Below are positions 1 to 64,000 of a DNA stretch of 64,000 nucleotides, in pieces. Origin of the DNA: Mycolicibacterium arabiense (lineage in GTDB: Bacteria > Actinomycetota > Actinomycetes > Mycobacteriales > Mycobacteriaceae); the NCBI RefSeq assembly GCF_010731815.2, contig NZ_AP022593.1, positions 2,728,001 to 2,792,000 of the forward strand, given 5' to 3'. The notes under the pieces were generated by a model, which worked only from the letters and a program-made list of their open reading frames with translations, was not told the origin of the DNA and made no database searches. Numbering within the stretch: the stretch's first letter is position 1; each line of letters begins with the position of its first letter. Both the position numbers and the translations under genes were made by a program.

Positions 1-18
1 AAAGTCTGGTTCTAGCGC

Positions 19-1161
19 GTGACCTCTGCCGCGGGGCGTGATGACCAGGCGGTACATCCCCTGGTCCGCGCCGCCGCGGCGTGGTCATGGCGGCTGCTCG
101 TCATAGGGGCGGCCGCCTATGCACTGCTCTGGCTACTTCAGACCATGGGCGTCGTGGTCGTCTCGATCGCGATCGCCCTGATCCTCACCGCGCTCCTGCT
201 GCCCGCCGTCGACTTCCTAGATCGTTACGGCGCGGTTCGCGGGGGCGCGGTGGCGTTCGTCATGGTGCTCGGTCTGGCCATCCTCACCGGTGTCATGTCG
301 TTCGTCGTCAACCAATTCGTCGACGGTGCACCGCAACTCGTCGACGAGGTGACCCGCAGCATCGAAGGTGCCCGCGCCTGGCTCATCAACGGGCCGGCCG
401 ACCTCAGCCGCGACCAGATCAACCAGGCCGGCGACACCGTCATCGACTCGCTGCGCGACCATCAGGCGCAGCTCACCACTGGCGCCCTGTCCACCGCGGG
501 CACCATCGCCGAGATCCTCACCGGCGCACTGCTGTGCCTCTTCACGGTCATCTTCTTCCTCCTCGGCGGCCGCAACATCTGGGAATTCGTCACCCGTCTC
601 ATCCCGCGCGCTCAGCGGGCGCGCGTGCGCGAAGCTGGTGCGGCCGGGTTCCATTCACTGGCCGGCTATGCGCGCGCCACGTCGCTGGTGGCCCTCGTCG
701 ACGCCGTCGCCATCGGCAGCGGCCTGGCGATCATGGGCATTCCGCTGGCGCTGCCGCTGGCCTCACTCATCTTCCTCGGCGCCTTCGTCCCCGTGGTGGG
801 CGCTCTGGTCACCGGCTTCCTCGCGGTGATCGTGGCCCTACTGGCCAAGGGCATCGTGTACGCGCTGATCACCCTTGCGCTCATCATCGCCGTCATGCAG
901 CTCGAAGCCCACGTCCTGCAGCCGTTGGTCATGGGTCGCGCGGTGTCGCTGCACCCGCTCGCCGTGGTCATCGGCATCACCGCGGGCGGTGTGCTGGCGG
1001 GCGTGATCGGCGCCCTGCTCGTGGTGCCTGCCATCGCGTTCTTCAACAGTTTCGTGCGAGTCCTCGCCGCCCAGGATCCCGACTCGGAGGCCGATTCGCT
1101 CGACGACGAGGACGGCCCCCTGGTCGACTCGAACGTCGACGACCCTGGGCCCAAGCGCTAG
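19..1161 (+). CDS. AI-2E family (PerM-type) membrane transporter
   Basis: The 380-residue protein starts at GTG 19; an in-frame stop at 13-15 excludes any longer form. It has about seven hydrophobic segments: a pair near residues 26-62, one near 75-95, one near 160-185 and a group from about 215 to 345. The long hydrophilic loop between the third and fourth segments is typical of AI-2E/PerM permeases. The C-terminus is an acidic Asp/Glu-rich tail. Members export small molecules or act as ion-coupled exporters; the substrate cannot be deduced here. It converges with the antiporter gene, with a 21-base gap. Confidence 0.85.
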
Positions 1162-1182
1162 CCCGAACCTACGTGGATTCTC

Positions 1183-2748
1183 TCACTCCGGCTGAGCGCC
1201 GCGGGCGTCGAGCCTGCGCAGCACGACGTCGACGATGGTCGGGTCGGTACCGGATTCCGCTCTGGCGGTGACGATCTCGTTGCGGGCGGCCTCGAGGATC
1301 TGATCCTTCACGGCATTGCTAGACATCGCATGGTCGGTGTGCCGGGCGCTCTCCTCGGCGTCGTGCTCGACCGGTGCGAATCCGATGGCATGCCACATCC
1401 GGTCGGCGTTCTCGCCTGCGTGCTCGAGGACGTCGGTGTCGACGTCACCGCCGGAACGCAGTTCGTCGAGCCGCCGCTGGCCGGCCGCCCTGGCCCGCCG
1501 GATCAGATCCTGGGTGGCCCCGTCCCGCGCGTCGTTGGACACGCTCACGTTCAGCCGCCGGACCAGGAACGGCAGCGTCAGACCCTGCACCAGCATCGTC
1601 ACCATGATCACGACGAACGCGATGAAGATGAGCCGGTCGCGCTCCGGAAAGCCCGGCGTGCCAACGGGTAAGGCCAACACACACGCCAGCGTCACCACGC
1701 CGCGCATGCCCGCCCACGAGGCGATCGTCATCTCCCGCCACCCGGTGGGCTCGCCCGAAGCACCCTGGCGGCGACGCAGTTTCTCGTCGGCGGCGGCGAC
1801 CGGGAAGATCCACAGGAACCGGACCGCGATCACCACTGCCGTGACGATCAATGCCTGCCCGATGGCGACGTCCAACGACCCCGGCACGTTGGCTGCGACG
1901 TTGCGCAACTCCACTCCGACGAAGGCGAACGCGGCACCGGTGAGGAGCAGTTCGACGACGTCCCACGTCGTGCCGCTGACCAGCCGCGTCTGCGCGGATT
2001 CCACGTCGCCGGAACGGCTCAGCGCCAAGGCGACCGTCACGACCGCCAGCACGCCGCTGCCGTGCAGGAGGTCGGCCGCCCCGTAGGCCACGAACGGGAC
2101 TACGAGCACCAGCGCGCTACCCGACGGGTGCGCGGGCAGGACGTCGAGGAGCCGGCGCGTCGCCAGTGCCAGCGCGAGCCCGACCGCGATGCCGATGGTC
2201 ACCGCCACCGCCAGCGTGCCCGTTGCCTTCCATGGCGAAAACGCACCGGTCAGGGTGGCCGCCACCGCGACTTCGTAGAGCACCAGCGACGTGGCGTCGT
2301 TCGACAACCCTTCACCCTCGAGGACCGTCCGGAGCCGCCGTGGCAACTTCAGCTTGCGCGCCACCGAGGTGGCGGCGACGGGATCGGGCGGGGCGACGGC
2401 CGCGCCGAGCGCCACACCCGCAGCCAGTGGCAGCCCTGGCACCACGGCGCTGACAACCGCGCCGACCACGAACGCCGTCACCGCGACCAGCGCCACGGCG
2501 AGTAGGCCGATGGCGCGGCGGTTGTCCAGGAATTGGCGCCACGACGTGCGCCTGGCGGCGGCGAACAGCAGCGGCGGCAGCACCACCGGCAGGATCCAGC
2601 CCGGGTCGACGTTCGGTATCTCCAGCCCCGGAATGAAGGCGAGCACCAGACCGAACGCGAGCAGCATCACCGGATAGGGCACCGTGATGCGCTCGGCCAG
2701 CGGAGCCAGCACCACGGTCGCCGCGATCAAGATCAAAAGCAGGGTCAA
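1183..2748 (-). CDS. CPA1 (NhaP-type) Na+/H+ antiporter
   Basis: This is a 521-residue polytopic membrane protein. A longer reading to 2874 is possible, but TTG at 2748 follows a perfect AAGGAG at 5-base spacing and puts the first membrane helix at the N-terminus, so it is preferred. Signature residues of the CPA1 family are visible: PDP at 121-123 and the SND ion-binding aspartate motif at 149-151. After the last helix (near residue 400) comes a charged cytosolic tail of about 120 residues. The predicted role is exchange of Na+ (or K+) for protons in pH and salt homeostasis. A 107-base spacer separates it from the divergent lipase maturation factor gene. Confidence 0.85.
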   Translation of the reverse strand: MTLLLILIAATVVLAPLAERITVPYPVMLLAFGLVLAFIPGLEIPNVDPGWILPVVLPPLLFAAARRTSWRQFLDNRRAIGLLAVALVAVTAFVVGAVVSAVVPGLPLAAGVALGAAVAPPDPVAATSVARKLKLPRRLRTVLEGEGLSNDATSLVLYEVAVAATLTGAFSPWKATGTLAVAVTIGIAVGLALALATRRLLDVLPAHPSGSALVLVVPFVAYGAADLLHGSGVLAVVTVALALSRSGDVESAQTRLVSGTTWDVVELLLTGAAFAFVGVELRNVAANVPGSLDVAIGQALIVTAVVIAVRFLWIFPVAAADEKLRRRQGASGEPTGWREMTIASWAGMRGVVTLACVLALPVGTPGFPERDRLIFIAFVVIMVTMLVQGLTLPFLVRRLNVSVSNDARDGATQDLIRRARAAGQRRLDELRSGGDVDTDVLEHAGENADRMWHAIGFAPVEHDAEESARHTDHAMSSNAVKDQILEAARNEIVTARAESGTDPTIVDVVLRRLDARGAQPE

Positions 2749-2855
2749 GGGAACTCCTTCTAGGACGAACCGGACTTCCCCGCTATCGCGAAGCTGAACC
2801 CGCCGGGTTTCCCGGGCGGGGCAGTGGGCACCCGTTCCCGGGCGGAGGGAACGTC

Positions 2856-4298
2856 GTGGACTGGTTGATCGCATCCGACTACTCCTGGGCCAGATGGCTC
2901 CTGGAGCGTGGCATCGCGGTCATCTACGTCGTCGCGTTCGGCGCTGCCGGCCTGCAATTCAAGGGGCTGCTCGGCACCCGCGGCATGCTGCCGATCCCCG
3001 CGTTCCTGCGCACGCACTCGTTCCGGGCGGCACCTAGTGTCTTCCAGCTGCACTACTCGGACCGCTTCTTCGCCCTGGTGTGCTGGGCGGGCGCGACGCT
3101 GGCCGCCGCCATGGTGCTCGGCCTCGGCGACGCCGTGCCGCTCTGGGCGGCGATGACACTCTGGCTGGTGCTGTGGGCGGCGTATCTGTCGATCGTCAAC
3201 GTCGGCCAGCTCTGGTACTCGTTCGGCTGGGAGTCCCTGCTGCTCGAGGCGGGCTTCCTGACGGTGTTCCTCGGCAACCACGACGTCGCACCACCGTGGG
3301 CGGTGCTGGTGGCCGCCTGGTGGCTGCTCTTCCGCGTCGAGTTCGGGGCCGGGTTGATCAAGGTGCGCGGCGACGAGTGCTGGCGCAACCTGACGTGTCT
3401 GGACTACCACCACGAGACGCAGCCCATGCCGGGCCCGTTGAGTTGGTTCTTCCACCGGCTGCCCAAGCCGCTGCACCGCGTCGAGGTTGCAGGCAATCAC
3501 GTGGCGCAGCTCTTCGTGCCGTTCGGCCTGTTCGCCCCACAGCCCGTGGCCGCCGTCGCGGCAGGCATCGTCATCGTCACCCAGCTGTGGCTGGTCGCGT
3601 CCGGGAACTTCGCGTGGCTCAACTGGCTGACGATCGTGCTCGCGTTCAGCGCCGTCGACGACGGCACGGTCGCCGCGGTCACCGGGCTCTCGCCACCCGG
3701 GCACGCCGGTGCCATGCCGGTCTGGTTCGGCGCGATCGTCGTCGCCTTCGCCGTGCTGGTCGCCGTGCTCAGCTGGCACCCCGCCCGCAACCTGCTGTCG
3801 CGACGCCAGCGCATGAACAAGACCTTCGACCCGCTGCACCTGGTCAACGCCTATGGCGCCTTCGGCACCGTCGGGCGCACGCGCAACGAGGTGGTCTTCG
3901 AGGGCACCGCGGACGCGGCGGTCGACGATGCCTCGTGGGTCGAGTACGGATTCAGGGGAAAGCCCGGCGACGTCACCCGGATGCCCAGGCAATGGAGTCC
4001 GTATCACCTGCGGCTCGACTGGCTGCTGTGGTTCGCCGCGATCTCTCCGGCGTACGCCCAACCGTGGGTCGGGCGGTTCTGCGAGGGTCTGCTGCGCAAC
4101 GACCCGGACATCGTACGGCTGTTGCGGCACAACCCCTTTCCCGACCAGCCGCCACGCTATGTGCGGGCGCTGCTGTACCGCTACCGCTTCACTACCCCGC
4201 ACGAACGCAGGACCGAACGCGCGTGGTGGCACCGCGACCTCGTCGGCACCTTTCTGGCGCCACTGGACCTGCGCGAACTCGACCGAATGAAGAGGTGA
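2856..4298 (+). CDS. lipase maturation factor family membrane protein
   Basis: This 480-residue protein starts at GTG 2856, seven bases after GGAGG. It matches the lipase maturation factor (LMF1-like) family: about seven hydrophobic segments in the first 310 residues, including a conserved WESLLLEAGF-type stretch near residue 127, then a soluble C-terminal domain with the VNAYGAFG and EGT(A/D)D patterns of this family. In vertebrates LMF1 helps lipases fold in the ER; the bacterial role is not established. The stop is seven bases before udgX, so the two are probably co-transcribed. Confidence 0.85.
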   Translation: MDWLIASDYSWARWLLERGIAVIYVVAFGAAGLQFKGLLGTRGMLPIPAFLRTHSFRAAPSVFQLHYSDRFFALVCWAGATLAAAMVLGLGDAVPLWAAMTLWLVLWAAYLSIVNVGQLWYSFGWESLLLEAGFLTVFLGNHDVAPPWAVLVAAWWLLFRVEFGAGLIKVRGDECWRNLTCLDYHHETQPMPGPLSWFFHRLPKPLHRVEVAGNHVAQLFVPFGLFAPQPVAAVAAGIVIVTQLWLVASGNFAWLNWLTIVLAFSAVDDGTVAAVTGLSPPGHAGAMPVWFGAIVVAFAVLVAVLSWHPARNLLSRRQRMNKTFDPLHLVNAYGAFGTVGRTRNEVVFEGTADAAVDDASWVEYGFRGKPGDVTRMPRQWSPYHLRLDWLLWFAAISPAYAQPWVGRFCEGLLRNDPDIVRLLRHNPFPDQPPRYVRALLYRYRFTTPHERRTERAWWHRDLVGTFLAPLDLRELDRMKR

Positions 4299-4305
4299 TG
4301 ACGAC

Positions 4306-4950
4306 GTGACCGCTGCCGACTTCCTGCCCCCGACCAAGGATCTCGACGACCTCGCCGCCGCGGCGAAGGGCTGCCAGGGGTGCGACCTGTTCCGGGATGC
4401 CGACCAAGCCGTGTTCGGCGAGGGCGCCGGATCGGCGACCATGATGCTCGTCGGCGAGCAACCCGGCGACCAGGAGGATCGGGCAGGTCGCCCGTTCGTG
4501 GGGCCCGCGGGCCGGTTGCTCGACAGGGCGTTGGCCGCCGCTGCCGTCGAGCGGGAACCGCTCTATGTCACCAACGCCGTCAAGCACTTCAAGTTCACGC
4601 TCCCCGAACGCGGCAAGCGCAGGATTCACCAGACACCCACGCGGACCGAGGTCGTGGCATGCCGGCCGTGGCTGTTCGCCGAACTCGAGGCGGTGGATCC
4701 CGACGTCGTGATCCTGCTGGGCGCCACCGCAGCGAAGGCATTGCTGGGCAACGACTTCCGACTGACCGCACATAGGCAGGAGGTGCTACGCCTACCCGCC
4801 GGCGACGACGTGCCGCCCGTCGACCCGACCGTGGTGGCGACCGTGCATCCGTCGTCGATCCTGCGCGGACCCCAGGAGCGACGCGACGAGGCGTTCCAGT
4901 CACTCGTCGACGATCTGCGATTCGCCGCGTCCCTGCTGAACACCCGGTGA
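4306..4950 (+). CDS. udgX: UdgX-type uracil-DNA glycosylase-fold protein
   Basis: This 214-residue member of the uracil-DNA glycosylase superfamily has motif A as GEQPG (50-54), C23xxC26 for the iron-sulfur cluster, motif HPSSIL (171-176) and the diagnostic KRRIH loop at 104-108. In Mycobacterium smegmatis UdgX the histidine of this loop (H109) forms a covalent bond with the abasic sugar after uracil excision, leaving the protein locked on DNA; H108 here is equivalent. It acts on uracil in DNA in the cytoplasm. Start GTG 4306 lies seven bases after the upstream stop. Confidence 0.93.
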   Translation: MTAADFLPPTKDLDDLAAAAKGCQGCDLFRDADQAVFGEGAGSATMMLVGEQPGDQEDRAGRPFVGPAGRLLDRALAAAAVEREPLYVTNAVKHFKFTLPERGKRRIHQTPTRTEVVACRPWLFAELEAVDPDVVILLGATAAKALLGNDFRLTAHRQEVLRLPAGDDVPPVDPTVVATVHPSSILRGPQERRDEAFQSLVDDLRFAASLLNTR

Positions 4951-4973
4951 TTGCCTGCGCGGGAGGCGGGTAG
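4949..4973 (+). promoter_or_regulatory. weak SigF-like promoter before MBL gene
   Basis: GATT (4949-4952), a 15-base spacer and GGGTAG (4968-4973) resemble the mycobacterial SigF pattern GTTT-N15/17-GGGTAy, with one -35 mismatch and one -10 mismatch. A start at about 4980 would leave almost no leader before ATG 4983. The -35 overlaps the end of udgX. This is the weakest promoter of the set together with the one at 60127. Confidence 0.25.
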
Positions 4974-4982
4974 CCGGGGGCC

Positions 4983-5795
4983 ATGTCAACAACCGTCACC
5001 GTCACGTTCATCGGCAACGCCACCACGCTGATCTCGACAGGCGACCTCACGCTGCTGACCGACCCGAACTTCCTGCACCAGGGCCAGCACGCCTACCTCG
5101 GCTACGGCCTGGTGTCCAAAAGACTGCAACCGCCCGCGCTGACCATCGACCAGCTACCGAAACTCGACGCAATCGTGCTGTCGCACATGCACGGTGACCA
5201 CTGGGACCGCGTCGCTCAGCGAGGACTCGACCACGGTTTGCCCATCCTCACCACGCACGCGGCAGCAAAGGCGCTGCGCAAGCGCGGCTTTCCGCGCGCG
5301 ACCGGGATGGCGACGTGGCAGTCGCACACGCTCACCGGAACCCAATCGCGGATCACGGTCACGGCGCTGCCCGGTCGGCATGCGCCGCTGTGGGCGCAGC
5401 GCCTCCTGCCGCCGGTGAACGGGACCATGCTGGAGTTCGGCCCGCTCGACGGCTCGGTCACGTCGCGGCTGTACGTCTCGGGCGACACGCTGCTGATCGA
5501 CGAGTTGTCGGAGATTCCGGCACGTTTCGAGTCGATCCATGCCGGGGTGCTGCACCTGGGCGGCACCCGGTTGCCTGCAGGTTCAAGGCTGCCGTTCGGA
5601 CTCACGGTGACGATGGACGGCCAACAGGGCACCGACGTCGTCGAACTGCTCGACCTGCCGAAGGTGATTCCGGTGCACTTCGACGACTACGGGGTGTTCG
5701 CGTCGCCGCTGGCCGACTTCGAGCGAGAAATGGCGCGCCGCGGGCACTCCGAACGACTTCTTCGGGTTACCCGCGGCGCGTCGGTGACGATCTAG
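4983..5795 (+). CDS. MBL-fold metal-dependent hydrolase (UlaG-like)
   Basis: This 270-residue metallo-beta-lactamase-fold protein has the metal-binding signature SHMHGDHWD near residues 66-74, an early TFIGNATTLI strand typical of UlaG/UPF0173-like members, a GDTLLIDE strand near 165 and a C-terminal PVHFDDYG. The overall pattern fits cytosolic hydrolases of phosphodiesters or lactones, but the substrate is unknown. The start is ATG 4983. The stop is two bases from the end of the convergent dps gene. Confidence 0.85.
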   Translation: MSTTVTVTFIGNATTLISTGDLTLLTDPNFLHQGQHAYLGYGLVSKRLQPPALTIDQLPKLDAIVLSHMHGDHWDRVAQRGLDHGLPILTTHAAAKALRKRGFPRATGMATWQSHTLTGTQSRITVTALPGRHAPLWAQRLLPPVNGTMLEFGPLDGSVTSRLYVSGDTLLIDELSEIPARFESIHAGVLHLGGTRLPAGSRLPFGLTVTMDGQQGTDVVELLDLPKVIPVHFDDYGVFASPLADFEREMARRGHSERLLRVTRGASVTI

Positions 5796-5797
5796 CG

Positions 5798-6337
5798 CTA
5801 GCGCGCCGAGGCAGCGGCGCCCTTCTCGGTGTCCTTGCCCTCGTTGGCGAGCTGGCCGCTCGAGTTCTCCAGGTGCGCGCGGACGAACCACTGGAACTTC
5901 TCCAGCTCGGCCGCATGGCCGATGAGCAGGTCCTGCGACACCAGGTCGAGTTCCTCGAGGCGCTCGATGGTCTTGCGGGTGTCCTCGATGACGCCGTTGT
6001 AGACGAGGTCGACGGCGGCGAGGTGAGCCTGCACGGTGTCGCGGCCAACCGAGTAGTCGTCCCACGTGCGGTCCTTCACGATCGCGCCGGGCGTGCCCTG
6101 CGGCGATGCGCCGAGTGCGGCGATCCGCTCGGCGGCCTCGTCGGCGTAACCGCGGACCAGCTCGACCTGCGGGTCGATCATCTCGTGCACCCCGATGAAG
6201 TTGGGGCCGACGACGTTCCAGTGCACGTGCTTGAGCGTGAGGTGGAGGTCGTTGTAGGTGCTGAGCTGCTTCTGCAGCAGGTCGGCGATCTCGCGGCCCT
6301 GCTGTTCGGACAGGCCGGGCACGGTGAATTGCGTCAT
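5798..6337 (-). CDS. dps: Dps ferritin-like DNA-protection protein
   Basis: This 179-residue protein closely resembles mycobacterial Dps1. The intersubunit ferroxidase ligands are all in place: H39, H51, D55, D66 and E70, in HVHW, GVHEMID and YADEAAE contexts. The C-terminal tail contains Lys and Arg, as in the mycobacterial forms that bind DNA. It forms a dodecameric cage that oxidises and stores iron with peroxide and compacts DNA in stationary phase. AAGGAG lies seven bases before ATG 6337. A SigF-like promoter lies just upstream. Confidence 0.95.
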   Translation of the reverse strand: MTQFTVPGLSEQQGREIADLLQKQLSTYNDLHLTLKHVHWNVVGPNFIGVHEMIDPQVELVRGYADEAAERIAALGASPQGTPGAIVKDRTWDDYSVGRDTVQAHLAAVDLVYNGVIEDTRKTIERLEELDLVSQDLLIGHAAELEKFQWFVRAHLENSSGQLANEGKDTEKGAAASAR

Positions 6338-6377
6338 GGTGTTCTCCTTCGTGGACTACGTAACTCCGCCCGGTGAT

Positions 6378-6403
6378 CTACCCAGACGACGCGCCCGGCA
6401 ATC
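6378..6403 (-). promoter_or_regulatory. probable SigF-type promoter of dps
   Basis: On the minus strand GATT (6403-6400), 16 bases, then GGGTAG (6383-6378), giving a leader of about 34 bases before dps. The -10 fits the SigF consensus apart from its last base; the -35 has one mismatch to GTTT. M. smegmatis dps is reported to be controlled by extracytoplasmic/alternative sigma factors including SigF. Confidence 0.45.
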
Positions 6404-6434
6404 TGACGACTACGTGACGTATGACCGAATCGCG

Positions 6435-7130
6435 TCAGCGCACGTCGCCGCGGATGACGGCGATCCACTCCTCGCGCCGGCCGCGCGGGAGCAACCCCTC
6501 ACGCTCCAGCCATTCGGCCCGTGCCGACATGACCGGTCCGAACGGGATCAGCTGCTCGGCGACCACGTCGGCCCGCAGCCCGGCGGCGCGCAGCGCGCGC
6601 ACGGTGGCGCCGATGCCCGCGAACTCCGACTGCACGATCAACACGGTGCCGCCGTCGGCGAGCATCGAGGGCACGTTCTCGCAGAGGGGATCGAGCACCA
6701 GTCGCCCGTCCCGCCCGGCGTTCCATGCCGTCGATGGACCCGCGATGGGCACGACGTCTGCGCCGTCGTCGAAGGGGACGTAGGGCGGGTTGCACGTCAC
6801 GACGTCGAACGGGCCGAACTCCACCGCCCTGGCCCACGAACCGAGGTGGACGTCGACGTTCAGGCCGGCTGCGGCGGCGTTGCCGCGGGCGCACCGCACC
6901 GCGTCGGCGGACAGATCTAGGGCGGTGACGTCCGCGGCGCCGGTCGCGGCCGCGGCGAGGCCGACAACGCCGCTGCCGGTGCACAGGTCAGCGACGCGGT
7001 TGCCGGGCACGCGACCGGTGGAGCGCATGACGTCGATCAGCAGGGCCGAGTCGTGCTGCGGCGGATAGACGTCGGGGGTGATGGTGGGGACTCCGAGCAC
7101 CGTGTCGGCGTCCTGGATGGCTGTGGTCAC
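6435..7130 (-). CDS. HemK/PrmC-related class I methyltransferase
   Basis: The protein has 231 residues when started at GTG 7130, which follows CGGAG; the reading frame runs on to 7562 but there it would cross the phoU promoter and gene. The SAM-binding motif DLCTGSGVVGL is at 48-58 and the catalytic NPPY of N5-glutamine/N6-adenine methylases at 114-117. The N-terminal PrmC helical domain is missing, so this is the short 'putative methylase' type rather than the release-factor enzyme itself. It is divergent from phoU. Confidence 0.8.
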   Translation of the reverse strand: MTTAIQDADTVLGVPTITPDVYPPQHDSALLIDVMRSTGRVPGNRVADLCTGSGVVGLAAAATGAADVTALDLSADAVRCARGNAAAAGLNVDVHLGSWARAVEFGPFDVVTCNPPYVPFDDGADVVPIAGPSTAWNAGRDGRLVLDPLCENVPSMLADGGTVLIVQSEFAGIGATVRALRAAGLRADVVAEQLIPFGPVMSARAEWLEREGLLPRGRREEWIAVIRGDVR

Positions 7131-7273
7131 GTTTGCTCCGGCAATTGATTCAGATGGTTCGCTGCGGGTGATCGCTGCCGTGGGGATTCCCCCTCCGCTC
7201 CGATTTAGACCTATCGGATGAAACCGAATCGAGACTCGTACGTGACCCCCGGAGCAGGTCGGGTGCACTTCGT

Positions 7274-7299
7274 GTTTGACACCGCCCCATAGCGGGTAC
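7274..7299 (+). promoter_or_regulatory. SigF-type promoter of phoU
   Basis: GTTT (7274-7277), a 16-base spacer and GGGTAC (7294-7299) match the mycobacterial SigF consensus GTTT-N15/17-GGGTAy in full. Transcription from about 7306 would give a leader of about 20 bases that still contains the AGGGGAGGA ribosome-binding site. Confidence 0.7.
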
Positions 7300-7326
7300 C
7301 GGCGCTCTTCGAGCAGGGGAGGAACT

Positions 7327-8007
7327 GTGCGTACCGAATTCCATGCCGAACTCGACCGCCTGTCGAGCGAACTCGGCGAGATGTGTGGGATAGCGGCGTC
7401 GTTGATGGAATGCGCCACCGTGGCACTCGTCCGCGCCGACGGGCCGTGCCTGGACCGGGTGCCCGCGGAACTCGCGCGCCTCGATGCCATCGACGCACGC
7501 GCCCGTGACCGCGCGATGGCCATGCTGGCACTACAGGCACCCGTCGCCCGAGACCTGCGCATGGTGGTGTCGGCGATTCAAATCGCCGCGGACGCCGACC
7601 GGATGGGTGGCCTTGCGGCCAACGTGGCGAAGATCGCCCGCCGGCATCATCCCGACGTCGCCGTACCCGAGATCGCCGCGGACCACTTCGTTCAGATGGG
7701 CCGGGTGGCGGTCGACCTCGCCCGCGACGTGCAGTCGGCCGTGCTCACGGGGGACGTGGACCACGCCGAACGCGTTCAGCACGACGACGAGGCCATGGAC
7801 GACCTCAACCGGGGGCTCTTCGGTTTGCTCACCGATCTGCGCTGGGACCACGGCACCGCATCCGCGGTCGACGTGGTCCTGCTCGGCAGGTTCTACGAGC
7901 GATTCGCCGACCATGCCGTCGAGATCGCGCGCAGGATCGTCTTCCGCTCCACCGGTCGCGCCCCCCTGCGCACCGACGAACCACGGGCACACGTCATCCG
8001 CCGGTGA
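7327..8007 (+). CDS. phoU: PhoU-like phosphate signalling regulator (PhoY type)
   Basis: This is a 226-residue, all-helical protein with two PhoU repeats (about residues 8-100 and 115-210) and the acidic RFYERFADHAVEIA signature near 189-202. Start GTG 7327 directly follows AGGGGAGGA; earlier in-frame starts lie inside the promoter. PhoU proteins link the Pst phosphate transporter to the SenX3-RegX3 sensor system and dampen the phosphate-starvation response; in mycobacteria PhoY proteins also influence persistence. There are no pst genes nearby, so this is a stand-alone copy under a SigF-type promoter. Confidence 0.88.
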   Translation: MRTEFHAELDRLSSELGEMCGIAASLMECATVALVRADGPCLDRVPAELARLDAIDARARDRAMAMLALQAPVARDLRMVVSAIQIAADADRMGGLAANVAKIARRHHPDVAVPEIAADHFVQMGRVAVDLARDVQSAVLTGDVDHAERVQHDDEAMDDLNRGLFGLLTDLRWDHGTASAVDVVLLGRFYERFADHAVEIARRIVFRSTGRAPLRTDEPRAHVIRR

Positions 8008-8020
8008 ACCAGGTGGTCGT

Positions 8021-8197
8021 CTAGGTCGTCGTCGGGGCACTCTCGCTCGTCGACGTCTCGGACGTATCCGTGTAGGTCGGCGCGTCCTGCGTGGTCCCGC
8101 ATGCGGTGACGACGGGCAGCACGACGACGCCGAGTGCGAACACTCCCGCTGCCACGGCGCGACGGGATGCTCGAGGAGTCCAAAGCCGGTTGATCAT
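8021..8197 (-). CDS. small putative lipoprotein, 58 residues
   Basis: This short gene reads from ATG 8197 to TAG 8021. The product has a basic N-terminus (RxSRR), a hydrophobic stretch at 14-30, and a lipobox VTAC with the lipid-modified cysteine at 33. The remaining 25 residues are Thr/Ser/Glu-rich and end in TTT, typical of a surface linker. A signal peptide this regular is unlikely by chance. It is convergent with phoU (13-base gap) and divergent from the DUF4383 gene. No clear ribosome-binding site is seen. Function unknown. Confidence 0.6.
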   Translation of the reverse strand: MINRLWTPRASRRAVAAGVFALGVVVLPVVTACGTTQDAPTYTDTSETSTSESAPTTT

Positions 8198-8234
8198 GAG
8201 CTTCAGCTACCCCATGCCGCACGCGACAAACCCC

Positions 8235-8259
8235 GTTTGCGCACCGGTACCCGGGGTAT
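8235..8259 (+). promoter_or_regulatory. SigF-type promoter of the DUF4383 gene
   Basis: GTTT (8235-8238), a 15-base spacer and GGGTAT (8254-8259): an exact match to the mycobacterial SigF consensus. The start would be near 8266, leaving a leader of about 25 bases before ATG 8291. Confidence 0.75.
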
Positions 8260-8290
8260 CGCCGAGGCTCCCTCAACCTAAGGACTGAAC

Positions 8291-8782
8291 ATGACCACAG
8301 CAAATACCGGTGGAACGGCCAGGGCGACCCGCAGCCGCACCCCCGTACAGATGGCCGCACTCGTCGTCGGCGCCGTCTTCCTGCTCGTCGGCATTGCCGG
8401 ATTCATCCCCGGCGTGACCACCAACTATGACCAGCTCATGGGTGCAGGCCATCATTCCGGCGCCATGCTTCTCGGAATCTTCAACGTGTCGATCCTGCAC
8501 AACGTGGTGCACCTGCTGTTCGGCGTCGCAGGCGTGTTGATGGCGCGCACCGCCCCCTTGGCGCGCAACTACCTGATCGGCGGCGGCATCGTCTACGCCC
8601 TGCTGTTCGTCTACGGCCTGGTGATCGACCACGAGAGTGCCGCGAACTTCGTCCCGCTCAACCAGGCAGACAACTGGCTGCACCTGGTTCTCGCGATCGG
8701 GATGATCGCGCTCGGAGTGCTCCTGGGCAAGCGGTCGCTCACGGCCACCAGCTCACCGAATGCGCTGGGACGCAACGCCTGA
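8291..8782 (+). CDS. DUF4383 four-helix membrane protein
   Basis: This 163-residue protein has four hydrophobic segments (about 20-42, 62-88, 95-112 and 125-146). Between the first two is a polar loop, GAGHHSGAM, and the second contains LHNVVHLLFG, the His-rich signature of the DUF4383 family. Members are small actinobacterial membrane proteins of unknown function. The SigF-type promoter and the neighbouring stress genes suggest a role in the stationary-phase or envelope stress response. Confidence 0.85.
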   Translation: MTTANTGGTARATRSRTPVQMAALVVGAVFLLVGIAGFIPGVTTNYDQLMGAGHHSGAMLLGIFNVSILHNVVHLLFGVAGVLMARTAPLARNYLIGGGIVYALLFVYGLVIDHESAANFVPLNQADNWLHLVLAIGMIALGVLLGKRSLTATSSPNALGRNA

Positions 8783-8786
8783 CGGT

Positions 8787-8812
8787 GTTTCTCGCCTTTT
8801 GCCGTCGGGTAG
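8787..8812 (+). promoter_or_regulatory. SigF-type promoter of the hemerythrin gene
   Basis: GTTT (8787-8790), a 16-base spacer and GGGTAG (8807-8812) lie just after the DUF4383 gene. The start would be near 8818, giving a leader of about 65 bases to GTG 8883. One base of the -10 differs from the consensus. Confidence 0.6.
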
Positions 8813-8882
8813 ACGAAATGGGACCGGCGCACAGCCCACGCGCCGTCAGCCCAATTCGATTCACTTGCGGAGGCAACTCACC

Positions 8883-9422
8883 GTGTCAGAAGACGTCGTC
8901 AGCTACTTGAAGCAACAGCACGAGGCCATCAGGGCGCTGTTCATCGAGACACTCGATGCCAGTACCACCGAACAGCAGCAGGCATTCGACCGGCTGCGCA
9001 CGCTGTTGGCGGTGCACGAGACGGCCGAGGAGATGATGGTGCACCCGCGTGTGCGCCGGAAGGTCGACGGCGGCGCCGCGGTGGCCGATGCTCGGCTGGC
9101 CGAGGAGCACGATTCGAAGGAGGCGCTGGCGCGCCTGGAGAACATCCCCTGCGGCACTGCCGAGTTCAGCAAGGAGTTGATTCACCTGCAGGCCGCGGTC
9201 CTCGCGCATGCCGAGCCCGAGGAGGCCGAGGAGTTCACGCTGCTGGAAACCGAACTCGACGACGAGGAACGCCGCAAGTTGGCGTCCGCGGTGCAGGCCG
9301 CCGAGCGCATTGCGCCGACGCATCCGCACCCCGGAGTCGAGTCGGGGTTCGCGAACTTCGCCGTCGGGCCGTTCGCGTCGATGTTGGACCGCGCCCGCGA
9401 CGCCTTGCGGGGCGCTGCTTGA
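8883..9422 (+). CDS. hemerythrin HHE-domain protein
   Basis: This 179-residue protein starts at GTG 8883 after CGGAGG; an ATG at 8760 in the same frame would overlap the preceding gene and the promoter. The di-iron ligand pattern of HHE hemerythrins is visible: H13, H45 with E49, H54, H76 with E80, and H101/H109 with E113. Such proteins bind O2, NO or peroxide at a non-haem di-iron site; mycobacterial ones are linked to the H2O2 response and SigF. It ends at a hairpin shared with the convergent gene. Confidence 0.85.
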   Translation: MSEDVVSYLKQQHEAIRALFIETLDASTTEQQQAFDRLRTLLAVHETAEEMMVHPRVRRKVDGGAAVADARLAEEHDSKEALARLENIPCGTAEFSKELIHLQAAVLAHAEPEEAEEFTLLETELDDEERRKLASAVQAAERIAPTHPHPGVESGFANFAVGPFASMLDRARDALRGAA

Positions 9423-9438
9423 TCACTGCTGGTGCGAT

Positions 9439-9464
9439 CGGCCCCCGTGTTTGCGCGGGGGCCG
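9439..9464. terminator. bidirectional GC-rich hairpin terminator
   Basis: A perfect 9-bp stem (CGGCCCCCG at 9439-9447 with CGGGGGCCG at 9456-9464) encloses an 8-base loop. It lies between two convergent genes and so could end both transcripts. No U-tract follows, which is common for mycobacterial terminators. Confidence 0.65.
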
Positions 9465-9471
9465 GTTCGCG

Positions 9472-10179
9472 TCAGGAGTCCTTGGCCTCGGCGGCCTCTT
9501 CGGGTGTGGGCCGGTTCGGTGCGTCACGGCCCTCTCGGCTACGCCGGTAGGCGGCGCGGCGGAAGTCGGTCAACCACTGCGGCGTCAGCCGGACGTGCTC
9601 GGGTTCGTTGACGACCGGGTCGAACGAGATGTCTTCGCCGGAGACGACGCCGTCGAAGTGCAGGCGCGCCAAGGGCTGAAACTCGTTCAACTTAAGTGCC
9701 TGCTCGACCGTGACGTCGAGGCCCTCGCCGGATGCGCGGCGGGCGATGTCGGTGAGAGCCAGTCCGCCGCCGTCGATGGTCGATGTGATGCGTGCCCGCA
9801 GCCACCACAATTCGTCGTCGTGAGCCAGCGGCATGAGCGTCGAGAACTCCGAGCCCGTCCATCCGAGGATCGGGCGCAGCACGGCACGGCTCAGTGGCCC
9901 GTGCATGACCGATGCCAGGAGGACGTCCCACTTGCCCGAGCCTTCCGGCGTCTCCATGCGCCACGCGAGCCCGCCGATGTCGGGGAGGCGGCCTGGTGCG
10001 CCCAGGGCCTTCGACACCCGGCCCAGAATGGGCCCGGAGACGAGGGGCAGGCCCTCGCCTTCGGGGGCGGTGCGTTCCAGTCGACCGGACATCAGCACCC
10101 CGCGCGGATGGAAGAGCTTGCGGTGCCGCAGTTCGGAGCCCCACTGGAAGGGCAGTGCGATCACGTCTGCTGGTTTCAT
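9472..10179 (-). CDS. conserved hypothetical protein, 235 residues
   Basis: This is a soluble protein without signal peptide or membrane helix. An early HPRGVLMSGRLER stretch (about 24-36) loosely recalls the start of catalase-fold proteins, but no haem ligand is evident. Other visible patches are GGLAWRME near 69-76, DELWWLRARI near 122-131 and LHFDGVVSGEDISFDP near 173-188; the C-terminus is charged. I do not recognise a function. The start is ATG 10179 with only a weak GGGAA upstream. It is divergent from the small gene at 10289. Confidence 0.7.
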   Translation of the reverse strand: MKPADVIALPFQWGSELRHRKLFHPRGVLMSGRLERTAPEGEGLPLVSGPILGRVSKALGAPGRLPDIGGLAWRMETPEGSGKWDVLLASVMHGPLSRAVLRPILGWTGSEFSTLMPLAHDDELWWLRARITSTIDGGGLALTDIARRASGEGLDVTVEQALKLNEFQPLARLHFDGVVSGEDISFDPVVNEPEHVRLTPQWLTDFRRAAYRRSREGRDAPNRPTPEEAAEAKDS

Positions 10180-10288
10180 TCATTTCCCATAGCCGATTGC
10201 GGCGTGCTCAAACGGATTGAACTGGGCGTTCAGGGGCTATACGCGCAGCATGAACGCCCTGTTGGGGCGCGCGAGAAGGGAGGCTGCC

Positions 10289-10492
10289 ATGCCTGCCGGC
10301 AATGCGGCGTCGAAGGTCGTCGAGTACGCGATCCAGACTCCGCACAGCAAGACCGTCCTCATGACCACCGAGGACCGCGCCGAAGCCGAGCGCACGCTCG
10401 ACATGCTCGGCGAGGGCCAGCTGTTGATGCGGACCGTCACGTACGGCCCGTGGAAGCCCGCGATCGACGATGCGCACGACCTGAGCGCCTAG
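10289..10492 (+). CDS. small conserved hypothetical protein, 67 residues
   Basis: ATG 10289 follows AAGGGAGG at close spacing, so it is preferred over in-frame starts at 10217 and 10250, which lack ribosome-binding sites. The product is small and soluble (VVEYAIQTPHSKTVLMTTEDR and then an acidic end); no family is recognised. Its stop overlaps the stop of the convergent HNH gene by two bases. Confidence 0.6.
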   Translation: MPAGNAASKVVEYAIQTPHSKTVLMTTEDRAEAERTLDMLGEGQLLMRTVTYGPWKPAIDDAHDLSA

Positions 10493-12171
10493 TACCCGGG
10501 CGCTCCGGCCTGCGCCTCGGCTTCGTTGAGGCGGCGATCAGCGGTGACGCGTTGGGCGCGGTCCTGGGCGCGGGTGCGTTGGCGGCGGGGCATGAGGAGG
10601 CCAGGGTTGTGTTGCGCCCGTGCCCGTTCGGCTTGTTCGGCGGTGACGGTGACTGGTGCGGTGGGCGTGTAGAGGCTGGGGAAGAGCAGCTTACTGCCCG
10701 GCTCGGTGACGTAGGTTCGGCCGTGCGGTGAGGTCCAGATGATGGTCCCGTCTGGGAGTTGTCGATCGCCCCAGCCGTTGGGCCCGCCCCAGAAGGTTTT
10801 GAGCAAGTGGTGTCGACGGCATAGGCATTTGAGGTTCGACGCGCAGGTGGGTCCGATCGGCCAGGCGATGGTGTGGTCGATGTCTGCCTCGGTGGCCGGT
10901 TGCGAGCAGCCCGGGAAGCGGCAGGTGAGGTCTCGGCAGCGGACGAACTCGGCCAGCCGGCGCGATGGGGTGTAGCGGGGTTCGGGTGGTGCGTCGCCGG
11001 GGTGGCAGACCTTGCGCACTTTCGCGGTGAGCGCGAAGCGGCGTGCCAGGGCGCCGGGGAGGAACGGGCCGCCGATTATGGCGCCGGGGCGGGTGGCGGG
11101 GGATTCGTGATTGGCATGAGCGGCTGGTCCACCCGAGCCGCACGTGTCATCCGCTGCAACGTGGTTCGCATCCGGTTCGGCTATCGGACTCTCGTCGTCC
11201 GGCGCCGCGTCTGCAAGTTCACCTTCGGCATCCGCGTGGGAGTCATCGCTGCCGTCCGCACCGGTGTTGCCGCCCAGCTCATCCCACGTCGTGATCTCGG
11301 ACAGGGGCTTGTCGAACAGCCGCTCGGGGTCGCCGTCGAGCGCTGCATCCTGAGCAGCGGCCGCGTCACTGGTGTCGTCGAGGGTGTCCTCGTTGACCAC
11401 CACGTACACAACGGCGTTGCCGGTGGGAGGCGTCTTGGGTCCTGGGCAGTCGTCGCTACCGCACAGGCAGGGTAGGTAATCGAGTGCATGGGTGATGGAG
11501 TGGACGGCATCGGCACGGCGCTGCTCGACCGTCCGCGGGTCGCCCGGGCACACGGTGTGGGCCAGAACATTCAAGCGCTTCTCAAGTGCCTTGCCGTGGG
11601 TGGCTAACAGCGTGCCGAACATGGTGGCCATGCCGGAGCCGTCGTAGTCGAACTGGATGTTGCGGCCCTTGGCCGTGAGCTTGGTGCGGTACACGCCGTG
11701 GGGGTCGTGCTCGGCGACGATCGCATCGATGGCGTTGTTGAGCTTGTCCTCTGACATCGGCGCCCAGTCCGTGAGCACCTCGGCGAATGCGCGGTCTACC
11801 GCGCGTTGGGCGTCGCGGTCTCGGACCAAAGCGGTGCGGGCGGTGATCGCCGACACGACGCGGTAGGACACCAGACCGTCGGCGAACAACGCCGCCACCT
11901 CCGGCAGCCGGTCCCGCAGCGCGGTGGCGATCAACAGCTGATGCGACGCTGCGCCTTGGGTGATGTTCTGCTCGGCCCCGATCTCCGCGGCGACCGCTCC
12001 CCAGTTGTCCAAATACCACTGCTCCCGATCAGCAGAGCCGTCCGCGGCGTAGGCCCGATCCAATAGCACGACCATCGCGGCGAGCCGCCTCGCTGTCGCC
12101 GCGGCCTCCACTCGCGCCCATTCCCCGACGGTGCCGGAGGCGTCGAAGGCGGTGGCGAATCGATCGAACAT
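10489..12171 (-). CDS. DUF222 / HNH endonuclease (REP13E12 family)
   Basis: This 560-residue protein has an N-terminal DUF222 helical domain (about 10-290), an acidic low-complexity linker rich in Asp/Ala (about 290-370) and a C-terminal HNH nuclease domain: C-RFPGC, DIDH, N-KCLCRRHH-K near 440-480. This is the mycobacterial 13E12 repeat family, present in many copies in mycobacterial genomes; the role is unknown and DNA cleavage is presumed from the HNH motif. ATG 12171 (MFDRFATAF) lies inside an SOS box, the usual arrangement in this family; a TTG at 12201 is less likely. Confidence 0.88.
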   Translation of the reverse strand: MFDRFATAFDASGTVGEWARVEAAATARRLAAMVVLLDRAYAADGSADREQWYLDNWGAVAAEIGAEQNITQGAASHQLLIATALRDRLPEVAALFADGLVSYRVVSAITARTALVRDRDAQRAVDRAFAEVLTDWAPMSEDKLNNAIDAIVAEHDPHGVYRTKLTAKGRNIQFDYDGSGMATMFGTLLATHGKALEKRLNVLAHTVCPGDPRTVEQRRADAVHSITHALDYLPCLCGSDDCPGPKTPPTGNAVVYVVVNEDTLDDTSDAAAAQDAALDGDPERLFDKPLSEITTWDELGGNTGADGSDDSHADAEGELADAAPDDESPIAEPDANHVAADDTCGSGGPAAHANHESPATRPGAIIGGPFLPGALARRFALTAKVRKVCHPGDAPPEPRYTPSRRLAEFVRCRDLTCRFPGCSQPATEADIDHTIAWPIGPTCASNLKCLCRRHHLLKTFWGGPNGWGDRQLPDGTIIWTSPHGRTYVTEPGSKLLFPSLYTPTAPVTVTAEQAERARAQHNPGLLMPRRQRTRAQDRAQRVTADRRLNEAEAQAGAPGY

Positions 12172-12179
12172 ACTTTCGA
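12164..12179 (-). promoter_or_regulatory. LexA/SOS box overlapping the HNH gene start
   Basis: On the minus strand TCGAAA-GTAT-GTTCGA matches the mycobacterial SOS box TCGAAC-N4-GTTCGA at 11 of 12 positions. The start codon ATG (12171-12169) lies inside the box, so LexA binding would block initiation directly. In M. tuberculosis several 13E12-family genes are known LexA targets. Confidence 0.75.
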
Positions 12180-12311
12180 ATCTACTACCCGGGTACGACA
12201 AGTCTCCGCATCAAAAACTGGCGCTGACCAGGCTGTGAATGGAAACAGCACTGGGGATAAACCGTCTAGGCGGCGGTGTTTTCGTCGCACCCAGGGTGTA
12301 AAGGCCACCCC

Positions 12312-13610
12312 TCAGTACCCGCCCGGCCTGCCGTTCGCGACGTACTTCAGACCAGCCCGGTGGACGGCATCGGCGTCGGCGACATTGCGCGTATCCACCA
12401 CGACCGCGTCCGGCGCCTGCTCGGCCACTGCCGCCCAGTCGAGGCTGCCGAACTCCGGCCACTCGGTCAGCACCACGATCGCGTCCGTCGCCTTCATTGC
12501 TCGGTGTGGATCGTCGACCGCGGTCACCCCAGCCGACTGCAGGGCCGCCGGGTCGATCGCCGCCAACCGCGGGTCGAACGCATAGACGTTCGCCCCCAAC
12601 CCGGTCAGGTGTTCGCACACCGCCAACGCTGGTGAGTCGCGGGTATCGCTCGTATGCGCCTTGAACGCCACGCCCAGCGCCGTCACCCGCGCGCCGTCCA
12701 GCGGCCGGGACATGTTGCGTTCCAATGCCTCCGCGATGCGCGCGGCCTGCCCCTCGTTCGTGACACGGCACGCCTCCACCTCGGCCAGCTTCCCACCGTG
12801 CCTCCGCGCCACGTGCACCAGCGCCGCGGTGTCCTTCGGCAGACACGACCCACCCCACCCCGGTCCCGGCCGCAGGAACGCCGCTCCAATCCGTGGGTCG
12901 GCGCCCATGCTGCGCGTCACGTCGTCGACATCGGCACCCACCCGCGCGCACAGATCCGCAACGGAATTCGCGTACGACAGCTTCACCGCCAGGAATGCGT
13001 TGCTCGCGTACTTGGCCAGCTCCGCGCTCTCCGGGGTCATCGCCAGCGTCGGCGCATCCGATCCGAGCACCTTCCGCAGCAGCTCGACGTGATCGTCGTC
13101 CGTTGCCCCGACCACCACCCGGTCGGGATGACGGAAGTCGTGCACGGCGCGCCCCTCGCGCAGGAACTCCGGCGTCGACACGGCACCAATGCCGCGGTCC
13201 CGCAACCGTTGTCCCACCGACGTCGTGGTTCCCACCGGAACCGTCGACTTGAGCGCCACGACCGCGCCAGGGCGCAACACCTCACCGAGTTCGGCTACCA
13301 CGGCATCGACCGCCCGCAGATCGGCCGACCCGTCGGCGTCGCTGGGCGTCGGCACGCACACGAACACCACGTCGCGATCCGACACCTCGGCGTAGTCGGC
13401 GGTGAAGCGCAACGTGCCCGCCGCGAGACCCGCACGCAACGCATCCTCGAGATCCGGCTCCCCGATGGCCGAGAAGCCCTGCGTCAGTCGATCGAGCTTG
13501 CGCAGATCGACGTCCACGCACACCGTGTCGAATCCCCGCTCGGCCAGGCACACGGCGGTGGTCAGGCCCACGTACCCGGCGCCCACCACTCCTATTCCGA
13601 CGTCGGTCAC
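12312..13610 (-). CDS. ugd: UDP-glucose 6-dehydrogenase (UDP-Glc/GDP-Man DH family)
   Basis: This 432-residue enzyme has an N-terminal NAD-binding motif GAGYVG (10-15), the central helix ELAKYASNAF (197-206) and the catalytic cysteine C256 in GWGGSCLPKD. It oxidises UDP-glucose to UDP-glucuronate in two NAD-dependent steps; the family also contains GDP-mannose dehydrogenases, which I cannot fully exclude. GTG 13610 follows AAGGAG and overlaps the preceding stop (GTGA). It is the last gene of the glycan operon; with the UXS-like SDR at 21407 it could supply UDP-xylose. Confidence 0.88.
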   Translation of the reverse strand: MTDVGIGVVGAGYVGLTTAVCLAERGFDTVCVDVDLRKLDRLTQGFSAIGEPDLEDALRAGLAAGTLRFTADYAEVSDRDVVFVCVPTPSDADGSADLRAVDAVVAELGEVLRPGAVVALKSTVPVGTTTSVGQRLRDRGIGAVSTPEFLREGRAVHDFRHPDRVVVGATDDDHVELLRKVLGSDAPTLAMTPESAELAKYASNAFLAVKLSYANSVADLCARVGADVDDVTRSMGADPRIGAAFLRPGPGWGGSCLPKDTAALVHVARRHGGKLAEVEACRVTNEGQAARIAEALERNMSRPLDGARVTALGVAFKAHTSDTRDSPALAVCEHLTGLGANVYAFDPRLAAIDPAALQSAGVTAVDDPHRAMKATDAIVVLTEWPEFGSLDWAAVAEQAPDAVVVDTRNVADADAVHRAGLKYVANGRPGGY

Positions 13611-14539
13611 GAGGACTCCTTCAGAGCGGTGCGGACGGTGTCGAGGACCTCCGCCGTGGACAGGGACAACAACCCGGGATCGGGATGATCGGCATGCGGG
13701 TCGCCGACGTCGCCGGCCCACAGCACCCGATGACGCTCGAGTCGCCGCGGCCCCCACCGGCTCGGCGGGGTCGGGCCGAACAGCAGCACCGACTCCGTGC
13801 CGGTGGCGGTGGCCACGTGCGCTACCCCGGTGTCGCCACACACCAGCAGCCGCGCGTCGGCCACCAGCGTCACCAGATCCAGGAGATCCAGTTCCCCTGC
13901 CAAGACGGATGATCCGGGCAGACCGGCAGAGCCGGCCACCTGCTGGGCCAGCTCGCGTTCGGCCCGAGATCCGGTGACGACGACGTCGTACCCCTCGCCT
14001 GCCAGCTCGGCGGCAACCGCCGCGAAGCGGTCCGGCGGCCACCGGCGCGACGGCGCCGCCGCACCCGGGTGAATGACGACGGCATCGCGAAGCACCGACT
14101 TCCGCTGCGGCCGCGCGATGTCGAGATCATCAGCAGAGCAAGGCATTCCGGCCCACCGGAGCAGCTCGCACCACCGGTCGACCTCGTGCACGTCCTCCGA
14201 CCAGTCCGGCCCCGGTACCTCGGGGTGGTCCGGATGGCGGTGCGTGAGCATCGCCAGTGGTGCCACACCGAGCAGGTGCTCGATGCTCTGCGGCCCGGCG
14301 CCGTGCAGGTTGACCCCCAGCATCGGCGGCTCATCCAGCGGCCGAACGTCGCCGAGCCCCGCCGTGGGCACCACCTCGTCGACCGCGTCGGTCAGCAGCG
14401 CCAGATCGCGGTAGGCCGCAGGCGCCGCGAGCACGATCGCTGCGTCGGGAAAGTGCCTACGCAGGCCCCGTAGCGCGGGTACCGCCGTCAGCAGGTCGCC
14501 AAGCCCGAGCGCCCTCAGCACGTAGACCGTTAGGGCCAC
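13607..14539 (-). CDS. GT9 (heptosyltransferase-like) glycosyltransferase
   Basis: This 310-residue GT-B enzyme of family 9 has an N-terminal RALGLGDLLTAVPALRGL (the GDxLxxxP motif of WaaC/WaaF), HPGAAAPSRRWPPDRF near 190-205 and the nucleotide-binding CGDTGVAHVA near 248-257. GT9 enzymes use ADP-heptose in lipopolysaccharide cores. The same operon encodes ADP-heptose biosynthesis, so heptose transfer is a reasonable inference. GTG 14539 overlaps the upstream stop by 10 bases and its own stop overlaps ugd, indicating translational coupling. Confidence 0.85.
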   Translation of the reverse strand: MALTVYVLRALGLGDLLTAVPALRGLRRHFPDAAIVLAAPAAYRDLALLTDAVDEVVPTAGLGDVRPLDEPPMLGVNLHGAGPQSIEHLLGVAPLAMLTHRHPDHPEVPGPDWSEDVHEVDRWCELLRWAGMPCSADDLDIARPQRKSVLRDAVVIHPGAAAPSRRWPPDRFAAVAAELAGEGYDVVVTGSRAERELAQQVAGSAGLPGSSVLAGELDLLDLVTLVADARLLVCGDTGVAHVATATGTESVLLFGPTPPSRWGPRRLERHRVLWAGDVGDPHADHPDPGLLSLSTAEVLDTVRTALKESS

Positions 14540-15237
14540 GACGATTCCGTCGATGCGCAGACCACCAGCTCGCGCACCTCGCACCCCGCCGGCTGCGACA
14601 ACGCGAACACGACCGTCTCGGCCACGTCCCCCGGCTGGTTCAGCTTGGCGTCCGCAGGCGGCTTGTACTGCTCGGTGCGGCCGTCGAAGAACGGCGTGTG
14701 CATGCCGCCGGGAATCAGCAGCGTCACGCCCACCTCGCCCGCGAGTTCGGCGGCCAGCGCGCGCGTGAACCCGACGACGCCGAACTTGGAGGCGCAGTAT
14801 GCCGTTGCATCGCCGACGGCCTTGATGCCCAACGTCGACGCCACCGTGACGACGCGCCCGTGGCTGGCCTTCAGCATCGGCAGCGCCGCCCGGATCACGG
14901 CCGCGGTACCGAACAGATTGACCGCGACGACCTTCTCCCACTCCTTGGCGGGTACGTCGGCGAGGCTGCCGCACGAGTCGATGCCCGCAGCCGTGAACAC
15001 ACCCGTCAGTTCGCCACCAGCGCGCTCGACGAGCAGCGTCACCGCGGCGTCGACCGCATCGGTGTCGGCCAGATCGGCGGTCACGTAGTCGACGTCGGCA
15101 CTCGGCGGTTTCAAGTCGATGACCAGCGGCGTACCTCCATGGCGCAGCACGGCTTCCACCGTTGCCGCACCCAGACCGGACGAACCGCCGGTGACGAGGA
15201 CGTTGCCGAGTGCTCCGTGGGTGTTGGTGTCTGCCAT
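14530..15237 (-). CDS. classical short-chain dehydrogenase/reductase
   Basis: This 235-residue SDR has the cofactor motif TGGSSGLG (16-23), catalytic S134, Y147 and K151 in YCASK, and D41 after the second strand, which favours NAD(H). Its classical architecture differs from the sugar-nucleotide epimerases of the cluster, so it is unlikely to be the missing heptose epimerase HldD. A role in modifying a lipid or sugar carbonyl is possible; the substrate is unknown. ATG 15237 lies one base after the hldE stop. Confidence 0.85.
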   Translation of the reverse strand: MADTNTHGALGNVLVTGGSSGLGAATVEAVLRHGGTPLVIDLKPPSADVDYVTADLADTDAVDAAVTLLVERAGGELTGVFTAAGIDSCGSLADVPAKEWEKVVAVNLFGTAAVIRAALPMLKASHGRVVTVASTLGIKAVGDATAYCASKFGVVGFTRALAAELAGEVGVTLLIPGGMHTPFFDGRTEQYKPPADAKLNQPGDVAETVVFALSQPAGCEVRELVVCASTESSWP

Positions 15238-15238
15238 G

Positions 15239-16636
15239 TCATGCGTCCTTTCGGGTGAGGTCCGACCGTGCGGCGGCGATCAGACGTGAGGATGAGTAGC
15301 CGGCGACCGTCGGCACGATGACCACGTCGCCACCGTGGCGCCGGACCACCTCGGTCTCGGGCAGGTCGTCGACGGCGTAGTCGCCGCCCTTGACCCAGAC
15401 GTCGGGCCGGACCAGTTCGAGCATCGCCTCGGGCGTCGACTCGTCGAAGGTGACGACGGCGTCGACACAGCCGAGTGCGGACAGCACGCGGGCCCGGTCG
15501 GGTGCCGACACGATGGGACGGTCGTCACCCTTGATGCGCCGCACCGAGTCGTCGGAGTTGATCAGGACGATCAGCGCGTCGCCCAGTTCGCGGGCCTGCC
15601 GCAGCAGCCGCACGTGACCGGTGTGCAGCAGATCGAAGCACCCGCCGGTGGCGACCACCGTTCGGCCCTGTGCCCGCAGCCGGTCCACGATGTCCGTGAC
15701 GTCGGCACCCGACCATTCATCGGAAACAGTTGCAGCAGGCTCGAATCGGGCGACCGCGGCCGGTGCCGACACCGCGCTGGCGCCGCCGGCCGCGACGAAC
15801 CTGGCGGCCGCCTCGACCGCCGCTCGCACTGCCTCCGCCGGTGTGGCACCGTCACCGAGCGCGACCGAGGCCGCGACGGCGAACCTGTCCCCCGCTCCGC
15901 AGACGTCCGCGCTGGCCGCGGCAACGAGCTTGGGTACCCCAACGTGGCTGCGCTCGCCGCCGCGAACGAACAGTCGCGCGCCACGAGCGCCGACCGTCAC
16001 GCACAGCGCAGCCGTGCCCCACCGTTCGCGCAGCGCGTCGAATGGCTCGTCGCCCGAGAAGTGGCGTGCCTCGGCCTCGTTGGGCGTGACGAGCGCACAG
16101 CCGGGGATCGGCTTCTGACCGCGGGGATGCGGGTCCCATACGACGGGCACCGTCGCCGTGGCCGCGGTCAGCGCATCGCGCAGCGCGGGCAGGGCCGTCA
16201 ATCCGGCGCCGTAGTCGGCGACGCAGATGGCCCGCGCGCCGGCAATGGCCTCGGTCACCTCCCGGGCCAGGGGCCCCGGGGTCACCGAGGCGTCACCGTG
16301 ATCGATGCGCAGCACCGACTGACCGCGTGCCCGCACCCTGGTCTTGGTGACCGTCGACCCCGACATCGGGAGTCCGACGACGCGAACCCCGCCGTCGTGC
16401 AACAACTCTCGCAACCGGCGGCCGTCCGGATCCGACGCGATGCCGGCGATCAGGACCACGTCCTCCTCGTGTCGGGCGGCCAGCAGCGCGGCCAGCCCCG
16501 CGCCGCCGGGCCGGTGCCACACGCGTTCGGTGTCGACGACGGGAACGGGTGCCTCGGGACTGAGTCTGGTGGCGGAGCCTTCGAGGTCGACGTCGAGCAT
16601 CGCGTCGCCGACGATGACCAGCGGCCCGGCGCTCAT
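15239..16636 (-). CDS. hldE: HldE-type heptose-7-P kinase / heptose-1-P nucleotidyltransferase
   Basis: This 465-residue bifunctional protein combines an N-terminal PfkB/ribokinase-fold kinase (1-295) with PGGAG (43-47) and the catalytic GAGD at 247-250, and a C-terminal nucleotidyltransferase (about 325-465) with GCFDLLHTGH, whose HTGH at 338-341 binds ATP. Length and order match E. coli HldE (RfaE). It makes D-glycero-beta-D-manno-heptose 1,7-bisphosphate and, after dephosphorylation, ADP-heptose. The substrate loop PGGAG deviates from the usual PGGAAN. ATG 16636 overlaps the gmhA stop (ATGA). Confidence 0.9.
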   Translation of the reverse strand: MSAGPLVIVGDAMLDVDLEGSATRLSPEAPVPVVDTERVWHRPGGAGLAALLAARHEEDVVLIAGIASDPDGRRLRELLHDGGVRVVGLPMSGSTVTKTRVRARGQSVLRIDHGDASVTPGPLAREVTEAIAGARAICVADYGAGLTALPALRDALTAATATVPVVWDPHPRGQKPIPGCALVTPNEAEARHFSGDEPFDALRERWGTAALCVTVGARGARLFVRGGERSHVGVPKLVAAASADVCGAGDRFAVAASVALGDGATPAEAVRAAVEAAARFVAAGGASAVSAPAAVARFEPAATVSDEWSGADVTDIVDRLRAQGRTVVATGGCFDLLHTGHVRLLRQARELGDALIVLINSDDSVRRIKGDDRPIVSAPDRARVLSALGCVDAVVTFDESTPEAMLELVRPDVWVKGGDYAVDDLPETEVVRRHGGDVVIVPTVAGYSSSRLIAAARSDLTRKDA

Positions 16637-17202
16637 CCGAGTCCCCGTCCGAGGACGGCCGCGTCGACGGCCGTGCACAGCGCGTGCACGAGCAGCAGGT
16701 GCACCTCCTGCACCGTCGCGCCCCTGTCGGCCTCCACGCAGATCGCCTCGTGGGAGATGCCCGCCAGCGGGTTGGGCGCCCTGCCCGTCAGCGCCCACGT
16801 CGCCATGCCGACGTCGTGGGCGGCCTTCACCGCGGCGAGCACGTTGGGGCTCGCGCCGCTGGTCGACAACGTCACCAGCACGTCGCCCGGTCTGCCGTGG
16901 GCCCGCACGCCCCTGGCGAAGATCTCCTCCACGCCGTAGTCGTTGGCGATGGCGGTCAGCGCAGAGGTGTCCGCGTGCAGCGAAATCGCCGCGAGCGGGA
17001 TGCGTTCGTCGCAGAACCGGCCCACCAGTTCCGCGGTGAGATGCTGTGCCTCTGCGGCACTCCCGCCGTTGCCGCACGCCAGCAGCCGACCGCCCGACAG
17101 CAGCACGTCGGCGAGCCGTTGTCCCCACGACGTGACGCGGTCGATGTCGACCTTCGTGCGGTCGACGGCCTCGATGAGCGCGTCGAAGTTGGTCGCGATC
17201 AT
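16633..17202 (-). CDS. gmhA: sedoheptulose-7-phosphate isomerase
   Basis: This 189-residue SIS-domain protein has CGNGGSAAEAQH (43-54) and STSGASPN (113-120). The zinc ligands of GmhA are conserved with the exact E. coli spacing: H54, E58, Q165 and H173 (E. coli H61, E65, Q172, H180). It converts sedoheptulose 7-phosphate to D-glycero-D-manno-heptose 7-phosphate, the entry step of heptose biosynthesis. ATG 17202 follows GGGGAGGAG and overlaps the upstream GT9 stop (ATGA). Confidence 0.92.
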   Translation of the reverse strand: MIATNFDALIEAVDRTKVDIDRVTSWGQRLADVLLSGGRLLACGNGGSAAEAQHLTAELVGRFCDERIPLAAISLHADTSALTAIANDYGVEEIFARGVRAHGRPGDVLVTLSTSGASPNVLAAVKAAHDVGMATWALTGRAPNPLAGISHEAICVEADRGATVQEVHLLLVHALCTAVDAAVLGRGLG

Positions 17203-18218
17203 GGTGCTCCTCCCCACTGGTGAACGGCCGCCACCAGCCTTGAATCAGTGATGCCGTCCAGGCACGGATGTCCTGGGACGGGGCACGTTCGGGCGCGGGT
17301 CGCCCGGCATGCCGAGTTTTGGTCGCCGAGCAACGTGACGGCGTCGCCGTACGGGCTCCACTGCGATGCGGGGACGACGGGGGCGAACAACGACACCACC
17401 GGCGTCCCGACGGCGGCGGCGAGGTGCGCCGGTCCGGTGTTGGGCGCCACGACGACTCGCGCGGCGGCGTACACCGCGGCGAGGCCGGGCAGGTCCACCC
17501 GACCGCCGAGATCGACCGCGGCGTCGCCGGCGACCAGGCCGGTCAGGTCGCGTTCCTCGCCCGATCCGGTGACGACGACGCGGTAGCCCGCCTCGCACAG
17601 CGCCCGCACCATCCCCGCACTCCGGCCAGGCGTGGGCATCCGGGCGGGTACCGCGGCGCCGGGGTGGAACGCGATGAAGCGGTCCGTGCCGATCACCTCG
17701 GCCACGTCGCGGGGCACGCCCGGGAGGTCGCGGATCCGCAGCCCGCCGTCGTCGCCGCCCGGCAGGTCGCACCCCCCGGCGCGGGCGAGCGACAGCGCTC
17801 GCTCCACCTCGGGTATGCCGTCGGGAACGTGGTGGCGCAGGTCGAGCAGCGTGCCCGGGTAGTCCTCGCAGATGGCGCCGGTCCAAGCCACCCCGGCCAT
17901 CCGGCACAGCAGGGCCAGCGGAAGCGGCGACTGATGGAACGAGGTGAAGACGAACGCCCGGTCCGGCGCGATGTCGCGCAGTTGCTTCACCAGCGCCTCG
18001 ACGTGGCCGGCCGTCAACTCCGGAGAGTCGAAGTCGACCCACGGGGCCTGCCATTCGACGATCTCGTCGACCCGTGGCAGCAGTTCCGCCGCGGCACGGC
18101 CCCGCGGGCCGACCAGCATCACCACCCGGTCGTGGTGTGTTGCGACTGCGCGCACCGCAGGCCCCGTGATCAGCACGTCACCCGCGCTGTCCAGGCGTGC
18201 CACCAGTGCGGTACTCAT
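17199..18218 (-). CDS. GT9 (heptosyltransferase-like) glycosyltransferase
   Basis: This 339-residue second GT9 paralogue of the operon has LVARLDSAGDVLITGPAVRAV (GDxLxxxPxxR motif, about 6-26), a FHPGAA strand near 200 and VAPNTGPAHLAAAVGTPVVSLF near 270-290, the ADP-sugar binding site in WaaC/WaaF-like enzymes. A likely role is transfer of heptose to an acceptor on the cytoplasmic face. ATG 18218 follows GAGG. It lies 28 bases after the upstream gene and overlaps gmhA. Confidence 0.87.
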   Translation of the reverse strand: MSTALVARLDSAGDVLITGPAVRAVATHHDRVVMLVGPRGRAAAELLPRVDEIVEWQAPWVDFDSPELTAGHVEALVKQLRDIAPDRAFVFTSFHQSPLPLALLCRMAGVAWTGAICEDYPGTLLDLRHHVPDGIPEVERALSLARAGGCDLPGGDDGGLRIRDLPGVPRDVAEVIGTDRFIAFHPGAAVPARMPTPGRSAGMVRALCEAGYRVVVTGSGEERDLTGLVAGDAAVDLGGRVDLPGLAAVYAAARVVVAPNTGPAHLAAAVGTPVVSLFAPVVPASQWSPYGDAVTLLGDQNSACRATRARTCPVPGHPCLDGITDSRLVAAVHQWGGAP

Positions 18219-18246
18219 CGGTGTCCTCGGCTCTTCGCGCAAGCGC

Positions 18247-19752
18247 TCATCGCGACTCCCGCAACACCATCGACACCGCATCCGTCAGCGTCGCCGCCAC
18301 GCGGGCGCGGGACCTGGCGTGCTGGATCTCCTCGACCCGGGTGCGGTCGGTCGGCACCAGCACCGCACGCGCGTTGGCGGCCAGTGCCGCGTTGACGTCA
18401 CCGCCGGTGTCGCCGATCATCACGCACCGCTCGGGTGGCACGCCGAGCGTCTCGGCTGCGGCGAGGACCATCCCCGGCCGCGGCTTGCGGCACGCGCACT
18501 GGTGGTGATCGTCGTGCACGCAGACCTGCCAGGTGTCGAACGGCCCGAGCACGGCGTCGACCTCGGCGTTGACGGCCAGCAGCTGCTCGGGCGTGATCAG
18601 TCCGCGCGCCACACCGGACTGGTTCGACACGATCCCGAGCAGGATGCCCCGCTCGCGCAGCTTGTCCAGCGCGCGCACCGCACCCGGCAGCGGCCGAACC
18701 CCATTGGGGTCGTTGAGGAAAGGGCCGTCCTCGATGATGGTGTCGTCGCGGTCGAGCAGCACGGCGAGCACCGGTTCGGGTACCGCGGAGCGGTGCGTCC
18801 ACTCCCCGACCAGCCTGTGCCACACCGCAACCGGCGGGATGAGCACCGACGACCACGCGAGCCGGACCGCTTCGCCGGCGGTGGGCGGTCCGTCGAGGAA
18901 GCGCCGCACCGCGAACTGCGTGGTGAGCGCGGCCCACGCGGTCGCGGCGACGCCCGCCGTCGTGCGCCTGCCCGTGACTGCGGCCAACGCACCGGTGGCC
19001 AGGGCCGCGGTCGTCGCGACGTGCGCGGGCATCCTGCCGGGACCCTCACCGATGCGGGTTCGCCAGTCGCCGCCGAACTTCCGCCGCATGAGTGCGTTGT
19101 CGCGGTTGCCGATCTGTGCGCGGACGCTGCTCATCGCCGTCGCAGGCGCGACCGGATGGGTCACCCGCCGGTCACCGCGCACGATGCGGTGTCCCGCCGA
19201 CGTGATCCGCAGAGCGATGTCGGAGTCCTCCCGGTAGGCACGCGGGAAACGCTCATCGAACCCGCCGACCGCCACCAGCACGTCGCGCCGGTAGGCCATG
19301 TCCGCGGTGATCCACTGGGCGGTGGCCAGACGCTGCGTGCGCCGCTCGTCGTCAGTCGCCCGCCGGCCCTCGGCGGCAGGCACCAGCAAGCCACCCTGGG
19401 AACCCGCGGCACGGACGCTCTCGGCGCGGTTCAGGTCGTCGGCGAGGCACGCCAGCCAGTCGGCGCCGGGCAGCACGTCGTCGTCGAGGAACGCGATCCA
19501 CCTCGTGGCCGCTGCGCGCCACCCGACGTTGCGTGCGGCAGCCGGACCCCGGCCACCACTGCGCAAGACGTTGACCGCCAACCGATCCGACCGGACCTCG
19601 AGTTCTGAAGAGCTGTCACGGCGGTCGTCGACGACGATCACCTCGGCGGGCCGCGGATGCACGCCGCCTGCCGACTCGTCGAGCGCGGCGATCAGGCGGT
19701 GCAGCGACTCCCGGCCGATGGTCGGGATGACGACGGTGCAGTCCACGATCAC
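18247..19752 (-). CDS. fusion: GT2 glycosyltransferase + GmhB-type heptose-bisphosphate phosphatase
   Basis: This 501-residue two-domain protein has a GT-A fold GT2 domain at 1-300, with VVDDR (40-44), DDD at 90-92 and FDERFPRAYREDSDIALR near 165-182. The HAD-IIIA phosphatase at about 328-490 has DRDDT (334-338; the usual form is DRDGT), SNQSGVARG (376-384) and the zinc loop C411xH413-C419xC421 that defines GmhB. The phosphatase would remove the 1,7-bisphosphate's 7-phosphate between the two HldE steps. GTG 19752 overlaps the upstream stop. Confidence 0.9.
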   Translation of the reverse strand: MIVDCTVVIPTIGRESLHRLIAALDESAGGVHPRPAEVIVVDDRRDSSSELEVRSDRLAVNVLRSGGRGPAAARNVGWRAAATRWIAFLDDDVLPGADWLACLADDLNRAESVRAAGSQGGLLVPAAEGRRATDDERRTQRLATAQWITADMAYRRDVLVAVGGFDERFPRAYREDSDIALRITSAGHRIVRGDRRVTHPVAPATAMSSVRAQIGNRDNALMRRKFGGDWRTRIGEGPGRMPAHVATTAALATGALAAVTGRRTTAGVAATAWAALTTQFAVRRFLDGPPTAGEAVRLAWSSVLIPPVAVWHRLVGEWTHRSAVPEPVLAVLLDRDDTIIEDGPFLNDPNGVRPLPGAVRALDKLRERGILLGIVSNQSGVARGLITPEQLLAVNAEVDAVLGPFDTWQVCVHDDHHQCACRKPRPGMVLAAAETLGVPPERCVMIGDTGGDVNAALAANARAVLVPTDRTRVEEIQHARSRARVAATLTDAVSMVLRESR

Positions 19753-21410
19753 CGGGCGCGCCTCACCAGGAACGGCCCGATCGCCAGCACGTCGATCGGC
19801 GAACTGCCGAAGCACTCCAGCGCGTCGCGCGGGCTGTCGACGATCGGCCTGCCCGCGGTGTTGAAGCTGGTGTTGACGACCACCGGGACACCCGTGCGCT
19901 CGGCGAAGCGCGAGATGACGCCGTGCAGCGGAGCCTGGGACGGTTCGACGGTCTGGATCCTGGCGGTGCCGTCGACGTGCGTCACCGCGGGGATGCGGTC
20001 ACGCCACTGCGGCAACACGTCGTGGACGAACAGCATGTACGGGCTGGGCAACGGACCACGGGAGAAGATCTCGGCCGCGCGGTCGGCGAGCACCATGGGG
20101 GCCACCGGCCGGAACTGCTCACGGCCCTTGACGATGTTGAGACGCTCGAGGTTGTCGACGTGCCGGGGGTCGGCGAGCAGCGACCGCGCGCCGAGGGCAC
20201 GCGGCCCGAATTCGGCACGGCCCTGGAACCATCCGATCAACTGGTCGTCGGCGAGGGCGTCGCCGACGGCGGCCGCGAAGTCCGCCGGGCGTTCATACGG
20301 CACCGCGGCCTCGTCCAGCGTGCGGGCGATCTGCTCGTCGGAGAACTCGCGGCCCAGCAGCGCCGAGGGCATCGGCGAGATCGGCTCGCCGAAGTCGGCG
20401 GCCAGTGACAGCGCCGCGCCCAGCGCGGTGCCCGAGTCACCGGCGGCAGGTTGCACCCACACCTCGTCGAAGCTGCCCTCGGCGTGAATCCGGGTGTTGG
20501 CAACGCAATTGAGCGCCACCCCGCCTGCCAGGCTGAGATACGGCGTGTCCACGCGCTCGCGCAGCCACGCCACCAGGCCTAGTAGCACCTCCTCGACGAC
20601 GAGCTGGACGCTGCATGCCAGGTCGGCGTGCACCGGGTCGGGCCTGGCGAAGGCCGACATCTCCTCCGGAGGCGTCGCCCGTCGCTTGGGGGCCAACGCC
20701 GACCAGTCGATGCGCTCGGTGCGGAAACCGCCGTCGTCGCAGACGTATACCCGCTCGCGCAGGTAGTCGGCGAACCGCGGGCTGCCATAGGAGCCCATCG
20801 CCATCACCTTGTACTCATCGCTGGAGCGCTTGAAGCCGAGGTGCTCGGTGAGGTCCTCGTAGAGCAGTCCGAGTGAGTGCGGCAGCGACTGCGACGCGAG
20901 CACGTCCAGCTTGTGCTCGCGGTACACGCCGGCCAGCATCGACGTCCGCTCACCGCGGCCATCGACGACGAGCACCGCCGAATCCGGGTGCGGCGACGCT
21001 AGCGCCGTCGACGCGGCGTGGGTGACGTGATGGCGCACGTGCCGGACGTTCGCAGGGTCGAGCCCTGGCAGCGCCGTAGCCAGGAAGCCGGATGCGCGTT
21101 GGGCGTACAGCGTGCGGAGGTACTCCCACTTGTTGTCGAGACCCTCGAGGTCGTCGGACTCACCCTCCATGATCGAGGGGTCATACGAGTAGCCGACCGC
21201 ATCGAGGTCGGCGGGCTCGAGGCCCGCCTCGGCCAGGCACCACTGTGCGGCACTGGTCGGGAGTTCCCACGTCGAGAACGGCACGGCCGTCTTGCCGTGC
21301 TTGCGGCGACTGAACCGCTCCTCCTCCGCTGCGGCGACGACGTTGCCGTCGACGACCAGAGCCGCGGCAGGATCGTGGAATACGGCGTTGATGCCCAATA
21401 TCTTCATCAT
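19749..21410 (-). CDS. NodU/CmcH-type O-carbamoyltransferase
   Basis: This protein of about 553 residues matches carbamoyltransferases of the NodU/TobZ family. The N-terminal Kae1-like domain has MKILGINAVFHDPAAALV and the metal-binding HHVTHAAS (H126, H130 counted from the second Met); it also has SLAGGVALNCVANTRI, QGRAEFGPRALG and VVNTSFN. The C-terminal YrdC-like region completes the fold. It uses carbamoyl phosphate and ATP to carbamoylate a hydroxyl, usually on a sugar. Two ATGs (21410, 21407) are possible; 21410 gives the ATGA overlap used throughout the operon. Confidence 0.92.
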   Translation of the reverse strand: MMKILGINAVFHDPAAALVVDGNVVAAAEEERFSRRKHGKTAVPFSTWELPTSAAQWCLAEAGLEPADLDAVGYSYDPSIMEGESDDLEGLDNKWEYLRTLYAQRASGFLATALPGLDPANVRHVRHHVTHAASTALASPHPDSAVLVVDGRGERTSMLAGVYREHKLDVLASQSLPHSLGLLYEDLTEHLGFKRSSDEYKVMAMGSYGSPRFADYLRERVYVCDDGGFRTERIDWSALAPKRRATPPEEMSAFARPDPVHADLACSVQLVVEEVLLGLVAWLRERVDTPYLSLAGGVALNCVANTRIHAEGSFDEVWVQPAAGDSGTALGAALSLAADFGEPISPMPSALLGREFSDEQIARTLDEAAVPYERPADFAAAVGDALADDQLIGWFQGRAEFGPRALGARSLLADPRHVDNLERLNIVKGREQFRPVAPMVLADRAAEIFSRGPLPSPYMLFVHDVLPQWRDRIPAVTHVDGTARIQTVEPSQAPLHGVISRFAERTGVPVVVNTSFNTAGRPIVDSPRDALECFGSSPIDVLAIGPFLVRRAR

Positions 21411-22444
21411 CGGCTCCCAGTGTCGACGGTGGTCCTGGCGTTGGCTGCGGGGGCGGCTTCCAGCGCGGAACGGAACCACTCAACCGTGGCGGCGAGGCCC
21501 CGGGCGTAGTCGATCGTCGAGGACCAACCGAGCCGGTCGCGGGCGACGGTCACGTCCGGGCAGCGCTGCCTGGGATCGTCGGTGGCGGCCGGGACGAACT
21601 CGATCGGCGAGTCGCTGCCTGCGAGGTCGCGGATCAGCTCCGCGATCCGCAGGACCGTCAGCTCCTCGGGGTTGCCGATGTTCACCGGACCGGGAAAGTC
21701 GCCGTGGGACAGCGCGATCAGCCCGTCGACCGTGTCGTCGACGTAGCACAGCGACCGGGTCTGCGATCCGTCGCCCGCGACGGTGATCGGCTCACCGAGG
21801 AGCGCCTGCCTGCAGAACGTCGGCACTGCCCGTCCGTCGTCGGCACGCATCCGTGGTCCGTAGGTATTGAAGATCCGGGCCACGCCAATCGAGACGCCGC
21901 GCTCGCGCCGGTAGGCGAAGGTCAGCGCCTCGGCGTACCGCTTGGCCTCGTCGTAGACGCTCCGCGGTCCGATGGGGTTGACGTTTCCCCAATACTGTTC
22001 GCGCTGCGGGTGTTCCAGCGGATCGCCGTAGACCTCACTGGTGGACGCCAGCACGAACCGCGCGCCGCACCGTTGTGCCACGTCGAGCGCCACGGTGGTG
22101 CCCTGGCTGCCGGTTCGCAGGGTGGCCGTCGGCATGCGCAGGTAGTCGACCGGCGATGCCGGGCTGGCGAGGTGAAACACCGTGTCGAACGGCGCGTTTC
22201 GCCACGGCGCCGGTAGGGGGTCGGCGATGTCGTGTTCGACGAAGTGGTAGCCGTCCCGGTGCGCGAGCCGGGTGTGGGCGTCCGGCGCGCTGGTGGACAG
22301 GTCGTCCACGCACACCACCTCGGCTGCGCCGAGTTCGAACAGGCGCTCGCAGAGCCTGCTGCCCAGGAAGCCGCTGCCGCCCGTCACCAGGACACGCGAC
22401 CCCCGAGTTTGACCCGGATCGCGGTGGGTAGCTGCTGCCGTCAT
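21407..22444 (-). CDS. extended SDR, UDP-glucuronate decarboxylase-like
   Basis: This 345-residue NAD-dependent epimerase/dehydratase-family enzyme has TGGSGFLG (21-28), the substrate-region FHLASPASPVDY (90-101), STSEVYGDP and the catalytic Y164xxxK168 in SVYDEAKRY. ARIFNTYGPRM and the SPASP pattern are those of UDP-xylose synthases (UXS). With ugd at the operon's other end, UDP-Glc to UDP-GlcA to UDP-Xyl is a coherent inference; a dTDP- or UDP-sugar epimerase is the alternative. GAGGTG lies six bases before ATG 22444, and this start overlaps that of the divergent GT2. Confidence 0.82.
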   Translation of the reverse strand: MTAAATHRDPGQTRGSRVLVTGGSGFLGSRLCERLFELGAAEVVCVDDLSTSAPDAHTRLAHRDGYHFVEHDIADPLPAPWRNAPFDTVFHLASPASPVDYLRMPTATLRTGSQGTTVALDVAQRCGARFVLASTSEVYGDPLEHPQREQYWGNVNPIGPRSVYDEAKRYAEALTFAYRRERGVSIGVARIFNTYGPRMRADDGRAVPTFCRQALLGEPITVAGDGSQTRSLCYVDDTVDGLIALSHGDFPGPVNIGNPEELTVLRIAELIRDLAGSDSPIEFVPAATDDPRQRCPDVTVARDRLGWSSTIDYARGLAATVEWFRSALEAAPAANARTTVDTGSR

Positions 22445-23312
22445 GTCACTCACCTCGTTCGTCATAGCCAGCCGTGACCGGTCCCCGGAGGTGGTCGCGG
22501 TCGTGGAACGGTTGTTGCGCGAGACCGACTGCCCGGTCATCGTCGTGGACAACGGATCCCGTGACGACTCGGTGCTCGCGCTGCACCGGGCGGGATCGAT
22601 CGGCCCGGGACGGCTGCGGGTCATCCCGCTCGCCGACAACCTCGGTGCCGTGGGCCGCAACGTCGGGGTGTCGGCGGCGACGACGCCGTTCGTCGCCTTC
22701 TGCGACGACGACTCCTGGTGGGAACCCGACGCGACCGCGCGCGCCGAGGAGCTGTTCGCCGAGTACCCCACGGTCGGTCTGCTCGCCGCGCGCACCGTGG
22801 TGCTGCCAAGCGGCCGGACAGACGCACTCTCCGAGATGCTGGCGGCGAGCCCGCTGGGCCACGATCCATCGCTGCCGGGCCCGTCGATCCTCGGATTCCT
22901 GGCGTGCTCGTCGATCGCCCGCAAGGAAGCCTTCGAAGCCGTCGGCGGATTCAGCAGCATCCTGCACTTCCGCGGCGAGGAGGGACTGCTGGCGATCGAC
23001 CTCGCCGCGGCGGGGTGGGACCTGTGCTTCTGCCCGGAGCTGGTGGCCTACCACCAGCCGTCGTCCGCCCGTCCGCCGAACGCGGTGCAGGACGCCCGTA
23101 GCCTCCGCAACGACGTGCTGACCACCTGGCTGCGCCGACCACCGCGCGAATGCGTCCGTGCGGCAACCCGGTTGGTCAGGGCCGCCACGCGCGACCAGGC
23201 GCACGCACGCGCGATGGCCGAGGCGTTGCGGCTGCTGCCGAGCGTCGCGCGAGGGAGACGCCGACTGCCCCGCGACGTCGAGGAATCGCTGGAGCTGCTC
23301 GCCCGGTCGTAA
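22443..23312 (+). CDS. GT2 family glycosyltransferase
   Basis: This 289-residue GT-A enzyme has SFVIASRDR at the start, VIVVDNGSRDDS near 33-44, VGRNVGVSAA near 68-77 and the metal-binding CDDDSWW near 84-90, with ECVRAATRLVRAA helices at the end. No membrane helices are present, so it is probably a cytosolic rhamnosyl/glycosyl transferase. It is the only plus-strand gene within the locus: its ATG overlaps the start codon of the divergent SDR, and it converges with the GT4 gene with an 11-base gap. No good ribosome-binding site is visible. Confidence 0.85.
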   Translation: MSLTSFVIASRDRSPEVVAVVERLLRETDCPVIVVDNGSRDDSVLALHRAGSIGPGRLRVIPLADNLGAVGRNVGVSAATTPFVAFCDDDSWWEPDATARAEELFAEYPTVGLLAARTVVLPSGRTDALSEMLAASPLGHDPSLPGPSILGFLACSSIARKEAFEAVGGFSSILHFRGEEGLLAIDLAAAGWDLCFCPELVAYHQPSSARPPNAVQDARSLRNDVLTTWLRRPPRECVRAATRLVRAATRDQAHARAMAEALRLLPSVARGRRRLPRDVEESLELLARS

Positions 23313-23323
23313 CGGATGCGGCC

Positions 23324-24532
23324 TCATCGAGCCGACCCCACTGCGTTGCGCGTGGTGACGTGGCGGTAGACACCGGCCATCGCGGCGGCCACCCGGTCCC
23401 ACGAATAGTGTTCGAGGACACGGCGTCTGCCCGCGCGGCCCAGCCGCTCCCGACGCCGCTCGTCCCACAGGATGGGGTTGATGGCGTCGGCCAGCGCCCG
23501 CGGGTTCTTCGGCTCCACCAACCGGCCCGTGACGTCGTCGAGCACCGTGTCGAGCATGCCGCCGACCGCCGATGCGACGACGGGCACCCCGCAGGCCATT
23601 GCCTCGAGCGGCACGATGCCGAACGGCTCGTACCACGGCGTGGCGGCGACCACGTCGGCCGACCGCAGCAGCATCGGCATCTCCTCCCTACCCACCGATC
23701 CGTAGAGGTGGACGCGGTCGGCGACGCCGAAGTGGGTCGCAAGCCGCTGCAGCCGAAGGGCTTCGGCGTCGGAGTCCAGCCGGGACTTGTCCGGGCCGCC
23801 GATGATGACGAGTTCGGAGTGCGGGATCATCCGCATCGCGCAGATCATCGTCTCGAACCCCTTGCGGGGCACCAGCCGTCCGACCGACACGATGCGGTGG
23901 GGCGCGCCGCCGCGGGTGGCGGCGGGTCCGCCCGGCGTGAACTCGTCTGTGTTCACACCGCAAGGCACCACCGACACCTTCGACCGTGACCGACCCATCC
24001 GCTCCAACTCGTCGACTTCGTCGGAGCACGTCGCCGCCACCCAGTCGACGTCGCGGGCGATCGTGGTCTCCAGCCGGATCCGGTCGTCGGGGCTGGTGTC
24101 GTCGGCGCCCTGGTGGATGCGCTTGACGATGCCGAGGGCGTGGAACGTCTGGACCGCGGGCAGGCCGTGCGCGGCAGCGGCAGGCATGGTGGCAAGACCC
24201 GACATCCAGAAGTGCGCGTGTGCGACGTCGGGCCGCCACCGGTGCCACTGGTCGGCGAGGAAGTCGCCGAATGCGGGCATGTACTGCGGCAGATCATCCT
24301 TCGGCAACTCGCGAGCGGGCCCGGCCGGCACGTGGATGACGGCGTACCCCTGCTCGGTGTCGACGTGCTCGGGCAGGTCCTCGCCGTCACGGCGGGTGTA
24401 CACCACGACCTCGTGTCCCCGGCGCGCCAAGGCGGCGGACAGTTCGGCGACGGCGACGTTCTGGCCTCCTGCGTCGACCCCGCCGAGATGAGCGAGCGGG
24501 CTGGCGTGTTCGGAGATCATCGCGACCCTCAT
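23324..24532 (-). CDS. GT4 family glycosyltransferase
   Basis: This 402-residue GT-B enzyme has the N-terminal GGVDAGGQNVAVAELSAALARRGHEV pattern of MshA/sucrose-phosphate-synthase-like GT4 proteins, SVGRLVPRKGFE near 228-239, and the nucleotide-sugar site with ATPWYEPFGIVPLEAMACGVPVVAS (E...E motif) near 300-325. The donor is unknown. ATG 24532 overlaps the stop of the preceding glycosyltransferase (ATGA), so both are on one transcript. It is similar to the GT4 at 27992. Confidence 0.88.
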   Translation of the reverse strand: MRVAMISEHASPLAHLGGVDAGGQNVAVAELSAALARRGHEVVVYTRRDGEDLPEHVDTEQGYAVIHVPAGPARELPKDDLPQYMPAFGDFLADQWHRWRPDVAHAHFWMSGLATMPAAAAHGLPAVQTFHALGIVKRIHQGADDTSPDDRIRLETTIARDVDWVAATCSDEVDELERMGRSRSKVSVVPCGVNTDEFTPGGPAATRGGAPHRIVSVGRLVPRKGFETMICAMRMIPHSELVIIGGPDKSRLDSDAEALRLQRLATHFGVADRVHLYGSVGREEMPMLLRSADVVAATPWYEPFGIVPLEAMACGVPVVASAVGGMLDTVLDDVTGRLVEPKNPRALADAINPILWDERRRERLGRAGRRRVLEHYSWDRVAAAMAGVYRHVTTRNAVGSAR

Positions 24533-25512
24533 GAACAGACCTCCTCGATCAGCCGGTCCCAGTCGTCGAGGAAACGACCGAGGCCGAAGTTGGTCAGCGC
24601 GAAGTCGCGCGCGGCCTTGCCTGCCAGCGCGGCGGCCTCGCGATCTGCCACGAAGTGGGCGGCCGCGCGGCCGAGTGCATCGGGGTCGGCGCTGACCACG
24701 CCGGCCTCCCGCGGTACCGCCAGCGGGGCCATCGTCGCGGCGACCGCGACGACGGGCATCCCGATCGTCATCGCCTCGAGCAGCGACAGTCCCAGCGACG
24801 TCCACCGTGCGGTGTGCACGTAGACCCGGCGTCGCGCCACCTCCCGCAGCAACCGCGCAGCCGGCACGTCACCGCGGCCCGTGACGCCCCCGACCCGATG
24901 CTCGTCGGCGTTGAGGTCGTCGCTGCCGATACCCCATACGTCGACGGGGACGTAGCGGCCGAGCGTGCCGAGCAGGTCGGTACCGACCGTGCGCCACCGG
25001 CGCAGCGGCTCGTTGATCATCGCTGCGGCGGAGCCGATCTCACCGCTGTAGAGGTGACCGCGGTCGGGGATGCCGTGGTCCACGACGCGTGTCGGCGCGC
25101 GGCCGTTGTCCCACATCAGTCGGTTGAAGTCGGTGACGTGGACGATAGGGATGTCCGATCGGTCACCGAGCGGATGTCTGCTGTCGACGGCATGCGGACG
25201 CGGTGCGTTGTGTTCGACGTACACGGCGGGGACGTCGATGCCGGGTCGGCGCCGGAGCCACCGTGCGGTCAGCTCCAACTCTTCTGGGCGTTGCAGCACC
25301 ACCAGGTCGACCGGTCGGTCGGCGAGGTCTTCGTACCCGACCTCCTCGGCAGCAGGCCAGACCCTGCCGCACAGCCCGCGGGCGCTGCCGTCGTCGGACC
25401 GCGGCACGAGATAGGAGTGCTCACCGGAGACGAACGCCTCCGTCCAACTGCCGTGCACGTGCCAGATGAGCACGTCGCGAGGTGCGTCCGGGTCGGGCAT
25501 GGCGCGCCACAT
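24529..25512 (-). CDS. GT4-like glycosyltransferase
   Basis: This 327-residue protein has a diverged GT-B fold. N-terminal DVLIWHVHGSWTEAFVSGEHSYLVPR and YVEHNAPRPHAVDSRHPL recall GT4 family members that carry a His-rich acceptor region; the C-terminal ARWTSLGLSLLEAMTIGMPVVAVAATMAPLAV matches the GT4 nucleotide-sugar site. The donor and acceptor are unknown. ATG 25512 is the first start after a hairpin at 25585-25613, so it probably opens the first transcription unit of the glycan locus. Confidence 0.78.
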   Translation of the reverse strand: MWRAMPDPDAPRDVLIWHVHGSWTEAFVSGEHSYLVPRSDDGSARGLCGRVWPAAEEVGYEDLADRPVDLVVLQRPEELELTARWLRRRPGIDVPAVYVEHNAPRPHAVDSRHPLGDRSDIPIVHVTDFNRLMWDNGRAPTRVVDHGIPDRGHLYSGEIGSAAAMINEPLRRWRTVGTDLLGTLGRYVPVDVWGIGSDDLNADEHRVGGVTGRGDVPAARLLREVARRRVYVHTARWTSLGLSLLEAMTIGMPVVAVAATMAPLAVPREAGVVSADPDALGRAAAHFVADREAAALAGKAARDFALTNFGLGRFLDDWDRLIEEVCS

Positions 25513-25584
25513 ACCCTGGGCCGAACCCTCGAAACTTCTAGGATTGAAGATCTTTCAGAGGGGTGCCGGAGCGCAGCATCTCAC

Positions 25585-25613
25585 CCGAACCTGCTGTCGC
25601 ACAGCAGGTTCGG
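25585..25613 (-). terminator. strong hairpin terminator after the alcohol dehydrogenase gene
   Basis: A perfect 13-bp inverted repeat (CCGAACCTGCTGT at 25585-25597 and its complement at 25601-25613) surrounds a three-base loop. It lies 13 bases after the stop of the minus-strand alcohol dehydrogenase and before the glycan locus, and so separates two units. No U-tract follows. Confidence 0.7.
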
Positions 25614-25626
25614 AGCATGTCCCCAG

Positions 25627-26808
25627 TTAGGGCACGAGGATGATCTTGACCGCGCCGTCCTCCTTCTTCTGGAAGATGTCGTAGGCGTGCGGCGCCTCTT
25701 CGATGGGCAGCACGTGCGTAGCGAAGGTGTCGACGCCCAACGGGTCGTCGTCGGTGAGCAGGGGCATGATGTCGTCTACCCAGCGCTTCACGTTCGCCTG
25801 GCCCATGCGCAGCTGAATCTGCTTGTCGAACATCGTCAGCATCGGCATCGGGTCGGCGGCGCCGCCGTAGACGCCGGACAGCGAGATCGTGCCGCCTCGG
25901 CGGACGATGTCGATCGCCGAATACAGCGCGTCGAGACGGTCGACGCCAACGTTCTCCATCATCGGCTTGGCGATCGCGTCGGGCAGCAGCCCGGAAATCT
26001 GCTGTGCGGTCTTCGCCACCGGTGAACCGTGGGCTTCCATGCCGACCGCGTCGATCACCGAGTCGGTTCCCCGACCCGAGGTCAGCTGCCGGATCACGTC
26101 GCCGACGGTCATGTCGATGGCGTTCAGGTCGATGGTGTCGATGCCGAAGGCGTTTGCACGCGCCAGCCGTTCGGGCACCATGTCGACACCGATCACGCGG
26201 TATCCACGGTGGTGGGCGATGCGTGCCGCCATGTCTCCGATCGGGCCGAGGCCGAGCACGGTCACCGAACCGCCGTCGGGCACGTCGGCGTACTCGACCC
26301 CCTGCCAGGCGGTGGGGAGGACGTCCGACAGGTACACGAAGCGCGCGTCCGGTGGTCCGTCGGGCACCTTGATGTGGGTGAACTGGGCCTGTGGCACCCG
26401 GAGGTATTGGGCCTGCCCACCGGGCACCGCGCCGTAGAGCTGGGAGTAGCCGAACAGGGCTGCGCCCTTGCCCTGCTCGCGGACCTGAGTCGTCTCGCAC
26501 TGCGTGTACAGCGCGAGGTCGCACATGTAGCAGGACCCGCAGGAGATCTGGAACGGGATGACGACGCGGTCGCCCACGCTGAGGTTCGTGACCGCCGAGC
26601 CGACTTCGCGCACCACGCCCATCGGCTCGTGGCCGAGGATGTCGCCCTCGGTCATGAACGCGCCGAGCACCTCGTAGAGGTGCAGGTCGGAACCGCAGAT
26701 GTTGGTGGACGTCACCTCGATGATGGCGTCGGTGGGCTCTTGGATCTCTGGGTCGGGCACGGTGTCGACGCGTACGTCGCGCTTCCCGTGCCACGTCACG
26801 GCCTTCAT
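25627..26808 (-). CDS. zinc-dependent alcohol/formaldehyde dehydrogenase
   Basis: This 393-residue medium-chain dehydrogenase has catalytic zinc ligands C38 (NICGSD) and H60 (GHE), structural zinc cysteines C90, C93, C96 and C104, and the cofactor site VLGLGPIGDMAARIA near 184-198. The length and inserted loops resemble glutathione-independent formaldehyde dehydrogenases and related enzymes rather than simple ethanol dehydrogenases. The substrate is unproven. The divergent side is 54 bases from the AraC gene end, with both genes on the minus strand. Confidence 0.85.
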   Translation of the reverse strand: MKAVTWHGKRDVRVDTVPDPEIQEPTDAIIEVTSTNICGSDLHLYEVLGAFMTEGDILGHEPMGVVREVGSAVTNLSVGDRVVIPFQISCGSCYMCDLALYTQCETTQVREQGKGAALFGYSQLYGAVPGGQAQYLRVPQAQFTHIKVPDGPPDARFVYLSDVLPTAWQGVEYADVPDGGSVTVLGLGPIGDMAARIAHHRGYRVIGVDMVPERLARANAFGIDTIDLNAIDMTVGDVIRQLTSGRGTDSVIDAVGMEAHGSPVAKTAQQISGLLPDAIAKPMMENVGVDRLDALYSAIDIVRRGGTISLSGVYGGAADPMPMLTMFDKQIQLRMGQANVKRWVDDIMPLLTDDDPLGVDTFATHVLPIEEAPHAYDIFQKKEDGAVKIILVP

Positions 26809-26862
26809 TCTCGGGTGCTACCCGCAGGGCATCGACCGAAACGCCCCGGCCCGTGAAACGGT

Positions 26863-27858
26863 TCAGCCGCGCAGCGTCTGGTGCGGGCTCTGACCATAGG
26901 TCTGGCGGTACTGCACTGCGAAGCGGCCGGTGTGGGCGAACCCCCATCGCTGGGCGATCGCGCTGACGGTGGTGATGCCGTTGTTACCTGCGAGGAGGTC
27001 CTGGTGCGCCCGGTGCAGGCGGAGTCGGCGGACGTACTCCGTCGGCGTGGTGTCGAGGTGACGGCGGAACAGGTATTGCACGGCGCGAGGTGACAGGTGC
27101 ACGGCGTCGGCGATCTCCTGGATGCCGATGTCGCCGTCGACCCTGCCGTTGATGAACCACATTGCCCGCTTGAGTTGCGCGGGAGTCTGAGCGTCATCCG
27201 GCGCGGGCAGCTCAGCACGCCCCGGGTCGGCGAACGTGGTCAGCGCTGATGCGGCGAGGGTCCTGGCGCACGCATCGACGAGCAGCGCAGCGGCCGTGGC
27301 CTGACTCGGCCAGACCGTCTCCAGCACGAAGTGCAGGCAGCGCGCCCACGTGTCCCTCGATGCCTGGTCCATCGGAAGGCGATACCGGAACTCGACCGAG
27401 CCCTGGAACAAGCGCGCCTGTTCGCCGGCGACCCGGCGTAGCAGCGACGCCGCCAGGCCCACGATGCGGACCCTGGCCTGGGTGGCATGCAGCGTCAACG
27501 GCAGGCCTGCCGACGCGAGCGCGGAATCACCCGCGGACAGCACCGCGGTCTGTCCCTCCTCGTCGGTGAAGCGGAGTTCGCCCGCCACCACTTCGAAGAT
27601 CAGCGCGCCGGAGTTCGGCGCCACCTCCAGGCGAACCCCCCTCGGCAGCGTGACTTCGTCCAGGGTGAATTCGCCCCCGTCGTAACGCGCGTGCCGCAGT
27701 GGCATGCCCCTGGTGAAGCCGAATAGGCGGACTGCGCCGCCGTAGAGGGCGTCGATGGCGCGATCACTCGCGACCGGATCGGTGGTCGAGAAGGCATGCG
27801 CGGGAGTCGACGGTTCTTCGGGGACGTCGCGATCTCGAAGTAGAGAGACTTGTGTCAT
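26863..27858 (-). CDS. AraC-family transcriptional regulator
   Basis: This 331-residue protein has an N-terminal effector/dimerisation domain of about 220 residues with a cupin-like centre (LRFTDEEGQTAVLSAGDSAL), then a C-terminal AraC DNA-binding domain with two helix-turn-helix units (GDIGIQEIADAVHLSPRAVQYLFRRHL and the ISAIAQRWGF/GRFAVQYRQTYGQSP signature). It resembles AraC 'ligand-binding-like' regulators. ATG 27858 is chosen; a longer reading to 27906 has no better ribosome-binding site. It may regulate the following dehydrogenase, 54 bases downstream. Confidence 0.85.
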   Translation of the reverse strand: MTQVSLLRDRDVPEEPSTPAHAFSTTDPVASDRAIDALYGGAVRLFGFTRGMPLRHARYDGGEFTLDEVTLPRGVRLEVAPNSGALIFEVVAGELRFTDEEGQTAVLSAGDSALASAGLPLTLHATQARVRIVGLAASLLRRVAGEQARLFQGSVEFRYRLPMDQASRDTWARCLHFVLETVWPSQATAAALLVDACARTLAASALTTFADPGRAELPAPDDAQTPAQLKRAMWFINGRVDGDIGIQEIADAVHLSPRAVQYLFRRHLDTTPTEYVRRLRLHRAHQDLLAGNNGITTVSAIAQRWGFAHTGRFAVQYRQTYGQSPHQTLRG

Positions 27859-27991
27859 GTCGTGTCCGCTCTGGAGAGTCCGGGCGATGACTCGCGTGAC
27901 GACCACCCTCGGCAGTGACGATCAGTCGAGTCTCGTCGGCTAGTTGCTCAGCCAGACCTGGTAAGCATACGCCGCAGACGTCACGAAACGG

Positions 27992-29203
27992 TCAGGAAGG
28001 TTGGCGCACCTGCTGGCCGTCGGACGCCACCAGCCGGTCGTAGACGACCGCGGTATCGCGTGCCACCCGGTCCCAGGCATACCGGGAAGTGGCCCGCGCC
28101 CGTCCGGCGAGCCCCATGCCGCGGCGTAGCACGCCCTGCCGCAGGACGTTGCGGATGGCCTGTCCGAGTGTCACCGGCGATACGGACGAGACGAGCAACC
28201 CGGTGACGTCGTGGACGACGGTGTCGACCATTCCGCCGGCGCTCGAGGCCACCACGGGCACACCGCATGCCATCGCCTCCACGACCGGAACTCCGAACGG
28301 CTCGTACGCCGAGGGACACACCAAGACGTCGGCCGACCTCATCAGCGCCGGCATGTCGGCGGCCGGCACCATGCCGGTGAAGTGCACGCGGTCGGCGACC
28401 GCGCCGTCGACGGCGAGGCGATGCAGTCGGCAGGCCTCGGCGTGCCGTCGGAGTTCACTGCGCGGCGGGCCACCGATGACCAAGAGCTCGGCATCCGGAA
28501 CGGTCGCCATGGCGCGGATCAGTAGGTCGATGTTCTTGTGCGGCAGTATGTTGCGCGCCACGACGATGACGCGGTCGCGCTCGGTGCGGGAGGCAATGGG
28601 CCCGTCGACGGCGAACGCGTCGGTGTCCACCCCGCGTCCGAGGATCGACATGCGCCCACGCGGGCGTCCGAATCGAACCAGGTCGTCGACGTCCTCCGAA
28701 CACGACGCGGTGACCCAGGAGGCGTTGCGCGCCAACACCTTCTCCATGCGCGTCCGGTTCTCCGAGACGGCGTCGCGGTTCTGCCTGCGGCGCTGCACCG
28801 AACCGACCGCGGTGAACGAGTGCACGGTCGGGACGCCGTGATGGTTGGCGGCGAGTTGCGCCGCGATGCCGTACGTCCACCAGTCGGCGTGGACGACGTC
28901 GGGACGATCGCACGCCCAGGCGGCGTCGAGCCGTTGTGCGAACTCGCCCATGAACGGGAGTTCGTCATCGGGGCACGCGACGACAGACTGGCCTGCCGTC
29001 AGGACCGTGACCGCGTAACCCGCGCTCGTCGTGCACTGGTCGGGCTGACCGGCGCGGGTGCGTCGGGTGTACACGGTGACGGCATGTCCCTGGCTCGACA
29101 GGGCTGCGGCCAAACCGCTCACCCGCCGGGCAGGGTTGGTTTCCTCTCCGATGCCGCCGTCGACGTCCACCTCCGCGTGCCGCCCGACCAGGCATACCTT
29201 CAC
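27992..29203 (-). CDS. GT4 family glycosyltransferase
   Basis: This 403-residue GT-B enzyme starts at GTG 29203. It has an MshA-like N-terminus (VDGGIGEETNPARRVSGLAAAL), SWVTASCSEDVDDLVRFG, the donor-binding PSAYEPFGVPVVEAMACGVPVVAS near 300-323 and a C-terminal helix that folds back. It is a paralogue of the GT4 at 23324 (similar order and motifs, including TASCSEDVDDL/AATCSDEVDEL). It stands alone on the minus strand, 133 bases before the AraC gene. Donor unknown. Confidence 0.88.
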   Translation of the reverse strand: MKVCLVGRHAEVDVDGGIGEETNPARRVSGLAAALSSQGHAVTVYTRRTRAGQPDQCTTSAGYAVTVLTAGQSVVACPDDELPFMGEFAQRLDAAWACDRPDVVHADWWTYGIAAQLAANHHGVPTVHSFTAVGSVQRRRQNRDAVSENRTRMEKVLARNASWVTASCSEDVDDLVRFGRPRGRMSILGRGVDTDAFAVDGPIASRTERDRVIVVARNILPHKNIDLLIRAMATVPDAELLVIGGPPRSELRRHAEACRLHRLAVDGAVADRVHFTGMVPAADMPALMRSADVLVCPSAYEPFGVPVVEAMACGVPVVASSAGGMVDTVVHDVTGLLVSSVSPVTLGQAIRNVLRQGVLRRGMGLAGRARATSRYAWDRVARDTAVVYDRLVASDGQQVRQPS

Positions 29204-29323
29204 GACACTCCGATCGCTCGACCGCGCCCGACCCAGCCGCGGGGAGTCGAGATAACCGGGTCGCCCCAGGGCGAAACCGGGCCGTGCGTTGTCGGGACAG
29301 CGCGTTTCGCCGAGTGGATGGCG

Positions 29324-29557
29324 CTACTGCTCCGACTTCTCCCGCGCCTCGTTGGCTGCGGCAGCACCGCGTGCCGCCTCGGCCTCCGCTTCCTTCTGGG
29401 ACGCCTCGCGCTGCGCATCGGCCTTGTCCTGCTGCGCCTGCCCTTCACGCTGCAGATCGTCGCGCCCGGCAACTGTGCCCGCGACTTCCTTGGCCTTTCC
29501 CTTCACGCCCTCGACGGCGCCCTTGATGCCCTCTTCCGGACCGCTGTTGTCCCCCAC
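29324..29557 (-). CDS. CsbD-family stress protein
   Basis: This 77-residue, highly charged protein starts at GTG 29557, seven bases after AAGGAGG. The N-terminal GAVEGVKGKAKEVAG segment is the CsbD motif; the rest is a Gln/Ala/Glu-rich helix. CsbD proteins are induced by the general stress sigma factor in Bacillus (SigB) and elsewhere, with unknown molecular function. A SigF-type promoter lies just upstream, consistent with this. It is divergent from cheB. Confidence 0.82.
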   Translation of the reverse strand: MGDNSGPEEGIKGAVEGVKGKAKEVAGTVAGRDDLQREGQAQQDKADAQREASQKEAEAEAARGAAAANEAREKSEQ

Positions 29558-29596
29558 GGGATTCCTCCTTCGTCGATCGACCGATGTCGGCTTCGG

Positions 29597-29621
29597 ATTC
29601 CCACGGCCATCGCCACCAAAC
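29597..29621 (-). promoter_or_regulatory. SigF-like promoter of csbD
   Basis: On the minus strand GTTT (29621-29618), a 15-base spacer and GGGAAT (29602-29597), with one -10 mismatch to GGGTAT. The leader would be about 33 bases and contains the AAGGAGG of the gene. It is back to back with the promoter of cheB. Confidence 0.55.
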
Positions 29622-29637
29622 GCCCGTTGGCGATCTT

Positions 29638-29662
29638 GGTTGACGAGCCGGTCAGTGGGTAG
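29638..29662 (+). promoter_or_regulatory. SigF-like promoter of the cheB operon
   Basis: GGTT (29638-29641), 15 bases and GGGTAG (29657-29662) differ from the SigF consensus by one base in each element. The start would be near 29669, only about four bases before ATG 29673, making the transcript nearly leaderless. Confidence 0.45.
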
Positions 29663-29672
29663 CCGTGCGGAG

Positions 29673-30668
29673 ATGTCTGACGAGAATGCGATGGTTGGCG
29701 TGGTGGTCGTCGGCGCCTCGGCCGGCGGTGTCGAGGCACTGATGCGCCTCGCATCGGCGCTGCCCGCGGACCTGCCGTACGCCGTCCTGGTGGTGTTGCA
29801 CATGCCGTCGGAGGCGCCCAGCGTGCTTGCCCGCATCGTCGACCGTGCCGGGCCGCTGCCCGCGGTGCCCGCCGAGCATGGCACCCACCTTCAGGCCGGA
29901 CACGTGTACGTCTCCACGCCAGACCATCACCTGCTGCTCGACGACCATCACGTCGCGGTGACCAAGGGCCCCACCGAGAACGGCCACCGGCCCGCGATCA
30001 ACGCACTGTTTCGTTCGGCAGCGCTGGCCTTCGGACCGCGCGCGGTCGGCGTGCTGCTCTCGGGTGTGCTCGACGACGGCGTGCTCGGACTGCGGGCCAT
30101 CAAGGCCCGCGGCGGTACCACGATCTGTCAGTCACCCGACGACGCGCTGTTCCCGACCCTGCCGCGCAACGCCCTCGATGCCGGCGTCGTGGATCACTCG
30201 GTCCCCGTGCCGGAGATCAGCGGGATACTCAAACAGATGAGCGGACGAGAGTTCGAGGTGGCATCCATGCCCCGTGACACCGCGATGGAACTGGAAAACC
30301 GGATAGCGATGGCACCGCAATTCGGTGCGCCCATCGACACCGAAGCCCTCGGACCGCCGTCGGGCTACACCTGCCCCGACTGCAATGGATCGCTGCAGAG
30401 CGTCGAGGACCGGGGCTTCCGATGCCAGGTCGGCCACGCCTGGACTGCCGACGCCCTGCTCGACGCCCGGGACACCGAGATCGAAGGCGCGCTGTGGGTG
30501 GCGGTACGCAGCCTTCAGGAGAAGGCCAAGCTGTCGCGGACTCTCGCCGACAAGGTGGGGCCGGGCATGATGGCCACCCGCTACACCGCCGCTGCCGAAG
30601 AAGCGGATCGAGCGCTCACGGTGCTGCGCGACCGGCTGTCGAGCATCGGCCTACCGGGCCGTGAGTAG
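29673..30668 (+). CDS. cheB: CheB-type methylesterase with C-terminal Cys/His domain
   Basis: This 331-residue protein has a CheB catalytic domain without a receiver domain: S16 in GASAGG, H43 in HMPSE and D135 in SGVLDDG form the Ser-His-Asp triad, with S-H spacing close to that of enterobacterial CheB. From 230 on it has CxxC-x13-CxxxH (C234, C237, C251, H255), a probable metal-binding module, then a helical end. CheB removes methyl or amide groups from chemoreceptors, but no receptor, CheA or flagellar gene is seen. Its stop overlaps the next gene by eight bases. Confidence 0.88.
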   Translation: MSDENAMVGVVVVGASAGGVEALMRLASALPADLPYAVLVVLHMPSEAPSVLARIVDRAGPLPAVPAEHGTHLQAGHVYVSTPDHHLLLDDHHVAVTKGPTENGHRPAINALFRSAALAFGPRAVGVLLSGVLDDGVLGLRAIKARGGTTICQSPDDALFPTLPRNALDAGVVDHSVPVPEISGILKQMSGREFEVASMPRDTAMELENRIAMAPQFGAPIDTEALGPPSGYTCPDCNGSLQSVEDRGFRCQVGHAWTADALLDARDTEIEGALWVAVRSLQEKAKLSRTLADKVGPGMMATRYTAAAEEADRALTVLRDRLSSIGLPGRE

Positions 30669-31413
30669 CGTCGCGCCGCTGCGGATCACCGCGAACGCCG
30701 CACCGAACGCGTGCGTCCTCATCGCGGAGGGCGTCCTCGACGCCTCGACCTACCGGACACTGCGCGACACGGTCGTGAAGTCCGCGCTCGATCGGCCCGC
30801 GGGCGTGGTCGTGGACGTGACTCGCCTCGCCGCGCCGTCCCCCTCGGCATGGGCGGTGTTCACCAGCGCGCGCTGGCACGTGAGTACGTGGCCGGACGTC
30901 CCGATAACACTCGTCTGCGAGCACGAACGGGGCCGACTCGTCCTGCAGCGCAACGGCATCACCCGGTACGTACCCGCGTACGCCGACCTCGCGTCGGCGG
31001 TGGCCGCGCTCGACCGGCCCCGCGGATCGGTGCGGCGCCGCGCTCGGACGGCCATTCCCCGCCCGCTGGGCCGTGCCGAGGCAAGGCGGTTCGTCGCCGA
31101 CAGCCTGCACGCATGGGGGTCCGACGACATGTCCCCTGCCGCCGCGACGGTGGCCTGGCTGCTGGTCGACAACGTGCTCGAACACACGCTCGGCGATCCG
31201 ATCCTCATCGTCGAGGAGATCGGTGGCGTCATCACCATCGCGGTCGAGGACGCCAGTTCGTCCCCGGCCGTGCGGCGCGAGAGCACCGAAGGTGGCACGG
31301 ACGTGGTGGCCGGGCTCGCCATCGTCAACTCACTGTCGCGGACGTGGGGGTCGGCGCCCACCTCGACCGGCAAGACGGTGTGGGCGATCCTGGGGCCGGA
31401 GAACCGGTTGTGA
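30661..31413 (+). CDS. STAS-domain / HATPase anti-sigma-type fusion protein
   Basis: This is a 250-residue protein. The first 115 residues look like a STAS (anti-anti-sigma/anti-sigma antagonist) domain (VVVDVTRLAAPSPSAWAVF). The second half is a GHKL ATPase of the SpoIIAB/RsbW type: N-box LLVDNVLEHT near 170-180, IAVEDASSS (G1-like) and GLAIVNSLSRTWG (G2-like). Such domains regulate sigma factors or PP2C phosphatases through partner switching. GTG 30661 overlaps cheB; the stop overlaps cheR (GTGA), so the three genes are coupled. Confidence 0.78.
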   Translation: MSSVAPLRITANAAPNACVLIAEGVLDASTYRTLRDTVVKSALDRPAGVVVDVTRLAAPSPSAWAVFTSARWHVSTWPDVPITLVCEHERGRLVLQRNGITRYVPAYADLASAVAALDRPRGSVRRRARTAIPRPLGRAEARRFVADSLHAWGSDDMSPAAATVAWLLVDNVLEHTLGDPILIVEEIGGVITIAVEDASSSPAVRRESTEGGTDVVAGLAIVNSLSRTWGSAPTSTGKTVWAILGPENRL

Positions 31414-33302
31414 CCGGTAAGGTTCGAGCCTTGACGGGATCACGCCGAACCGACGACGCGTTGGACGCCGCCGACGAGTCGTTCGAGGCACTGCTGCGGT
31501 TCGTCCGCGATTCCCGCGGCTTCGACTTCACCGGATACAAGCGCGGGTCCCTGATGCGCCGGGTGCGGCACCGGATGGACCAGGCGCGCTGCGAGAGCTT
31601 CGACGACTACCTCGACGTACTGCAGGCCGATTCCGACGAGTTCGACGCCCTGTTCAACACGATTCTGATCAACGTCACCTCGTTCTTCCGGGACGCGGAC
31701 GCATGGAACGTCATCGCCGGCGAGGTGGTGGCCGGTCTGCTGGCCGAGCGCTCGCCGACGGACCCCATCCGGGTGTGGAGCGCAGGTTGTGCGACCGGCC
31801 AGGAACCGTTCACCATCGCCATGGTGTTCGCCGAGGCGATGGGCAAGGAGGCCCTCCGGCAACGCGTCAAGATCTACGCGACCGACGTCGACGAGGAGGC
31901 GCTCGCCGAGGCCCGGCTGGCAACCTACGACGCACGGCAGGTCGAGTCGGTTCCGCAGGCGCTACGAGAGAAGTACTTCGAACACGTCGGCGGGCACTAC
32001 GCGTTCGACAAGGACCTGCGGCGAGCGGTCGTCTTCGGCCGCAACGACCTCGTCAAGGACGCACCCATCTCGCGCGTCGATCTCCTGGTGTGCCGCAACA
32101 CGCTGATGTACTTCAACGCCGAGACTCAACGGAACATCGTCAAGCGCCTGCACTTCGCGCTCGGCCCCCGCGGCACCCTGTTCCTGGGCCACGCCGAGAT
32201 GCTGCTGAGCCACACCGAGCGGTTCACGGCGCTCGACCTGCCCAACCGGGTCTTCCGCAAGGCCGCGGGGACCCACGTCACCGTCGAGCGCGGCGACCTC
32301 GTCGCCTCCCCGGTGGAACGGCACGGCGACCTACCGGGGCTGCAGGGCGTACGCGAACTGGCCTTCCGCGCCAGCCCGGTGGCACAGCTCGTCGTCACGG
32401 GCGACGACACGGTCGCCATGATCAACCACCAGGCCGAGGCGCTGTTCGGGCTGACCGGGCGCGACGTCGGCAGGCTGTTGCGCGACCTCGAGGTGTCCTA
32501 CCGTCCGGTCGAACTCCGCACCTACGTCGACCGGGCTCGGACGGAGCGGCGCTCCGCCCGAATCCAGGACGTGCGATGGCAACAGCCCGGCGCCGACCCG
32601 GTGTGGTTCGAGGTGCACGTCAACCCGCTGATCGACGCCGCCGACGGGTTCGCCGGCGTCTCGATCGTGTTCTTCGACGTCACGGCCACCAAGGCCCTGC
32701 TCGACAAGGTGGTGCAGACCAACCACCAACTGGAGACCGCGTACGAGGAACTCCAGTCCACCAACGAAGAACTCGAGACGACCAACGAGGAACTGCAGTC
32801 GACGGTCGAGGAACTCGAGACCACCAACGAGGAACTGCAGTCCACCAACGAAGAACTCGAGACCATGAACGAGGAGTTGCAGTCCACGAACGACGAACTG
32901 CACACGATCAACGACGCGCTCACCGAGCGCGGCATGCAACTCGACGAGGCGAAGATCTTCTCGGACTCCCTGATCAATTCGATCCGACTCGGCTTGGTCG
33001 TCGTCGATCAGCAACTACGGGTGGCGGTGTGGAACCGCGGTTGCGAGGAACTCTGGGGCCTGCGAACCGAGGAGGCGATCGGCCAGGCACTGCTGGATCT
33101 GGACGTTGGGCTCCCCACCGAGGACCTCAAGCCGCTGATCGGCGCCGCCTTCGTCGATCCCGACGCCTCGGGTGAAGCCGTCGTCGACACCTTCAACCGT
33201 CGGGGCAAGCCGACCCGGGTGCGAGTGACGTGCTCCGCCTTTCACACCACCGGGTTCGGCGTCACCGGTGCGATGCTGCTGATGGAGGTCGTCGCTCAGT
33301 AG
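31410..33302 (+). CDS. cheR: CheR methyltransferase with PAS domains and coiled coil
   Basis: This 630-residue protein has a CheR N-terminal helical domain and SAM-methyltransferase domain (about 25-290; SAM motif AGCATGQE at 125-132, DLLVCRNTLMYF), a PAS domain (about 310-430), a four-repeat coiled coil (446-501) and a second PAS (about 515-625). CheR methylates glutamates of receptors; the PAS and coil parts suggest intracellular sensing and dimerisation. GTG 31410 overlaps the upstream stop. The final 41 bases overlap the convergent ANTAR gene. It has no chemotaxis neighbours apart from cheB. Confidence 0.88.
   Translation: MTGKVRALTGSRRTDDALDAADESFEALLRFVRDSRGFDFTGYKRGSLMRRVRHRMDQARCESFDDYLDVLQADSDEFDALFNTILINVTSFFRDADAWNVIAGEVVAGLLAERSPTDPIRVWSAGCATGQEPFTIAMVFAEAMGKEALRQRVKIYATDVDEEALAEARLATYDARQVESVPQALREKYFEHVGGHYAFDKDLRRAVVFGRNDLVKDAPISRVDLLVCRNTLMYFNAETQRNIVKRLHFALGPRGTLFLGHAEMLLSHTERFTALDLPNRVFRKAAGTHVTVERGDLVASPVERHGDLPGLQGVRELAFRASPVAQLVVTGDDTVAMINHQAEALFGLTGRDVGRLLRDLEVSYRPVELRTYVDRARTERRSARIQDVRWQQPGADPVWFEVHVNPLIDAADGFAGVSIVFFDVTATKALLDKVVQTNHQLETAYEELQSTNEELETTNEELQSTVEELETTNEELQSTNEELETMNEELQSTNDELHTINDALTERGMQLDEAKIFSDSLINSIRLGLVVVDQQLRVAVWNRGCEELWGLRTEEAIGQALLDLDVGLPTEDLKPLIGAAFVDPDASGEAVVDTFNRRGKPTRVRVTCSAFHTTGFGVTGAMLLMEVVAQ
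32745..32912 (+). repeat. four tandem 42-base repeats encoding a coiled coil
   Basis: Four consecutive 42-base units encode a 14-residue repeat (EELQSTNEELETTN and variants), residues 446-501 of the CheR-PAS protein. The first three are very similar; the last diverges (EELQSTNDELHTIN). The seven-residue spacing of Leu fits a parallel coiled coil. Confidence 0.85.
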
Positions 33303-33993
33303 CGTCGCCCGGGTTCTCGACCACGCGGTGCGCGATGTCGACCAGCGGTTTATTGGACTGCTGCGACAGCCGCCGCAGCAGGTCGAAGGCCTGCACCGCA
33401 TCGACCGAGAACCGTTCCATCAGGATGCCCTTGGCCTGTCCGATGACGTCGCGGCTGGCCAGCGCACCGCGGTACTGCTCGTCGCGCCGGACGAGGTTCC
33501 ACGCCAGCGCTGTGTGGGTTGCGTACAGCAATCCCGTCTCGACGTCCTCGTCGTCGAAGGCACCGGGCTGATCGGCGTAGAAGTTCAGCGCGCCCATCGT
33601 CTGGTTGTCGGCGAACAGCTGGAACGCCAGGATCGACCGGACCGACGTCTGGGCGGACGCATCCTTGGCGTACGCGGGCCACCTCGTGTCCGTGCCGAGG
33701 TCGTCGACGCGCACCATGTGGTTCGCCCACGCCGCGGTGACGCATGGGCCCTCCTGATGCCGCCGCTGGATTTCGTCAAGGACCTTGGCCACGGGGCCGG
33801 TCGCCGCGAGTGTCCGGACGTCGCCGCGCTTGGACGCCACGGTGATGCCCACGTCGCCGGCGGCGGGAACACCGCTGCGCGCCGTGGCGACCAGGTCACC
33901 CAGGATCGTCTCGGGTGCGGTGGTCTTACCACCCTGCACCTGACGGAGCAACGACTCGACGTGACCCGCCAATTCGGTCGCATCGAACGGCAT
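33262..33993 (-). CDS. GAF-ANTAR RNA-binding antitermination regulator
   Basis: This 243-residue protein has a GAF domain at about 25-165 (DLGTDTRWPAYAKDA, FQLFADNQTMGALNFYA) and a C-terminal ANTAR domain (about 170-225) with the AKGILMERFSVDAVQAFDLLRRLSQ pattern and the conserved helices that bind the two-hexaloop RNA element. ANTAR proteins act by transcription antitermination. It converges with cheR (41-base overlap). I did not identify a hexaloop target in the window. Confidence 0.85.
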   Translation of the reverse strand: MPFDATELAGHVESLLRQVQGGKTTAPETILGDLVATARSGVPAAGDVGITVASKRGDVRTLAATGPVAKVLDEIQRRHQEGPCVTAAWANHMVRVDDLGTDTRWPAYAKDASAQTSVRSILAFQLFADNQTMGALNFYADQPGAFDDEDVETGLLYATHTALAWNLVRRDEQYRGALASRDVIGQAKGILMERFSVDAVQAFDLLRRLSQQSNKPLVDIAHRVVENPGDATERRPPSAASHR

Positions 33994-34040
33994 TGCGGAC
34001 CCCCGTGCTCCAGTAGTCGCCTCAGTCTAGGCCCCGAGGC

Positions 34041-34065
34041 GTTTGGCGGCTTCGGCCCCGGGTAC
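34041..34065 (+). promoter_or_regulatory. SigF-type promoter of the stress SDR
   Basis: GTTT (34041-34044), 15 bases and GGGTAC (34060-34065) match the SigF consensus in full. The start would be near 34072, so the mRNA would carry only about three bases before ATG 34075 (nearly leaderless). Confidence 0.65.
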
Positions 34066-34074
34066 CGGGCGCTC

Positions 34075-34911
34075 ATGTCCAACGACACCGAGTACCCCGG
34101 TCGCACCGGCGAGATGTCCGACCGTCCCTCCGACGAGATGCGCGACTACGAGGGACGAGGCCTGCTTTCGGGCAGGCGCGCCCTGATCACCGGCGGTGAC
34201 TCCGGCATCGGCCGTGCCGTCGCGGTCGCGTTCGCCAAGGAGGGCGCCGACGTCGCGATCGCCTACCTCTCGGAGGACGACGACGCGAAGCACACCGTCG
34301 AACTCGTGGAACGCGAGGGCCGCAAGGCGGTTCGACTGCCCGGCGACCTGTCGGACCCGCAGCGCTGTCGCGAGGTGGTGGCCGAGACCGCCGAGGCCCT
34401 CGGCGGTCTCGACGTGCTGGTGAACAACGCCGCCTACCAGAACCCCGTCGAGGACTTCGCCGAACTGTCCGACGAGCAGTGGCGCCACACGTTCGCCGTC
34501 AACGTCGACAGCTTCTTCCACGTCACCAAGGCTGCGTTGGCGCACCTGCCCGAGGGCGGGTCGATCATCAACACGGCATCGATCAACGGGTTGCGGGGCA
34601 ACAAGACCCTGATCGACTACTCGGCCACCAAGGGGGCCGTCATCGCGCTCACCTATTCGCTCGCCCAGTCACTACAGGAGCGCGGCATCCGGGTGAACTG
34701 CGTTGCTCCGGGACCGGTTTGGACGCCGCTCATTCCGGCGACCATGCCCAAGGAGAAGGCCGAGTCGTTCGGCAAGCAGACGCCGATGGGGCGCGCTGCT
34801 CAACCCGACGAGATCGCCCCGTCCTACGTGTTCTTCGCCGCCGGACGGATGTCGTCGTACTACAGCGGTGAGGTGCTCGCGCCCATCGGCGGGGAGACCC
34901 TGCCGGGCTGA
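34075..34911 (+). CDS. SDR oxidoreductase, general stress protein 39-like
   Basis: This 278-residue SDR has an extended N-terminus (about 32 residues with DYEGRGLLSGR), the cofactor motif TGGDSGIG (40-47), NNAAYQN and the catalytic YSATK. The extension and order match the YhdF/YdaD (general stress protein 39) group of Bacillus SigB-regulated dehydrogenases. The SigF-type promoter just upstream fits that. Substrate unknown. It converges with the DUF3618 gene, ten bases apart. Confidence 0.87.
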   Translation: MSNDTEYPGRTGEMSDRPSDEMRDYEGRGLLSGRRALITGGDSGIGRAVAVAFAKEGADVAIAYLSEDDDAKHTVELVEREGRKAVRLPGDLSDPQRCREVVAETAEALGGLDVLVNNAAYQNPVEDFAELSDEQWRHTFAVNVDSFFHVTKAALAHLPEGGSIINTASINGLRGNKTLIDYSATKGAVIALTYSLAQSLQERGIRVNCVAPGPVWTPLIPATMPKEKAESFGKQTPMGRAAQPDEIAPSYVFFAAGRMSSYYSGEVLAPIGGETLPG

Positions 34912-34921
34912 GCGGGCTCGC

Positions 34922-35242
34922 TCAGCGGCGGCGGCGCCGGATGACGACCACGCCGCCGAGGAGCACCGCGACCACGGCGGCTGCAACCCACGGCACCGCA
35001 GGGTAGGCGCGTGCGTTCTCGGTGACGACGTGCTTGGTGCGGGCAACGGCGACCTTGGCGTCGGCGACCTTCTCGTGCACCTTGTCCTCGGCGCGGCCCT
35101 TGACGTCCATCTTGTCGGTCAGCGCCGCGACGGTCTCGCCGAGCGCCGCACGGGTCTCCTCGATGTCGGCGCGGATCTCCTCGACGCCGGCGTCGGGCGC
35201 CGGTTCCGAGGGGTTGCCCGCACTGCCGCTGGTGTCGGTCAT
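34922..35242 (-). CDS. DUF3618 membrane-anchored protein
   Basis: This 106-residue protein has an acidic helical N-terminal part (DIEETRAALGETVAALTDKMDVK, the DUF3618 signature) and a C-terminal membrane helix (about 78-100) followed by a poly-Arg end on the inside. ATG 35242 overlaps the stop of the holin-like gene (ATGA). The function of DUF3618 is unknown; it is often next to holin-like membrane proteins in actinobacteria. Confidence 0.82.
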   Translation of the reverse strand: MTDTSGSAGNPSEPAPDAGVEEIRADIEETRAALGETVAALTDKMDVKGRAEDKVHEKVADAKVAVARTKHVVTENARAYPAVPWVAAAVVAVLLGGVVVIRRRRR

Positions 35243-35652
35243 GACGTCGCCGATCCCTTCACTTCTTGGATGTCCTTCTTCACGCTCTCGGTACTCACCT
35301 GCAGCGGCGGCGGCACCTTCTTCGCCTGTGCCTTGCTGATCAGCGCGGCGACGGCGGCGATCACGAACAGGACGACGGCGACGATCAGCGCCGAGGCCCA
35401 CACCGGGAGCACCAGGGCCAGCCCCGCGATGGCGGCCGTGACGAGCGCGGCGACTCCGAACACCGCCATCAGGCCGCTGGCGCCGATCAGCCCGGCACCG
35501 ACGCCCGCGTGCTTCGCGGATTCCTTGAGTTCGGCTGTCGCCAAACGCATTTCGTCGCGCACCAGACGGGACGTCTGAGCGGACAGGTCACTGACGAGTT
35601 CTGCGATCGGTGCGTCCGACCGAGATCCCGTGTCTCGCGTGCTGCTGGTCAT
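35239..35652 (-). CDS. phage-holin-like (holin superfamily III) membrane protein
   Basis: This 137-residue protein has a polar, helical N-terminus (DLSAQTSRLVRDEMRLATAELKESA, typical of Phage_holin_3_6/YqjE-like proteins) and two membrane helices (about 51-77 and 82-107). It is chromosomal rather than viral in context: there are no phage genes around. It is likely a membrane-organising or stress protein. GAGGAG precedes ATG 35652. Confidence 0.8.
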   Translation of the reverse strand: MTSSTRDTGSRSDAPIAELVSDLSAQTSRLVRDEMRLATAELKESAKHAGVGAGLIGASGLMAVFGVAALVTAAIAGLALVLPVWASALIVAVVLFVIAAVAALISKAQAKKVPPPLQVSTESVKKDIQEVKGSATS

Positions 35653-35697
35653 GAGGTCACTCCTCTCGCAGGGTTCATGGCAGGCAGTGCCCCGTGA

Positions 35698-36471
35698 TCA
35701 TCGGCTGGAAACATCGAGGTCGACGATCAACGGGCGGTGATCGGATATCGCCATCTCCGGGGTCGCGGTGGCGCGCGCCACCAGGGTCGGGTCGTCGGTG
35801 AGCAGGTGGTCGAGCTGTCGGTCGGGCTGGGTCGCAGGAAACGTCGGCGACGGGTCACCGAGTGAGCGCAGGCCCGACCAGCGCCGCGCCGAGTTCGCGT
35901 TCAGGTTGAGGTCGCCGGTCAGGATCCGCGGACCGGGCAGCCCCTTCAGGTCGCGGACGAGCCTGCGCAACTGGCTGCGGTTCCAGCCGGGCACGAACGA
36001 CAGGTGGGTGTTCGCCACCGTGAGCGTCCCGATTGGCGTGTCGAACCGCCCGATGACCGCGGCGCGAGGTTCTTCGTCGACCACCATCACGCGATTGGGG
36101 CCTGGCAGGTACATCGGAAACTTCATCGGGATCCGCGGCAACCGCACGACCTGCCACGACGTCGACGGGTAACGCGACAGCAGCGCCACCCCGTAGGCGG
36201 CGGTGCCGGGCTGATGGTCGCCGGTGGCGGCCATCCACGTCGCACCCGGAGTACCGGAGATCGCCGCCACGAACCGGTGACTGACGGCCCCCATCGCCTC
36301 GGCCGCGACGGCCGTCAGGTCGGCCATCCCCGACCGCTCCTGCTCGAAGTCCACCTCCTGCAGAGCCAGAACGTCGGCGTCGATGGCCCGCACGCAGTCG
36401 CGCAGGCGGTCGAGGTCCACCCCGTCGCCCACGGTTCGCCCGTGCAAGATGTTGAATGTCGCCATCCGCAT
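35698..36471 (-). CDS. endonuclease/exonuclease/phosphatase-family protein
   Basis: This 257-residue protein has the EEP fold: TFNILHG (3-10), ALQEVD (36-41, metal-binding Glu), NTHLSF near 150, LTGDLNLN near 183 and SDHRPLIVDL at the end, giving the His/Asp catalytic set. Members hydrolyse phosphodiesters of DNA, RNA or lipids. No signal peptide is visible. ATG 36471 is followed by a second Met two codons on. The divergent neighbour is 19 bases away. Substrate unknown. Confidence 0.85.
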   Translation of the reverse strand: MRMATFNILHGRTVGDGVDLDRLRDCVRAIDADVLALQEVDFEQERSGMADLTAVAAEAMGAVSHRFVAAISGTPGATWMAATGDHQPGTAAYGVALLSRYPSTSWQVVRLPRIPMKFPMYLPGPNRVMVVDEEPRAAVIGRFDTPIGTLTVANTHLSFVPGWNRSQLRRLVRDLKGLPGPRILTGDLNLNANSARRWSGLRSLGDPSPTFPATQPDRQLDHLLTDDPTLVARATATPEMAISDHRPLIVDLDVSSR

Positions 36472-36490
36472 GGGGTACTAGGTACCCACC

Positions 36491-37120
36491 ATGACGATTC
36501 ATCCACCTGCCGAGTGCAGCGCAATACCCGGCGATCACGAAGAACTGCGTGAGGCGCTGCGTCGCGCCGCGTCCGCGCTGAAGGCCCACGGACCGGAGTT
36601 CGCGCTGGCAGGCAGCTATGCGCTGTGGGTGCACGGTGCACCCGAGCCCGTCCACGACGTCGACATGGTGGTCGCGGAGGTCGACGTCGAAGCCGCGGTG
36701 TCGACATTGTCCGACGCCGGGTTCGACGTCGAGCGCACACCCGAGGACTGGTTGTTCAAGGGCACGTCGGGATCGGTCTTCGTCGACGTCCTGCACCGGG
36801 TCAACGGCGAGGTGGTGACCCACGATCTGATCGCCTCGGCCGCGCGCCGCGACGTGCTGGCAATCCCGATGCCCGTGCTGGCGCCGACCGTCGTCTTCAC
36901 GCAGAAATTGAGGTCGTTGCACGAACACCATTGCAACTTCGCGGCGCTGCTGCCCGCGGCCCGTGCAGTGCGTGAGCAGGTCGACTGGTCGACGGTGCGT
37001 GAGGCGACGGCCGACAACGACTTCGCTGCCGCGTTCCTGTTCCTGACCGACCGGCTCGGCATCAGCGACTCGGCGAGCGTCACCGAACCGTCAGCCCGGG
37101 CTCACGAGCTACCCACCTAG
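36491..37120 (+). CDS. nucleotidyltransferase-fold protein
   Basis: This 209-residue protein has an LAGSYALWVHGAPEPVHDVDMVVAEVD stretch (about 38-64) that fits the GS-x-D-x-D core of nucleotidyltransferases in MNT/AbiEii-like families, followed by LFKGTSGSVFVDVLH. Such proteins can be antitoxin-linked or modify small molecules. No partner toxin is adjacent. Function is uncertain. Confidence 0.65.
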   Translation: MTIHPPAECSAIPGDHEELREALRRAASALKAHGPEFALAGSYALWVHGAPEPVHDVDMVVAEVDVEAAVSTLSDAGFDVERTPEDWLFKGTSGSVFVDVLHRVNGEVVTHDLIASAARRDVLAIPMPVLAPTVVFTQKLRSLHEHHCNFAALLPAARAVREQVDWSTVREATADNDFAAAFLFLTDRLGISDSASVTEPSARAHELPT

Positions 37121-37131
37121 GGTGGGAAGGC

Positions 37132-38511
37132 GTGGGTACTCCAGGCGGGCGCAATGACGGGTCGATCGCCAAGGAGGTAGTCGCCGTCACGGTGGCGGTG
37201 GTGCTGGTGGTCGCCGCGTTCGTCATCCCGCACCTGCACCTGGGCAGCCTCACCCCGCTGATCAACGCGACCCCCGAACGCTTCCGCGACTTCGCCGGCA
37301 CCGCACCCGTCTTCGGGTGGTGGGAGGCGCACGTCGGGTGGGGCACCGTGCCCGCCATCGTCATAGCCGTCGCCGTCGTGCTGGCGGGCCAGAGTGTCGC
37401 CGCGCGGCTGCCATGGCGCGCGGTGCCGTTGGCGACGTGGGCGACCGCGGCGGCATGGGCGTTCTCGCTGGCCATGATCGACGGCTGGGAGCGCGGATTC
37501 GCAGGCAGGCTCACCGCCCGCCACGAGTACCTGCGCCAGGTACCAACCATCGACGACATCCCCGAGACGGTCCGGACGTTCGCGAGCCGCATCCTGGACT
37601 ACCAGCCCGACTCGTGGATCACCCACGTCTCGGGTCACCCGCCCGGCGCGCTGCTCACCTTCGTGTGGCTGGACCGCATCGGCCTCGGTGGCGGCGGGTG
37701 GGCGGGCATGCTGTGCCTGCTCGTCGGATCGAGCGCGGCGGCTGCCATCGTCGTCGCCGTGCGCGCGCTGGCCGACGAGTCGACCGCACGGCTGGCGGCG
37801 CCATTCCTCGCGGTGGCGCCGACGGCCATCTGGATCGCCGTCTCCGCCGACGGCTACTTCGCAGGCGTCGCCGCATGGGGCATCGCGCTGCTGGCACTCG
37901 CCGCGCGCAGAACCGCCCGGGTCCCCGTGGTGGCGGCCATCGCCGCGGGACTGCTGCTCGGGTGGGCGATCTTCCTCAACTACGGCCTGGGCCTCATCGC
38001 ATTGGTCGCCGTCGCCGTGCTCATCGCCGCCCCGGACCTACGCTCGGCTCTGCGCGCGCTCGTACCGGCCGTCGTCGCCGCACTGGTGGTCGTCGGGGTG
38101 TTCGCCGCAGCCGGGTTCTGGTGGTTCGACGGATACCACCTGGTGCAGGAACGCTATTGGCAGGGCATCGCGCTGGACCGGCCGTTCCAGTACTGGGTGT
38201 GGGGCAACCTCGCAGCGGTCGTCTGCGCGGTCGGGCTGGGCACGGTGGCGGGCATCGGGCGGGTGTTCGACGTTGCGGCGATCAAGCGACGGTCCGGCCT
38301 TCACCTCGTCGTGATCGGCGCGCTGCTGGCCATCGCGTGCGCGGACTTGAGCATGCTGAGCAAGGCCGAGGTGGAACGGATTTGGCTGCCGTTCACGGTG
38401 TGGCTGGTGGCCGCGACGGCCCTGCTCCCCCCGCGATCACACCGATGGTGGCTGGCGCTCAACGTCATCGGGGCCTTGGTGCTCAACCACCTGATCTTCA
38501 CGAACTGGTAG
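37132..38511 (+). CDS. conserved integral membrane protein (Rv0541c-like)
   Basis: This 459-residue protein starts at GTG 37132 after GGGAAGG. It has about eleven hydrophobic segments and a soluble loop with the conserved HVSGHPPGALL near 164-174. The layout is that of GT-C-type membrane proteins, and the position next to the GT2 and DUF2064 genes matches Rv0541c of M. tuberculosis. The catalytic role is unproven. It converges with the methyltransferase gene. Confidence 0.75.
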   Translation: MGTPGGRNDGSIAKEVVAVTVAVVLVVAAFVIPHLHLGSLTPLINATPERFRDFAGTAPVFGWWEAHVGWGTVPAIVIAVAVVLAGQSVAARLPWRAVPLATWATAAAWAFSLAMIDGWERGFAGRLTARHEYLRQVPTIDDIPETVRTFASRILDYQPDSWITHVSGHPPGALLTFVWLDRIGLGGGGWAGMLCLLVGSSAAAAIVVAVRALADESTARLAAPFLAVAPTAIWIAVSADGYFAGVAAWGIALLALAARRTARVPVVAAIAAGLLLGWAIFLNYGLGLIALVAVAVLIAAPDLRSALRALVPAVVAALVVVGVFAAAGFWWFDGYHLVQERYWQGIALDRPFQYWVWGNLAAVVCAVGLGTVAGIGRVFDVAAIKRRSGLHLVVIGALLAIACADLSMLSKAEVERIWLPFTVWLVAATALLPPRSHRWWLALNVIGALVLNHLIFTNW

Positions 38512-38523
38512 CAGCCGGCGGCC

Positions 38524-39153
38524 CTACGCCGCTGCGAGGGTCGCCAAGACGCGAGTGCCGATCGGTTGCACGGCGGAGATCGTCAGGCCGACGTCGTCGG
38601 CCAGCTTGCGGGCGCCGTCGAGTCCGACGGTCGCCCACTTGAACCACGGGCCGATGGTGCGCGACGACTCCAGCCGTACCCAGCGCACCACCACGCCGTC
38701 GGTGTTGCCGTCGAACTCGGTGATGCAGTGGCCGCCGGTCCGCAGGAGTTCGGCAGCGCGCTGCAGGACGCGGCGCGGATCGCCCGACAGTCCCACGTTG
38801 CCGTCGGCCAGCAGCACCGTCGACCAGCGTCCGGTACCGGGAAGGGGGTCGAACACGTCGCGTCGCAGGGCGGGCGCCCCGCGGCGGCGGGCGAGTTCCA
38901 CGGCGGTCGCGGACTGATCGACGCCCAGCGCGGGCACCCCGCGCTTGATCAGGTGCGCAACGAATCGGCCTGGGCCACAACCGAGATCGATGGTGGGGCC
39001 GTTGCACCTACCCAGCACGGCGCGGTCGAACTCCCGGTCGGCGCGACGATTGCCCAGCCAGCTGTGTACGGCCAGCCCGTGCACGCTGCCGTCCTCGTGC
39101 CGCAGCCAACATCGTTCGCCCGTGAGTGCCTCGTCGTACAAATTGCCGAACAC
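38524..39153 (-). CDS. class I SAM-dependent methyltransferase
   Basis: This 209-residue methyltransferase has the SAM motif DLGCGPGRFVAHLI near 56-69 and ALGVDQSATAVELAR near 74-88, with a VLLADGNVGLSGDP post-motif loop. It lies one base downstream of the DUF2064 gene, so it is the third gene of a GT2-DUF2064-methyltransferase operon. It may methylate a product of that operon. Substrate unknown. Confidence 0.83.
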   Translation of the reverse strand: MFGNLYDEALTGERCWLRHEDGSVHGLAVHSWLGNRRADREFDRAVLGRCNGPTIDLGCGPGRFVAHLIKRGVPALGVDQSATAVELARRRGAPALRRDVFDPLPGTGRWSTVLLADGNVGLSGDPRRVLQRAAELLRTGGHCITEFDGNTDGVVVRWVRLESSRTIGPWFKWATVGLDGARKLADDVGLTISAVQPIGTRVLATLAAA

Positions 39154-39154
39154 G

Positions 39155-39823
39155 TCATACCTCCGCGGTCTGGGTCGCTGCGTGGAACCGGCTGTCCGGG
39201 CGGCATGCCCGCCGGACGTCGGATAGATCGTCGATCGTGTCGACGTCGGCCAGTTCCGGCACCAACGTCACCGCCAGTCCCGTGTCGCGCAGAGCGGCAA
39301 GCGTTACGGCGCCCGTCTCCGCCGTCGACATGGGCACGTCGCGCAGACACTCCGCGCTCGACGGTGACGTCACGCCGAGCACCCACCATCCGCCGTCGCG
39401 GGCCATCCCCAGCACGGCGTCGGTGCCTACCAGTTCACGCGCGCACCGTCCCAGCAGATCCGCGTCGACCTGCGGGGTGTCCATCCCGATCTGCAGCACG
39501 GGCAGCCCGTCGGCGACGCGCGACGCGTCGGCGTGGGCATTGGCGAGGCGGTCGGCGAAGCCATCCCCGCGCTGCTCCACCACCGTGAAGTCGGAGAGGC
39601 GTTCGGCGATCTCGGCGCTGCGGCACGCCAGGGCCAGGTCGCCCGTCATGGCCACGACCCGGCGGGCCACCGGCGTCGCGGAGACGGCGTCGAGGGTGTC
39701 CAGCAACGCGGCCGCAGCGATGTCGGCGGCCGCGACGTCGCCGAGCGTGGCGGCCAGCCGCGTCTTGGCCAGGCCCGGGATCGGCGCCTTCGCGACGACC
39801 AGCAGGGCGACCGGGGTGGTCAC
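39155..39823 (-). CDS. DUF2064 / TIGR04282 glycosyltransferase-like protein
   Basis: This 222-residue protein has an N-terminal VVAKAPIPGLAKTRLAATLG, IGMDTPQVDADLL and DGGWWVLG, the nucleotidyl/glycosyltransferase-fold motifs of DUF2064 (CofC-like). It is the counterpart of Rv0540. GTG 39823 overlaps the GT2 stop (GTGA). Activity not established; the operon with a dolichyl-phosphate-sugar-synthase-like GT2 suggests glycolipid work. Confidence 0.85.
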   Translation of the reverse strand: MTTPVALLVVAKAPIPGLAKTRLAATLGDVAAADIAAAALLDTLDAVSATPVARRVVAMTGDLALACRSAEIAERLSDFTVVEQRGDGFADRLANAHADASRVADGLPVLQIGMDTPQVDADLLGRCARELVGTDAVLGMARDGGWWVLGVTSPSSAECLRDVPMSTAETGAVTLAALRDTGLAVTLVPELADVDTIDDLSDVRRACRPDSRFHAATQTAEV

Positions 39824-40479
39824 GAGATCGTCCGCATGAAGTCGTACGAGGCGGTGACGCTGCCGCGCAGCGATCCGCTCACCTTCGACTTCCCGCCGGT
39901 GCGCACGCCGTAGGGCACGTCGAGCTCCACGACCTTCCAGTTCGCGGCGGCGGCCTTCATCAGCAGCTCGAGCGGGTAGCCCGACCGCCGGTCGGCCACG
40001 TCGAGCGCCAGCAGGGCGTCCCGACGCGCGACGCGCATGGGGGCGATGTCGTGCACCGGCAGACCGTGACGCCGCCGCAGCCGCCAGCACACCGCAGCCG
40101 TGCCGAGCCTCGCGTGCCACGGCCAGCCCACGCCGGGTCGTGGCCGCCGGCGGCCGATCGCCATGTCGGCGCCAGCCTCGACGGCCTCCACCAGCATGGG
40201 CAGGTCGCGGGGGTCGAGCGAACCGTCACCGTCGATCACCGCGACCAATGGCGTCGTGGCTGCGACGATGCCCGCGTGCACCGCGGCGCCGTACCCGGGT
40301 TGTGACTCGCTGACCACGCGGGCGCCGCAGCGGCGGGCCACCTCGGCGGTGCCGTCGGTGCTGTTGTTGTCCACGACCAGAGCGACGTAATCCTCGGGCA
40401 TCGCCGCCAGTACGCCGGGCAGGGGCAGCGCCTCGTCGAGACACGGCAACACGACCGTGACGTGGGATCCGTGCACCAC
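39820..40479 (-). CDS. GT2, polyprenyl-phosphate sugar synthase-like (Rv0539-like)
   Basis: This 219-residue GT-A enzyme has VVLPCLDEA near 9-17, VVDNNSTDGT near 35-44, VIDGDGSLDP near 80-89 and a WKVVELDVPYGVRTGGKSKVSGSLRGS end, typical of dolichyl/polyprenyl-phosphate mannose synthases. It would transfer a sugar to a polyprenyl phosphate carrier on the cytoplasmic side. GTG 40479 is one of two adjacent GTGs. Position and partners match Rv0539. Confidence 0.85.
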   Translation of the reverse strand: MVHGSHVTVVLPCLDEALPLPGVLAAMPEDYVALVVDNNSTDGTAEVARRCGARVVSESQPGYGAAVHAGIVAATTPLVAVIDGDGSLDPRDLPMLVEAVEAGADMAIGRRRPRPGVGWPWHARLGTAAVCWRLRRRHGLPVHDIAPMRVARRDALLALDVADRRSGYPLELLMKAAAANWKVVELDVPYGVRTGGKSKVSGSLRGSVTASYDFMRTIS

Positions 40480-40579
40480 GCGAGGTTAACCGCGCACCCT
40501 GGCATCCAACCCTCGGTTAGCTGACGAATTAATGACGTTGGTGCAGTTAATCCCGTATTCGGGGCTATTGTGGGATGTC

Positions 40580-41269
40580 GTGACCCGCGTCCTCATCGCC
40601 GACGACGACAATGTCGTACGCGATGTCGTGCGCAGATACCTCGAACGGGACGGTCTCGACGTCGCCGTCGCGAGGGACGGACACGAAGCCCTTCGGCTCC
40701 TTGGCTCGGAACGCATCGACGTTGCCGTGCTCGACGTGATGATGCCCGGGCCCAGTGGTTTGGCGCTGTGCGAGACGCTGCGCGAGCGCGGGGGCTACAC
40801 CGTTCCGGTGATCCTGTTGACGGCCCTCGGCGAGGAGGACGACCGCATCGCCGGACTCGAGGCCGGCGCCGACGACTACCTCACCAAGCCGTTCAGTCCG
40901 AGAGAACTCGCCCTGCGCGTGCGCTCGGTGCTGCGCCGCGCCCCCTCGGCCGTCGGCGCACCCCCGGTCGTGCTGACCGTCGGCGACATGACGGTGTCCG
41001 CCGCGTCGCGCACCGTATCCATCCGGAACCGGCCGATCAGCCTGACCAATCGCGAATTCGACCTGCTGGTGTTCTTCCTGACCCACACCGGCGTGGTCTT
41101 CACCCGCGAAGAACTCTTGAAGCGCGTGTGGCAGTGGGACTTCGGTGACCTCTCCACGGTCACCGTGCACGTCAAGAGATTGCGGTCCAAGCTCGGCGAC
41201 GAGCATCGCGTGCAGACGGTGTGGGGTCGTGGCTACATGTGGAGTGGGACGCAGGATGCCGTCGACTGA
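40580..41269 (+). CDS. OmpR/PhoB-family response regulator
   Basis: This 229-residue protein has a receiver domain (1-115) with DDD near 7-9, the phosphorylated Asp in VLDVMMPG near 50-57, and KPFSPRELALR near 100. A winged-helix DNA-binding domain (about 128-225) follows, with LTNREFDLLVFFL and VTVHVKRLRSKLGD. GTG 40580 is chosen because it starts the receiver fold; an ATG at 40532 would add 16 residues. Its gene overlaps the kinase gene by 14 bases. Confidence 0.9.
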   Translation: MTRVLIADDDNVVRDVVRRYLERDGLDVAVARDGHEALRLLGSERIDVAVLDVMMPGPSGLALCETLRERGGYTVPVILLTALGEEDDRIAGLEAGADDYLTKPFSPRELALRVRSVLRRAPSAVGAPPVVLTVGDMTVSAASRTVSIRNRPISLTNREFDLLVFFLTHTGVVFTREELLKRVWQWDFGDLSTVTVHVKRLRSKLGDEHRVQTVWGRGYMWSGTQDAVD

Positions 41270-42284
41270 TCTCTGGGAGATCGTCGGCATCGCGCTCGCG
41301 TGCTCGGTCCCCGTCGTTGTGCTCGGCGGCATCGTCATCCGCGTTGCGCGGTCGTGGTCGCTGACGCTGAGCATGATCGTGCTGATCCTGATCCCGACGC
41401 TGGCGACGTTCACCGGGTTCCTCGGGGCGGGCGTCTTCATGGCCTCGGAATGGTTCGAGCGCATCGCGGTGGTCCTCGTCATCGTCTCGGTGGTGACGAT
41501 CCCGGCAGCCATCATGCTGGCGCGCTACCAGGCCCGAAGAATGGTGTGGGAGCAGGAGATCCGCGAATCGGAACAGGCCGCCGAGCAGTCCCGGCGCCGT
41601 CTCGTCGCATTCGTCAGCCACGACCTGCGGACGCCGCTGGCCGGGATTCGCGCCGTCGCCGAGGCGATCGCCGACGGGGTGGTGGCCGACGACGAGGTGC
41701 GCGACCACGCCAAGCACATCGAGCACGAGACGATCCGGCTGGCCGAGATGGTCGACGACCTGTTCGAGATGTCGAAGATCAATGCCGGCGCGGTGCAGAT
41801 GAACTACGACCGCGTGGCGCTCGACGAGGTCGTCGACGACGTGCTGGCCGCCCACAGGATCGCGGCCGAACGCGCCGGTGTCGTGCTGCGCGCCGACCTG
41901 CCCGTCGAGCCCGTGCGCGTCATCGGCAGCGACCGCGCCCTGGTGCGGGTGCTGTCGAACTTCGTGGCCAACGCGATCGCGCACACCCCGTCGGGCGGGA
42001 CGGTCGAACTGGCGATCGGCGCCGACGAGCGGGGTGCATGGGCCCGCGTGGACGACACTGGCGTCGGCATCGACGAGGCCGACCTGACCCGCGTGTTCGA
42101 CATCGCCTACCGGGGGTCCAACGGCAGGGTGCCGCGGTCGGATTCGTCGCTGCCGAGCGGCTCGGGCCTGGGCCTGGCGATCGCGGCCGGGCTCGTCCAG
42201 GCCCACCACGGCACGGTGTCGGCGTACAACCTCGGCACCGGCGCACGCTTCGAGGTGCGCCTACCGCTGGCAGGCGAGGAATAG
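41256..42284 (+). CDS. sensor histidine kinase
   Basis: This 342-residue kinase has two or three N-terminal membrane helices (about 8-28, 37-57 and 62-88), no large extracellular domain, a HisKA dimerisation domain with the phospho-acceptor His in FVSHDLRTP near 119-127, and a HATPase domain with N-box VLSNFVANAIAHTP, DDTGVGI and SGLGLAIAAGLVQAHHG. It forms a two-component pair with the preceding regulator. The short extracytoplasmic part suggests that it senses within or near the membrane. Confidence 0.9.
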   Translation: MPSTDLWEIVGIALACSVPVVVLGGIVIRVARSWSLTLSMIVLILIPTLATFTGFLGAGVFMASEWFERIAVVLVIVSVVTIPAAIMLARYQARRMVWEQEIRESEQAAEQSRRRLVAFVSHDLRTPLAGIRAVAEAIADGVVADDEVRDHAKHIEHETIRLAEMVDDLFEMSKINAGAVQMNYDRVALDEVVDDVLAAHRIAAERAGVVLRADLPVEPVRVIGSDRALVRVLSNFVANAIAHTPSGGTVELAIGADERGAWARVDDTGVGIDEADLTRVFDIAYRGSNGRVPRSDSSLPSGSGLGLAIAAGLVQAHHGTVSAYNLGTGARFEVRLPLAGEE

Positions 42285-42297
42285 CCCGGCCCCAGGG

Positions 42298-43425
42298 TCA
42301 CTCCGGCAGCGAGCGCCCCAGCCGCTCGGCGGCCGCGAGGTAGTCCTCGATGAAGTCGGCGACGACCTCGCGCGCGGGCTTCACCTTGTTCATCATCCCG
42401 ACGCCCTGACCGACGAAGTACGTCGCGAGCGCTTGGGCGCCCTGGTGACCCTGCTCGGCGAGCGCGTCGACGCGGCGCAACACGGGCTCGCTGAGCATCG
42501 ACTGCAGCGGCAACGGCAGGGGCTTGCGGCCCTCGTCGTTGGGCAGCCACGCGTTAGTCCAGTCCGAGACCAGTTGTCGCGACGGCTTGCCCGTACGGCC
42601 CGCCGACCGCACGGTGTCACGGGAGGTCGCGGCGAGCATCTTCTGAACGGTGTGCGGCGCGGTCTCGGCCTCCTCGGTGGTCAGCCACACCGAACCCGTC
42701 CACGCACCGGAGGCGCCCATCGCCACGGCCGCGGCCATCTGCCGTCCGGTGACGATGCCACCCGCCGCGAGGACGGGGATGTCGCTGCCGTTGGCCTCGA
42801 GTGCGTCGAGCACCTCGGGGATCAGCACCAGCGTGCTGACCTCACCGCAGTGTCCGCCTGCCTCGGTGCCCTGGGCCACGATCAGATCGACCCCGGCCGC
42901 CGCCTGCTTGAGCGCGTGCTCCTTGGCGCCGACCAGCGCGGCCACCGGAACGCCGCGCTCCCGGCCCGCCTCGAGCATGTAGTCCGGGGGGACGCCGAGC
43001 GCGTTGGCGATCAGCTTGATCGGGTGGCTCATCGCGACCTCGAGCAGCTCGGGACCGGTGTCACCCGAGAGCATCGTGCCGCCGATCCGCGGCGAGGCCT
43101 CCGGCTCGATGCCGTGCTCAGCGAGCAGGCCGGCGACGAACTCCTTGTGCTCGACCGGGATGCGGCCGGCCAGGTCGCCCTTCGACAGCTTCTCGCCCTT
43201 GCCCTCGAACTTCGCGGGCACGATGATGTCCGCGCCGTAGGGCTTGCCGTGTACGTGATCGTCGATCCAGGACAGTTCCCGGTCGAGCTGCTCGGGCGTG
43301 TACGCCGTCGCACCGAGCACGCCGAAACCGCCGGCGTTGGTGACCGCGGCGACGACGTCGCGGCAATGGCTGAACGCGAACAGCGGAAAGTCGATGCCGA
43401 ATTGTTGACAGATGTCGAGTTTCAC
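42298..43425 (-). CDS. nitronate monooxygenase-like flavoprotein
   Basis: This 375-residue FMN-dependent TIM-barrel protein has an early GGFGVLGA (32-39), GTEAGGHCGEVSTLVLIPEV near 182-201 and VLAAGGIVTGRQMAAAVAMGASGAWTGS near 213-240, the flavin-phosphate binding region of nitronate monooxygenase/2-nitropropane dioxygenase-like enzymes. The catalytic His of NMOs may be the one in EAGGHCG. The natural substrate is unknown. ATG 43425 lies 27 bases before the galE-like gene end, both on the minus strand. Confidence 0.83.
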   Translation of the reverse strand: MKLDICQQFGIDFPLFAFSHCRDVVAAVTNAGGFGVLGATAYTPEQLDRELSWIDDHVHGKPYGADIIVPAKFEGKGEKLSKGDLAGRIPVEHKEFVAGLLAEHGIEPEASPRIGGTMLSGDTGPELLEVAMSHPIKLIANALGVPPDYMLEAGRERGVPVAALVGAKEHALKQAAAGVDLIVAQGTEAGGHCGEVSTLVLIPEVLDALEANGSDIPVLAAGGIVTGRQMAAAVAMGASGAWTGSVWLTTEEAETAPHTVQKMLAATSRDTVRSAGRTGKPSRQLVSDWTNAWLPNDEGRKPLPLPLQSMLSEPVLRRVDALAEQGHQGAQALATYFVGQGVGMMNKVKPAREVVADFIEDYLAAAERLGRSLPE

Positions 43426-43452
43426 ACCGTCAGTATGCGCATGCCGTACGGC

Positions 43453-44484
43453 TCAGCCGCGCAAAGGCGCAAACGCGAAGTCCGCAAGGCCGTCGCGCGG
43501 ATCGACCGCCGCACGGAAACCGAGCACCTCGGCCGCCCGCGCCGGGTCGGCGACGATGTGGCGGACGTCGCCGCTGCGGTACTGCCCGGTGACCACCGGC
43601 GGCTCCCCGTCGCGGACCTCGCACAGCCGTGCCGCGACGTCGCGGATGGCGATCGGCTTGCCCGAACAGACGTTGAACGCCGCGAACCCGCCCGCACCGT
43701 CGGAGACCGCGGCGACGTTGGCCGCCGCCACGTCGTCGACGTGGACGAAGTCGCGCATCTGACCGCCGTCCTCGAAAACCCTTGGCGGCTCGCCCCGTTC
43801 GATCGCCGAGCGGAAGATCGCCGCGACCCCGGAGTACGGGGTGTCGCGCGGCATGTGCGGGCCGTAGACATTGTGGTAGCGCAGCGCGACCACCGAGCCA
43901 CCGGTCGCCTCGGCCCACGCCAGCGCGTAGTGCTCCTGGGCGACCTTGCTGGCCGCATACAGGCTGCGCGGCCGCATCGCGGCCGACTCGTCGACCAGCC
44001 GCCACTGCAGCGACTCACCGCCCAAGGGGCAGCGGTGCTCGAAGTCACCGGCGTCGAGCGCCGCGCGCTCCCGCGGTAGCGGGTCGACGGTGCCGTGCTC
44101 GGCGCACTCGTAGCGGCCCTGACCGTAGACCACCATCGAAGACGCAAGCACCAGTTTGCGGCAGCCCGCGGCGAACATCTCGGCCAGCAGGACCGTGGTG
44201 CCGTAGTCGTTGTGGCTGCCGTACGACGGGGCGTCCGACGCGTCGACGCCCGCACCGACCACCGCTGCCTGGTGGCAGACGACGTCGACGCCGGGCAACA
44301 CCGCCGCCAGCGCGGCGCCGTCGCGCACGTCGACGTCGAGCACGCCGTCGGGTGCGCTCGCCCCGGCACCGTGGGCGGCGTCGAGCATCACGTCGACGGC
44401 GACGACCTCGTGGCCCTTGTCGGTGAGCGCTGCGCGGATGCGCGATCCGATGAAACCGGCTGCGCCGGTGAGCAAGACCCTCAT
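43453..44484 (-). CDS. NAD-dependent epimerase (GalE3-like)
   Basis: This 343-residue extended SDR has TGAAGFIG (6-13), AAVVGAGVDA, SSMVVYGQG, the catalytic YAASK (about 165-169) and ALRYHNVYGPHM. It is in the position of galE3 (Rv0536) downstream of pnp. It is a sugar-nucleotide 4-epimerase or related enzyme by family; UDP-galactose activity is not shown by sequence. ATG 44484 is used; the frame extends to 44535 but this would run into the preceding gene. It overlaps the pnp stop (ATGA). Confidence 0.85.
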   Translation of the reverse strand: MRVLLTGAAGFIGSRIRAALTDKGHEVVAVDVMLDAAHGAGASAPDGVLDVDVRDGAALAAVLPGVDVVCHQAAVVGAGVDASDAPSYGSHNDYGTTVLLAEMFAAGCRKLVLASSMVVYGQGRYECAEHGTVDPLPRERAALDAGDFEHRCPLGGESLQWRLVDESAAMRPRSLYAASKVAQEHYALAWAEATGGSVVALRYHNVYGPHMPRDTPYSGVAAIFRSAIERGEPPRVFEDGGQMRDFVHVDDVAAANVAAVSDGAGGFAAFNVCSGKPIAIRDVAARLCEVRDGEPPVVTGQYRSGDVRHIVADPARAAEVLGFRAAVDPRDGLADFAFAPLRG

Positions 44485-45257
44485 GGCAGCTCGATCGGCA
44501 AGTGGACGCCCGCGTGCGGCGAGCAGTGCGTGCACGCGTTCTCGACGTCGACCTGGGCGATCGCCTCGTGCACCAACTGCTTGAACGGCACCAGGTTCTT
44601 CTCGAACTCGGCGAAGACGTGGACCGCGGTCACGCCCGCGCCGGTCTCGATACCCGCGTCCAGGTCAGTCACCAATGCGATTGCGGCATAACACATCTCG
44701 AGTTCTCTCGCGAGGACAGACTCCGGGTAGCCGGTCATGTTGACCAGAGAGAAGCCCTCACTCGCGAACCAGCGGCTCTCAGCGCGAGTGGAGAAGCGCG
44801 GGCCCTGGATGACGACCATGGTACCGCCGTCGACGACGTCGGGCAGGCCCGTCACCGCGCTCCGCAGCGTCGGACAGTACGGATCGGCGAAGCCCACGTG
44901 GATGCCGCCGGAGTCGAAGTAGGTGTCGGCGCGGGCGCTGGTGCGGTCGACGAGCTGATCGGGTACCACCATCGAGCCGGGTCCGAGTTCGGCCTTGAGG
45001 CTGCCGACCGCGCAGGGACCGAACACCCGCCGCACGCCCAGCGCCCGCAGCGCCCACATGTTGGCGCGGTACGGGACGGTGTGCGGCGAGAATTCGTGGT
45101 TGGCGCCGTGACGCGGCAGGAACGCCACCTCATGCTCGCCAACCGTGCCGACCGTGAGCGGTGCGCTCGGCGGTCCGTAAGGGGTGTCGAGGTTGACGCT
45201 ACGGGCGTCCTCTCCAAAGAAGGAGTAGAAACCGCTGCCACCAATCACACCCAGCAT
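44481..45257 (-). CDS. pnp: S-methyl-5'-thioadenosine phosphorylase / purine nucleoside phosphorylase
   Basis: This 258-residue protein has IGGSGFYS (5-12), RHGANHEFSPHTVPYRANMWAL near 49-70, GSLKAELGPGSMVVPDQLVDRT near 88-109 and MVVIQGPRFSTRAESRWF, followed by VNMTGYPE. This is the MTAP subgroup of phosphorylases, equivalent to Rv0535. It cleaves 5'-methylthioadenosine (from polyamine or nicotianamine-like synthesis) to adenine and methylthioribose-1-phosphate. ATG 45257 follows GAGGAG. It is divergent from the Emb-like gene. Confidence 0.9.
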   Translation of the reverse strand: MLGVIGGSGFYSFFGEDARSVNLDTPYGPPSAPLTVGTVGEHEVAFLPRHGANHEFSPHTVPYRANMWALRALGVRRVFGPCAVGSLKAELGPGSMVVPDQLVDRTSARADTYFDSGGIHVGFADPYCPTLRSAVTGLPDVVDGGTMVVIQGPRFSTRAESRWFASEGFSLVNMTGYPESVLARELEMCYAAIALVTDLDAGIETGAGVTAVHVFAEFEKNLVPFKQLVHEAIAQVDVENACTHCSPHAGVHLPIELP

Positions 45258-45383
45258 GCACTGCTCCTCACGTCGATTCAGCTCCATCATCGCCCATACC
45301 CGTCGGCCGACTTTCTGACGCCGGGGTGACTTCGCACGCTTGCCGTGCACGACGCGGCCTACGGGTGACAGCCTCGAGGGGAC

Positions 45384-48368
45384 GTGACGACGATACAAAC
45401 GAGACCCGACCGTTCCGCCCAGAGCCCGTGGCCTGCACTGATCGTCGGGCTGGTGGGCGTGCTGGCCGCGCTGGCGCTGCCGTTCGCGCCGGTGTGGGTG
45501 GCGTCGAGCACGCTGACGTGGCCGGACCCGGACCGGGCAGCCACGTCGAACCCGACGCGGGAGACCGCGTCGAGCACCGCGATGATCGTCCCGTACCGGC
45601 CGGCGAGCGTGACCGCCGTCGTCCCGTGCTCGGCGCTGCGCGCCGCAGCCGACCGGAACGCGCCGACGGTGCTCGACACCGGCGGCGGTGGCGTCCTCGT
45701 TACCGCCGACGCCGCCGGCGCGGCCGCGATCGTCGGCGACCAGCGCGTCACCGTCCCGGTCCCGCCCGGTGACTGCCGCACCGTCATCCGGTCGACGCCC
45801 GACGGCATGGCCGTCGACACCGCCGACGGCCGGACCGTGACGCTGGCCAGCGCACCCGTGCCCCGGGTGTTCGGCTTCCAGACCGCACTCGACGAGGCCG
45901 ATGCCGCGGGCCTGACCGTGACGCTGTCGACGATCGACCGGTTCACGACTTCGCCGTCGCCGCTGAAGTGGGCGCTTATCGTGGTGGCGCTGCTGGCCGC
46001 GACGGGGAGCCTGGTCCTTCTGCCGGGATCGCCGTCGCGGCGGCCTTCGAGACGACCCAGGTGGCGACCGCGCCGCGTGTGGTGGGTCGACGCCGGGGTG
46101 GTCGGCGTTCTCGCCGGCTGGGCGGTGATCGGACCGCTCGCGGTCGACGACGGCTGGGCCACGATGATCGCCCGCAACGTCGCCGCCACCGGCAATCCGG
46201 GCAACTACTACCGCTGGTGGAACGCCGCCGAGGTGCCGTTCGCATTCAGCCAGGAACTGCTGTCGGGGCTGACGACTGTCAGCGTCGCACCGCTGTGGCT
46301 GCGGCTGCCGAGCACCGCGCTGGCGATCGCCACGTGGTTCGTGCTCAGCCGCGGCGTCCTCGGCGCGGCGCTGCCGGTGCGGTCGGCAACGGTCCGTGGA
46401 CGACTGCTCGCGGCGCTGTGCCTGCTCGCCACGTGGCTGCCGTTCAACCTCGGCACGCGGCCGGAGTCCTACGTCGCCCTCGGCGTCACCGCCGTTCTCG
46501 CGCTGGCGATGCGTGCTCGTTCGCCTCGTGACGTCGGACTGGTGATCCTGTCGGCCGCGCTCGTCGTGCCGATCAGCCCCAACGGCGCGCTGGTGGTCGC
46601 GCCGGTGGTGGTGTTCGCCCCGACGCTGTGGGCGGCGCTGCGGTCGGGTGCGGCATCGCGATCGTGGGCCGCGGCTTACGTGCTGACGCTCGCGTCGGTG
46701 GCCGCGGTGTCCGTGGTGCTCGTCTTCGGCGACCAGACGTCGGACGCGCTGATCACCGCCACCGACTGGCATACGTTCTACGGGCCGGCGCTTCCGTGGT
46801 ATGAGGAGCCCGATCGCTACGCGTACCTACTCCAGTCCGATCAGCAGGGCAGCTTCGCCAAGCGGGCGGCCGTACTGCTTACCGTCGCAATGGTTCTCGT
46901 AGTCCTGGTGTTGCGGTGGCGACGTCCGGACTTCGTGGCGCGGGCGGCGGCCCGCCTCGCCGCGGTCGTGCTGCTGACGCTGGCACTGTTCTCGCTGGCC
47001 CCGTCGAAGTGGTCGTACCACCTGGGCGCGGCGGCAGGACCGTTCGCCGCGCTGCTGGTGGTCGCGGTGGTGCTCGTCGCGCGGCGGGCGCGGACGCCGG
47101 ACCGCCGTACCGTCGTGGCCGCGGCATTCGGCTCCGCGCTCCTGACGTGGGCTGCGGTGGTGTCGTTCGCCGGACCCAACGCATGGTGGGTCCCCGCGGT
47201 CTACGACGTGCCGTGGCCGACGGAATCTCCTGCGCCGCAGGGTATTTCACTGGTGTGGCTGATAATCGCCGGCGCGGCGCTGGTATTACTAGCCAGCGGG
47301 CGGGTAACGGAAGCGCCCGCGGCACTCGTCGTCGTCGCCCTTGCTACGTCGGTGGCCGTCATGCTGGGCTCCTTCGTTGCCGCGCCGCTGCGGCGGCCGG
47401 AGGGCTCGCTCGCGAGGGCTAACATCGGTCGGCTCACCGGGGAGCGGGTGTGCGGCCTTGCCGACGACGTGGAGGTGCTGCCCGACGGTCCGGTGCTGCG
47501 CGCCGCCCCCGACACCGACCCCGACCGCGACGCCGACGCCGACCAACTCGACGGCTTCGTCCGTGCCGACGGCTACCCACCCGACGCCGCGCCTCCCGAC
47601 CCGCCCGGCGTGGGCACGTCGGAATTCCTCTGGGGCAGCTGGGCCGAACCCGACCCCGGCCGGGCGTCGCTGACGAGCCGCTGGTTCGCGGTGCCCGCAC
47701 TCGCCGCCGACGGTGGCCTGGCCGTGTCGGTGGCGGGCCGCACCGACGACGGCAACCGACTGGTCTTCGACTTCGGCCGCGCCGACGGCGCCGACGTGAC
47801 GCCGCTGGGTGAGCGCTCCCCCGCCGACCGGCCCGCATCCGACGAGGATTCGGCCGAACCGCTGTGGCGGTCGATCGGCATCGACGCACCTGACGTCCCC
47901 GCAGGCGCCGACCGCGTCAGGATCCGCGCTGACGACGGCCGCACCGACGCCCTGGGCTGGCTTGCGGTGACGGGCCCGCGACTGCGATCAGTGGTGCCGC
48001 TGAACCGCTTCCTCGACACCCGCGGCCCAGTGCTCGTCAGCTGGCCGCAGGCGTTCCTCTTCCCGTGCGTGCGCGACGCGCCCACCATCGTCGCGGGCGT
48101 CGTCCAGACACCGCGGGCGGTGATCGAGTCGCCGCGGCCGTACTCCGCCGACGACCGGAAGGCCGACATCGGCGGCAGCTTCGCCGGACTCGTCGCCTTC
48201 GACGACCTGCACGAGATGCCGACGCGGCTGCGCGGCCGACCCGAGGTCGACTGGGGCGGCCTGCTTTTGCCGCCCGATACCACCGCCGTCGACGACTACT
48301 CCCACGCCGTCACACGACGCCTGGTGCCCGGGATTCACGGCGTCCCGGCGGTGCAGCCGGAGAGGTGA
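45384..48368 (+). CDS. Emb-family arabinosyltransferase-like protein (GT-C)
   Basis: This 994-residue protein starts at GTG 45384 after GAGGGGA. It has an N-terminal membrane helix and extracytoplasmic domain (1-190), about a dozen further helices (190-680) and a C-terminal periplasmic carbohydrate-binding-type domain (about 680-994). Catalytic-loop [12 protein letters not shown] has an Asp pair near 254-255, [11 protein letters not shown] lies near 357-367 and [15 protein letters not shown] near 535, all as in EmbA/B/C. Emb proteins add arabinofuranose from decaprenyl-phosphoarabinose to arabinogalactan or LAM. It is slightly shorter than EmbA-C (about 1,070-1,100). Confidence 0.88.
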
Positions 48369-48387
48369 CGACGCCCGGCGTGGCACG

Positions 48388-49266
48388 ATGTCGCGCATGG
48401 CGACCGTCGGGCAGTGGATCGAAGGCGCCCGCCCCAGGACGCTGCCGAATGCGGTGGCCCCGGTGATAGCGGGCACGGGCGCGGCGGCTTGGCTCGGCGA
48501 GGCCGTGTGGTGGAAGGCGCTGCTGGCGCTGGTCGTGTCGCTGGCGCTGATCGTCGGCGTCAACTACGCCAACGACTACTCCGACGGCATCCGCGGCACC
48601 GACGACGTGCGCGCGGGCCCGCTGCGCCTGGTCGGGTCGAAGGTGGCGTCACCCCGCGCGGTGCTGACCGCCGCGCTCGTCAGCCTCGGCATCGGCGCCG
48701 CAGCAGGCCTCGCGCTGGCCATCGTCAGCCAGCCGTGGCTGATCGCCGTGGGTGCCGCCTGCATCGCGGGCGCCTGGCTCTACACCGGTGGCTCCAAGCC
48801 GTACGGATACCTCGGGCTGGGTGAGGTCGCGGTGTTCGTGTTCTTCGGCCTGGTCGCGGTGCTCGGCACCCAGTACACCCAGGCGCTGCGGATCGACTGG
48901 GTCGGCGCCGCGGCCGCGGTGGCCGTCGGCTCGCTGTCGTCGGCCGTGCTGGTCGCCAACAACCTGCGCGACATCCCGACCGACCGGGAGTCCGGGAAGA
49001 TCACCCTGGCCGTGCGGCTCGGCGACCCCCGCACCCGCGTGCTGTTCCACGTGCTGCTGGCCGTCCCCGTCGTGGCGGCACTGGTGCTGGTGCTCGCGAC
49101 GCCGTGGTGTGCGGCCGGGCTGCTGGCGCTGCCGCTGGCCGTGCGAGCTTCGGCCCCCGTGCGCAAGGGCCTCGGCGGCCGCGACCTCATCCCCGTGCTG
49201 CGCGACACCGGGCTCACGATGCTGGTGTGGTCGGTCGCGGTGGCCGCGGCGCTCGCCTTCGGCTGA
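48388..49266 (+). CDS. menA: 1,4-dihydroxy-2-naphthoate prenyltransferase
   Basis: This 292-residue UbiA-fold membrane enzyme has a first Asp-rich motif in [14 protein letters not shown] (about 59-72) and a second in [14 protein letters not shown] (about 191-204), with some eight helices. It joins the prenyl chain to DHNA to form demethylmenaquinone, the last-but-one step in menaquinone synthesis. ATG 48388 or ATG 48397 could be the start; the first includes the SR dipeptide. It is in the syntenic position of menA (Rv0534c). Confidence 0.9.
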
Positions 49267-49273
49267 CGCCGGG

Positions 49274-50344
49274 CTAGCCCAGCGCGTCGACCAACCGGTC
49301 CAGGTCGTCCGCGGTGTTGTAGAGGTGGAAGCCCACTCGCACCGCACCCGCCCGCACCGCGGCGCGGATGCCTGCGCCGGCCAGTAGCTCCGCCGCGTCG
49401 GCCGAGACGCCCGCGGGGATCGACACGATGGCCGACTCGCAGCCCGGCGCCGACGGTGGCAGGGACAGCTCGGCCCGCAACCGGTTGGCCAGCCCGACGC
49501 AGTGCGCCTCGACCGCGGCGGCGTCCAGCGAGGCGAGCCACGGCAACGTCAACCCCGATCCGAGCGCCCCGAACCACGCCGGTGACGCGTCGAACCGGCG
49601 CGCGTCGCCCGCCAACCGCAGCGGCAGCCCGTAGATCGTCGACCACGGGTGCTCACCGGCGTACCAGTTGGCCGCCAGTGGTGTCATCGCGTCGGCCACC
49701 CTGTCGCTCAGAGACATCCACGCGGTGCCGCGCGGCGCCAGCAGCCACTTGTAGACCGCTCCGACCGTGACGTCGGCCCACCCCAGATCCAGCCGCTTCC
49801 AGCCGACGGCCTGGGTCACGTCGACCACCGACAGCACGTCGGTGCCCGCCAGGCGCGAGCGCAGCGCCTCGGCGTCGAGGACGGCGCCGCTCGCGGACTG
49901 CACCAGGCTGACCGTCACGACGTCGTAGGCGTCGGCCGCGTCCAGCAACTCTTCCGGCGGCAGTTCGGTGACGGTGACGCCGCGGCCCACGTGCGCGGCG
50001 AACGGAAAGGTGGTGCTGGTGAATTCGCCGGCCAGCGTCGCGACCCGGCTGCCATCCGGGACCGCCGCGGCCACCAGTGCGAGCAGTGCCGAGACGCTGC
50101 CGCCCATCGCCACCGACTCGGTCCGGGTTCCAGTGAGCGCCGCATACGCCGTCCGCCCGCGCAGTACGTGCTCGTCGAACGACGGCGGCGCCATGGTGCC
50201 CGCCTGCCATTGCCTCAGATGCTCGGACAGCTCGTCGGTCAGGAACGTGGGCGGCAGCCCGTAGGTCGGCGAATTCAGAAAGCCGACCGCGCCGGGGAAC
50301 TCGGCACCGAAGGCGTGGCGGGCGGCAGGGCTGCCGGACGTCAT
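49274..50344 (-). CDS. class V aminotransferase-fold PLP enzyme
   Basis: This 356-residue fold-type I PLP protein has GFLNSPTYGLPP near 20-31, VDVTQAVGWKRLDLGWADVTVGAVYKWLLAPRG near 172-204 (the PLP lysine is in YKWL) and a C-terminal VRVGFHLYN. It resembles isopenicillin-N-epimerase/cysteine-desulfurase-like class V proteins; the substrate is unknown. ATG 50344 lies seven bases after the DUF4229 stop, both on the minus strand. It converges with menA by a seven-base gap. Confidence 0.8.
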   Translation of the reverse strand: MTSGSPAARHAFGAEFPGAVGFLNSPTYGLPPTFLTDELSEHLRQWQAGTMAPPSFDEHVLRGRTAYAALTGTRTESVAMGGSVSALLALVAAAVPDGSRVATLAGEFTSTTFPFAAHVGRGVTVTELPPEELLDAADAYDVVTVSLVQSASGAVLDAEALRSRLAGTDVLSVVDVTQAVGWKRLDLGWADVTVGAVYKWLLAPRGTAWMSLSDRVADAMTPLAANWYAGEHPWSTIYGLPLRLAGDARRFDASPAWFGALGSGLTLPWLASLDAAAVEAHCVGLANRLRAELSLPPSAPGCESAIVSIPAGVSADAAELLAGAGIRAAVRAGAVRVGFHLYNTADDLDRLVDALG

Positions 50345-50351
50345 CAACTCG

Positions 50352-50657
50352 TCACCCCGAGGTGGAGTCGTCGCCGCGCAGCCGGGCGCGCAGCTGTTCC
50401 CGTTCGGTGCGACGGCGTTCGTCGAACGCCGCGATGCTGGCCGTGGCCCGGCGGCGCAACGGCGCGAAGGCCCAGATGCCAAGGGGCAGTGCGACGACGA
50501 TCGCAAACAGCAGCGCGACGACGAGCGGGAACTGGTCGACCACCAGGCTGCCGGCCGCGTAGATCACCCCCGTGAGCACTGCCACGAGCACGAGGCGTGC
50601 GGCGGCGTAAGCCACCACGTCGAGCAGCATTCGGGATCCGGGCCGACCATCAGACAC
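50352..50657 (-). CDS. DUF4229 membrane protein (Rv0531-like)
   Basis: This 101-residue protein has two membrane helices (about 11-35 and 42-67), then a charged C-terminal helix RRRATASIAAFDERRRTEREQLRARLR. Length, topology and position match Rv0531. GTG 50657 is used. Function unknown; it is probably an envelope protein linked to the cytochrome c maturation cluster next door. Confidence 0.8.
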   Translation of the reverse strand: MSDGRPGSRMLLDVVAYAAARLVLVAVLTGVIYAAGSLVVDQFPLVVALLFAIVVALPLGIWAFAPLRRRATASIAAFDERRRTEREQLRARLRGDDSTSG

Positions 50658-50705
50658 GGGTCTGACACTACCGACGACGCGTATGCTGGTGGCAAGGAGG
50701 TTTTC

Positions 50706-50870
50706 GTGCAGTATTTACTCCTCGTCCTCATTCTGGCGGGTTTGGCGTACGCGGCGTGGCGGTTGATGCGCGCATCCGCCAGTGCCCCGAGGCCGAAGAT
50801 CGTGGGCCCGGACGACGACCCGGACTTCCTTCGCAGGCTCAACCATCCGGACCCCGACAGCCGCACCTGA
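50706..50870 (+). CDS. small membrane protein, 54 residues (Rv0530A-like)
   Basis: GTG 50706 follows a perfect AAGGAGG at 5-base spacing. The 54-residue product begins with a membrane helix (QYLLLVLILAGLAYAAWRLM) and continues with an acidic, Pro-rich tail (KIVGPDDDPDF). It sits between the DUF4229 and ParA-like genes, exactly where M. tuberculosis has Rv0530A. Function unknown. Confidence 0.85.
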   Translation: MQYLLLVLILAGLAYAAWRLMRASASAPRPKIVGPDDDPDFLRRLNHPDPDSRT

Positions 50871-50888
50871 GCGGGTGCGGCGCGGGGT

Positions 50889-51977
50889 TCAGCCAGCCGG
50901 GGGAAATCCGCCGGCAACCGTGGCCGCCAACTCGACCAGCGCCTCGCGGGTTTCTGCCCGCAGCCGTTCCAGGTCGACCTCTGCGCCCTCTTCCAGATGC
51001 GGGTCGAATGGCAGCGTCTGGACCGCCCGGCAACGCCGGGCGAAGTGGTCCACCACCTTCTCCATGTCGACGCGGGTACCGCCCCTGCCCCGGCGTCCGC
51101 GGACCGCGTTGACCACCACGATGGAGTTGCGCACCAGATCTTGGTAGCCGTGGGCATCGAGCCAGTCCAGCGTCGCCGACGCACTGCGGGCACCGTCGAC
51201 CGCGCCCGAGCTGACGATGATCAGCACGTCGGCCTTGTCCAGCACCGCCGACATCGCCGAGTGCAGCATGCCGGTACCGCAGTCGGTCAGCACCAGGCTG
51301 TAGTAGCGCTCCAGCACTTCGAGCGTGCGCTGGTAGTCCGCCGAGCTGTAGGCCTCCGACACCGCGGGGTCGCTCTCCGACGCCAGCACCTCGAGGCGGC
51401 TCGGCCCCTGGGAGGTGTAGCGCCGGACGTCGCTGTAGCTGGTGATGCCCTCGGCGTCGCGCAGCAGGTGGCGCACCGTCGACGGCGTCTCCAGCGGAAC
51501 CTTCTGGCTCAGCGTGCCGCGGTCGGGGTTGGCGTCGACGGCGATGACCCGATCACCCCGGATCGACGCGAACGTCGCGCCGAGCGTCGCGGTGACGGTG
51601 GTCTTGCCGACACCGCCCTTGAGCGACAGCAGTGCGATCCGGTAGCACCCGCGCAGCGGCCGGTCCACCTGCGCGGTGAGCGTCCTGCGCCGAAGCTCGT
51701 TCGGCCCCTCGCCGACGTTGACGAGCGTGCCGGTGCCCAGGTAGACCCAGCGGCGCCAGCCGTTGGGCGGCTGTTGCTTGGGCCGGCCGAGCAGCGCGAC
51801 GGTCGTCGGGTCGAGGTACGGCGCGGGCAGCGCGGGCTCGGTGGCCGGTGGCGCGGGTTGGGCGGCCGCGGCCCGCAGCGGGGCGACGGGTATGCCGTGC
51901 GGCGGCGTCGGTGCAGTCCACTCGGGTGGCACGGTCTCCGACGGGTCGACGAACCGGCCCTGGGCCCGAAAGCTCAA
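50889..51977 (-). CDS. MinD/ParA-like ATPase (Rv0530-like)
   Basis: This 362-residue protein has a Pro/Ala-rich N-terminal region (about 1-85) and then a deviant Walker A, LSLKGGVGKTT, near 117-127, a VDANPDRG Walker A' loop near 147-154 and a LVLTDCGTGM Walker B near 229-238. ATPases of this type position protein complexes at membranes. It starts at TTG 51977, one base after the ccsB stop, and so belongs to the cytochrome c maturation operon; a role in that pathway is inferred. Confidence 0.85.
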   Translation of the reverse strand: MSFRAQGRFVDPSETVPPEWTAPTPPHGIPVAPLRAAAAQPAPPATEPALPAPYLDPTTVALLGRPKQQPPNGWRRWVYLGTGTLVNVGEGPNELRRRTLTAQVDRPLRGCYRIALLSLKGGVGKTTVTATLGATFASIRGDRVIAVDANPDRGTLSQKVPLETPSTVRHLLRDAEGITSYSDVRRYTSQGPSRLEVLASESDPAVSEAYSSADYQRTLEVLERYYSLVLTDCGTGMLHSAMSAVLDKADVLIIVSSGAVDGARSASATLDWLDAHGYQDLVRNSIVVVNAVRGRRGRGGTRVDMEKVVDHFARRCRAVQTLPFDPHLEEGAEVDLERLRAETREALVELAATVAGGFPPAG

Positions 51978-51978
51978 C

Positions 51979-52962
51979 TCAGCCGACCCCTGCGTACGAG
52001 TGCAACCCGACGGTCACCAGGTTGATGAAGAACAGGTTGAACACCATGGCCACGAAGCCCACGACGTTGATCCACGCGGCCTTCTTGTCGCGCCAGCCTG
52101 CGGTCGACCGGGCGTGCAGGTACGCGGCGTAGACGACCCAGGCGATGAACGAGACCGTCTCCTTGGGATCCCAGCCCCAGTACCGGCCCCACGCCTCCTC
52201 GGCCCAGATCGCGCCGAAGATCACGCCGAACCCGAAGATCGGGAACGCGAAGATCGTCGTGCGATAGGCGATGCGATCGAGGGTCTGGGCGTCGGGCAGG
52301 CGCGACACGATGGTCGCCATGACGCCATCGCGGCCCGGGTCGTTGAGCTTCGACATCTTGACCAGGAACAGGATGCTGGCCACGCCTGCGACGAGGAACA
52401 CCCCGGATCCCAGGCTGACCACCGACACGTGGATCGGCAGCCAGTACGACTGCAGCGCGGGCATCACCGGGGCGGCGTGGGTGTAGAGCCACTTGCCCGA
52501 CACCGTCAGCAGGATCAGCACCGGCGCGAGCACGAACACCCACAGCGCGCGGAACTGCGGGCGGCGCAGCACGACCGCGGCCGCCACCAGCCCGCAGAAG
52601 CAGGTCAGGTTGATGAACTCGTACATGTTGCCCCACGGCACGCGCGAGGTGGCGAAGCCGCGCAGCACGATGCAGACGAACAGCATCGCGATGCCGACGT
52701 AGGCCAGCGCGAGACCGGCGCGGCCGATTCTCTCGTCGACCGGACGCCGCGGCGCGTCGGTCACGACGCCGGGCCGGGCGCTGTCGGCGGTCACGGCGCC
52801 GCCGCCGGAGGTGACCAGCTCGCGGGCCTCGACCTTGCGGCTCCGGCTGTAGGCCAGTTCGACGGCCAGCAGCAGCAGCGCGGCGACCAGCACGACGACG
52901 GACGTCGTGAACGCCCAGTCCGAGTAGCGGGCCAGGCCTATGTCGATGTCGTATGTGTTCAC
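51979..52962 (-). CDS. ccsB: cytochrome c biogenesis protein CcsB/ResC
   Basis: This 327-residue membrane protein has about eight helices and the haem-handling WWD motif WGRYWGWDPKET near 253-264, along with conserved histidines (in YTHAAP, SYWLPIHVS and VGLHSY). With ResB it forms the system II haem lyase that attaches haem to apocytochromes c. GTG 52962 overlaps the resB stop; a reading to 53184 is possible but lies inside resB. The final residues precede the ParA-like gene by one base. Confidence 0.92.
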   Translation of the reverse strand: MNTYDIDIGLARYSDWAFTTSVVVLVAALLLLAVELAYSRSRKVEARELVTSGGGAVTADSARPGVVTDAPRRPVDERIGRAGLALAYVGIAMLFVCIVLRGFATSRVPWGNMYEFINLTCFCGLVAAAVVLRRPQFRALWVFVLAPVLILLTVSGKWLYTHAAPVMPALQSYWLPIHVSVVSLGSGVFLVAGVASILFLVKMSKLNDPGRDGVMATIVSRLPDAQTLDRIAYRTTIFAFPIFGFGVIFGAIWAEEAWGRYWGWDPKETVSFIAWVVYAAYLHARSTAGWRDKKAAWINVVGFVAMVFNLFFINLVTVGLHSYAGVG

Positions 52963-54524
52963 GCGATCCCGCCTTGCTTGTCTTGCGACCCCGGCAGCAG
53001 CCGTTCGGTCAGCTTCTCGAACTCGTCGCCCCAGCCGGAGTTGTCGGTGCGTGCGAGGCCGCCCAGCTCGACGCCAACGGTACCCGCCCCAGTAGGCGTG
53101 ATCCGAACCCACACGCGCCGTCGGCGCACCAACAGCGACACCAGCAGACCGGCCATCATCGTCATCGACCACACCAGCACCCACACCTGCGCCGGATCGT
53201 GGGAGACCTGCAGGTTGATGAACGGCTCGGCGCTGTCGAAGCGGATCACCGTGCCGTCGGCCAGCCGGGTCGACTCCCCCTCGGCGAGGTTGACGCGCGC
53301 TTCCTTCTTCAGCCGCTCCTGGCCGATCAGGCGCGGGTCGAGCGAGAAGATCGACTGCGGCCTTCCGGTGTCGAGGCCGGTGTCACCGCGGTACACGTCG
53401 ATGGCCACCGCGGGGTCGTTGAGCGCGGGGAAGCTCGACGACAGCAGCGTCCCGTCCAGCTGCTGAGTCGGCGCGAACAGGCCCTGGATGGCGATCTGGT
53501 TGCGGCGCCGCTCGCGGTCGTCGGGGTAGGTGCCGCCGGGCGGGTCGAACCGCATGACTCCCGACGACAGCAACGTCAGTGCCTCGTCGGGCCGCCACTG
53601 CACGGTTTGGGTGCGGGTCTGGCCGTCCGGGAACGTCACGGTGAACGTCGGCGCGTAACCGTGGCCCTGCAGGTAGATGCGGTCGCCGCCGAGGCGCAAC
53701 GGGTGGTTGACCTCCAGCCGGTACTGCCGCCAGGTGTCGGAGTTCAAGTCCTCGCCCGCCTGGTACTCGACGTTCGCGGCGAACGACAGGGCCTGACCGC
53801 TGGGCAGGTAGTCGGCGTCGAAGTCGTTGACGCGCAAGCAGATCGGATTCAGCGACGTGCCGTCCACGGTGTTGCCCGCGCGGAACGAGTCGAACGCCGC
53901 AGGCGACGCCGAGCAGAATCCGGGCCCGCCGTTGGCGATGACGATCACGTTGCCCTCGTACCCGAACAGCTTGCCGACGGCGATCGCGACGAGCAGTCCG
54001 AGTAGCGAGAAGTGGAAGACGATGTTGCCGAACTCGCGCAGATAGCCCTTCTCGGCAGAGATCTCGGTGACGTCGCCATCGGTGCGGGTGGTGCGCCGCC
54101 AGCCCTTCAGGTTGCGTTCCACCTCGGCCACGACGGTCGCGGGCTCACCGGGTACGTCGGCGCGGTGGTGCTTGGGCAGCCTGCCCAGGTTGCGCGGAGC
54201 CGCCACCGGCGTGGCCCGCAGGCTGCGGACGTGCTCGGCGAGTCGGGGCGTGAGGCACCCGACCAGCGACACGAACAGCAGCACGTAGATCGAGGTGAAC
54301 CAGAAGCTGGCGAATACGTCGAACGCCTGCAGTCGGTCCAGCCACGGTCCGATCGTCGGGTGTTCGGCGAGGTACTCGTCGACCTTGCCCTGGTTCAGCG
54401 AGCGTTGCGGCAACAGCGCGCCCGGGATCGCGGCCAGCGCCAGCAGGAACAGCAGCACGAGCGCGGTGCCCATCGAGGTGAGCGTCCGCCACGTGTTGCG
54501 GATCAGCGCGAAGACGCGTCTCAC
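52959..54524 (-). CDS. resB: cytochrome c biogenesis protein ResB
   Basis: This 521-residue ResB-family protein has three N-terminal membrane helices (about 18-40, 71-91 and 165-187), a large extracytoplasmic domain (about 190-445) and a last helix near 448-468. It partners ResC/CcsB in system II cytochrome c maturation, probably presenting apocytochrome. GTG 54524 overlaps the ccdA stop (GTGA). Its counterpart in M. tuberculosis is Rv0528. Confidence 0.9.
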
Positions 54525-55327
54525 AGCGGCAACCTGACGTCACTGACGAACGCGTCGCGCACCCAGGACACGAACTCGGCCCACAGCCCCGTCACCAGCG
54601 CGAGGCCGACGAGGATCAGCAGCGCGCCGCCGAAGAGCTGAATGGTCCGGGTGTGCCTGCGCAGCCAGCCCAGCCCGCGCATCGCCCGCGCCGAGCCGAA
54701 GGCCAACGCCACGAACGGGATGCCGAGACCCAGGCAGTACGCGATCACCAGCGTCACGCCGCGGGCGACGTTGGCGCCCTCGGTCGCCGAGGCCATCGCG
54801 ATCACCGCTGCCAGCGTCGGACCCAGGCACGGGGTCCAGCCCAGCCCGAACACCGCACCGAGCAGCGGCGCCCCGGCCAGCGTCGACACCCGCTTCGGGG
54901 TGAACCGGGTGTCACGCTGCAGCGCGGGGACGAAGCCGATGAACACCAGGCCCATCACGATCGTCACCACGCCGCCGATGCGTTGCAGCAGAACCTCGTT
55001 CGCGATCAGCGTAGTCGTCATGCCGAGCACGGCCACCGTGCCGAGCACGAACACCACGGTGAAGCCCGCCACGAACAGTGTCGTCGCGCCGGCGACCCGC
55101 AGCCGCGCGGTGCGCACCGCGGTGTTCGTGCTCGGGCCGCCGCCCGGCTCGTCCTCCACGCCGACGATCGCCGCGAGGTAGGACAGGTAGCCGGGCACCA
55201 GCGGCACCACGCACGGCGACGCGAACGACACCAGCCCGGCGAGCGCACTGACCGCCAGCGCCAACGCCAACGGCCCGGTCGCCATCAACTGGTCGACCTG
55301 GTCGAAGGTGGCGGCGAGAACGGTCAC
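54521..55327 (-). CDS. ccdA: thiol-disulfide interchange membrane protein CcdA
   Basis: This 268-residue membrane protein has about six helices and one redox cysteine in each half: C39 in [16 protein letters not shown] and C167 in GWTPCLGP, the CcdA signature. It carries electrons from cytoplasmic thioredoxin to the extracytoplasmic TlpA-type protein encoded just upstream. GTG 55327 lies 13 bases after the TlpA gene. Counterpart of Rv0527. Confidence 0.93.
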
Positions 55328-55340
55328 TGCGGCTGGGACT

Positions 55341-55928
55341 TCACTTCTCGGCCGCCAGCCGCTCGACGACGGGCCGCAGGTCCTCGGCGAGCAGTTCGCG
55401 TAGGAACACCGCGGCGACCCGGTGCTGGCGGTCCAGCACGATCGTCGACGGGATCACCGTCGTCGGGTACTTGCCGCCGAACGCGATCATCGTCCGCATC
55501 GCGGGGTCGTAGATGGACGGGAAGGTGATCTTGCGGTCGACGACGAAGTCGACGGCGGCGTCGCGGTTGTTGTCGCGGACGTCGATGCCGAGGAACGCCA
55601 CGCCCTTGGCCTTGGTCGCGTCGTACACCTTTTGCAGCTCCGGCATCTCCGACCGGCACGGACCGCACCACTGCCCCCAGACGTTGATCACCACGACCTG
55701 GTCCTCGAAGTCTTGAAGGGACACGGTCTTCGCCGGGTCCCGCAGCTCCGGGCCCTTGATCGAACCCGGCTTGCCGCGCGCTTCCGGCGGGTCGTAGACG
55801 ATGTCGGTCTTGCCGCCGGGCGCCACGAACTCGAACGTCCCGCCCTGCGCGACGGCGTCGTCCCCGGTGGAGCATCCGCTGAGCAGCACCGCCGACAGCG
55901 CCACCACACACGCGAGCAGACGTCTCAC
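55341..55928 (-). CDS. TlpA/ResA-like thioredoxin lipoprotein
   Basis: This 195-residue secreted protein has a signal peptide with lipobox LSGC (lipidated C19) and a thioredoxin fold from about 62 on, with W87C88GPC91 as active site and the cis-Pro region [11 protein letters not shown] near 155-165. It keeps apocytochrome c haem-binding cysteines reduced, receiving electrons from CcdA. GTG 55928 shares one base with the preceding TAG stop. Counterpart of Rv0526. Confidence 0.9.
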
Positions 55929-56542
55929 TAGAGTCCCCAGGGCTCCGTGTAGCCCCAGCGGACCAGCTCGTCACCGGCGAACGTGAACGACGTGATCGAC
56001 GCGAGGTTGCACAACCTGCTGTGCGGCAACGGAAGATGCGGCAGCTTGCGGCCCGTCATCGCCCGTCGCAGCGTCTCGACCGGCAACTGGTGGCTGACGC
56101 ACACCGCCTCGTGACCGACAGCGCGTGCCCTGGCGCGGTGCAGCGCGGCCATCATGCGCGGCGCGATCTCCTCGTACGGTTCGCCCCACGACGGCCTGCG
56201 CGGGTTGCGCAGCTTGAGCCAGTTCCGCGGGTCGCGCAGCGCGCCGTCACCGGGCGCCACCTTCTCACCCTCGAACTGGTTCCACGACTCGATGAGGTCG
56301 GCGTCGGTGTCGATGGGCAGACCGTGCGCGGCCGCGATCGGCGCGGCGGTCTCCTGCGCACGCTCCAGCGGCGAGGCGACCACGTACACGACGTCGTTGC
56401 GCGCCAACCAGTCTGCGGCGGACTGCGCCTGGCGCCGGCCCCGGTCCGACAGGTGGTAGTCGGGCAGTCGGCCGTAGAGCACCTGCTCGGGGTTGTGCAC
56501 CTCGCCGTGGCGCATCACGTGCACCGTCGTGATGTCGCTCAT
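55928..56542 (-). CDS. histidine phosphatase (phosphoglycerate mutase-like)
   Basis: This 204-residue protein has the phosphohistidine RHG motif at 11-13 ([10 protein letters not shown]), a second conserved Arg in SPLERAQET near 57-65 and [12 protein letters not shown] near 148-159. It is the counterpart of Rv0525. Substrate unknown; small phosphomonoesters are usual. ATG 56542 overlaps the hemL stop (ATGA), so it is the second gene of the hemL-ccs operon. Confidence 0.88.
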
Positions 56543-57867
56543 GCGGGCTGCTCTGCTTCTGCTGCGGCGCGCGCCGCGGCAGGCAGGGCCGCGCCGATGC
56601 GCTCGAACGCCTCGTCGTCGAGGGCCGCCGAGCAGAACCACGTCTCGAACGCGCTGCACGGCGGGTACACGCCCGCGTCGAGCAGGGCATGGAAGAACGC
56701 AGGGAACCGCCACGTGTCGGTCGCCTTGGCCGATGCGAAGTCGGTGACCGGGGCATCGGAGAAGAACACGCTGAACATGTTGGCCGCGCGCGAGATGCGG
56801 TGTGCCACCGAGGCTTCGGTGAGCGCGTCGCTCACCATGCCCGACAGCCGGTCGGCGTTGGCGTCGACCCTGGCGTAGACGGCATCGTCGGCGGCGCGCA
56901 GCGTGGCGAGCCCGGCGGCCATCGCGACGGGGTTACCCGACAGCGTGCCCGCCTGGTACACGGGGCCGATCGGTGCGAGCCGCTCCATCACGTCGGCGCG
57001 GCCACCGAATGCCGCGGCGGGCAGCCCACCGCTCATCACCTTGCCGAACGTCAGCAGGTCCGCGGCGACGCCGTCGATGCCGAACCAGCCCGCGCGGCTG
57101 ACCCGGAAACCCGTCATCACCTCGTCGAGGATCAGCAGGGCGCCGTGGGCGTCGGTGATGCGGCGCAGTTCGGCGTTGTAGCCCGGCAGCGGGGCGACGG
57201 TGCCCATGTTGCCCGCCGCGGCCTCGCTGATGACGCATGCGATCTGATCGCCGAACTCGGCGAACGCGGCTTCGACGGCGGCGACGTCGTTGTAGGGCAG
57301 CACGATGGTGTCGACGGTCGCAGCGCCGGTGACACCCGGTGAGGACGGCAGGCCCAGCGTCGCCACACCCGAGCCCGCGTCGGCCAGCAGGGCGTCGCTG
57401 TGCCCGTGGTAGCAGCCGGAGAACTTGACGATCTTCGGCCGGCCCGTGAAGCCACGCGCCAGCCGGATCGCGCTCATGGTCGCCTCGGTGCCCGAGTTCA
57501 CCAGGCGGATGCGCTCGACCGGCGCCACCCGCTCGATGATCTCCGTGGCGAGTGCGGTCTCCGCCGGTGTCGGCGCACCGAAGGACAGACCGTCCACCGC
57601 CACCCGCCGGACCGCCTCGACGACCTCGGGGTGCGCGTGCCCGAGCAGCGCGGGACCCCAGGAGTTGACCAGGTCGACGTACTCGTTGCCGTCGGCGTCG
57701 GTGAGCCGGTAGCCCTTGGCCGAGGTGATGAAGCGCGGGGTGCCGCCGACGGAGTTGAACGCCCGCACCGGCGAGTTGACCCCGCCCGGGATGACGGCGG
57801 CGGCCTCGGCGAACAGGCGCGCCGATACCTCGGTGGATCGCTTGGCCGTCCGGTCGCTAACTGGCAT
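56539..57867 (-). CDS. hemL: glutamate-1-semialdehyde 2,1-aminomutase
   Basis: This 442-residue PLP enzyme has [13 protein letters not shown] (25-37), [15 protein letters not shown] (124-138), [14 protein letters not shown] (248-255) and the PLP lysine K276 in TFGKVMSGG. It makes 5-aminolevulinate from glutamate-1-semialdehyde in the C5 haem pathway. It leads the haem-related operon into the cytochrome c maturation genes. The P450 gene ends 65 bases upstream on the same strand. Confidence 0.95.
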
Positions 57868-57932
57868 GACTCCAGTCTCCCAGTCGGCCCTGCAGCGTCA
57901 ACTACAGGGTGTAGTGGGCCTGCACACGTCGC

Positions 57933-59300
57933 CTACCGGGGCTGCACGCGCGCCCGGATCGGCCCCTTCGCCACGGTGGTGAACGGCACGTCGACGGGGA
58001 ACTCGGCGTCGAGCGAGTGCACCCGGACCGCGCGGACGATGGTCGCGAGCGCGAGCGTGGTCTCGAGCATCGCGAAGTGCTCCCCGATGCAGGACCTCGC
58101 ACCGCCGGCGAACGGGATGAACTGCCAGCGGTTGCGCTTCTTCATCCGCTCGGGAGTGAAGCGGTCCGGGTCGAAGGTCAGCGGGTCGTCCCAGACTTCG
58201 GGGTCGCGGTGCAGGGCGTAGATCCCGACGGCGACGAGCGTGCCCTTCTCCACCCGGTAGCCGTCGACCTCGATGTCGCGCGTGGCCAGCCGTCCGACAC
58301 CGGCGGCGGGCGGGCACAGCCGCAGCGCTTCACGCAGCACCTGCACGGTGTAGCCGAGCCGGCCGACGTCGGCCGACGTGATCTCGCGGTCGCCGAGTGC
58401 AGCGGCCTCGGCGGCGACGCGGTCCTGCACGTCCTGGTGGTGACCCAGAGACCACAGCGCATACGTCAGCGCGGTCGCCGTGGTGTCGTGGCCTGCCAGC
58501 ATGAAGATCAGCAGGTCGTTGGAGATGTCGTCGTCGGAGATCGGGCGCCCGGTCTCGGGGTCGGTCGCGGCGATCAGGGCGTGGACGAGCGGGGCGTCCC
58601 GGCTCGGGTCCGCGCGGCACGCCGCCAGGATGTCGTCGGTGACCTTGCGCATCGCGGCCACCGCGATGCGGGCGCGCCGGCGTGCCGGGGTGGGCAACCA
58701 GCGCGGCGCGCGGAACGGCCGCAGCGCGCGGTCGGCGGTATAGGACGAGGCGACGTGCATGTGCGCCGCGATCTCGTCGGCACGTTCGTTGAGGTCGATC
58801 CCCAGCACCGATCGGCCGAGCGACTGCATGGTGATCCTGCGGCAGGCCAGATCGAGGTCGATGTCGGCACCGGCAGTGGTGGCGGCACCGCGGGATCGCC
58901 ACTCGTCGACGAAGACCTGAGCGGCACGCGACATGTGGCCGCCAAAGGCCTTCACGTGCGGCCTGGTGAACACCGGCTGCAGCGCGCGGCGGCGGGGCCG
59001 CCACTGCTCGTTGGGCAGCACGAACAAACTGTCGCCCGCCATGTGGCGTACTTCCTCGTGCACGATGCAGCGTTCGGAGAAGGCGTCGCTGCGGCCGAGG
59101 ACGTCGCGCACCGCGCTCGGCGACATCACCGACACCAGCGGCGGCACCAGCCACTTGGGTCCGATCGCAACGCGCGTGATGCGGCCGCCCGCGGCGCGGA
59201 TGACCTCCTGGCCGGAGTCGAGGTTGCGGACCGCCTTGATCAGCTCGCGGTAGGGCAGCGGGTTGCGCGGCACCAGCGGCAGCGCGGCCGGATCGGTCAC
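57933..59300 (-). CDS. cytochrome P450
   Basis: This 455-residue P450 has the I-helix AGHDTTATAL near 256-265, ExxR in LREALRL near 313-319, a DPDRFTPER stretch near 370, and the haem-binding cysteine C404 in FAGGARSCIGEHF. It would be a soluble monooxygenase fed by ferredoxin; the substrate is unknown. GTG 59300 overlaps the stop of the preceding flavin-type gene (GTGA); the frame runs on to 59798 but lies inside that gene. Confidence 0.92.
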   Translation of the reverse strand: MTDPAALPLVPRNPLPYRELIKAVRNLDSGQEVIRAAGGRITRVAIGPKWLVPPLVSVMSPSAVRDVLGRSDAFSERCIVHEEVRHMAGDSLFVLPNEQWRPRRRALQPVFTRPHVKAFGGHMSRAAQVFVDEWRSRGAATTAGADIDLDLACRRITMQSLGRSVLGIDLNERADEIAAHMHVASSYTADRALRPFRAPRWLPTPARRRARIAVAAMRKVTDDILAACRADPSRDAPLVHALIAATDPETGRPISDDDISNDLLIFMLAGHDTTATALTYALWSLGHHQDVQDRVAAEAAALGDREITSADVGRLGYTVQVLREALRLCPPAAGVGRLATRDIEVDGYRVEKGTLVAVGIYALHRDPEVWDDPLTFDPDRFTPERMKKRNRWQFIPFAGGARSCIGEHFAMLETTLALATIVRAVRVHSLDAEFPVDVPFTTVAKGPIRARVQPR

Positions 59301-59791
59301 GCGGTCTCCCTCTCGCGCCACACCAGCGGCTCGCCCTCGGCCTTGGTCATCACGGTGCCCGCCATTACTCGCAGTCGGTACGGCCGCAGGCGCAGGACCG
59401 CGAACTGCTCGGTCGTGGGTCCGTCCGCCCACATCGGGATGATCCTCGGGTCGTAGCCCACGGGCTCGGGACCGTGAAGGAACTTGTCCCACACGGCCTT
59501 TCGGGTCTCGTCGTCGGTGTGCCACTGCGCGGCGCAGTCGGCGCTGCAGGTGTCGTGCGTGGGCGCCCAGTAGCTCACCGACATCTCGGGATGGGCATCG
59601 AGGTGGGCCCGCTTGATCGGCGTCGGCACGGTGGCGATCCAGCCCGTCAGGTCGGTTCCGTCCCACTCCCAGATGGGATGCAGGATGCGGGTGCGCGGCC
59701 TGCCGTCGGGGTCGACGGTCGCGACCGACGCCCACACGATGGAATGTGCCATGTCGCGGAACGCAGGCGCGACTCGAACGAGCGAGTTCAC
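59297..59791 (-). CDS. pyridoxamine 5'-phosphate oxidase-fold (FMN/F420-binding) protein
   Basis: This 164-residue split-barrel protein has WASVATVDPDGRPRTRILHPIWEWDGTDL near 20-48, the typical flavin or F420-binding beginning, and a CSADCAAQWHTDDETRKAVWDKF region near 82-104. It is coupled to the P450 gene (GTGA overlap). It could supply a redox partner function or act independently. GTG 59791. Function uncertain. Confidence 0.78.
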   Translation of the reverse strand: MNSLVRVAPAFRDMAHSIVWASVATVDPDGRPRTRILHPIWEWDGTDLTGWIATVPTPIKRAHLDAHPEMSVSYWAPTHDTCSADCAAQWHTDDETRKAVWDKFLHGPEPVGYDPRIIPMWADGPTTEQFAVLRLRPYRLRVMAGTVMTKAEGEPLVWRERETA

Positions 59792-59808
59792 GCCCCAAGC
59801 CTAGGGGG

Positions 59809-60117
59809 CTACTCGTCCGCTTCGTGACCCCTGGCGTTCTGCTCGCCGCCCATCACGTCCTCACGCTTGATCCCGCCTTCGGCGACCTCGCCGTACTTCG
59901 GGTTGCCGTCGTCGTCCAGCCAATCGGCGACCGCTGTACCCGTGACGGTGTTGCTGGTGCCCGGCATCACGCGCGTCTCCCGGGTGTCGTCCTGGCTGCG
60001 CGCCATCTCCTTGGCAGCCTCGCGATGCTCATCGGTGACCTCGGGTTTCTCGGTCAGCTGCTTCTCCTGGCCGTCGGCGTCCTGCTCGCTCTTGTCGCTC
60101 GTGTCCTGGTCCGTCAT
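59809..60117 (-). CDS. small acidic hypothetical protein, 102 residues
   Basis: This hydrophilic, Asp/Glu/Gln-rich protein has no membrane segment; the end (NPKYGEVAEGGIKREDVMGGEQNARGHE) could be ordered. ATG 60117 is used; GTG 60123 is an alternative. A weak SigF-like signal lies upstream. No family is recognised. Confidence 0.65.
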   Translation of the reverse strand: MTDQDTSDKSEQDADGQEKQLTEKPEVTDEHREAAKEMARSQDDTRETRVMPGTSNTVTGTAVADWLDDDGNPKYGEVAEGGIKREDVMGGEQNARGHEADE

Positions 60118-60126
60118 GACCACTGG

Positions 60127-60152
60127 CTGCCCAAAACTGTGATCTACGAAAC
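60127..60152 (-). promoter_or_regulatory. weak SigF-like promoter of the acidic protein gene
   Basis: On the minus strand GTTT (60152-60149), 16 bases and GGGCAG (60132-60127). The -35 is a full match but the -10 has two mismatches to GGGTAT, so this is only a candidate. Confidence 0.25.
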
Positions 60153-60162
60153 AGTGCGCCGG

Positions 60163-60753
60163 TCAGACCCGGGCACCTCTCAGTGCGAGAGGCAGGCTGG
60201 GCAGGAAGTGCCGCGCAGCGAACTCGCGGATCTGGTCGGGGGTGTCGAGGCGCTCGGCGGTCGGCAGCAACAGCGCCATGGCCGCGTACCGCAGGATCGT
60301 GTCGGCGAGGTCGTCGACCACGTCGGCACCCACCCGGTCGGCAAAGCCGGGCGGGAAGATCACCCGCAGCGCCTCGGCCATCCGCTCGATGGCCGCCGGG
60401 TAGTGCTGGCGCGCCAGGTCGAGCACCAGCGCGGGCTCCTCGGTCATCATCCGGTTGAGCACCCGGTGACCGCGGAACCGCAGGATCGCGCTCGTGAAGG
60501 CCTCGACGTAGTAGTTCGACTGCGGTCCGGCCTGGCTCAGCTCCTGCGCGATGTCGGCGAACAGCGCCACGTTCTCGCGCTCGATGACGGCGCCCACGAG
60601 TTCGTCGCGGTTGGCGAACCGGCGGTAGATCGTGGTCCTGCTGACCCCGGCGCGGCGCGCCACGTCGTCGAGGGCCACCCGCCGAAAGCCGTGCCGCTCG
60701 AACTCGACGAGGGCGGCGTCGAGGATCAGCTCCGTCGCGTCAGACCCGGCCAT
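60163..60753 (-). CDS. TetR-family transcriptional regulator
   Basis: This 196-residue protein has an N-terminal helix-turn-helix ([27 protein letters not shown], about 27-53) and a helical ligand-binding part. ATG 60753 lies 14 bases inside the end of the upstream MpaB-type gene, so the two are co-transcribed and it may regulate that oxygenase. Ligand unknown. Confidence 0.88.
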
Positions 60754-61618
60754 AGCCGGTCTGCGCGTAGGTGTTGTAGCGCACCTTCATCGGCAGCCGG
60801 TTCCACACCCAGTTCACCGGCGCGGAGCGCCACAGCGCGGCGAACGCCTGGTACGCCTTCTCCTGTCGGTCGGTCCACGGCAGCTCGAGCAGGTCACGGG
60901 CCCGTGGCGGCAGTCCGCCGGTGGTGAGGAACGCCGCGACGGGGTTGAACAGCGGCGCGACGACGCGCCACACCAGCGGTGCGACGCCCTTGGGCTTGGG
61001 GAATCCCTTGGTGACGTAGCCGACGCCGTACCGGGCCGTCTGATGCGCGACGACGATCTCGTTCATCATCCGGTCCCAGTACTCGACGAAGCCGGCGTAG
61101 TCGGCGGGCATGGGCCGGTCGCTGACGCCGTAGCGGCGGTACCACGTCTTCGACTCAAGGTAGATCCGTTCCTTCTCGGCGTCGGTCAGACGCTTGACGA
61201 ACGTGTCGGCGAAGTACAGCACCTGCTCGACGAACGTGGCGTGCGCCCAGAAGTACGTCTCGGGGTCGAGTGCGTGGTACCTGTCGCCACTCGGCATGTC
61301 CCCCTTGATGTCCCGGTGGAAGTCGCGCACCTGCGTACCGGGATGGTCGTCGTCGCTGCCGTAGACCGTCGTCATGATCGGGGGGATGGAGCGCTTGACC
61401 CGCGCGGCGGTGTCGTCGAAGAAGACCGAGTGATCCAGGACGCCCTGGCCCAGCTCGGCGAGCATGTTCTGCAGCACGGCGGGCCGGGGTCCGATCAGGT
61501 ACATCCGGTTGTCGCCGAAGTACTTCCACACCAGCGAATCGGGACCCAGCGGCAGTGCGTCGTCGTGCGCGGCGGGCGACGCGTCGGCGCGGCGTCCATT
61601 CTCGGCGAGTTCGGTCAT
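60740..61618 (-). CDS. oxygenase MpaB family protein (DUF2236)
   Basis: This 292-residue protein has the DUF2236 (latex clearing protein/MpaB-like) pattern: [23 protein letters not shown] near 30-52, [33 protein letters not shown] and [10 protein letters not shown]. Some family members bind haem b and oxidise hydrophobic substrates such as polyisoprene or fatty acids. It overlaps the TetR gene. Substrate unknown. Confidence 0.82.
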
Positions 61619-61670
61619 CGGAACAGTGTTACAGATTCCGTACTTTGTACCAATGCTGGTGTGAGCAGGG

Positions 61671-61901
61671 TCACCGACCGCGCGCGCGAGCCACCCCGAC
61701 CACGGCGAGGACCCCGGCGACCGTGGCCAGGACCAGCGACAGCGTGATCAGCGAGGGGTCGTAGGCGTCGATGGTCCGCAGCGGCTCGTTGGCCGCGACC
61801 GGCGGCGCCAATTGGTTCGAACGGGCGGCGATCCAGCACGCCACGCATCCCACCGCCGCGAGCACGGCGACAACGAGTTCGACGATCGCGCGCACCCTCA
61901 C
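61671..61901 (-). CDS. small membrane protein, 76 residues
   Basis: This 76-residue protein has two helices (about 5-24 and 52-73) with a periplasmic loop between them (NQLAPPVAANEPLRTIDAYDP). GTG 61901 overlaps the stop of the DUF3093-like gene (GTGA), so it is the last gene of the hemB operon. Length and place match the small membrane proteins after hemB in M. tuberculosis (Rv0513/Rv0514 region). Function unknown. Confidence 0.75.
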   Translation of the reverse strand: MRVRAIVELVVAVLAAVGCVACWIAARSNQLAPPVAANEPLRTIDAYDPSLITLSLVLATVAGVLAVVGVARARGR

Positions 61902-62362
61902 GACTCGTCCACCAGCGACTCGAGTGCGGCCCGCAGCTGTCGGTGCTTGCGTGCCCACGCCTGCGCGGTCCTGGCGTTCGACAACTTCAATCCGATGCCC
62001 GTGCGGCCCCTGGGCACGCCGGTCAGTTCGCCGATCGCGCGCGCCGACTGCCACTTCTCGACCTCCGACCCGGAGGCCTCCGGGTAGATCCTGACGATCT
62101 CGGCGATCCGGATGGTCTCGGCGCCTTGGCGCAGGTACTCCGGGGTCAGCTCGACCGAGGTGTGAATGCGAGCCGCCTTCACCTGGATCGACAGGAAGCC
62201 GGTGACCAGGACGAAGAACACGAACGGCACCAGCAGGTCGATGCCGTACCCGGCCCAGACCTGGATCAGCAGCATGGCGCCGCCCGATGCGGGCCCGGCC
62301 GCGGCCCACCACCACGTGGCGCCGGGCTCGCGGAACAGCACCTGCTGGTCGGTGGCGGTCAC
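61898..62362 (-). CDS. DUF3093-like membrane protein
   Basis: This 154-residue protein has two membrane helices (about 18-35 and 42-60) and a soluble C-terminal domain with SVELTPEYLRQGAETIRIAEIVRIYPEASG and a RGRTGIGLKLSNARTAQAWARKH stretch, like DUF3093 proteins. GTG 62362 overlaps the preceding stop; the frame extends to 62380. Function unknown. Confidence 0.75.
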   Translation of the reverse strand: MTATDQQVLFREPGATWWWAAAGPASGGAMLLIQVWAGYGIDLLVPFVFFVLVTGFLSIQVKAARIHTSVELTPEYLRQGAETIRIAEIVRIYPEASGSEVEKWQSARAIGELTGVPRGRTGIGLKLSNARTAQAWARKHRQLRAALESLVDES

Positions 62363-62745
62363 GTCTTGGCTCCGAACCACTCGCGGACCGGTTCGCGGCG
62401 CAGCAGCAGGGCACCGGTGATCAACAGGATCATCGAGACGCCGACGATCGCGATCACCGCGATGCCCGCGCCGAGCAGCAGCAGCAGCGCCATGAACGCG
62501 ACCGACGCCATGGCCAGACCGACGCCCGCGCTGGCGAACCGGGCCTCACCCCGACGAGCCCGGCCCGCGAGGTAACCCTGCGCGAGGCCTGCCGCGATCA
62601 GCAGGACGCCGGTGACGATCACCAGGGGCGCGCCTCCCTGGCTCAGCGTCAGCATGCCCAACGCGGCGATCAGGACGGCTGCGGTCACCCAGCACCAGAA
62701 CGCGGTGTCCACGATGCGCGGGCGCTGCGCAGGGGTGTCGGGCAT
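62359..62745 (-). CDS. four-helix membrane protein, 128 residues
   Basis: This 128-residue protein has four hydrophobic segments (about 14-33, 38-55, 70-90 and 93-112) and a short basic end (REPVREWFGAKT). ATG 62745. It is in the hemB transcription unit (overlap with the DUF3093-like gene; 12 bases after the preceding gene). No family function known. Confidence 0.75.
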   Translation of the reverse strand: MPDTPAQRPRIVDTAFWCWVTAAVLIAALGMLTLSQGGAPLVIVTGVLLIAAGLAQGYLAGRARRGEARFASAGVGLAMASVAFMALLLLLGAGIAVIAIVGVSMILLITGALLLRREPVREWFGAKT

Positions 62746-62757
62746 GGTCGGGCCAGC

Positions 62758-63186
62758 CTATCGGGTGAAGAACCCGTGAGCGTCCTTGCGGTGCAACAGG
62801 TAGATGCCTCCCGCAATCAGCACGGCGCCGAGGATCACGCACACCGCATACGCCGACGCGGCGACCGCGGACCGTTCGCTGCCGAACAGGTTGCCGACCA
62901 CGTAGACCACCGACGCGGCGCCGCCACCGGTCAGGACGGTACGCGCCCACCGGTACCGTGCGCGCATCAACAGCAGCAGCGTGGACACCAGCACCAGCAC
63001 CACGACCGCGACGAAGCCCGCGAAGGCGTCGACGATCCCGCTCATCGCTCGCGTGGGTGCGGTGACCTGGTCGATGACGTAGCCCGCCGTCATCAGCGGC
63101 AGCGCAACCGCCCACAACCAGAAGCCGGTCACCACGTCCTCGGGTGGGCCGCCCGGGGTCTGGTCGGTGGGTTCGGTCGGGTTCAC
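62758..63186 (-). CDS. membrane protein, 142 residues, downstream of hemB
   Basis: This 142-residue protein has a Pro/Thr-rich N-terminus and four hydrophobic segments (about 21-40, 50-72, 84-99 and 108-130), ending in RKDAHGFFTR. GTG 63186 overlaps the hemB stop (GTGA). Its place corresponds to Rv0513 in M. tuberculosis. Function unknown. Confidence 0.78.
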   Translation of the reverse strand: MNPTEPTDQTPGGPPEDVVTGFWLWAVALPLMTAGYVIDQVTAPTRAMSGIVDAFAGFVAVVVLVLVSTLLLLMRARYRWARTVLTGGGAASVVYVVGNLFGSERSAVAASAYAVCVILGAVLIAGGIYLLHRKDAHGFFTR

Positions 63187-64000
63187 GCCAGCCAGGTGGC
63201 GGCCTCGGCCGCCCAGTAGGTCAGCACGATGTCGGCCCCCGCGCGCCGGATGCTGATCAACGTCTCCAGCGCCACGGTGGGCAGGTCTACCCAGCCGTTC
63301 GCGGCGGCGGCGCTGATCATTGAGTACTCGCCCGACACCTGATACGCGGCAACGGGAACCGGCGATGTGTCGGCGGCCGCGCGGAGCACGTCGAGGTACG
63401 CCATCGCCGGCTTCACCATGATGATGTCGGCGCCCTCGTCGATGTCGAGTTCCACCTCGTGCAGGGCCTCGCGCGCGTTGCCCGGGTTCTGCTGATAGGT
63501 GCGCCGGTCCCCCGCCAGGCTCGACGCCACCGCCTCGCGGAACGGGCCGTAGAAGCCGGACGCGAACTTCGCGGCGTAGGCCAGGATCACGACGTCGGTG
63601 TGGCCCGCGGCGTCGAGTCCATCGCGGATCGCGGCCACCTGGCCGTCCATCATGCCGCTGGGGCCGACCACGTGGGCACCCGAATTGGCTTGCGCTACAG
63701 CGAGAGCGACGTACCGATCGTTGGTGGCGTCGTTGTCCACCCGCCCCTCGACGTCGAGGACGCCGCAGTGGCCGTGGTCGGTGAACTCGTCGAGGCAGGT
63801 GTCGGCCATCAACACCGTGGCGTCACCGACCTCGGCCGACAGGTCCCGCAGCGCGACGTTGAGGATGCCGTCCTCCGCGATGCCGACCGACCCGAGTGCG
63901 TCCTTGTCCTCGTCCCGCGGCACGCCGAAGAGCATCAGTCCGCCGACGCCCGCCGCCACCGCATCGGTGGCGGCGCGCCGCAGCGATTCGCGGGTGTGCT
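63183..64000 (-). CDS. hemB: delta-aminolevulinic acid dehydratase, 5' end outside the window
   Basis: The visible 272 residues are the C-terminal part of porphobilinogen synthase. They contain the metal-site DTCLDEFTDHGHCG, the substrate-site Lys in AYAAKFASGFYGPFR, the Schiff-base Lys in IMVKPAMAYLD, and a YQVSGEYSMI stretch. The frame is open to the window edge at 64000, so the start lies beyond; a Met at 63959 is internal. It condenses two 5-aminolevulinates to porphobilinogen in haem synthesis, the step after HemL. Confidence 0.95.
   Translation of the reverse strand, partial: HTRESLRRAATDAVAAGVGGLMLFGVPRDEDKDALGSVGIAEDGILNVALRDLSAEVGDATVLMADTCLDEFTDHGHCGVLDVEGRVDNDATNDRYVALAVAQANSGAHVVGPSGMMDGQVAAIRDGLDAAGHTDVVILAYAAKFASGFYGPFREAVASSLAGDRRTYQQNPGNAREALHEVELDIDEGADIIMVKPAMAYLDVLRAAADTSPVPVAAYQVSGEYSMISAAAANGWVDLPTVALETLISIRRAGADIVLTYWAAEAATWLA

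Follow-up and report, generated by a model that had tools for sequence, protein, structure and literature searches.

The closest described system to the locus considered here is the cwg (cell wall glycan) operon of Streptomyces coelicolor, a row of 12 genes (SCO6179-6190) in which the eighth, SCO6186, is named as a phosphoheptose isomerase and the ninth, SCO6187, as a bifunctional synthase/transferase. To our knowledge, its product has never been demonstrated and no glycan has been assigned to it. The operon is a known envelope-stress target in Streptomyces (Hong 2002), and PMC6767563 lists it as a vancomycin-induced target of the envelope-stress factor sigma-E, giving its promoter in Table 1 with a promoter-to-start distance of 147. 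The Gram-negative lipopolysaccharide (LPS) pathway runs through GmhA, HldE, GmhB and HldD. The organism considered here is an actinobacterium without LPS. Hygromycin-type clusters of Streptomyces also use ADP-heptose. Use of ADP-heptose in Streptomyces is described for septacidin (PMC11461863), while M. tuberculosis has a GDP-heptose route of the Rv0112-Rv0115 type, outlined in PMC7705670 as starting from sedoheptulose 7-phosphate with GmhA. In Frankia, one heptosyltransferase gene is reported to be induced by salt stress, with no link drawn to the present cluster.

The window analysed here is a stretch of 64,000 nucleotides from Mycolicibacterium arabiense (contig NZ_AP022593.1, positions 2,728,001 to 2,792,000). 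Nine minus-strand genes whose neighbours overlap or abut (12312-22444; the start of ugd and the stop of GT9b, for instance, share 4 nt) make up a coupled operon, and a GT2 on the plus strand and a pair of GT4 genes on the minus strand complete the conserved set as far as 25512 (Table 1). Pfam and NCBIfam profile matches place every gene named in the earlier note where that note had put it, and GT2 and GT4 enzymes do flank the operon. Its description as one coupled unit holds for the nine genes, but GT4b and GT4a form a unit of their own upstream, also on the minus strand, and GT2p, between this pair and the operon, is divergent. Likewise, the GmhB-type phosphatase is present as a domain but not as a stand-alone gene, being the C-terminal half of a protein that begins with a GT2. 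The gene starts lie within the longest open reading frames.

Table 1. Genes and predicted promoter sites of the locus, in window coordinates (PF01075 cut-off, 22 bits)
Feature	Position	Strand	Basis
ugd, UDP-glucose 6-dehydrogenase, 432 aa, GTG start	12312..13610	-	TIGR03026 398.9 bits, cut-off 189.8
GT9b, heptosyltransferase-like, 310 aa, GTG start	13607..14539	-	PF01075 92.9 bits; nearest solved 1psw
Classical SDR, 235 aa	14530..15237	-	PF00106
HldE, heptose-7-P kinase / heptose-1-P adenylyltransferase type, 465 aa	15239..16636	-	PfkB + CTP_transf_like; TIGR02199
GmhA, sedoheptulose-7-phosphate isomerase type, 189 aa	16633..17202	-	PF13580 92.9; 5i01 E 1.7e-46
GT9a, heptosyltransferase-like, 339 aa	17199..18218	-	PF01075 73.7 bits; 3tov/1psw E ~5e-7
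GT2 (N) + GmhB-type HAD phosphatase (C) fusion, 501 aa, GTG start	18247..19752	-	PF00535, HAD families
O-carbamoyltransferase, TobZ/GdmN/NodU family, 553 aa	19749..21410	-	PF16861 217.8, PF02543 178.1
UXS-type SDR, UDP-glucuronate decarboxylase / UDP-xylose synthase, start uncertain	21407..22444	-	best solved match
GT2p, divergent glycosyltransferase 2, 289 aa	22443..23312	+	PF00535 61.4
GT4a, MshA/PimB-like glycosyltransferase, 402 aa	23324..24532	-	PF00534 135.6
GT4b, divergent GT4, 323 or 327 aa (ATG 25500 or 25512)	24529..25512	-	PF00534 36.2; alignment
SigF-type promoter (predicted) of GT2p, GTTT-N15-GGGTA	22407..22430	+	12 nt before GT2p ATG
SigF-type promoter (predicted) of GT4b-GT4a	25512..25535	-	11 nt before ATG 25500

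We regard this locus as the mycobacterial counterpart of cwg, which we judged through the published promoter, the printed gene names and a Streptomyces-like locus of our comparison set (L119), because L119 shares both the gene set and the published promoter. It has 12 genes in a row, as cwg does, in the order UXS, carbamoyltransferase, GT2, HAD, GT9, GT4b, GT4a, GmhA, HldE, GT9, GT2, GT2. The cwg sigma-E promoter is matched there with 2 mismatches in 29 positions, 148 bp ahead of GTG 1855, one candidate start codon among several; the next-best place within L119 has 10 mismatches and the best in any other locus 8. The window carries the same set: a GmhA-HldE pair accompanied by two GT9 and two GT4 enzymes, GT2, HAD phosphatase, carbamoyltransferase and UXS-type SDR. 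It differs in possessing an additional SDR and ugd, in the fusion of GT2 to GmhB, which are separate genes in L119, in having one GT2 divergent and the GT4 genes upstream, and in bearing SigF-type promoter sites. The view of ADP-heptose as classically an LPS precursor, from which the earlier note started, was thus incomplete, since a homologous operon had been described in Streptomyces. With the LPS pathway itself the window shares the first three enzymes and GT9-type transferases, but it has UDP-xylose and carbamoyl genes besides, and its genome contains no HldD match over the cut-off. With the Rv0112-Rv0115 type it shares the start from sedoheptulose 7-phosphate and GmhA, yet it encodes the kinase/adenylyltransferase fusion HldE in place of a guanylyl route; the septacidin and hygromycin clusters, going by their descriptions, have in common with it ADP-heptose in an actinobacterium, whereas no antibiotic scaffold gene is recognised here and the locus, rich in glycosyltransferases, is conserved across many genera.

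The cluster is not unique to this genome; it occurs widely, for the most part with the same gene order. HldE relatives occur in 89 of 394 genomes of the class and the GT2-GmhB fusion in 67 of 297 genomes of the genus. Among the best 80 of 507 relatives, a sample biased toward close kin, GmhA lies directly before HldE in all 80 loci and the classical SDR directly behind it in 78, and most of the order recurs as well (in a merged listing that hides repeated neighbours of the same family); the arrangement is not due to chance. GT2p (GC at third codon positions 0.88) is reversed in orientation in many loci.

From gene content, conservation, catalytic motifs, cwg homology and promoter sites, all read from sequence, we consider it probable that the locus is a mycobacterial form of cwg, combining an ADP-heptose route with a carbamoylated, stress-induced envelope glycan and SigF/SigB-type promoters. 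Under this proposal, with enzyme activities and sugars that we infer from the families, sedoheptulose 7-phosphate would be converted to ADP-glycero-beta-manno-heptose by GmhA, the GmhB domain and the kinase and adenylyltransferase activities of HldE, and perhaps altered by the SDR adjoining HldE; Ugd and the UXS enzyme would supply UDP-glucuronate and UDP-xylose; and two GT9, two GT2 and two GT4 enzymes would assemble an oligosaccharide containing heptose and pentose or uronate, which the carbamoyltransferase would decorate. Transcription would proceed, at least in part, from SigF/SigB-type promoters in mycobacteria, Nocardia and Pseudonocardiaceae and from sigma-E in Streptomyces. Given these two kinds of promoter, an envelope glycan induced by stress is the most likely product.

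The two GT9 genes are the only ones found in the genome and both lie inside the operon; GT9b has heptosyltransferase II (1psw, E 2.6e-16) as its nearest solved structure. Against the curated WaaC/WaaF/WaaQ equivalog models the best scores are 80.3 (GT9b) and 49.6 bits (GT9a), with a cut-off of 170.2; matches to WaaC/WaaF support the family and not the acceptor. The carbamoyltransferase has 12 solved relatives (best E 4.7e-91). For UXS the best solved match is UDP-glucuronate decarboxylase 1 at 324.5 bits, the next other enzyme reaching 126.7, and we reject this gene as a candidate HldD. An alternative to a wall glycan is that the product is a stress metabolite staying in solution in the cytosol, such as a heptose oligosaccharide or glycoside that bears carbamoyl groups and resembles a compatible solute or mycothiol. 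The recurring neighbours (judged mostly by eye) include no recognisable flippase, polymerase or exporter, which fits a wall polymer poorly; none of the 12 proteins has a strongly hydrophobic segment (highest 19-residue mean 1.83); GT4a is nearest to MshA, an enzyme acting on inositol phosphate, although at 248.7 bits it falls under the TIGR03449 cut-off of 462.5; and a table in PMC4694148 places trehalose synthase and glycogen-related genes of M. smegmatis under SigF control. We nevertheless think a cytosolic product unlikely, because the Streptomyces counterpart is a vancomycin-induced sigma-E target, six glycosyltransferases suggest a larger glycan, and a polysaccharide pyruvyl transferase-like gene has been added in 21 of the best 80 of 507 loci, mostly in Pseudonocardiaceae.

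Returning to the proposed envelope glycan, its heptose donor would depend on three proteins. HldE exceeds the curated cut-off of the adenylyltransferase model (TIGR02199, 188.5 against 181.5 bits) and falls under those of the kinase model (TIGR02198, 139.2 against 345) and the whole-protein model (300 against 521). GmhA scores 166 bits with TIGR00441 (cut-off 209.45) and 197.5 with PRK13936 (cut-off 276); GmhA-type is nonetheless the best family for this protein, and its zinc ligands H54, E58, Q165 and H173 stand in the 189-aa frame exactly as the earlier note gave them, aligned with those of solved GmhA chains. The best model for the GmhB part, PRK08942, gives 121.1 bits under a cut-off of 178. 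In alignments of 46 to 81 rows per gene, the window's sequence among them, the GAGD motif of the HldE kinase and the zinc and HAD motifs of GmhB (DRD, NQSG, CxH...CxC, GD) are conserved. With GmhA, the HldE kinase and GmhB all under NCBIfam cut-offs, their substrates may differ, and the diverged enzymes might use a different phosphate derived from sedoheptulose or a hexose; or the SDR, which is strongly conserved and keeps its place behind HldE, might convert ADP-heptose into another sugar before transfer. A donor other than ADP-heptose is quite unlikely in our estimation, for the families of all four steps occur together with two GT9 genes and retain their signature residues, the adenylyltransferase passes its model, and the Streptomyces-like form has no such SDR. 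Synthesis of ADP-heptose by the cluster is likely, and well supported in that both GT9 genes of the genome are in the operon and its GmhA is the sole SIS_2 protein found in the genome, leaving no second GmhA-type protein for a GDP-heptose route, which we reject for this genome. A further argument comes from the STTR5 arginine, at position 5 of (F/L)XXGXSTT, which the HENase account in PMC11461863 links to CDP/UDP-heptose in promiscuous enzymes; the window reads TVAGYSSS, with Tyr in that place.

The earlier note, finding no HldD-like epimerase, had expected a D,D-heptose. Its premise stands, as none of 19 matches to the HldD 6-epimerase in the genome exceeds the cut-off of 274.6, but its conclusion is unsafe because a classical SDR follows HldE in nearly every locus of the sample described above. 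In this SDR, Asn107-Ser134-Tyr147-Lys151 and Asp41 are invariant in 26 sequences. We reject an HldD-like identity for it, the AlphaFold model (pLDDT 89.9) having ordinary classical dehydrogenases as its nearest folds, although a fold does not tell the substrate; it may still modify the heptose.

The promoter sites were sought as exact matches to GTTT-N14-19-GGGTA, a consensus taken from PMC4694148. There are 8 in the window, where 0.18 are expected, and 87 in the genome, against 16 for the reversed pattern. Loci were dropped gene by gene if the match began after residue 60 or if fewer than 80 bp lay upstream, so that denominators differ, and taxon groups were assigned by hand on the basis of record titles. 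Sites precede GT2p in 21/22 mycobacterial loci and GT4b in 18/23 (in Pseudonocardiaceae, 0/21 and 1/17), the carbamoyltransferase in 22/22 Pseudonocardiaceae and 7/7 Nocardia loci, and UXS in 9/23 mycobacterial and 19/21 Pseudonocardiaceae loci; no taxon group has any before GT9a, GmhA, HldE, SDR, GT9b or ugd, and the reversed pattern occurs upstream of no cluster gene in the same loci. The sites are conserved at the heads of transcription units, and in the 20 loci outside these three groups the exact pattern is nearly absent. These predicted promoters fit general-stress SigF, on which transcription would actually depend; the genome encodes a SigF relative of 88% identity, and two further SigF-like proteins (60% and 54%) could read the same sites. 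In M. smegmatis a GT2 gene, MSMEG_1097, is SigF-dependent and may correspond to GT2p. That they serve only neighbouring stress genes and the flanking GT2 and GT4 genes, with the heptose operon otherwise driven, is suggested by the lack of an exact site before UXS, and so before the nine-gene operon, in the window (two weak places with 2 mismatches) and in 14/23 mycobacterial loci, but is very unlikely given the UXS and carbamoyltransferase sites of the other loci.

The mycobacterial counterpart of cwg and the predicted SigF-type promoters in mycobacteria, Nocardia and Pseudonocardiaceae appear to be new. Among the matches listed from open-licence papers (titles and abstract openings), none treats this locus in mycobacteria, and cwg together with mycobacteria yields Streptomyces work only. 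The comparison provides a concrete chemical hypothesis for a cwg-type glycan (heptose, xylose or glucuronate, and carbamate), opens the glycan and its ADP-heptose precursor to direct testing, and points to a link between the locus and general stress in mycobacterial species, among them M. persicum, M. scrofulaceum and M. asiaticum, which are of clinical origin. Rather more tentatively, a single ancestral heptose-glycan locus of actinomycetes may have been rewired between sigma-E, in Streptomyces, and the SigF/SigB type, in mycobacteria, Nocardia and Pseudonocardiaceae. If so, about one fifth of mycobacterial species would make a carbamoylated, heptose-/xylose-containing envelope glycan under stress or on entry into stationary phase, and through its ADP-heptose precursor an acid-fast bacterium might then signal to ALPK1.

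In the HldE tree, the mycobacterial proteins form one clade, and that of this genome falls within it (100/100 support), which places the genome in the genus Mycobacterium. Split HldE genes, suggested by stops counted inside many HldE matches, were considered and rejected: of 112 tblastn matches in the loci examined, 6 contain a stop, and in every one of these it coincides with the natural C-terminus. Some mycobacteria also possess a second type of HldE (34-38% identity), which belongs to another locus.

The cluster is real and conserved but only partly new: its already known side is the cwg (cell wall glycan) operon of Streptomyces, while its identity with that operon and its stress promoters lie beyond what the earlier note had seen. 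The cwg operon of S. coelicolor is described as SCO6179-6190, including a phosphoheptose isomerase (SCO6186), a bifunctional synthase/transferase (SCO6187) and a 'dehydratase' (SCO6182) (PMC5839063); its 12 genes are reported to be partly dependent on sigma-E, the envelope-stress factor, and induced by vancomycin, with a cell wall glycan as their predicted product (PMC6767563). When three stretches of one presumed-Streptomyces genus were examined with the window proteins, much of the cluster was present in two (L119 and L120) and only GmhA and HldE in the third (L121). L119 has 12 consecutive genes, with GmhA eighth and HldE ninth. At position 1678 it holds the published cwg sigma-E promoter, differing at 2 of 29 bases, and a GTG at 1855 (one of several possible starts) lies 148 bp downstream of it, the published distance being 147 bp; the runners-up have 10 mismatches elsewhere in L119 and, at best, 8 in any other locus compared. 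Taken together, this promoter match and the gene order in L119 come near to proving that L119 is a cwg operon and the window locus its mycobacterial counterpart. The two differ in that GT2 and GmhB are fused in the window, whereas the GT2 and HAD proteins of L119 are encoded separately, in different frames with a stop in between, and in the SDR behind HldE, which L119 lacks.

The gene list of the earlier note was correct. The GmhB-type phosphatase is present as claimed, but as one half of the GT2-GmhB fusion rather than alone, and the flanking glycosyltransferases, though present, form transcription units apart from the nine-gene operon. Junctions within the operon are overlaps of 4 or 10 nt or 1-nt spacings, with the sole exception of a 28-nt gap 5' of GT9a. 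A relative of the neighbouring DUF222 gene also follows the cluster in one further locus (L047), and CheB relatives flank it in several other mycobacterial loci.

Features in and around the cluster (window positions)
Feature	Position	Strand	Remark
Nine-gene operon	22444 to 12312	minus	in order: UXS-type SDR, carbamoyltransferase, GT2-GmhB fusion, GT9a, GmhA, HldE, SDR, GT9b, ugd
GT2p	22443-23312	plus	upstream of operon; start adjoins likely UXS start
GT4b-GT4a	25512-23324	minus	coupled pair upstream
DUF222 gene	10489-12201		directly downstream of ugd
Zinc-dependent dehydrogenase	25627-26808		preceded by SigF-type site
CheB-type methylesterase and CheR-PAS genes	29289-33302	plus	
SigF-type sites beyond GT2p and GT4b	7274-9422; 26819-26842; 34041-34064		
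SigF-type site	near 8231	minus	no clear gene

The mycobacterial SigF consensus is given as GTTT-N14-19-GGGTA (PMC4694148), and we scanned with a spacer of N14-18. The window contains 8 exact sites against 0.18 expected (none of 100 shuffles had more than one), and the whole 6.45 Mb genome has 87, compared with 16 for the reversed pattern. Sites lie 12 nt 5' of GT2p and 11 nt 5' of GT4b; others precede phoU, a DUF4383 gene, a hemerythrin-type gene, the zinc-dependent dehydrogenase and an SDR and, because these neighbouring genes share them, this region resembles a general-stress island. Upstream of the nine-gene operon of the window there is no exact site; its transcription may come by read-through from the GT4b promoter across GT2p, a distance of 880 nt, or start at a different promoter. 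The closest SigF relative in the genome is 88% identical and lies about 0.6 Mb from the cluster, the others being 60% and 54% identical.

The position of these sites shifts between genes in different families of organisms, as seen in the best 80 of 507 related loci; since the loci are related, the per-gene counts that follow are not independent events. Among these 80, mycobacterial loci have sites upstream of GT2p (21/22), GT4b (18/23), UXS (9/23) and the carbamoyltransferase (2/24), and in seven of them the sites between GT2p and UXS stand back to back. The Pseudonocardiaceae group has them upstream of the carbamoyltransferase (22/22), UXS (19/21) and GT2-GmhB (7/15), with few or none at GT4b (1/17) and GT2p (0/21), and Nocardia upstream of the carbamoyltransferase (7/7) and neither UXS nor GT4b (0/7 each). 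No group among the 80 has any site upstream of GT4a, GT9a, GmhA, HldE, SDR, GT9b or ugd. The reversed pattern occurs upstream of no gene in the same 80 loci, and 4 times over their whole extent against 192 for the true pattern. The 20 remaining loci of the 80, mostly Streptosporangiales, have almost no exact site (GT4b, 1/15). When the -10 was relaxed to any base followed by GGTA, post hoc after this near-absence, a palindromic CGGTA-ending variant was seen 5' of the carbamoyltransferase in 13 of 16 of these loci (reversed, 0/16) and of GT9a in 1 of 19. The variant, often with a AGAAGCGCTTCT-like palindrome, was seen in L075, L077, L081, L089, L091, L094, L098, L106-L109, L111 and L112. A SigF-type sigma gene lies in the flank of 11 of the best 80 loci (L035, L037, L041, L043, L047, L056, L057, L059, L061, L086 and L093); in seven mycobacterial loci the examined flank holds sigF with an anti-sigma gene, the sigma identity being at least 79%.

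The ADP-heptose reading of the earlier note is still the best one. HldE passes the adenylyltransferase model (188.5 against a cut-off of 181.5), and the HldE kinase, GmhA and GmhB models are top matches of their kind, yet below curated cut-offs. GmhA keeps H54, E58, Q165 and H173, GmhB its HAD and zinc motifs, and HldE the GAGD, HxGH and KGGDY motifs, all of them expected for function; a single SIS_2 protein was found in the genome. GT9a and GT9b are its only PF01075 matches and, while neither passes an LPS equivalog model, the nearest solved relatives of both are GT9 enzymes, including WaaF and WaaC. Since UXS best matches UDP-glucuronate decarboxylase (324.5 bits, the next other enzyme scoring 126.7), Ugd and UXS should together yield UDP-xylose.

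A commentary on Tang et al. 2024 relates that CDP/UDP-heptose synthesis is tied to arginine at position 5 of (F/L)XXGXSTT, with the caveat that this arginine is not strictly required (PMC11461863). The window motif is TVAGYSSS, and arginine occupies position 5 in 4 of the 77 rows listed of an 81-row alignment. With tyrosine in place of arginine, ADP is the default nucleotide of the heptose donor, a default qualified by that caveat. The expectation of a D,D-heptose for want of HldD stands in its premise (19 weaker matches in the genome, none over cut-off), but the conclusion is weakened by the classical SDR immediately behind HldE, which is found in 78 of the best 80 of 507 loci. Its alignment shows an invariant Asn-Ser-Tyr-Lys tetrad and Asp41, the latter suggesting NAD as cofactor, and its structure model (pLDDT 89.9) has ordinary classical dehydrogenases as nearest folds; the enzyme may alter the heptose, so that D,D is at most a tentative assignment.

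In the mechanism we propose, stress would act through SigF or a paralogue to raise the glycosyltransferases and, across many species, the entire operon; the cytosol would be the site of synthesis of ADP-heptose and UDP-xylose/glucuronate, six glycosyltransferases would lengthen an acceptor, perhaps initiated by the MshA/PimB-like GT4a, and the carbamoyltransferase would modify the product. No dedicated exporter was recognised among the most widespread recurring neighbour families (two of them checked by Pfam), so that the glycan may either reach the wall or stay in the cytosol.

Within the genus, 75 of 297 genomes have HldE relatives (70 of the 275 of good quality), and class-wide these occur in 89 of 394 genomes and 43 of 137 genera; the 67 of 297 with the GT2-GmhB protein are all among the 75. 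GmhA, HldE, SDR, GT9a, GT9b and the fusion are present in all 26 mycobacterial loci among the best 80 of 507, and each of the remaining six genes is found in 21-24 of them, several of the misses falling on short contigs. Named carriers include M. persicum, M. scrofulaceum, M. asiaticum, M. senegalense and M. yunnanensis. The fusion is not confined to mycobacteria, a single match spanning both halves in 49 of these 80 loci; 11 give two separate matches, 10 a partial one and 10 none at threshold. Gene order is variable outside mycobacteria: Nocardia loci are without GT2p, and in several from Amycolatopsis the GT2-GmhB and GT9a genes are shifted behind ugd or lie beyond the stretch examined. In the HldE tree Mycobacterium forms one clade, which includes the window genome (support 100/100), and Nocardia is nested in Pseudonocardiaceae; this topology fits vertical descent with losses in mycobacteria, and Nocardia may have acquired the locus by transfer. 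In 21 of the best 80 loci, mostly Pseudonocardiaceae, the cluster comes with a polysaccharide pyruvyl transferase-like gene (the one member checked, L068:3326-4264, is PF04230). Some mycobacteria have a second HldE type of 34-38% identity (L124, L125, L127 and L128), with GT9 relatives in three of the four loci and HAD relatives in three, which would represent another heptose locus; in G060 and G264 it occurs alongside the cwg-type copy.
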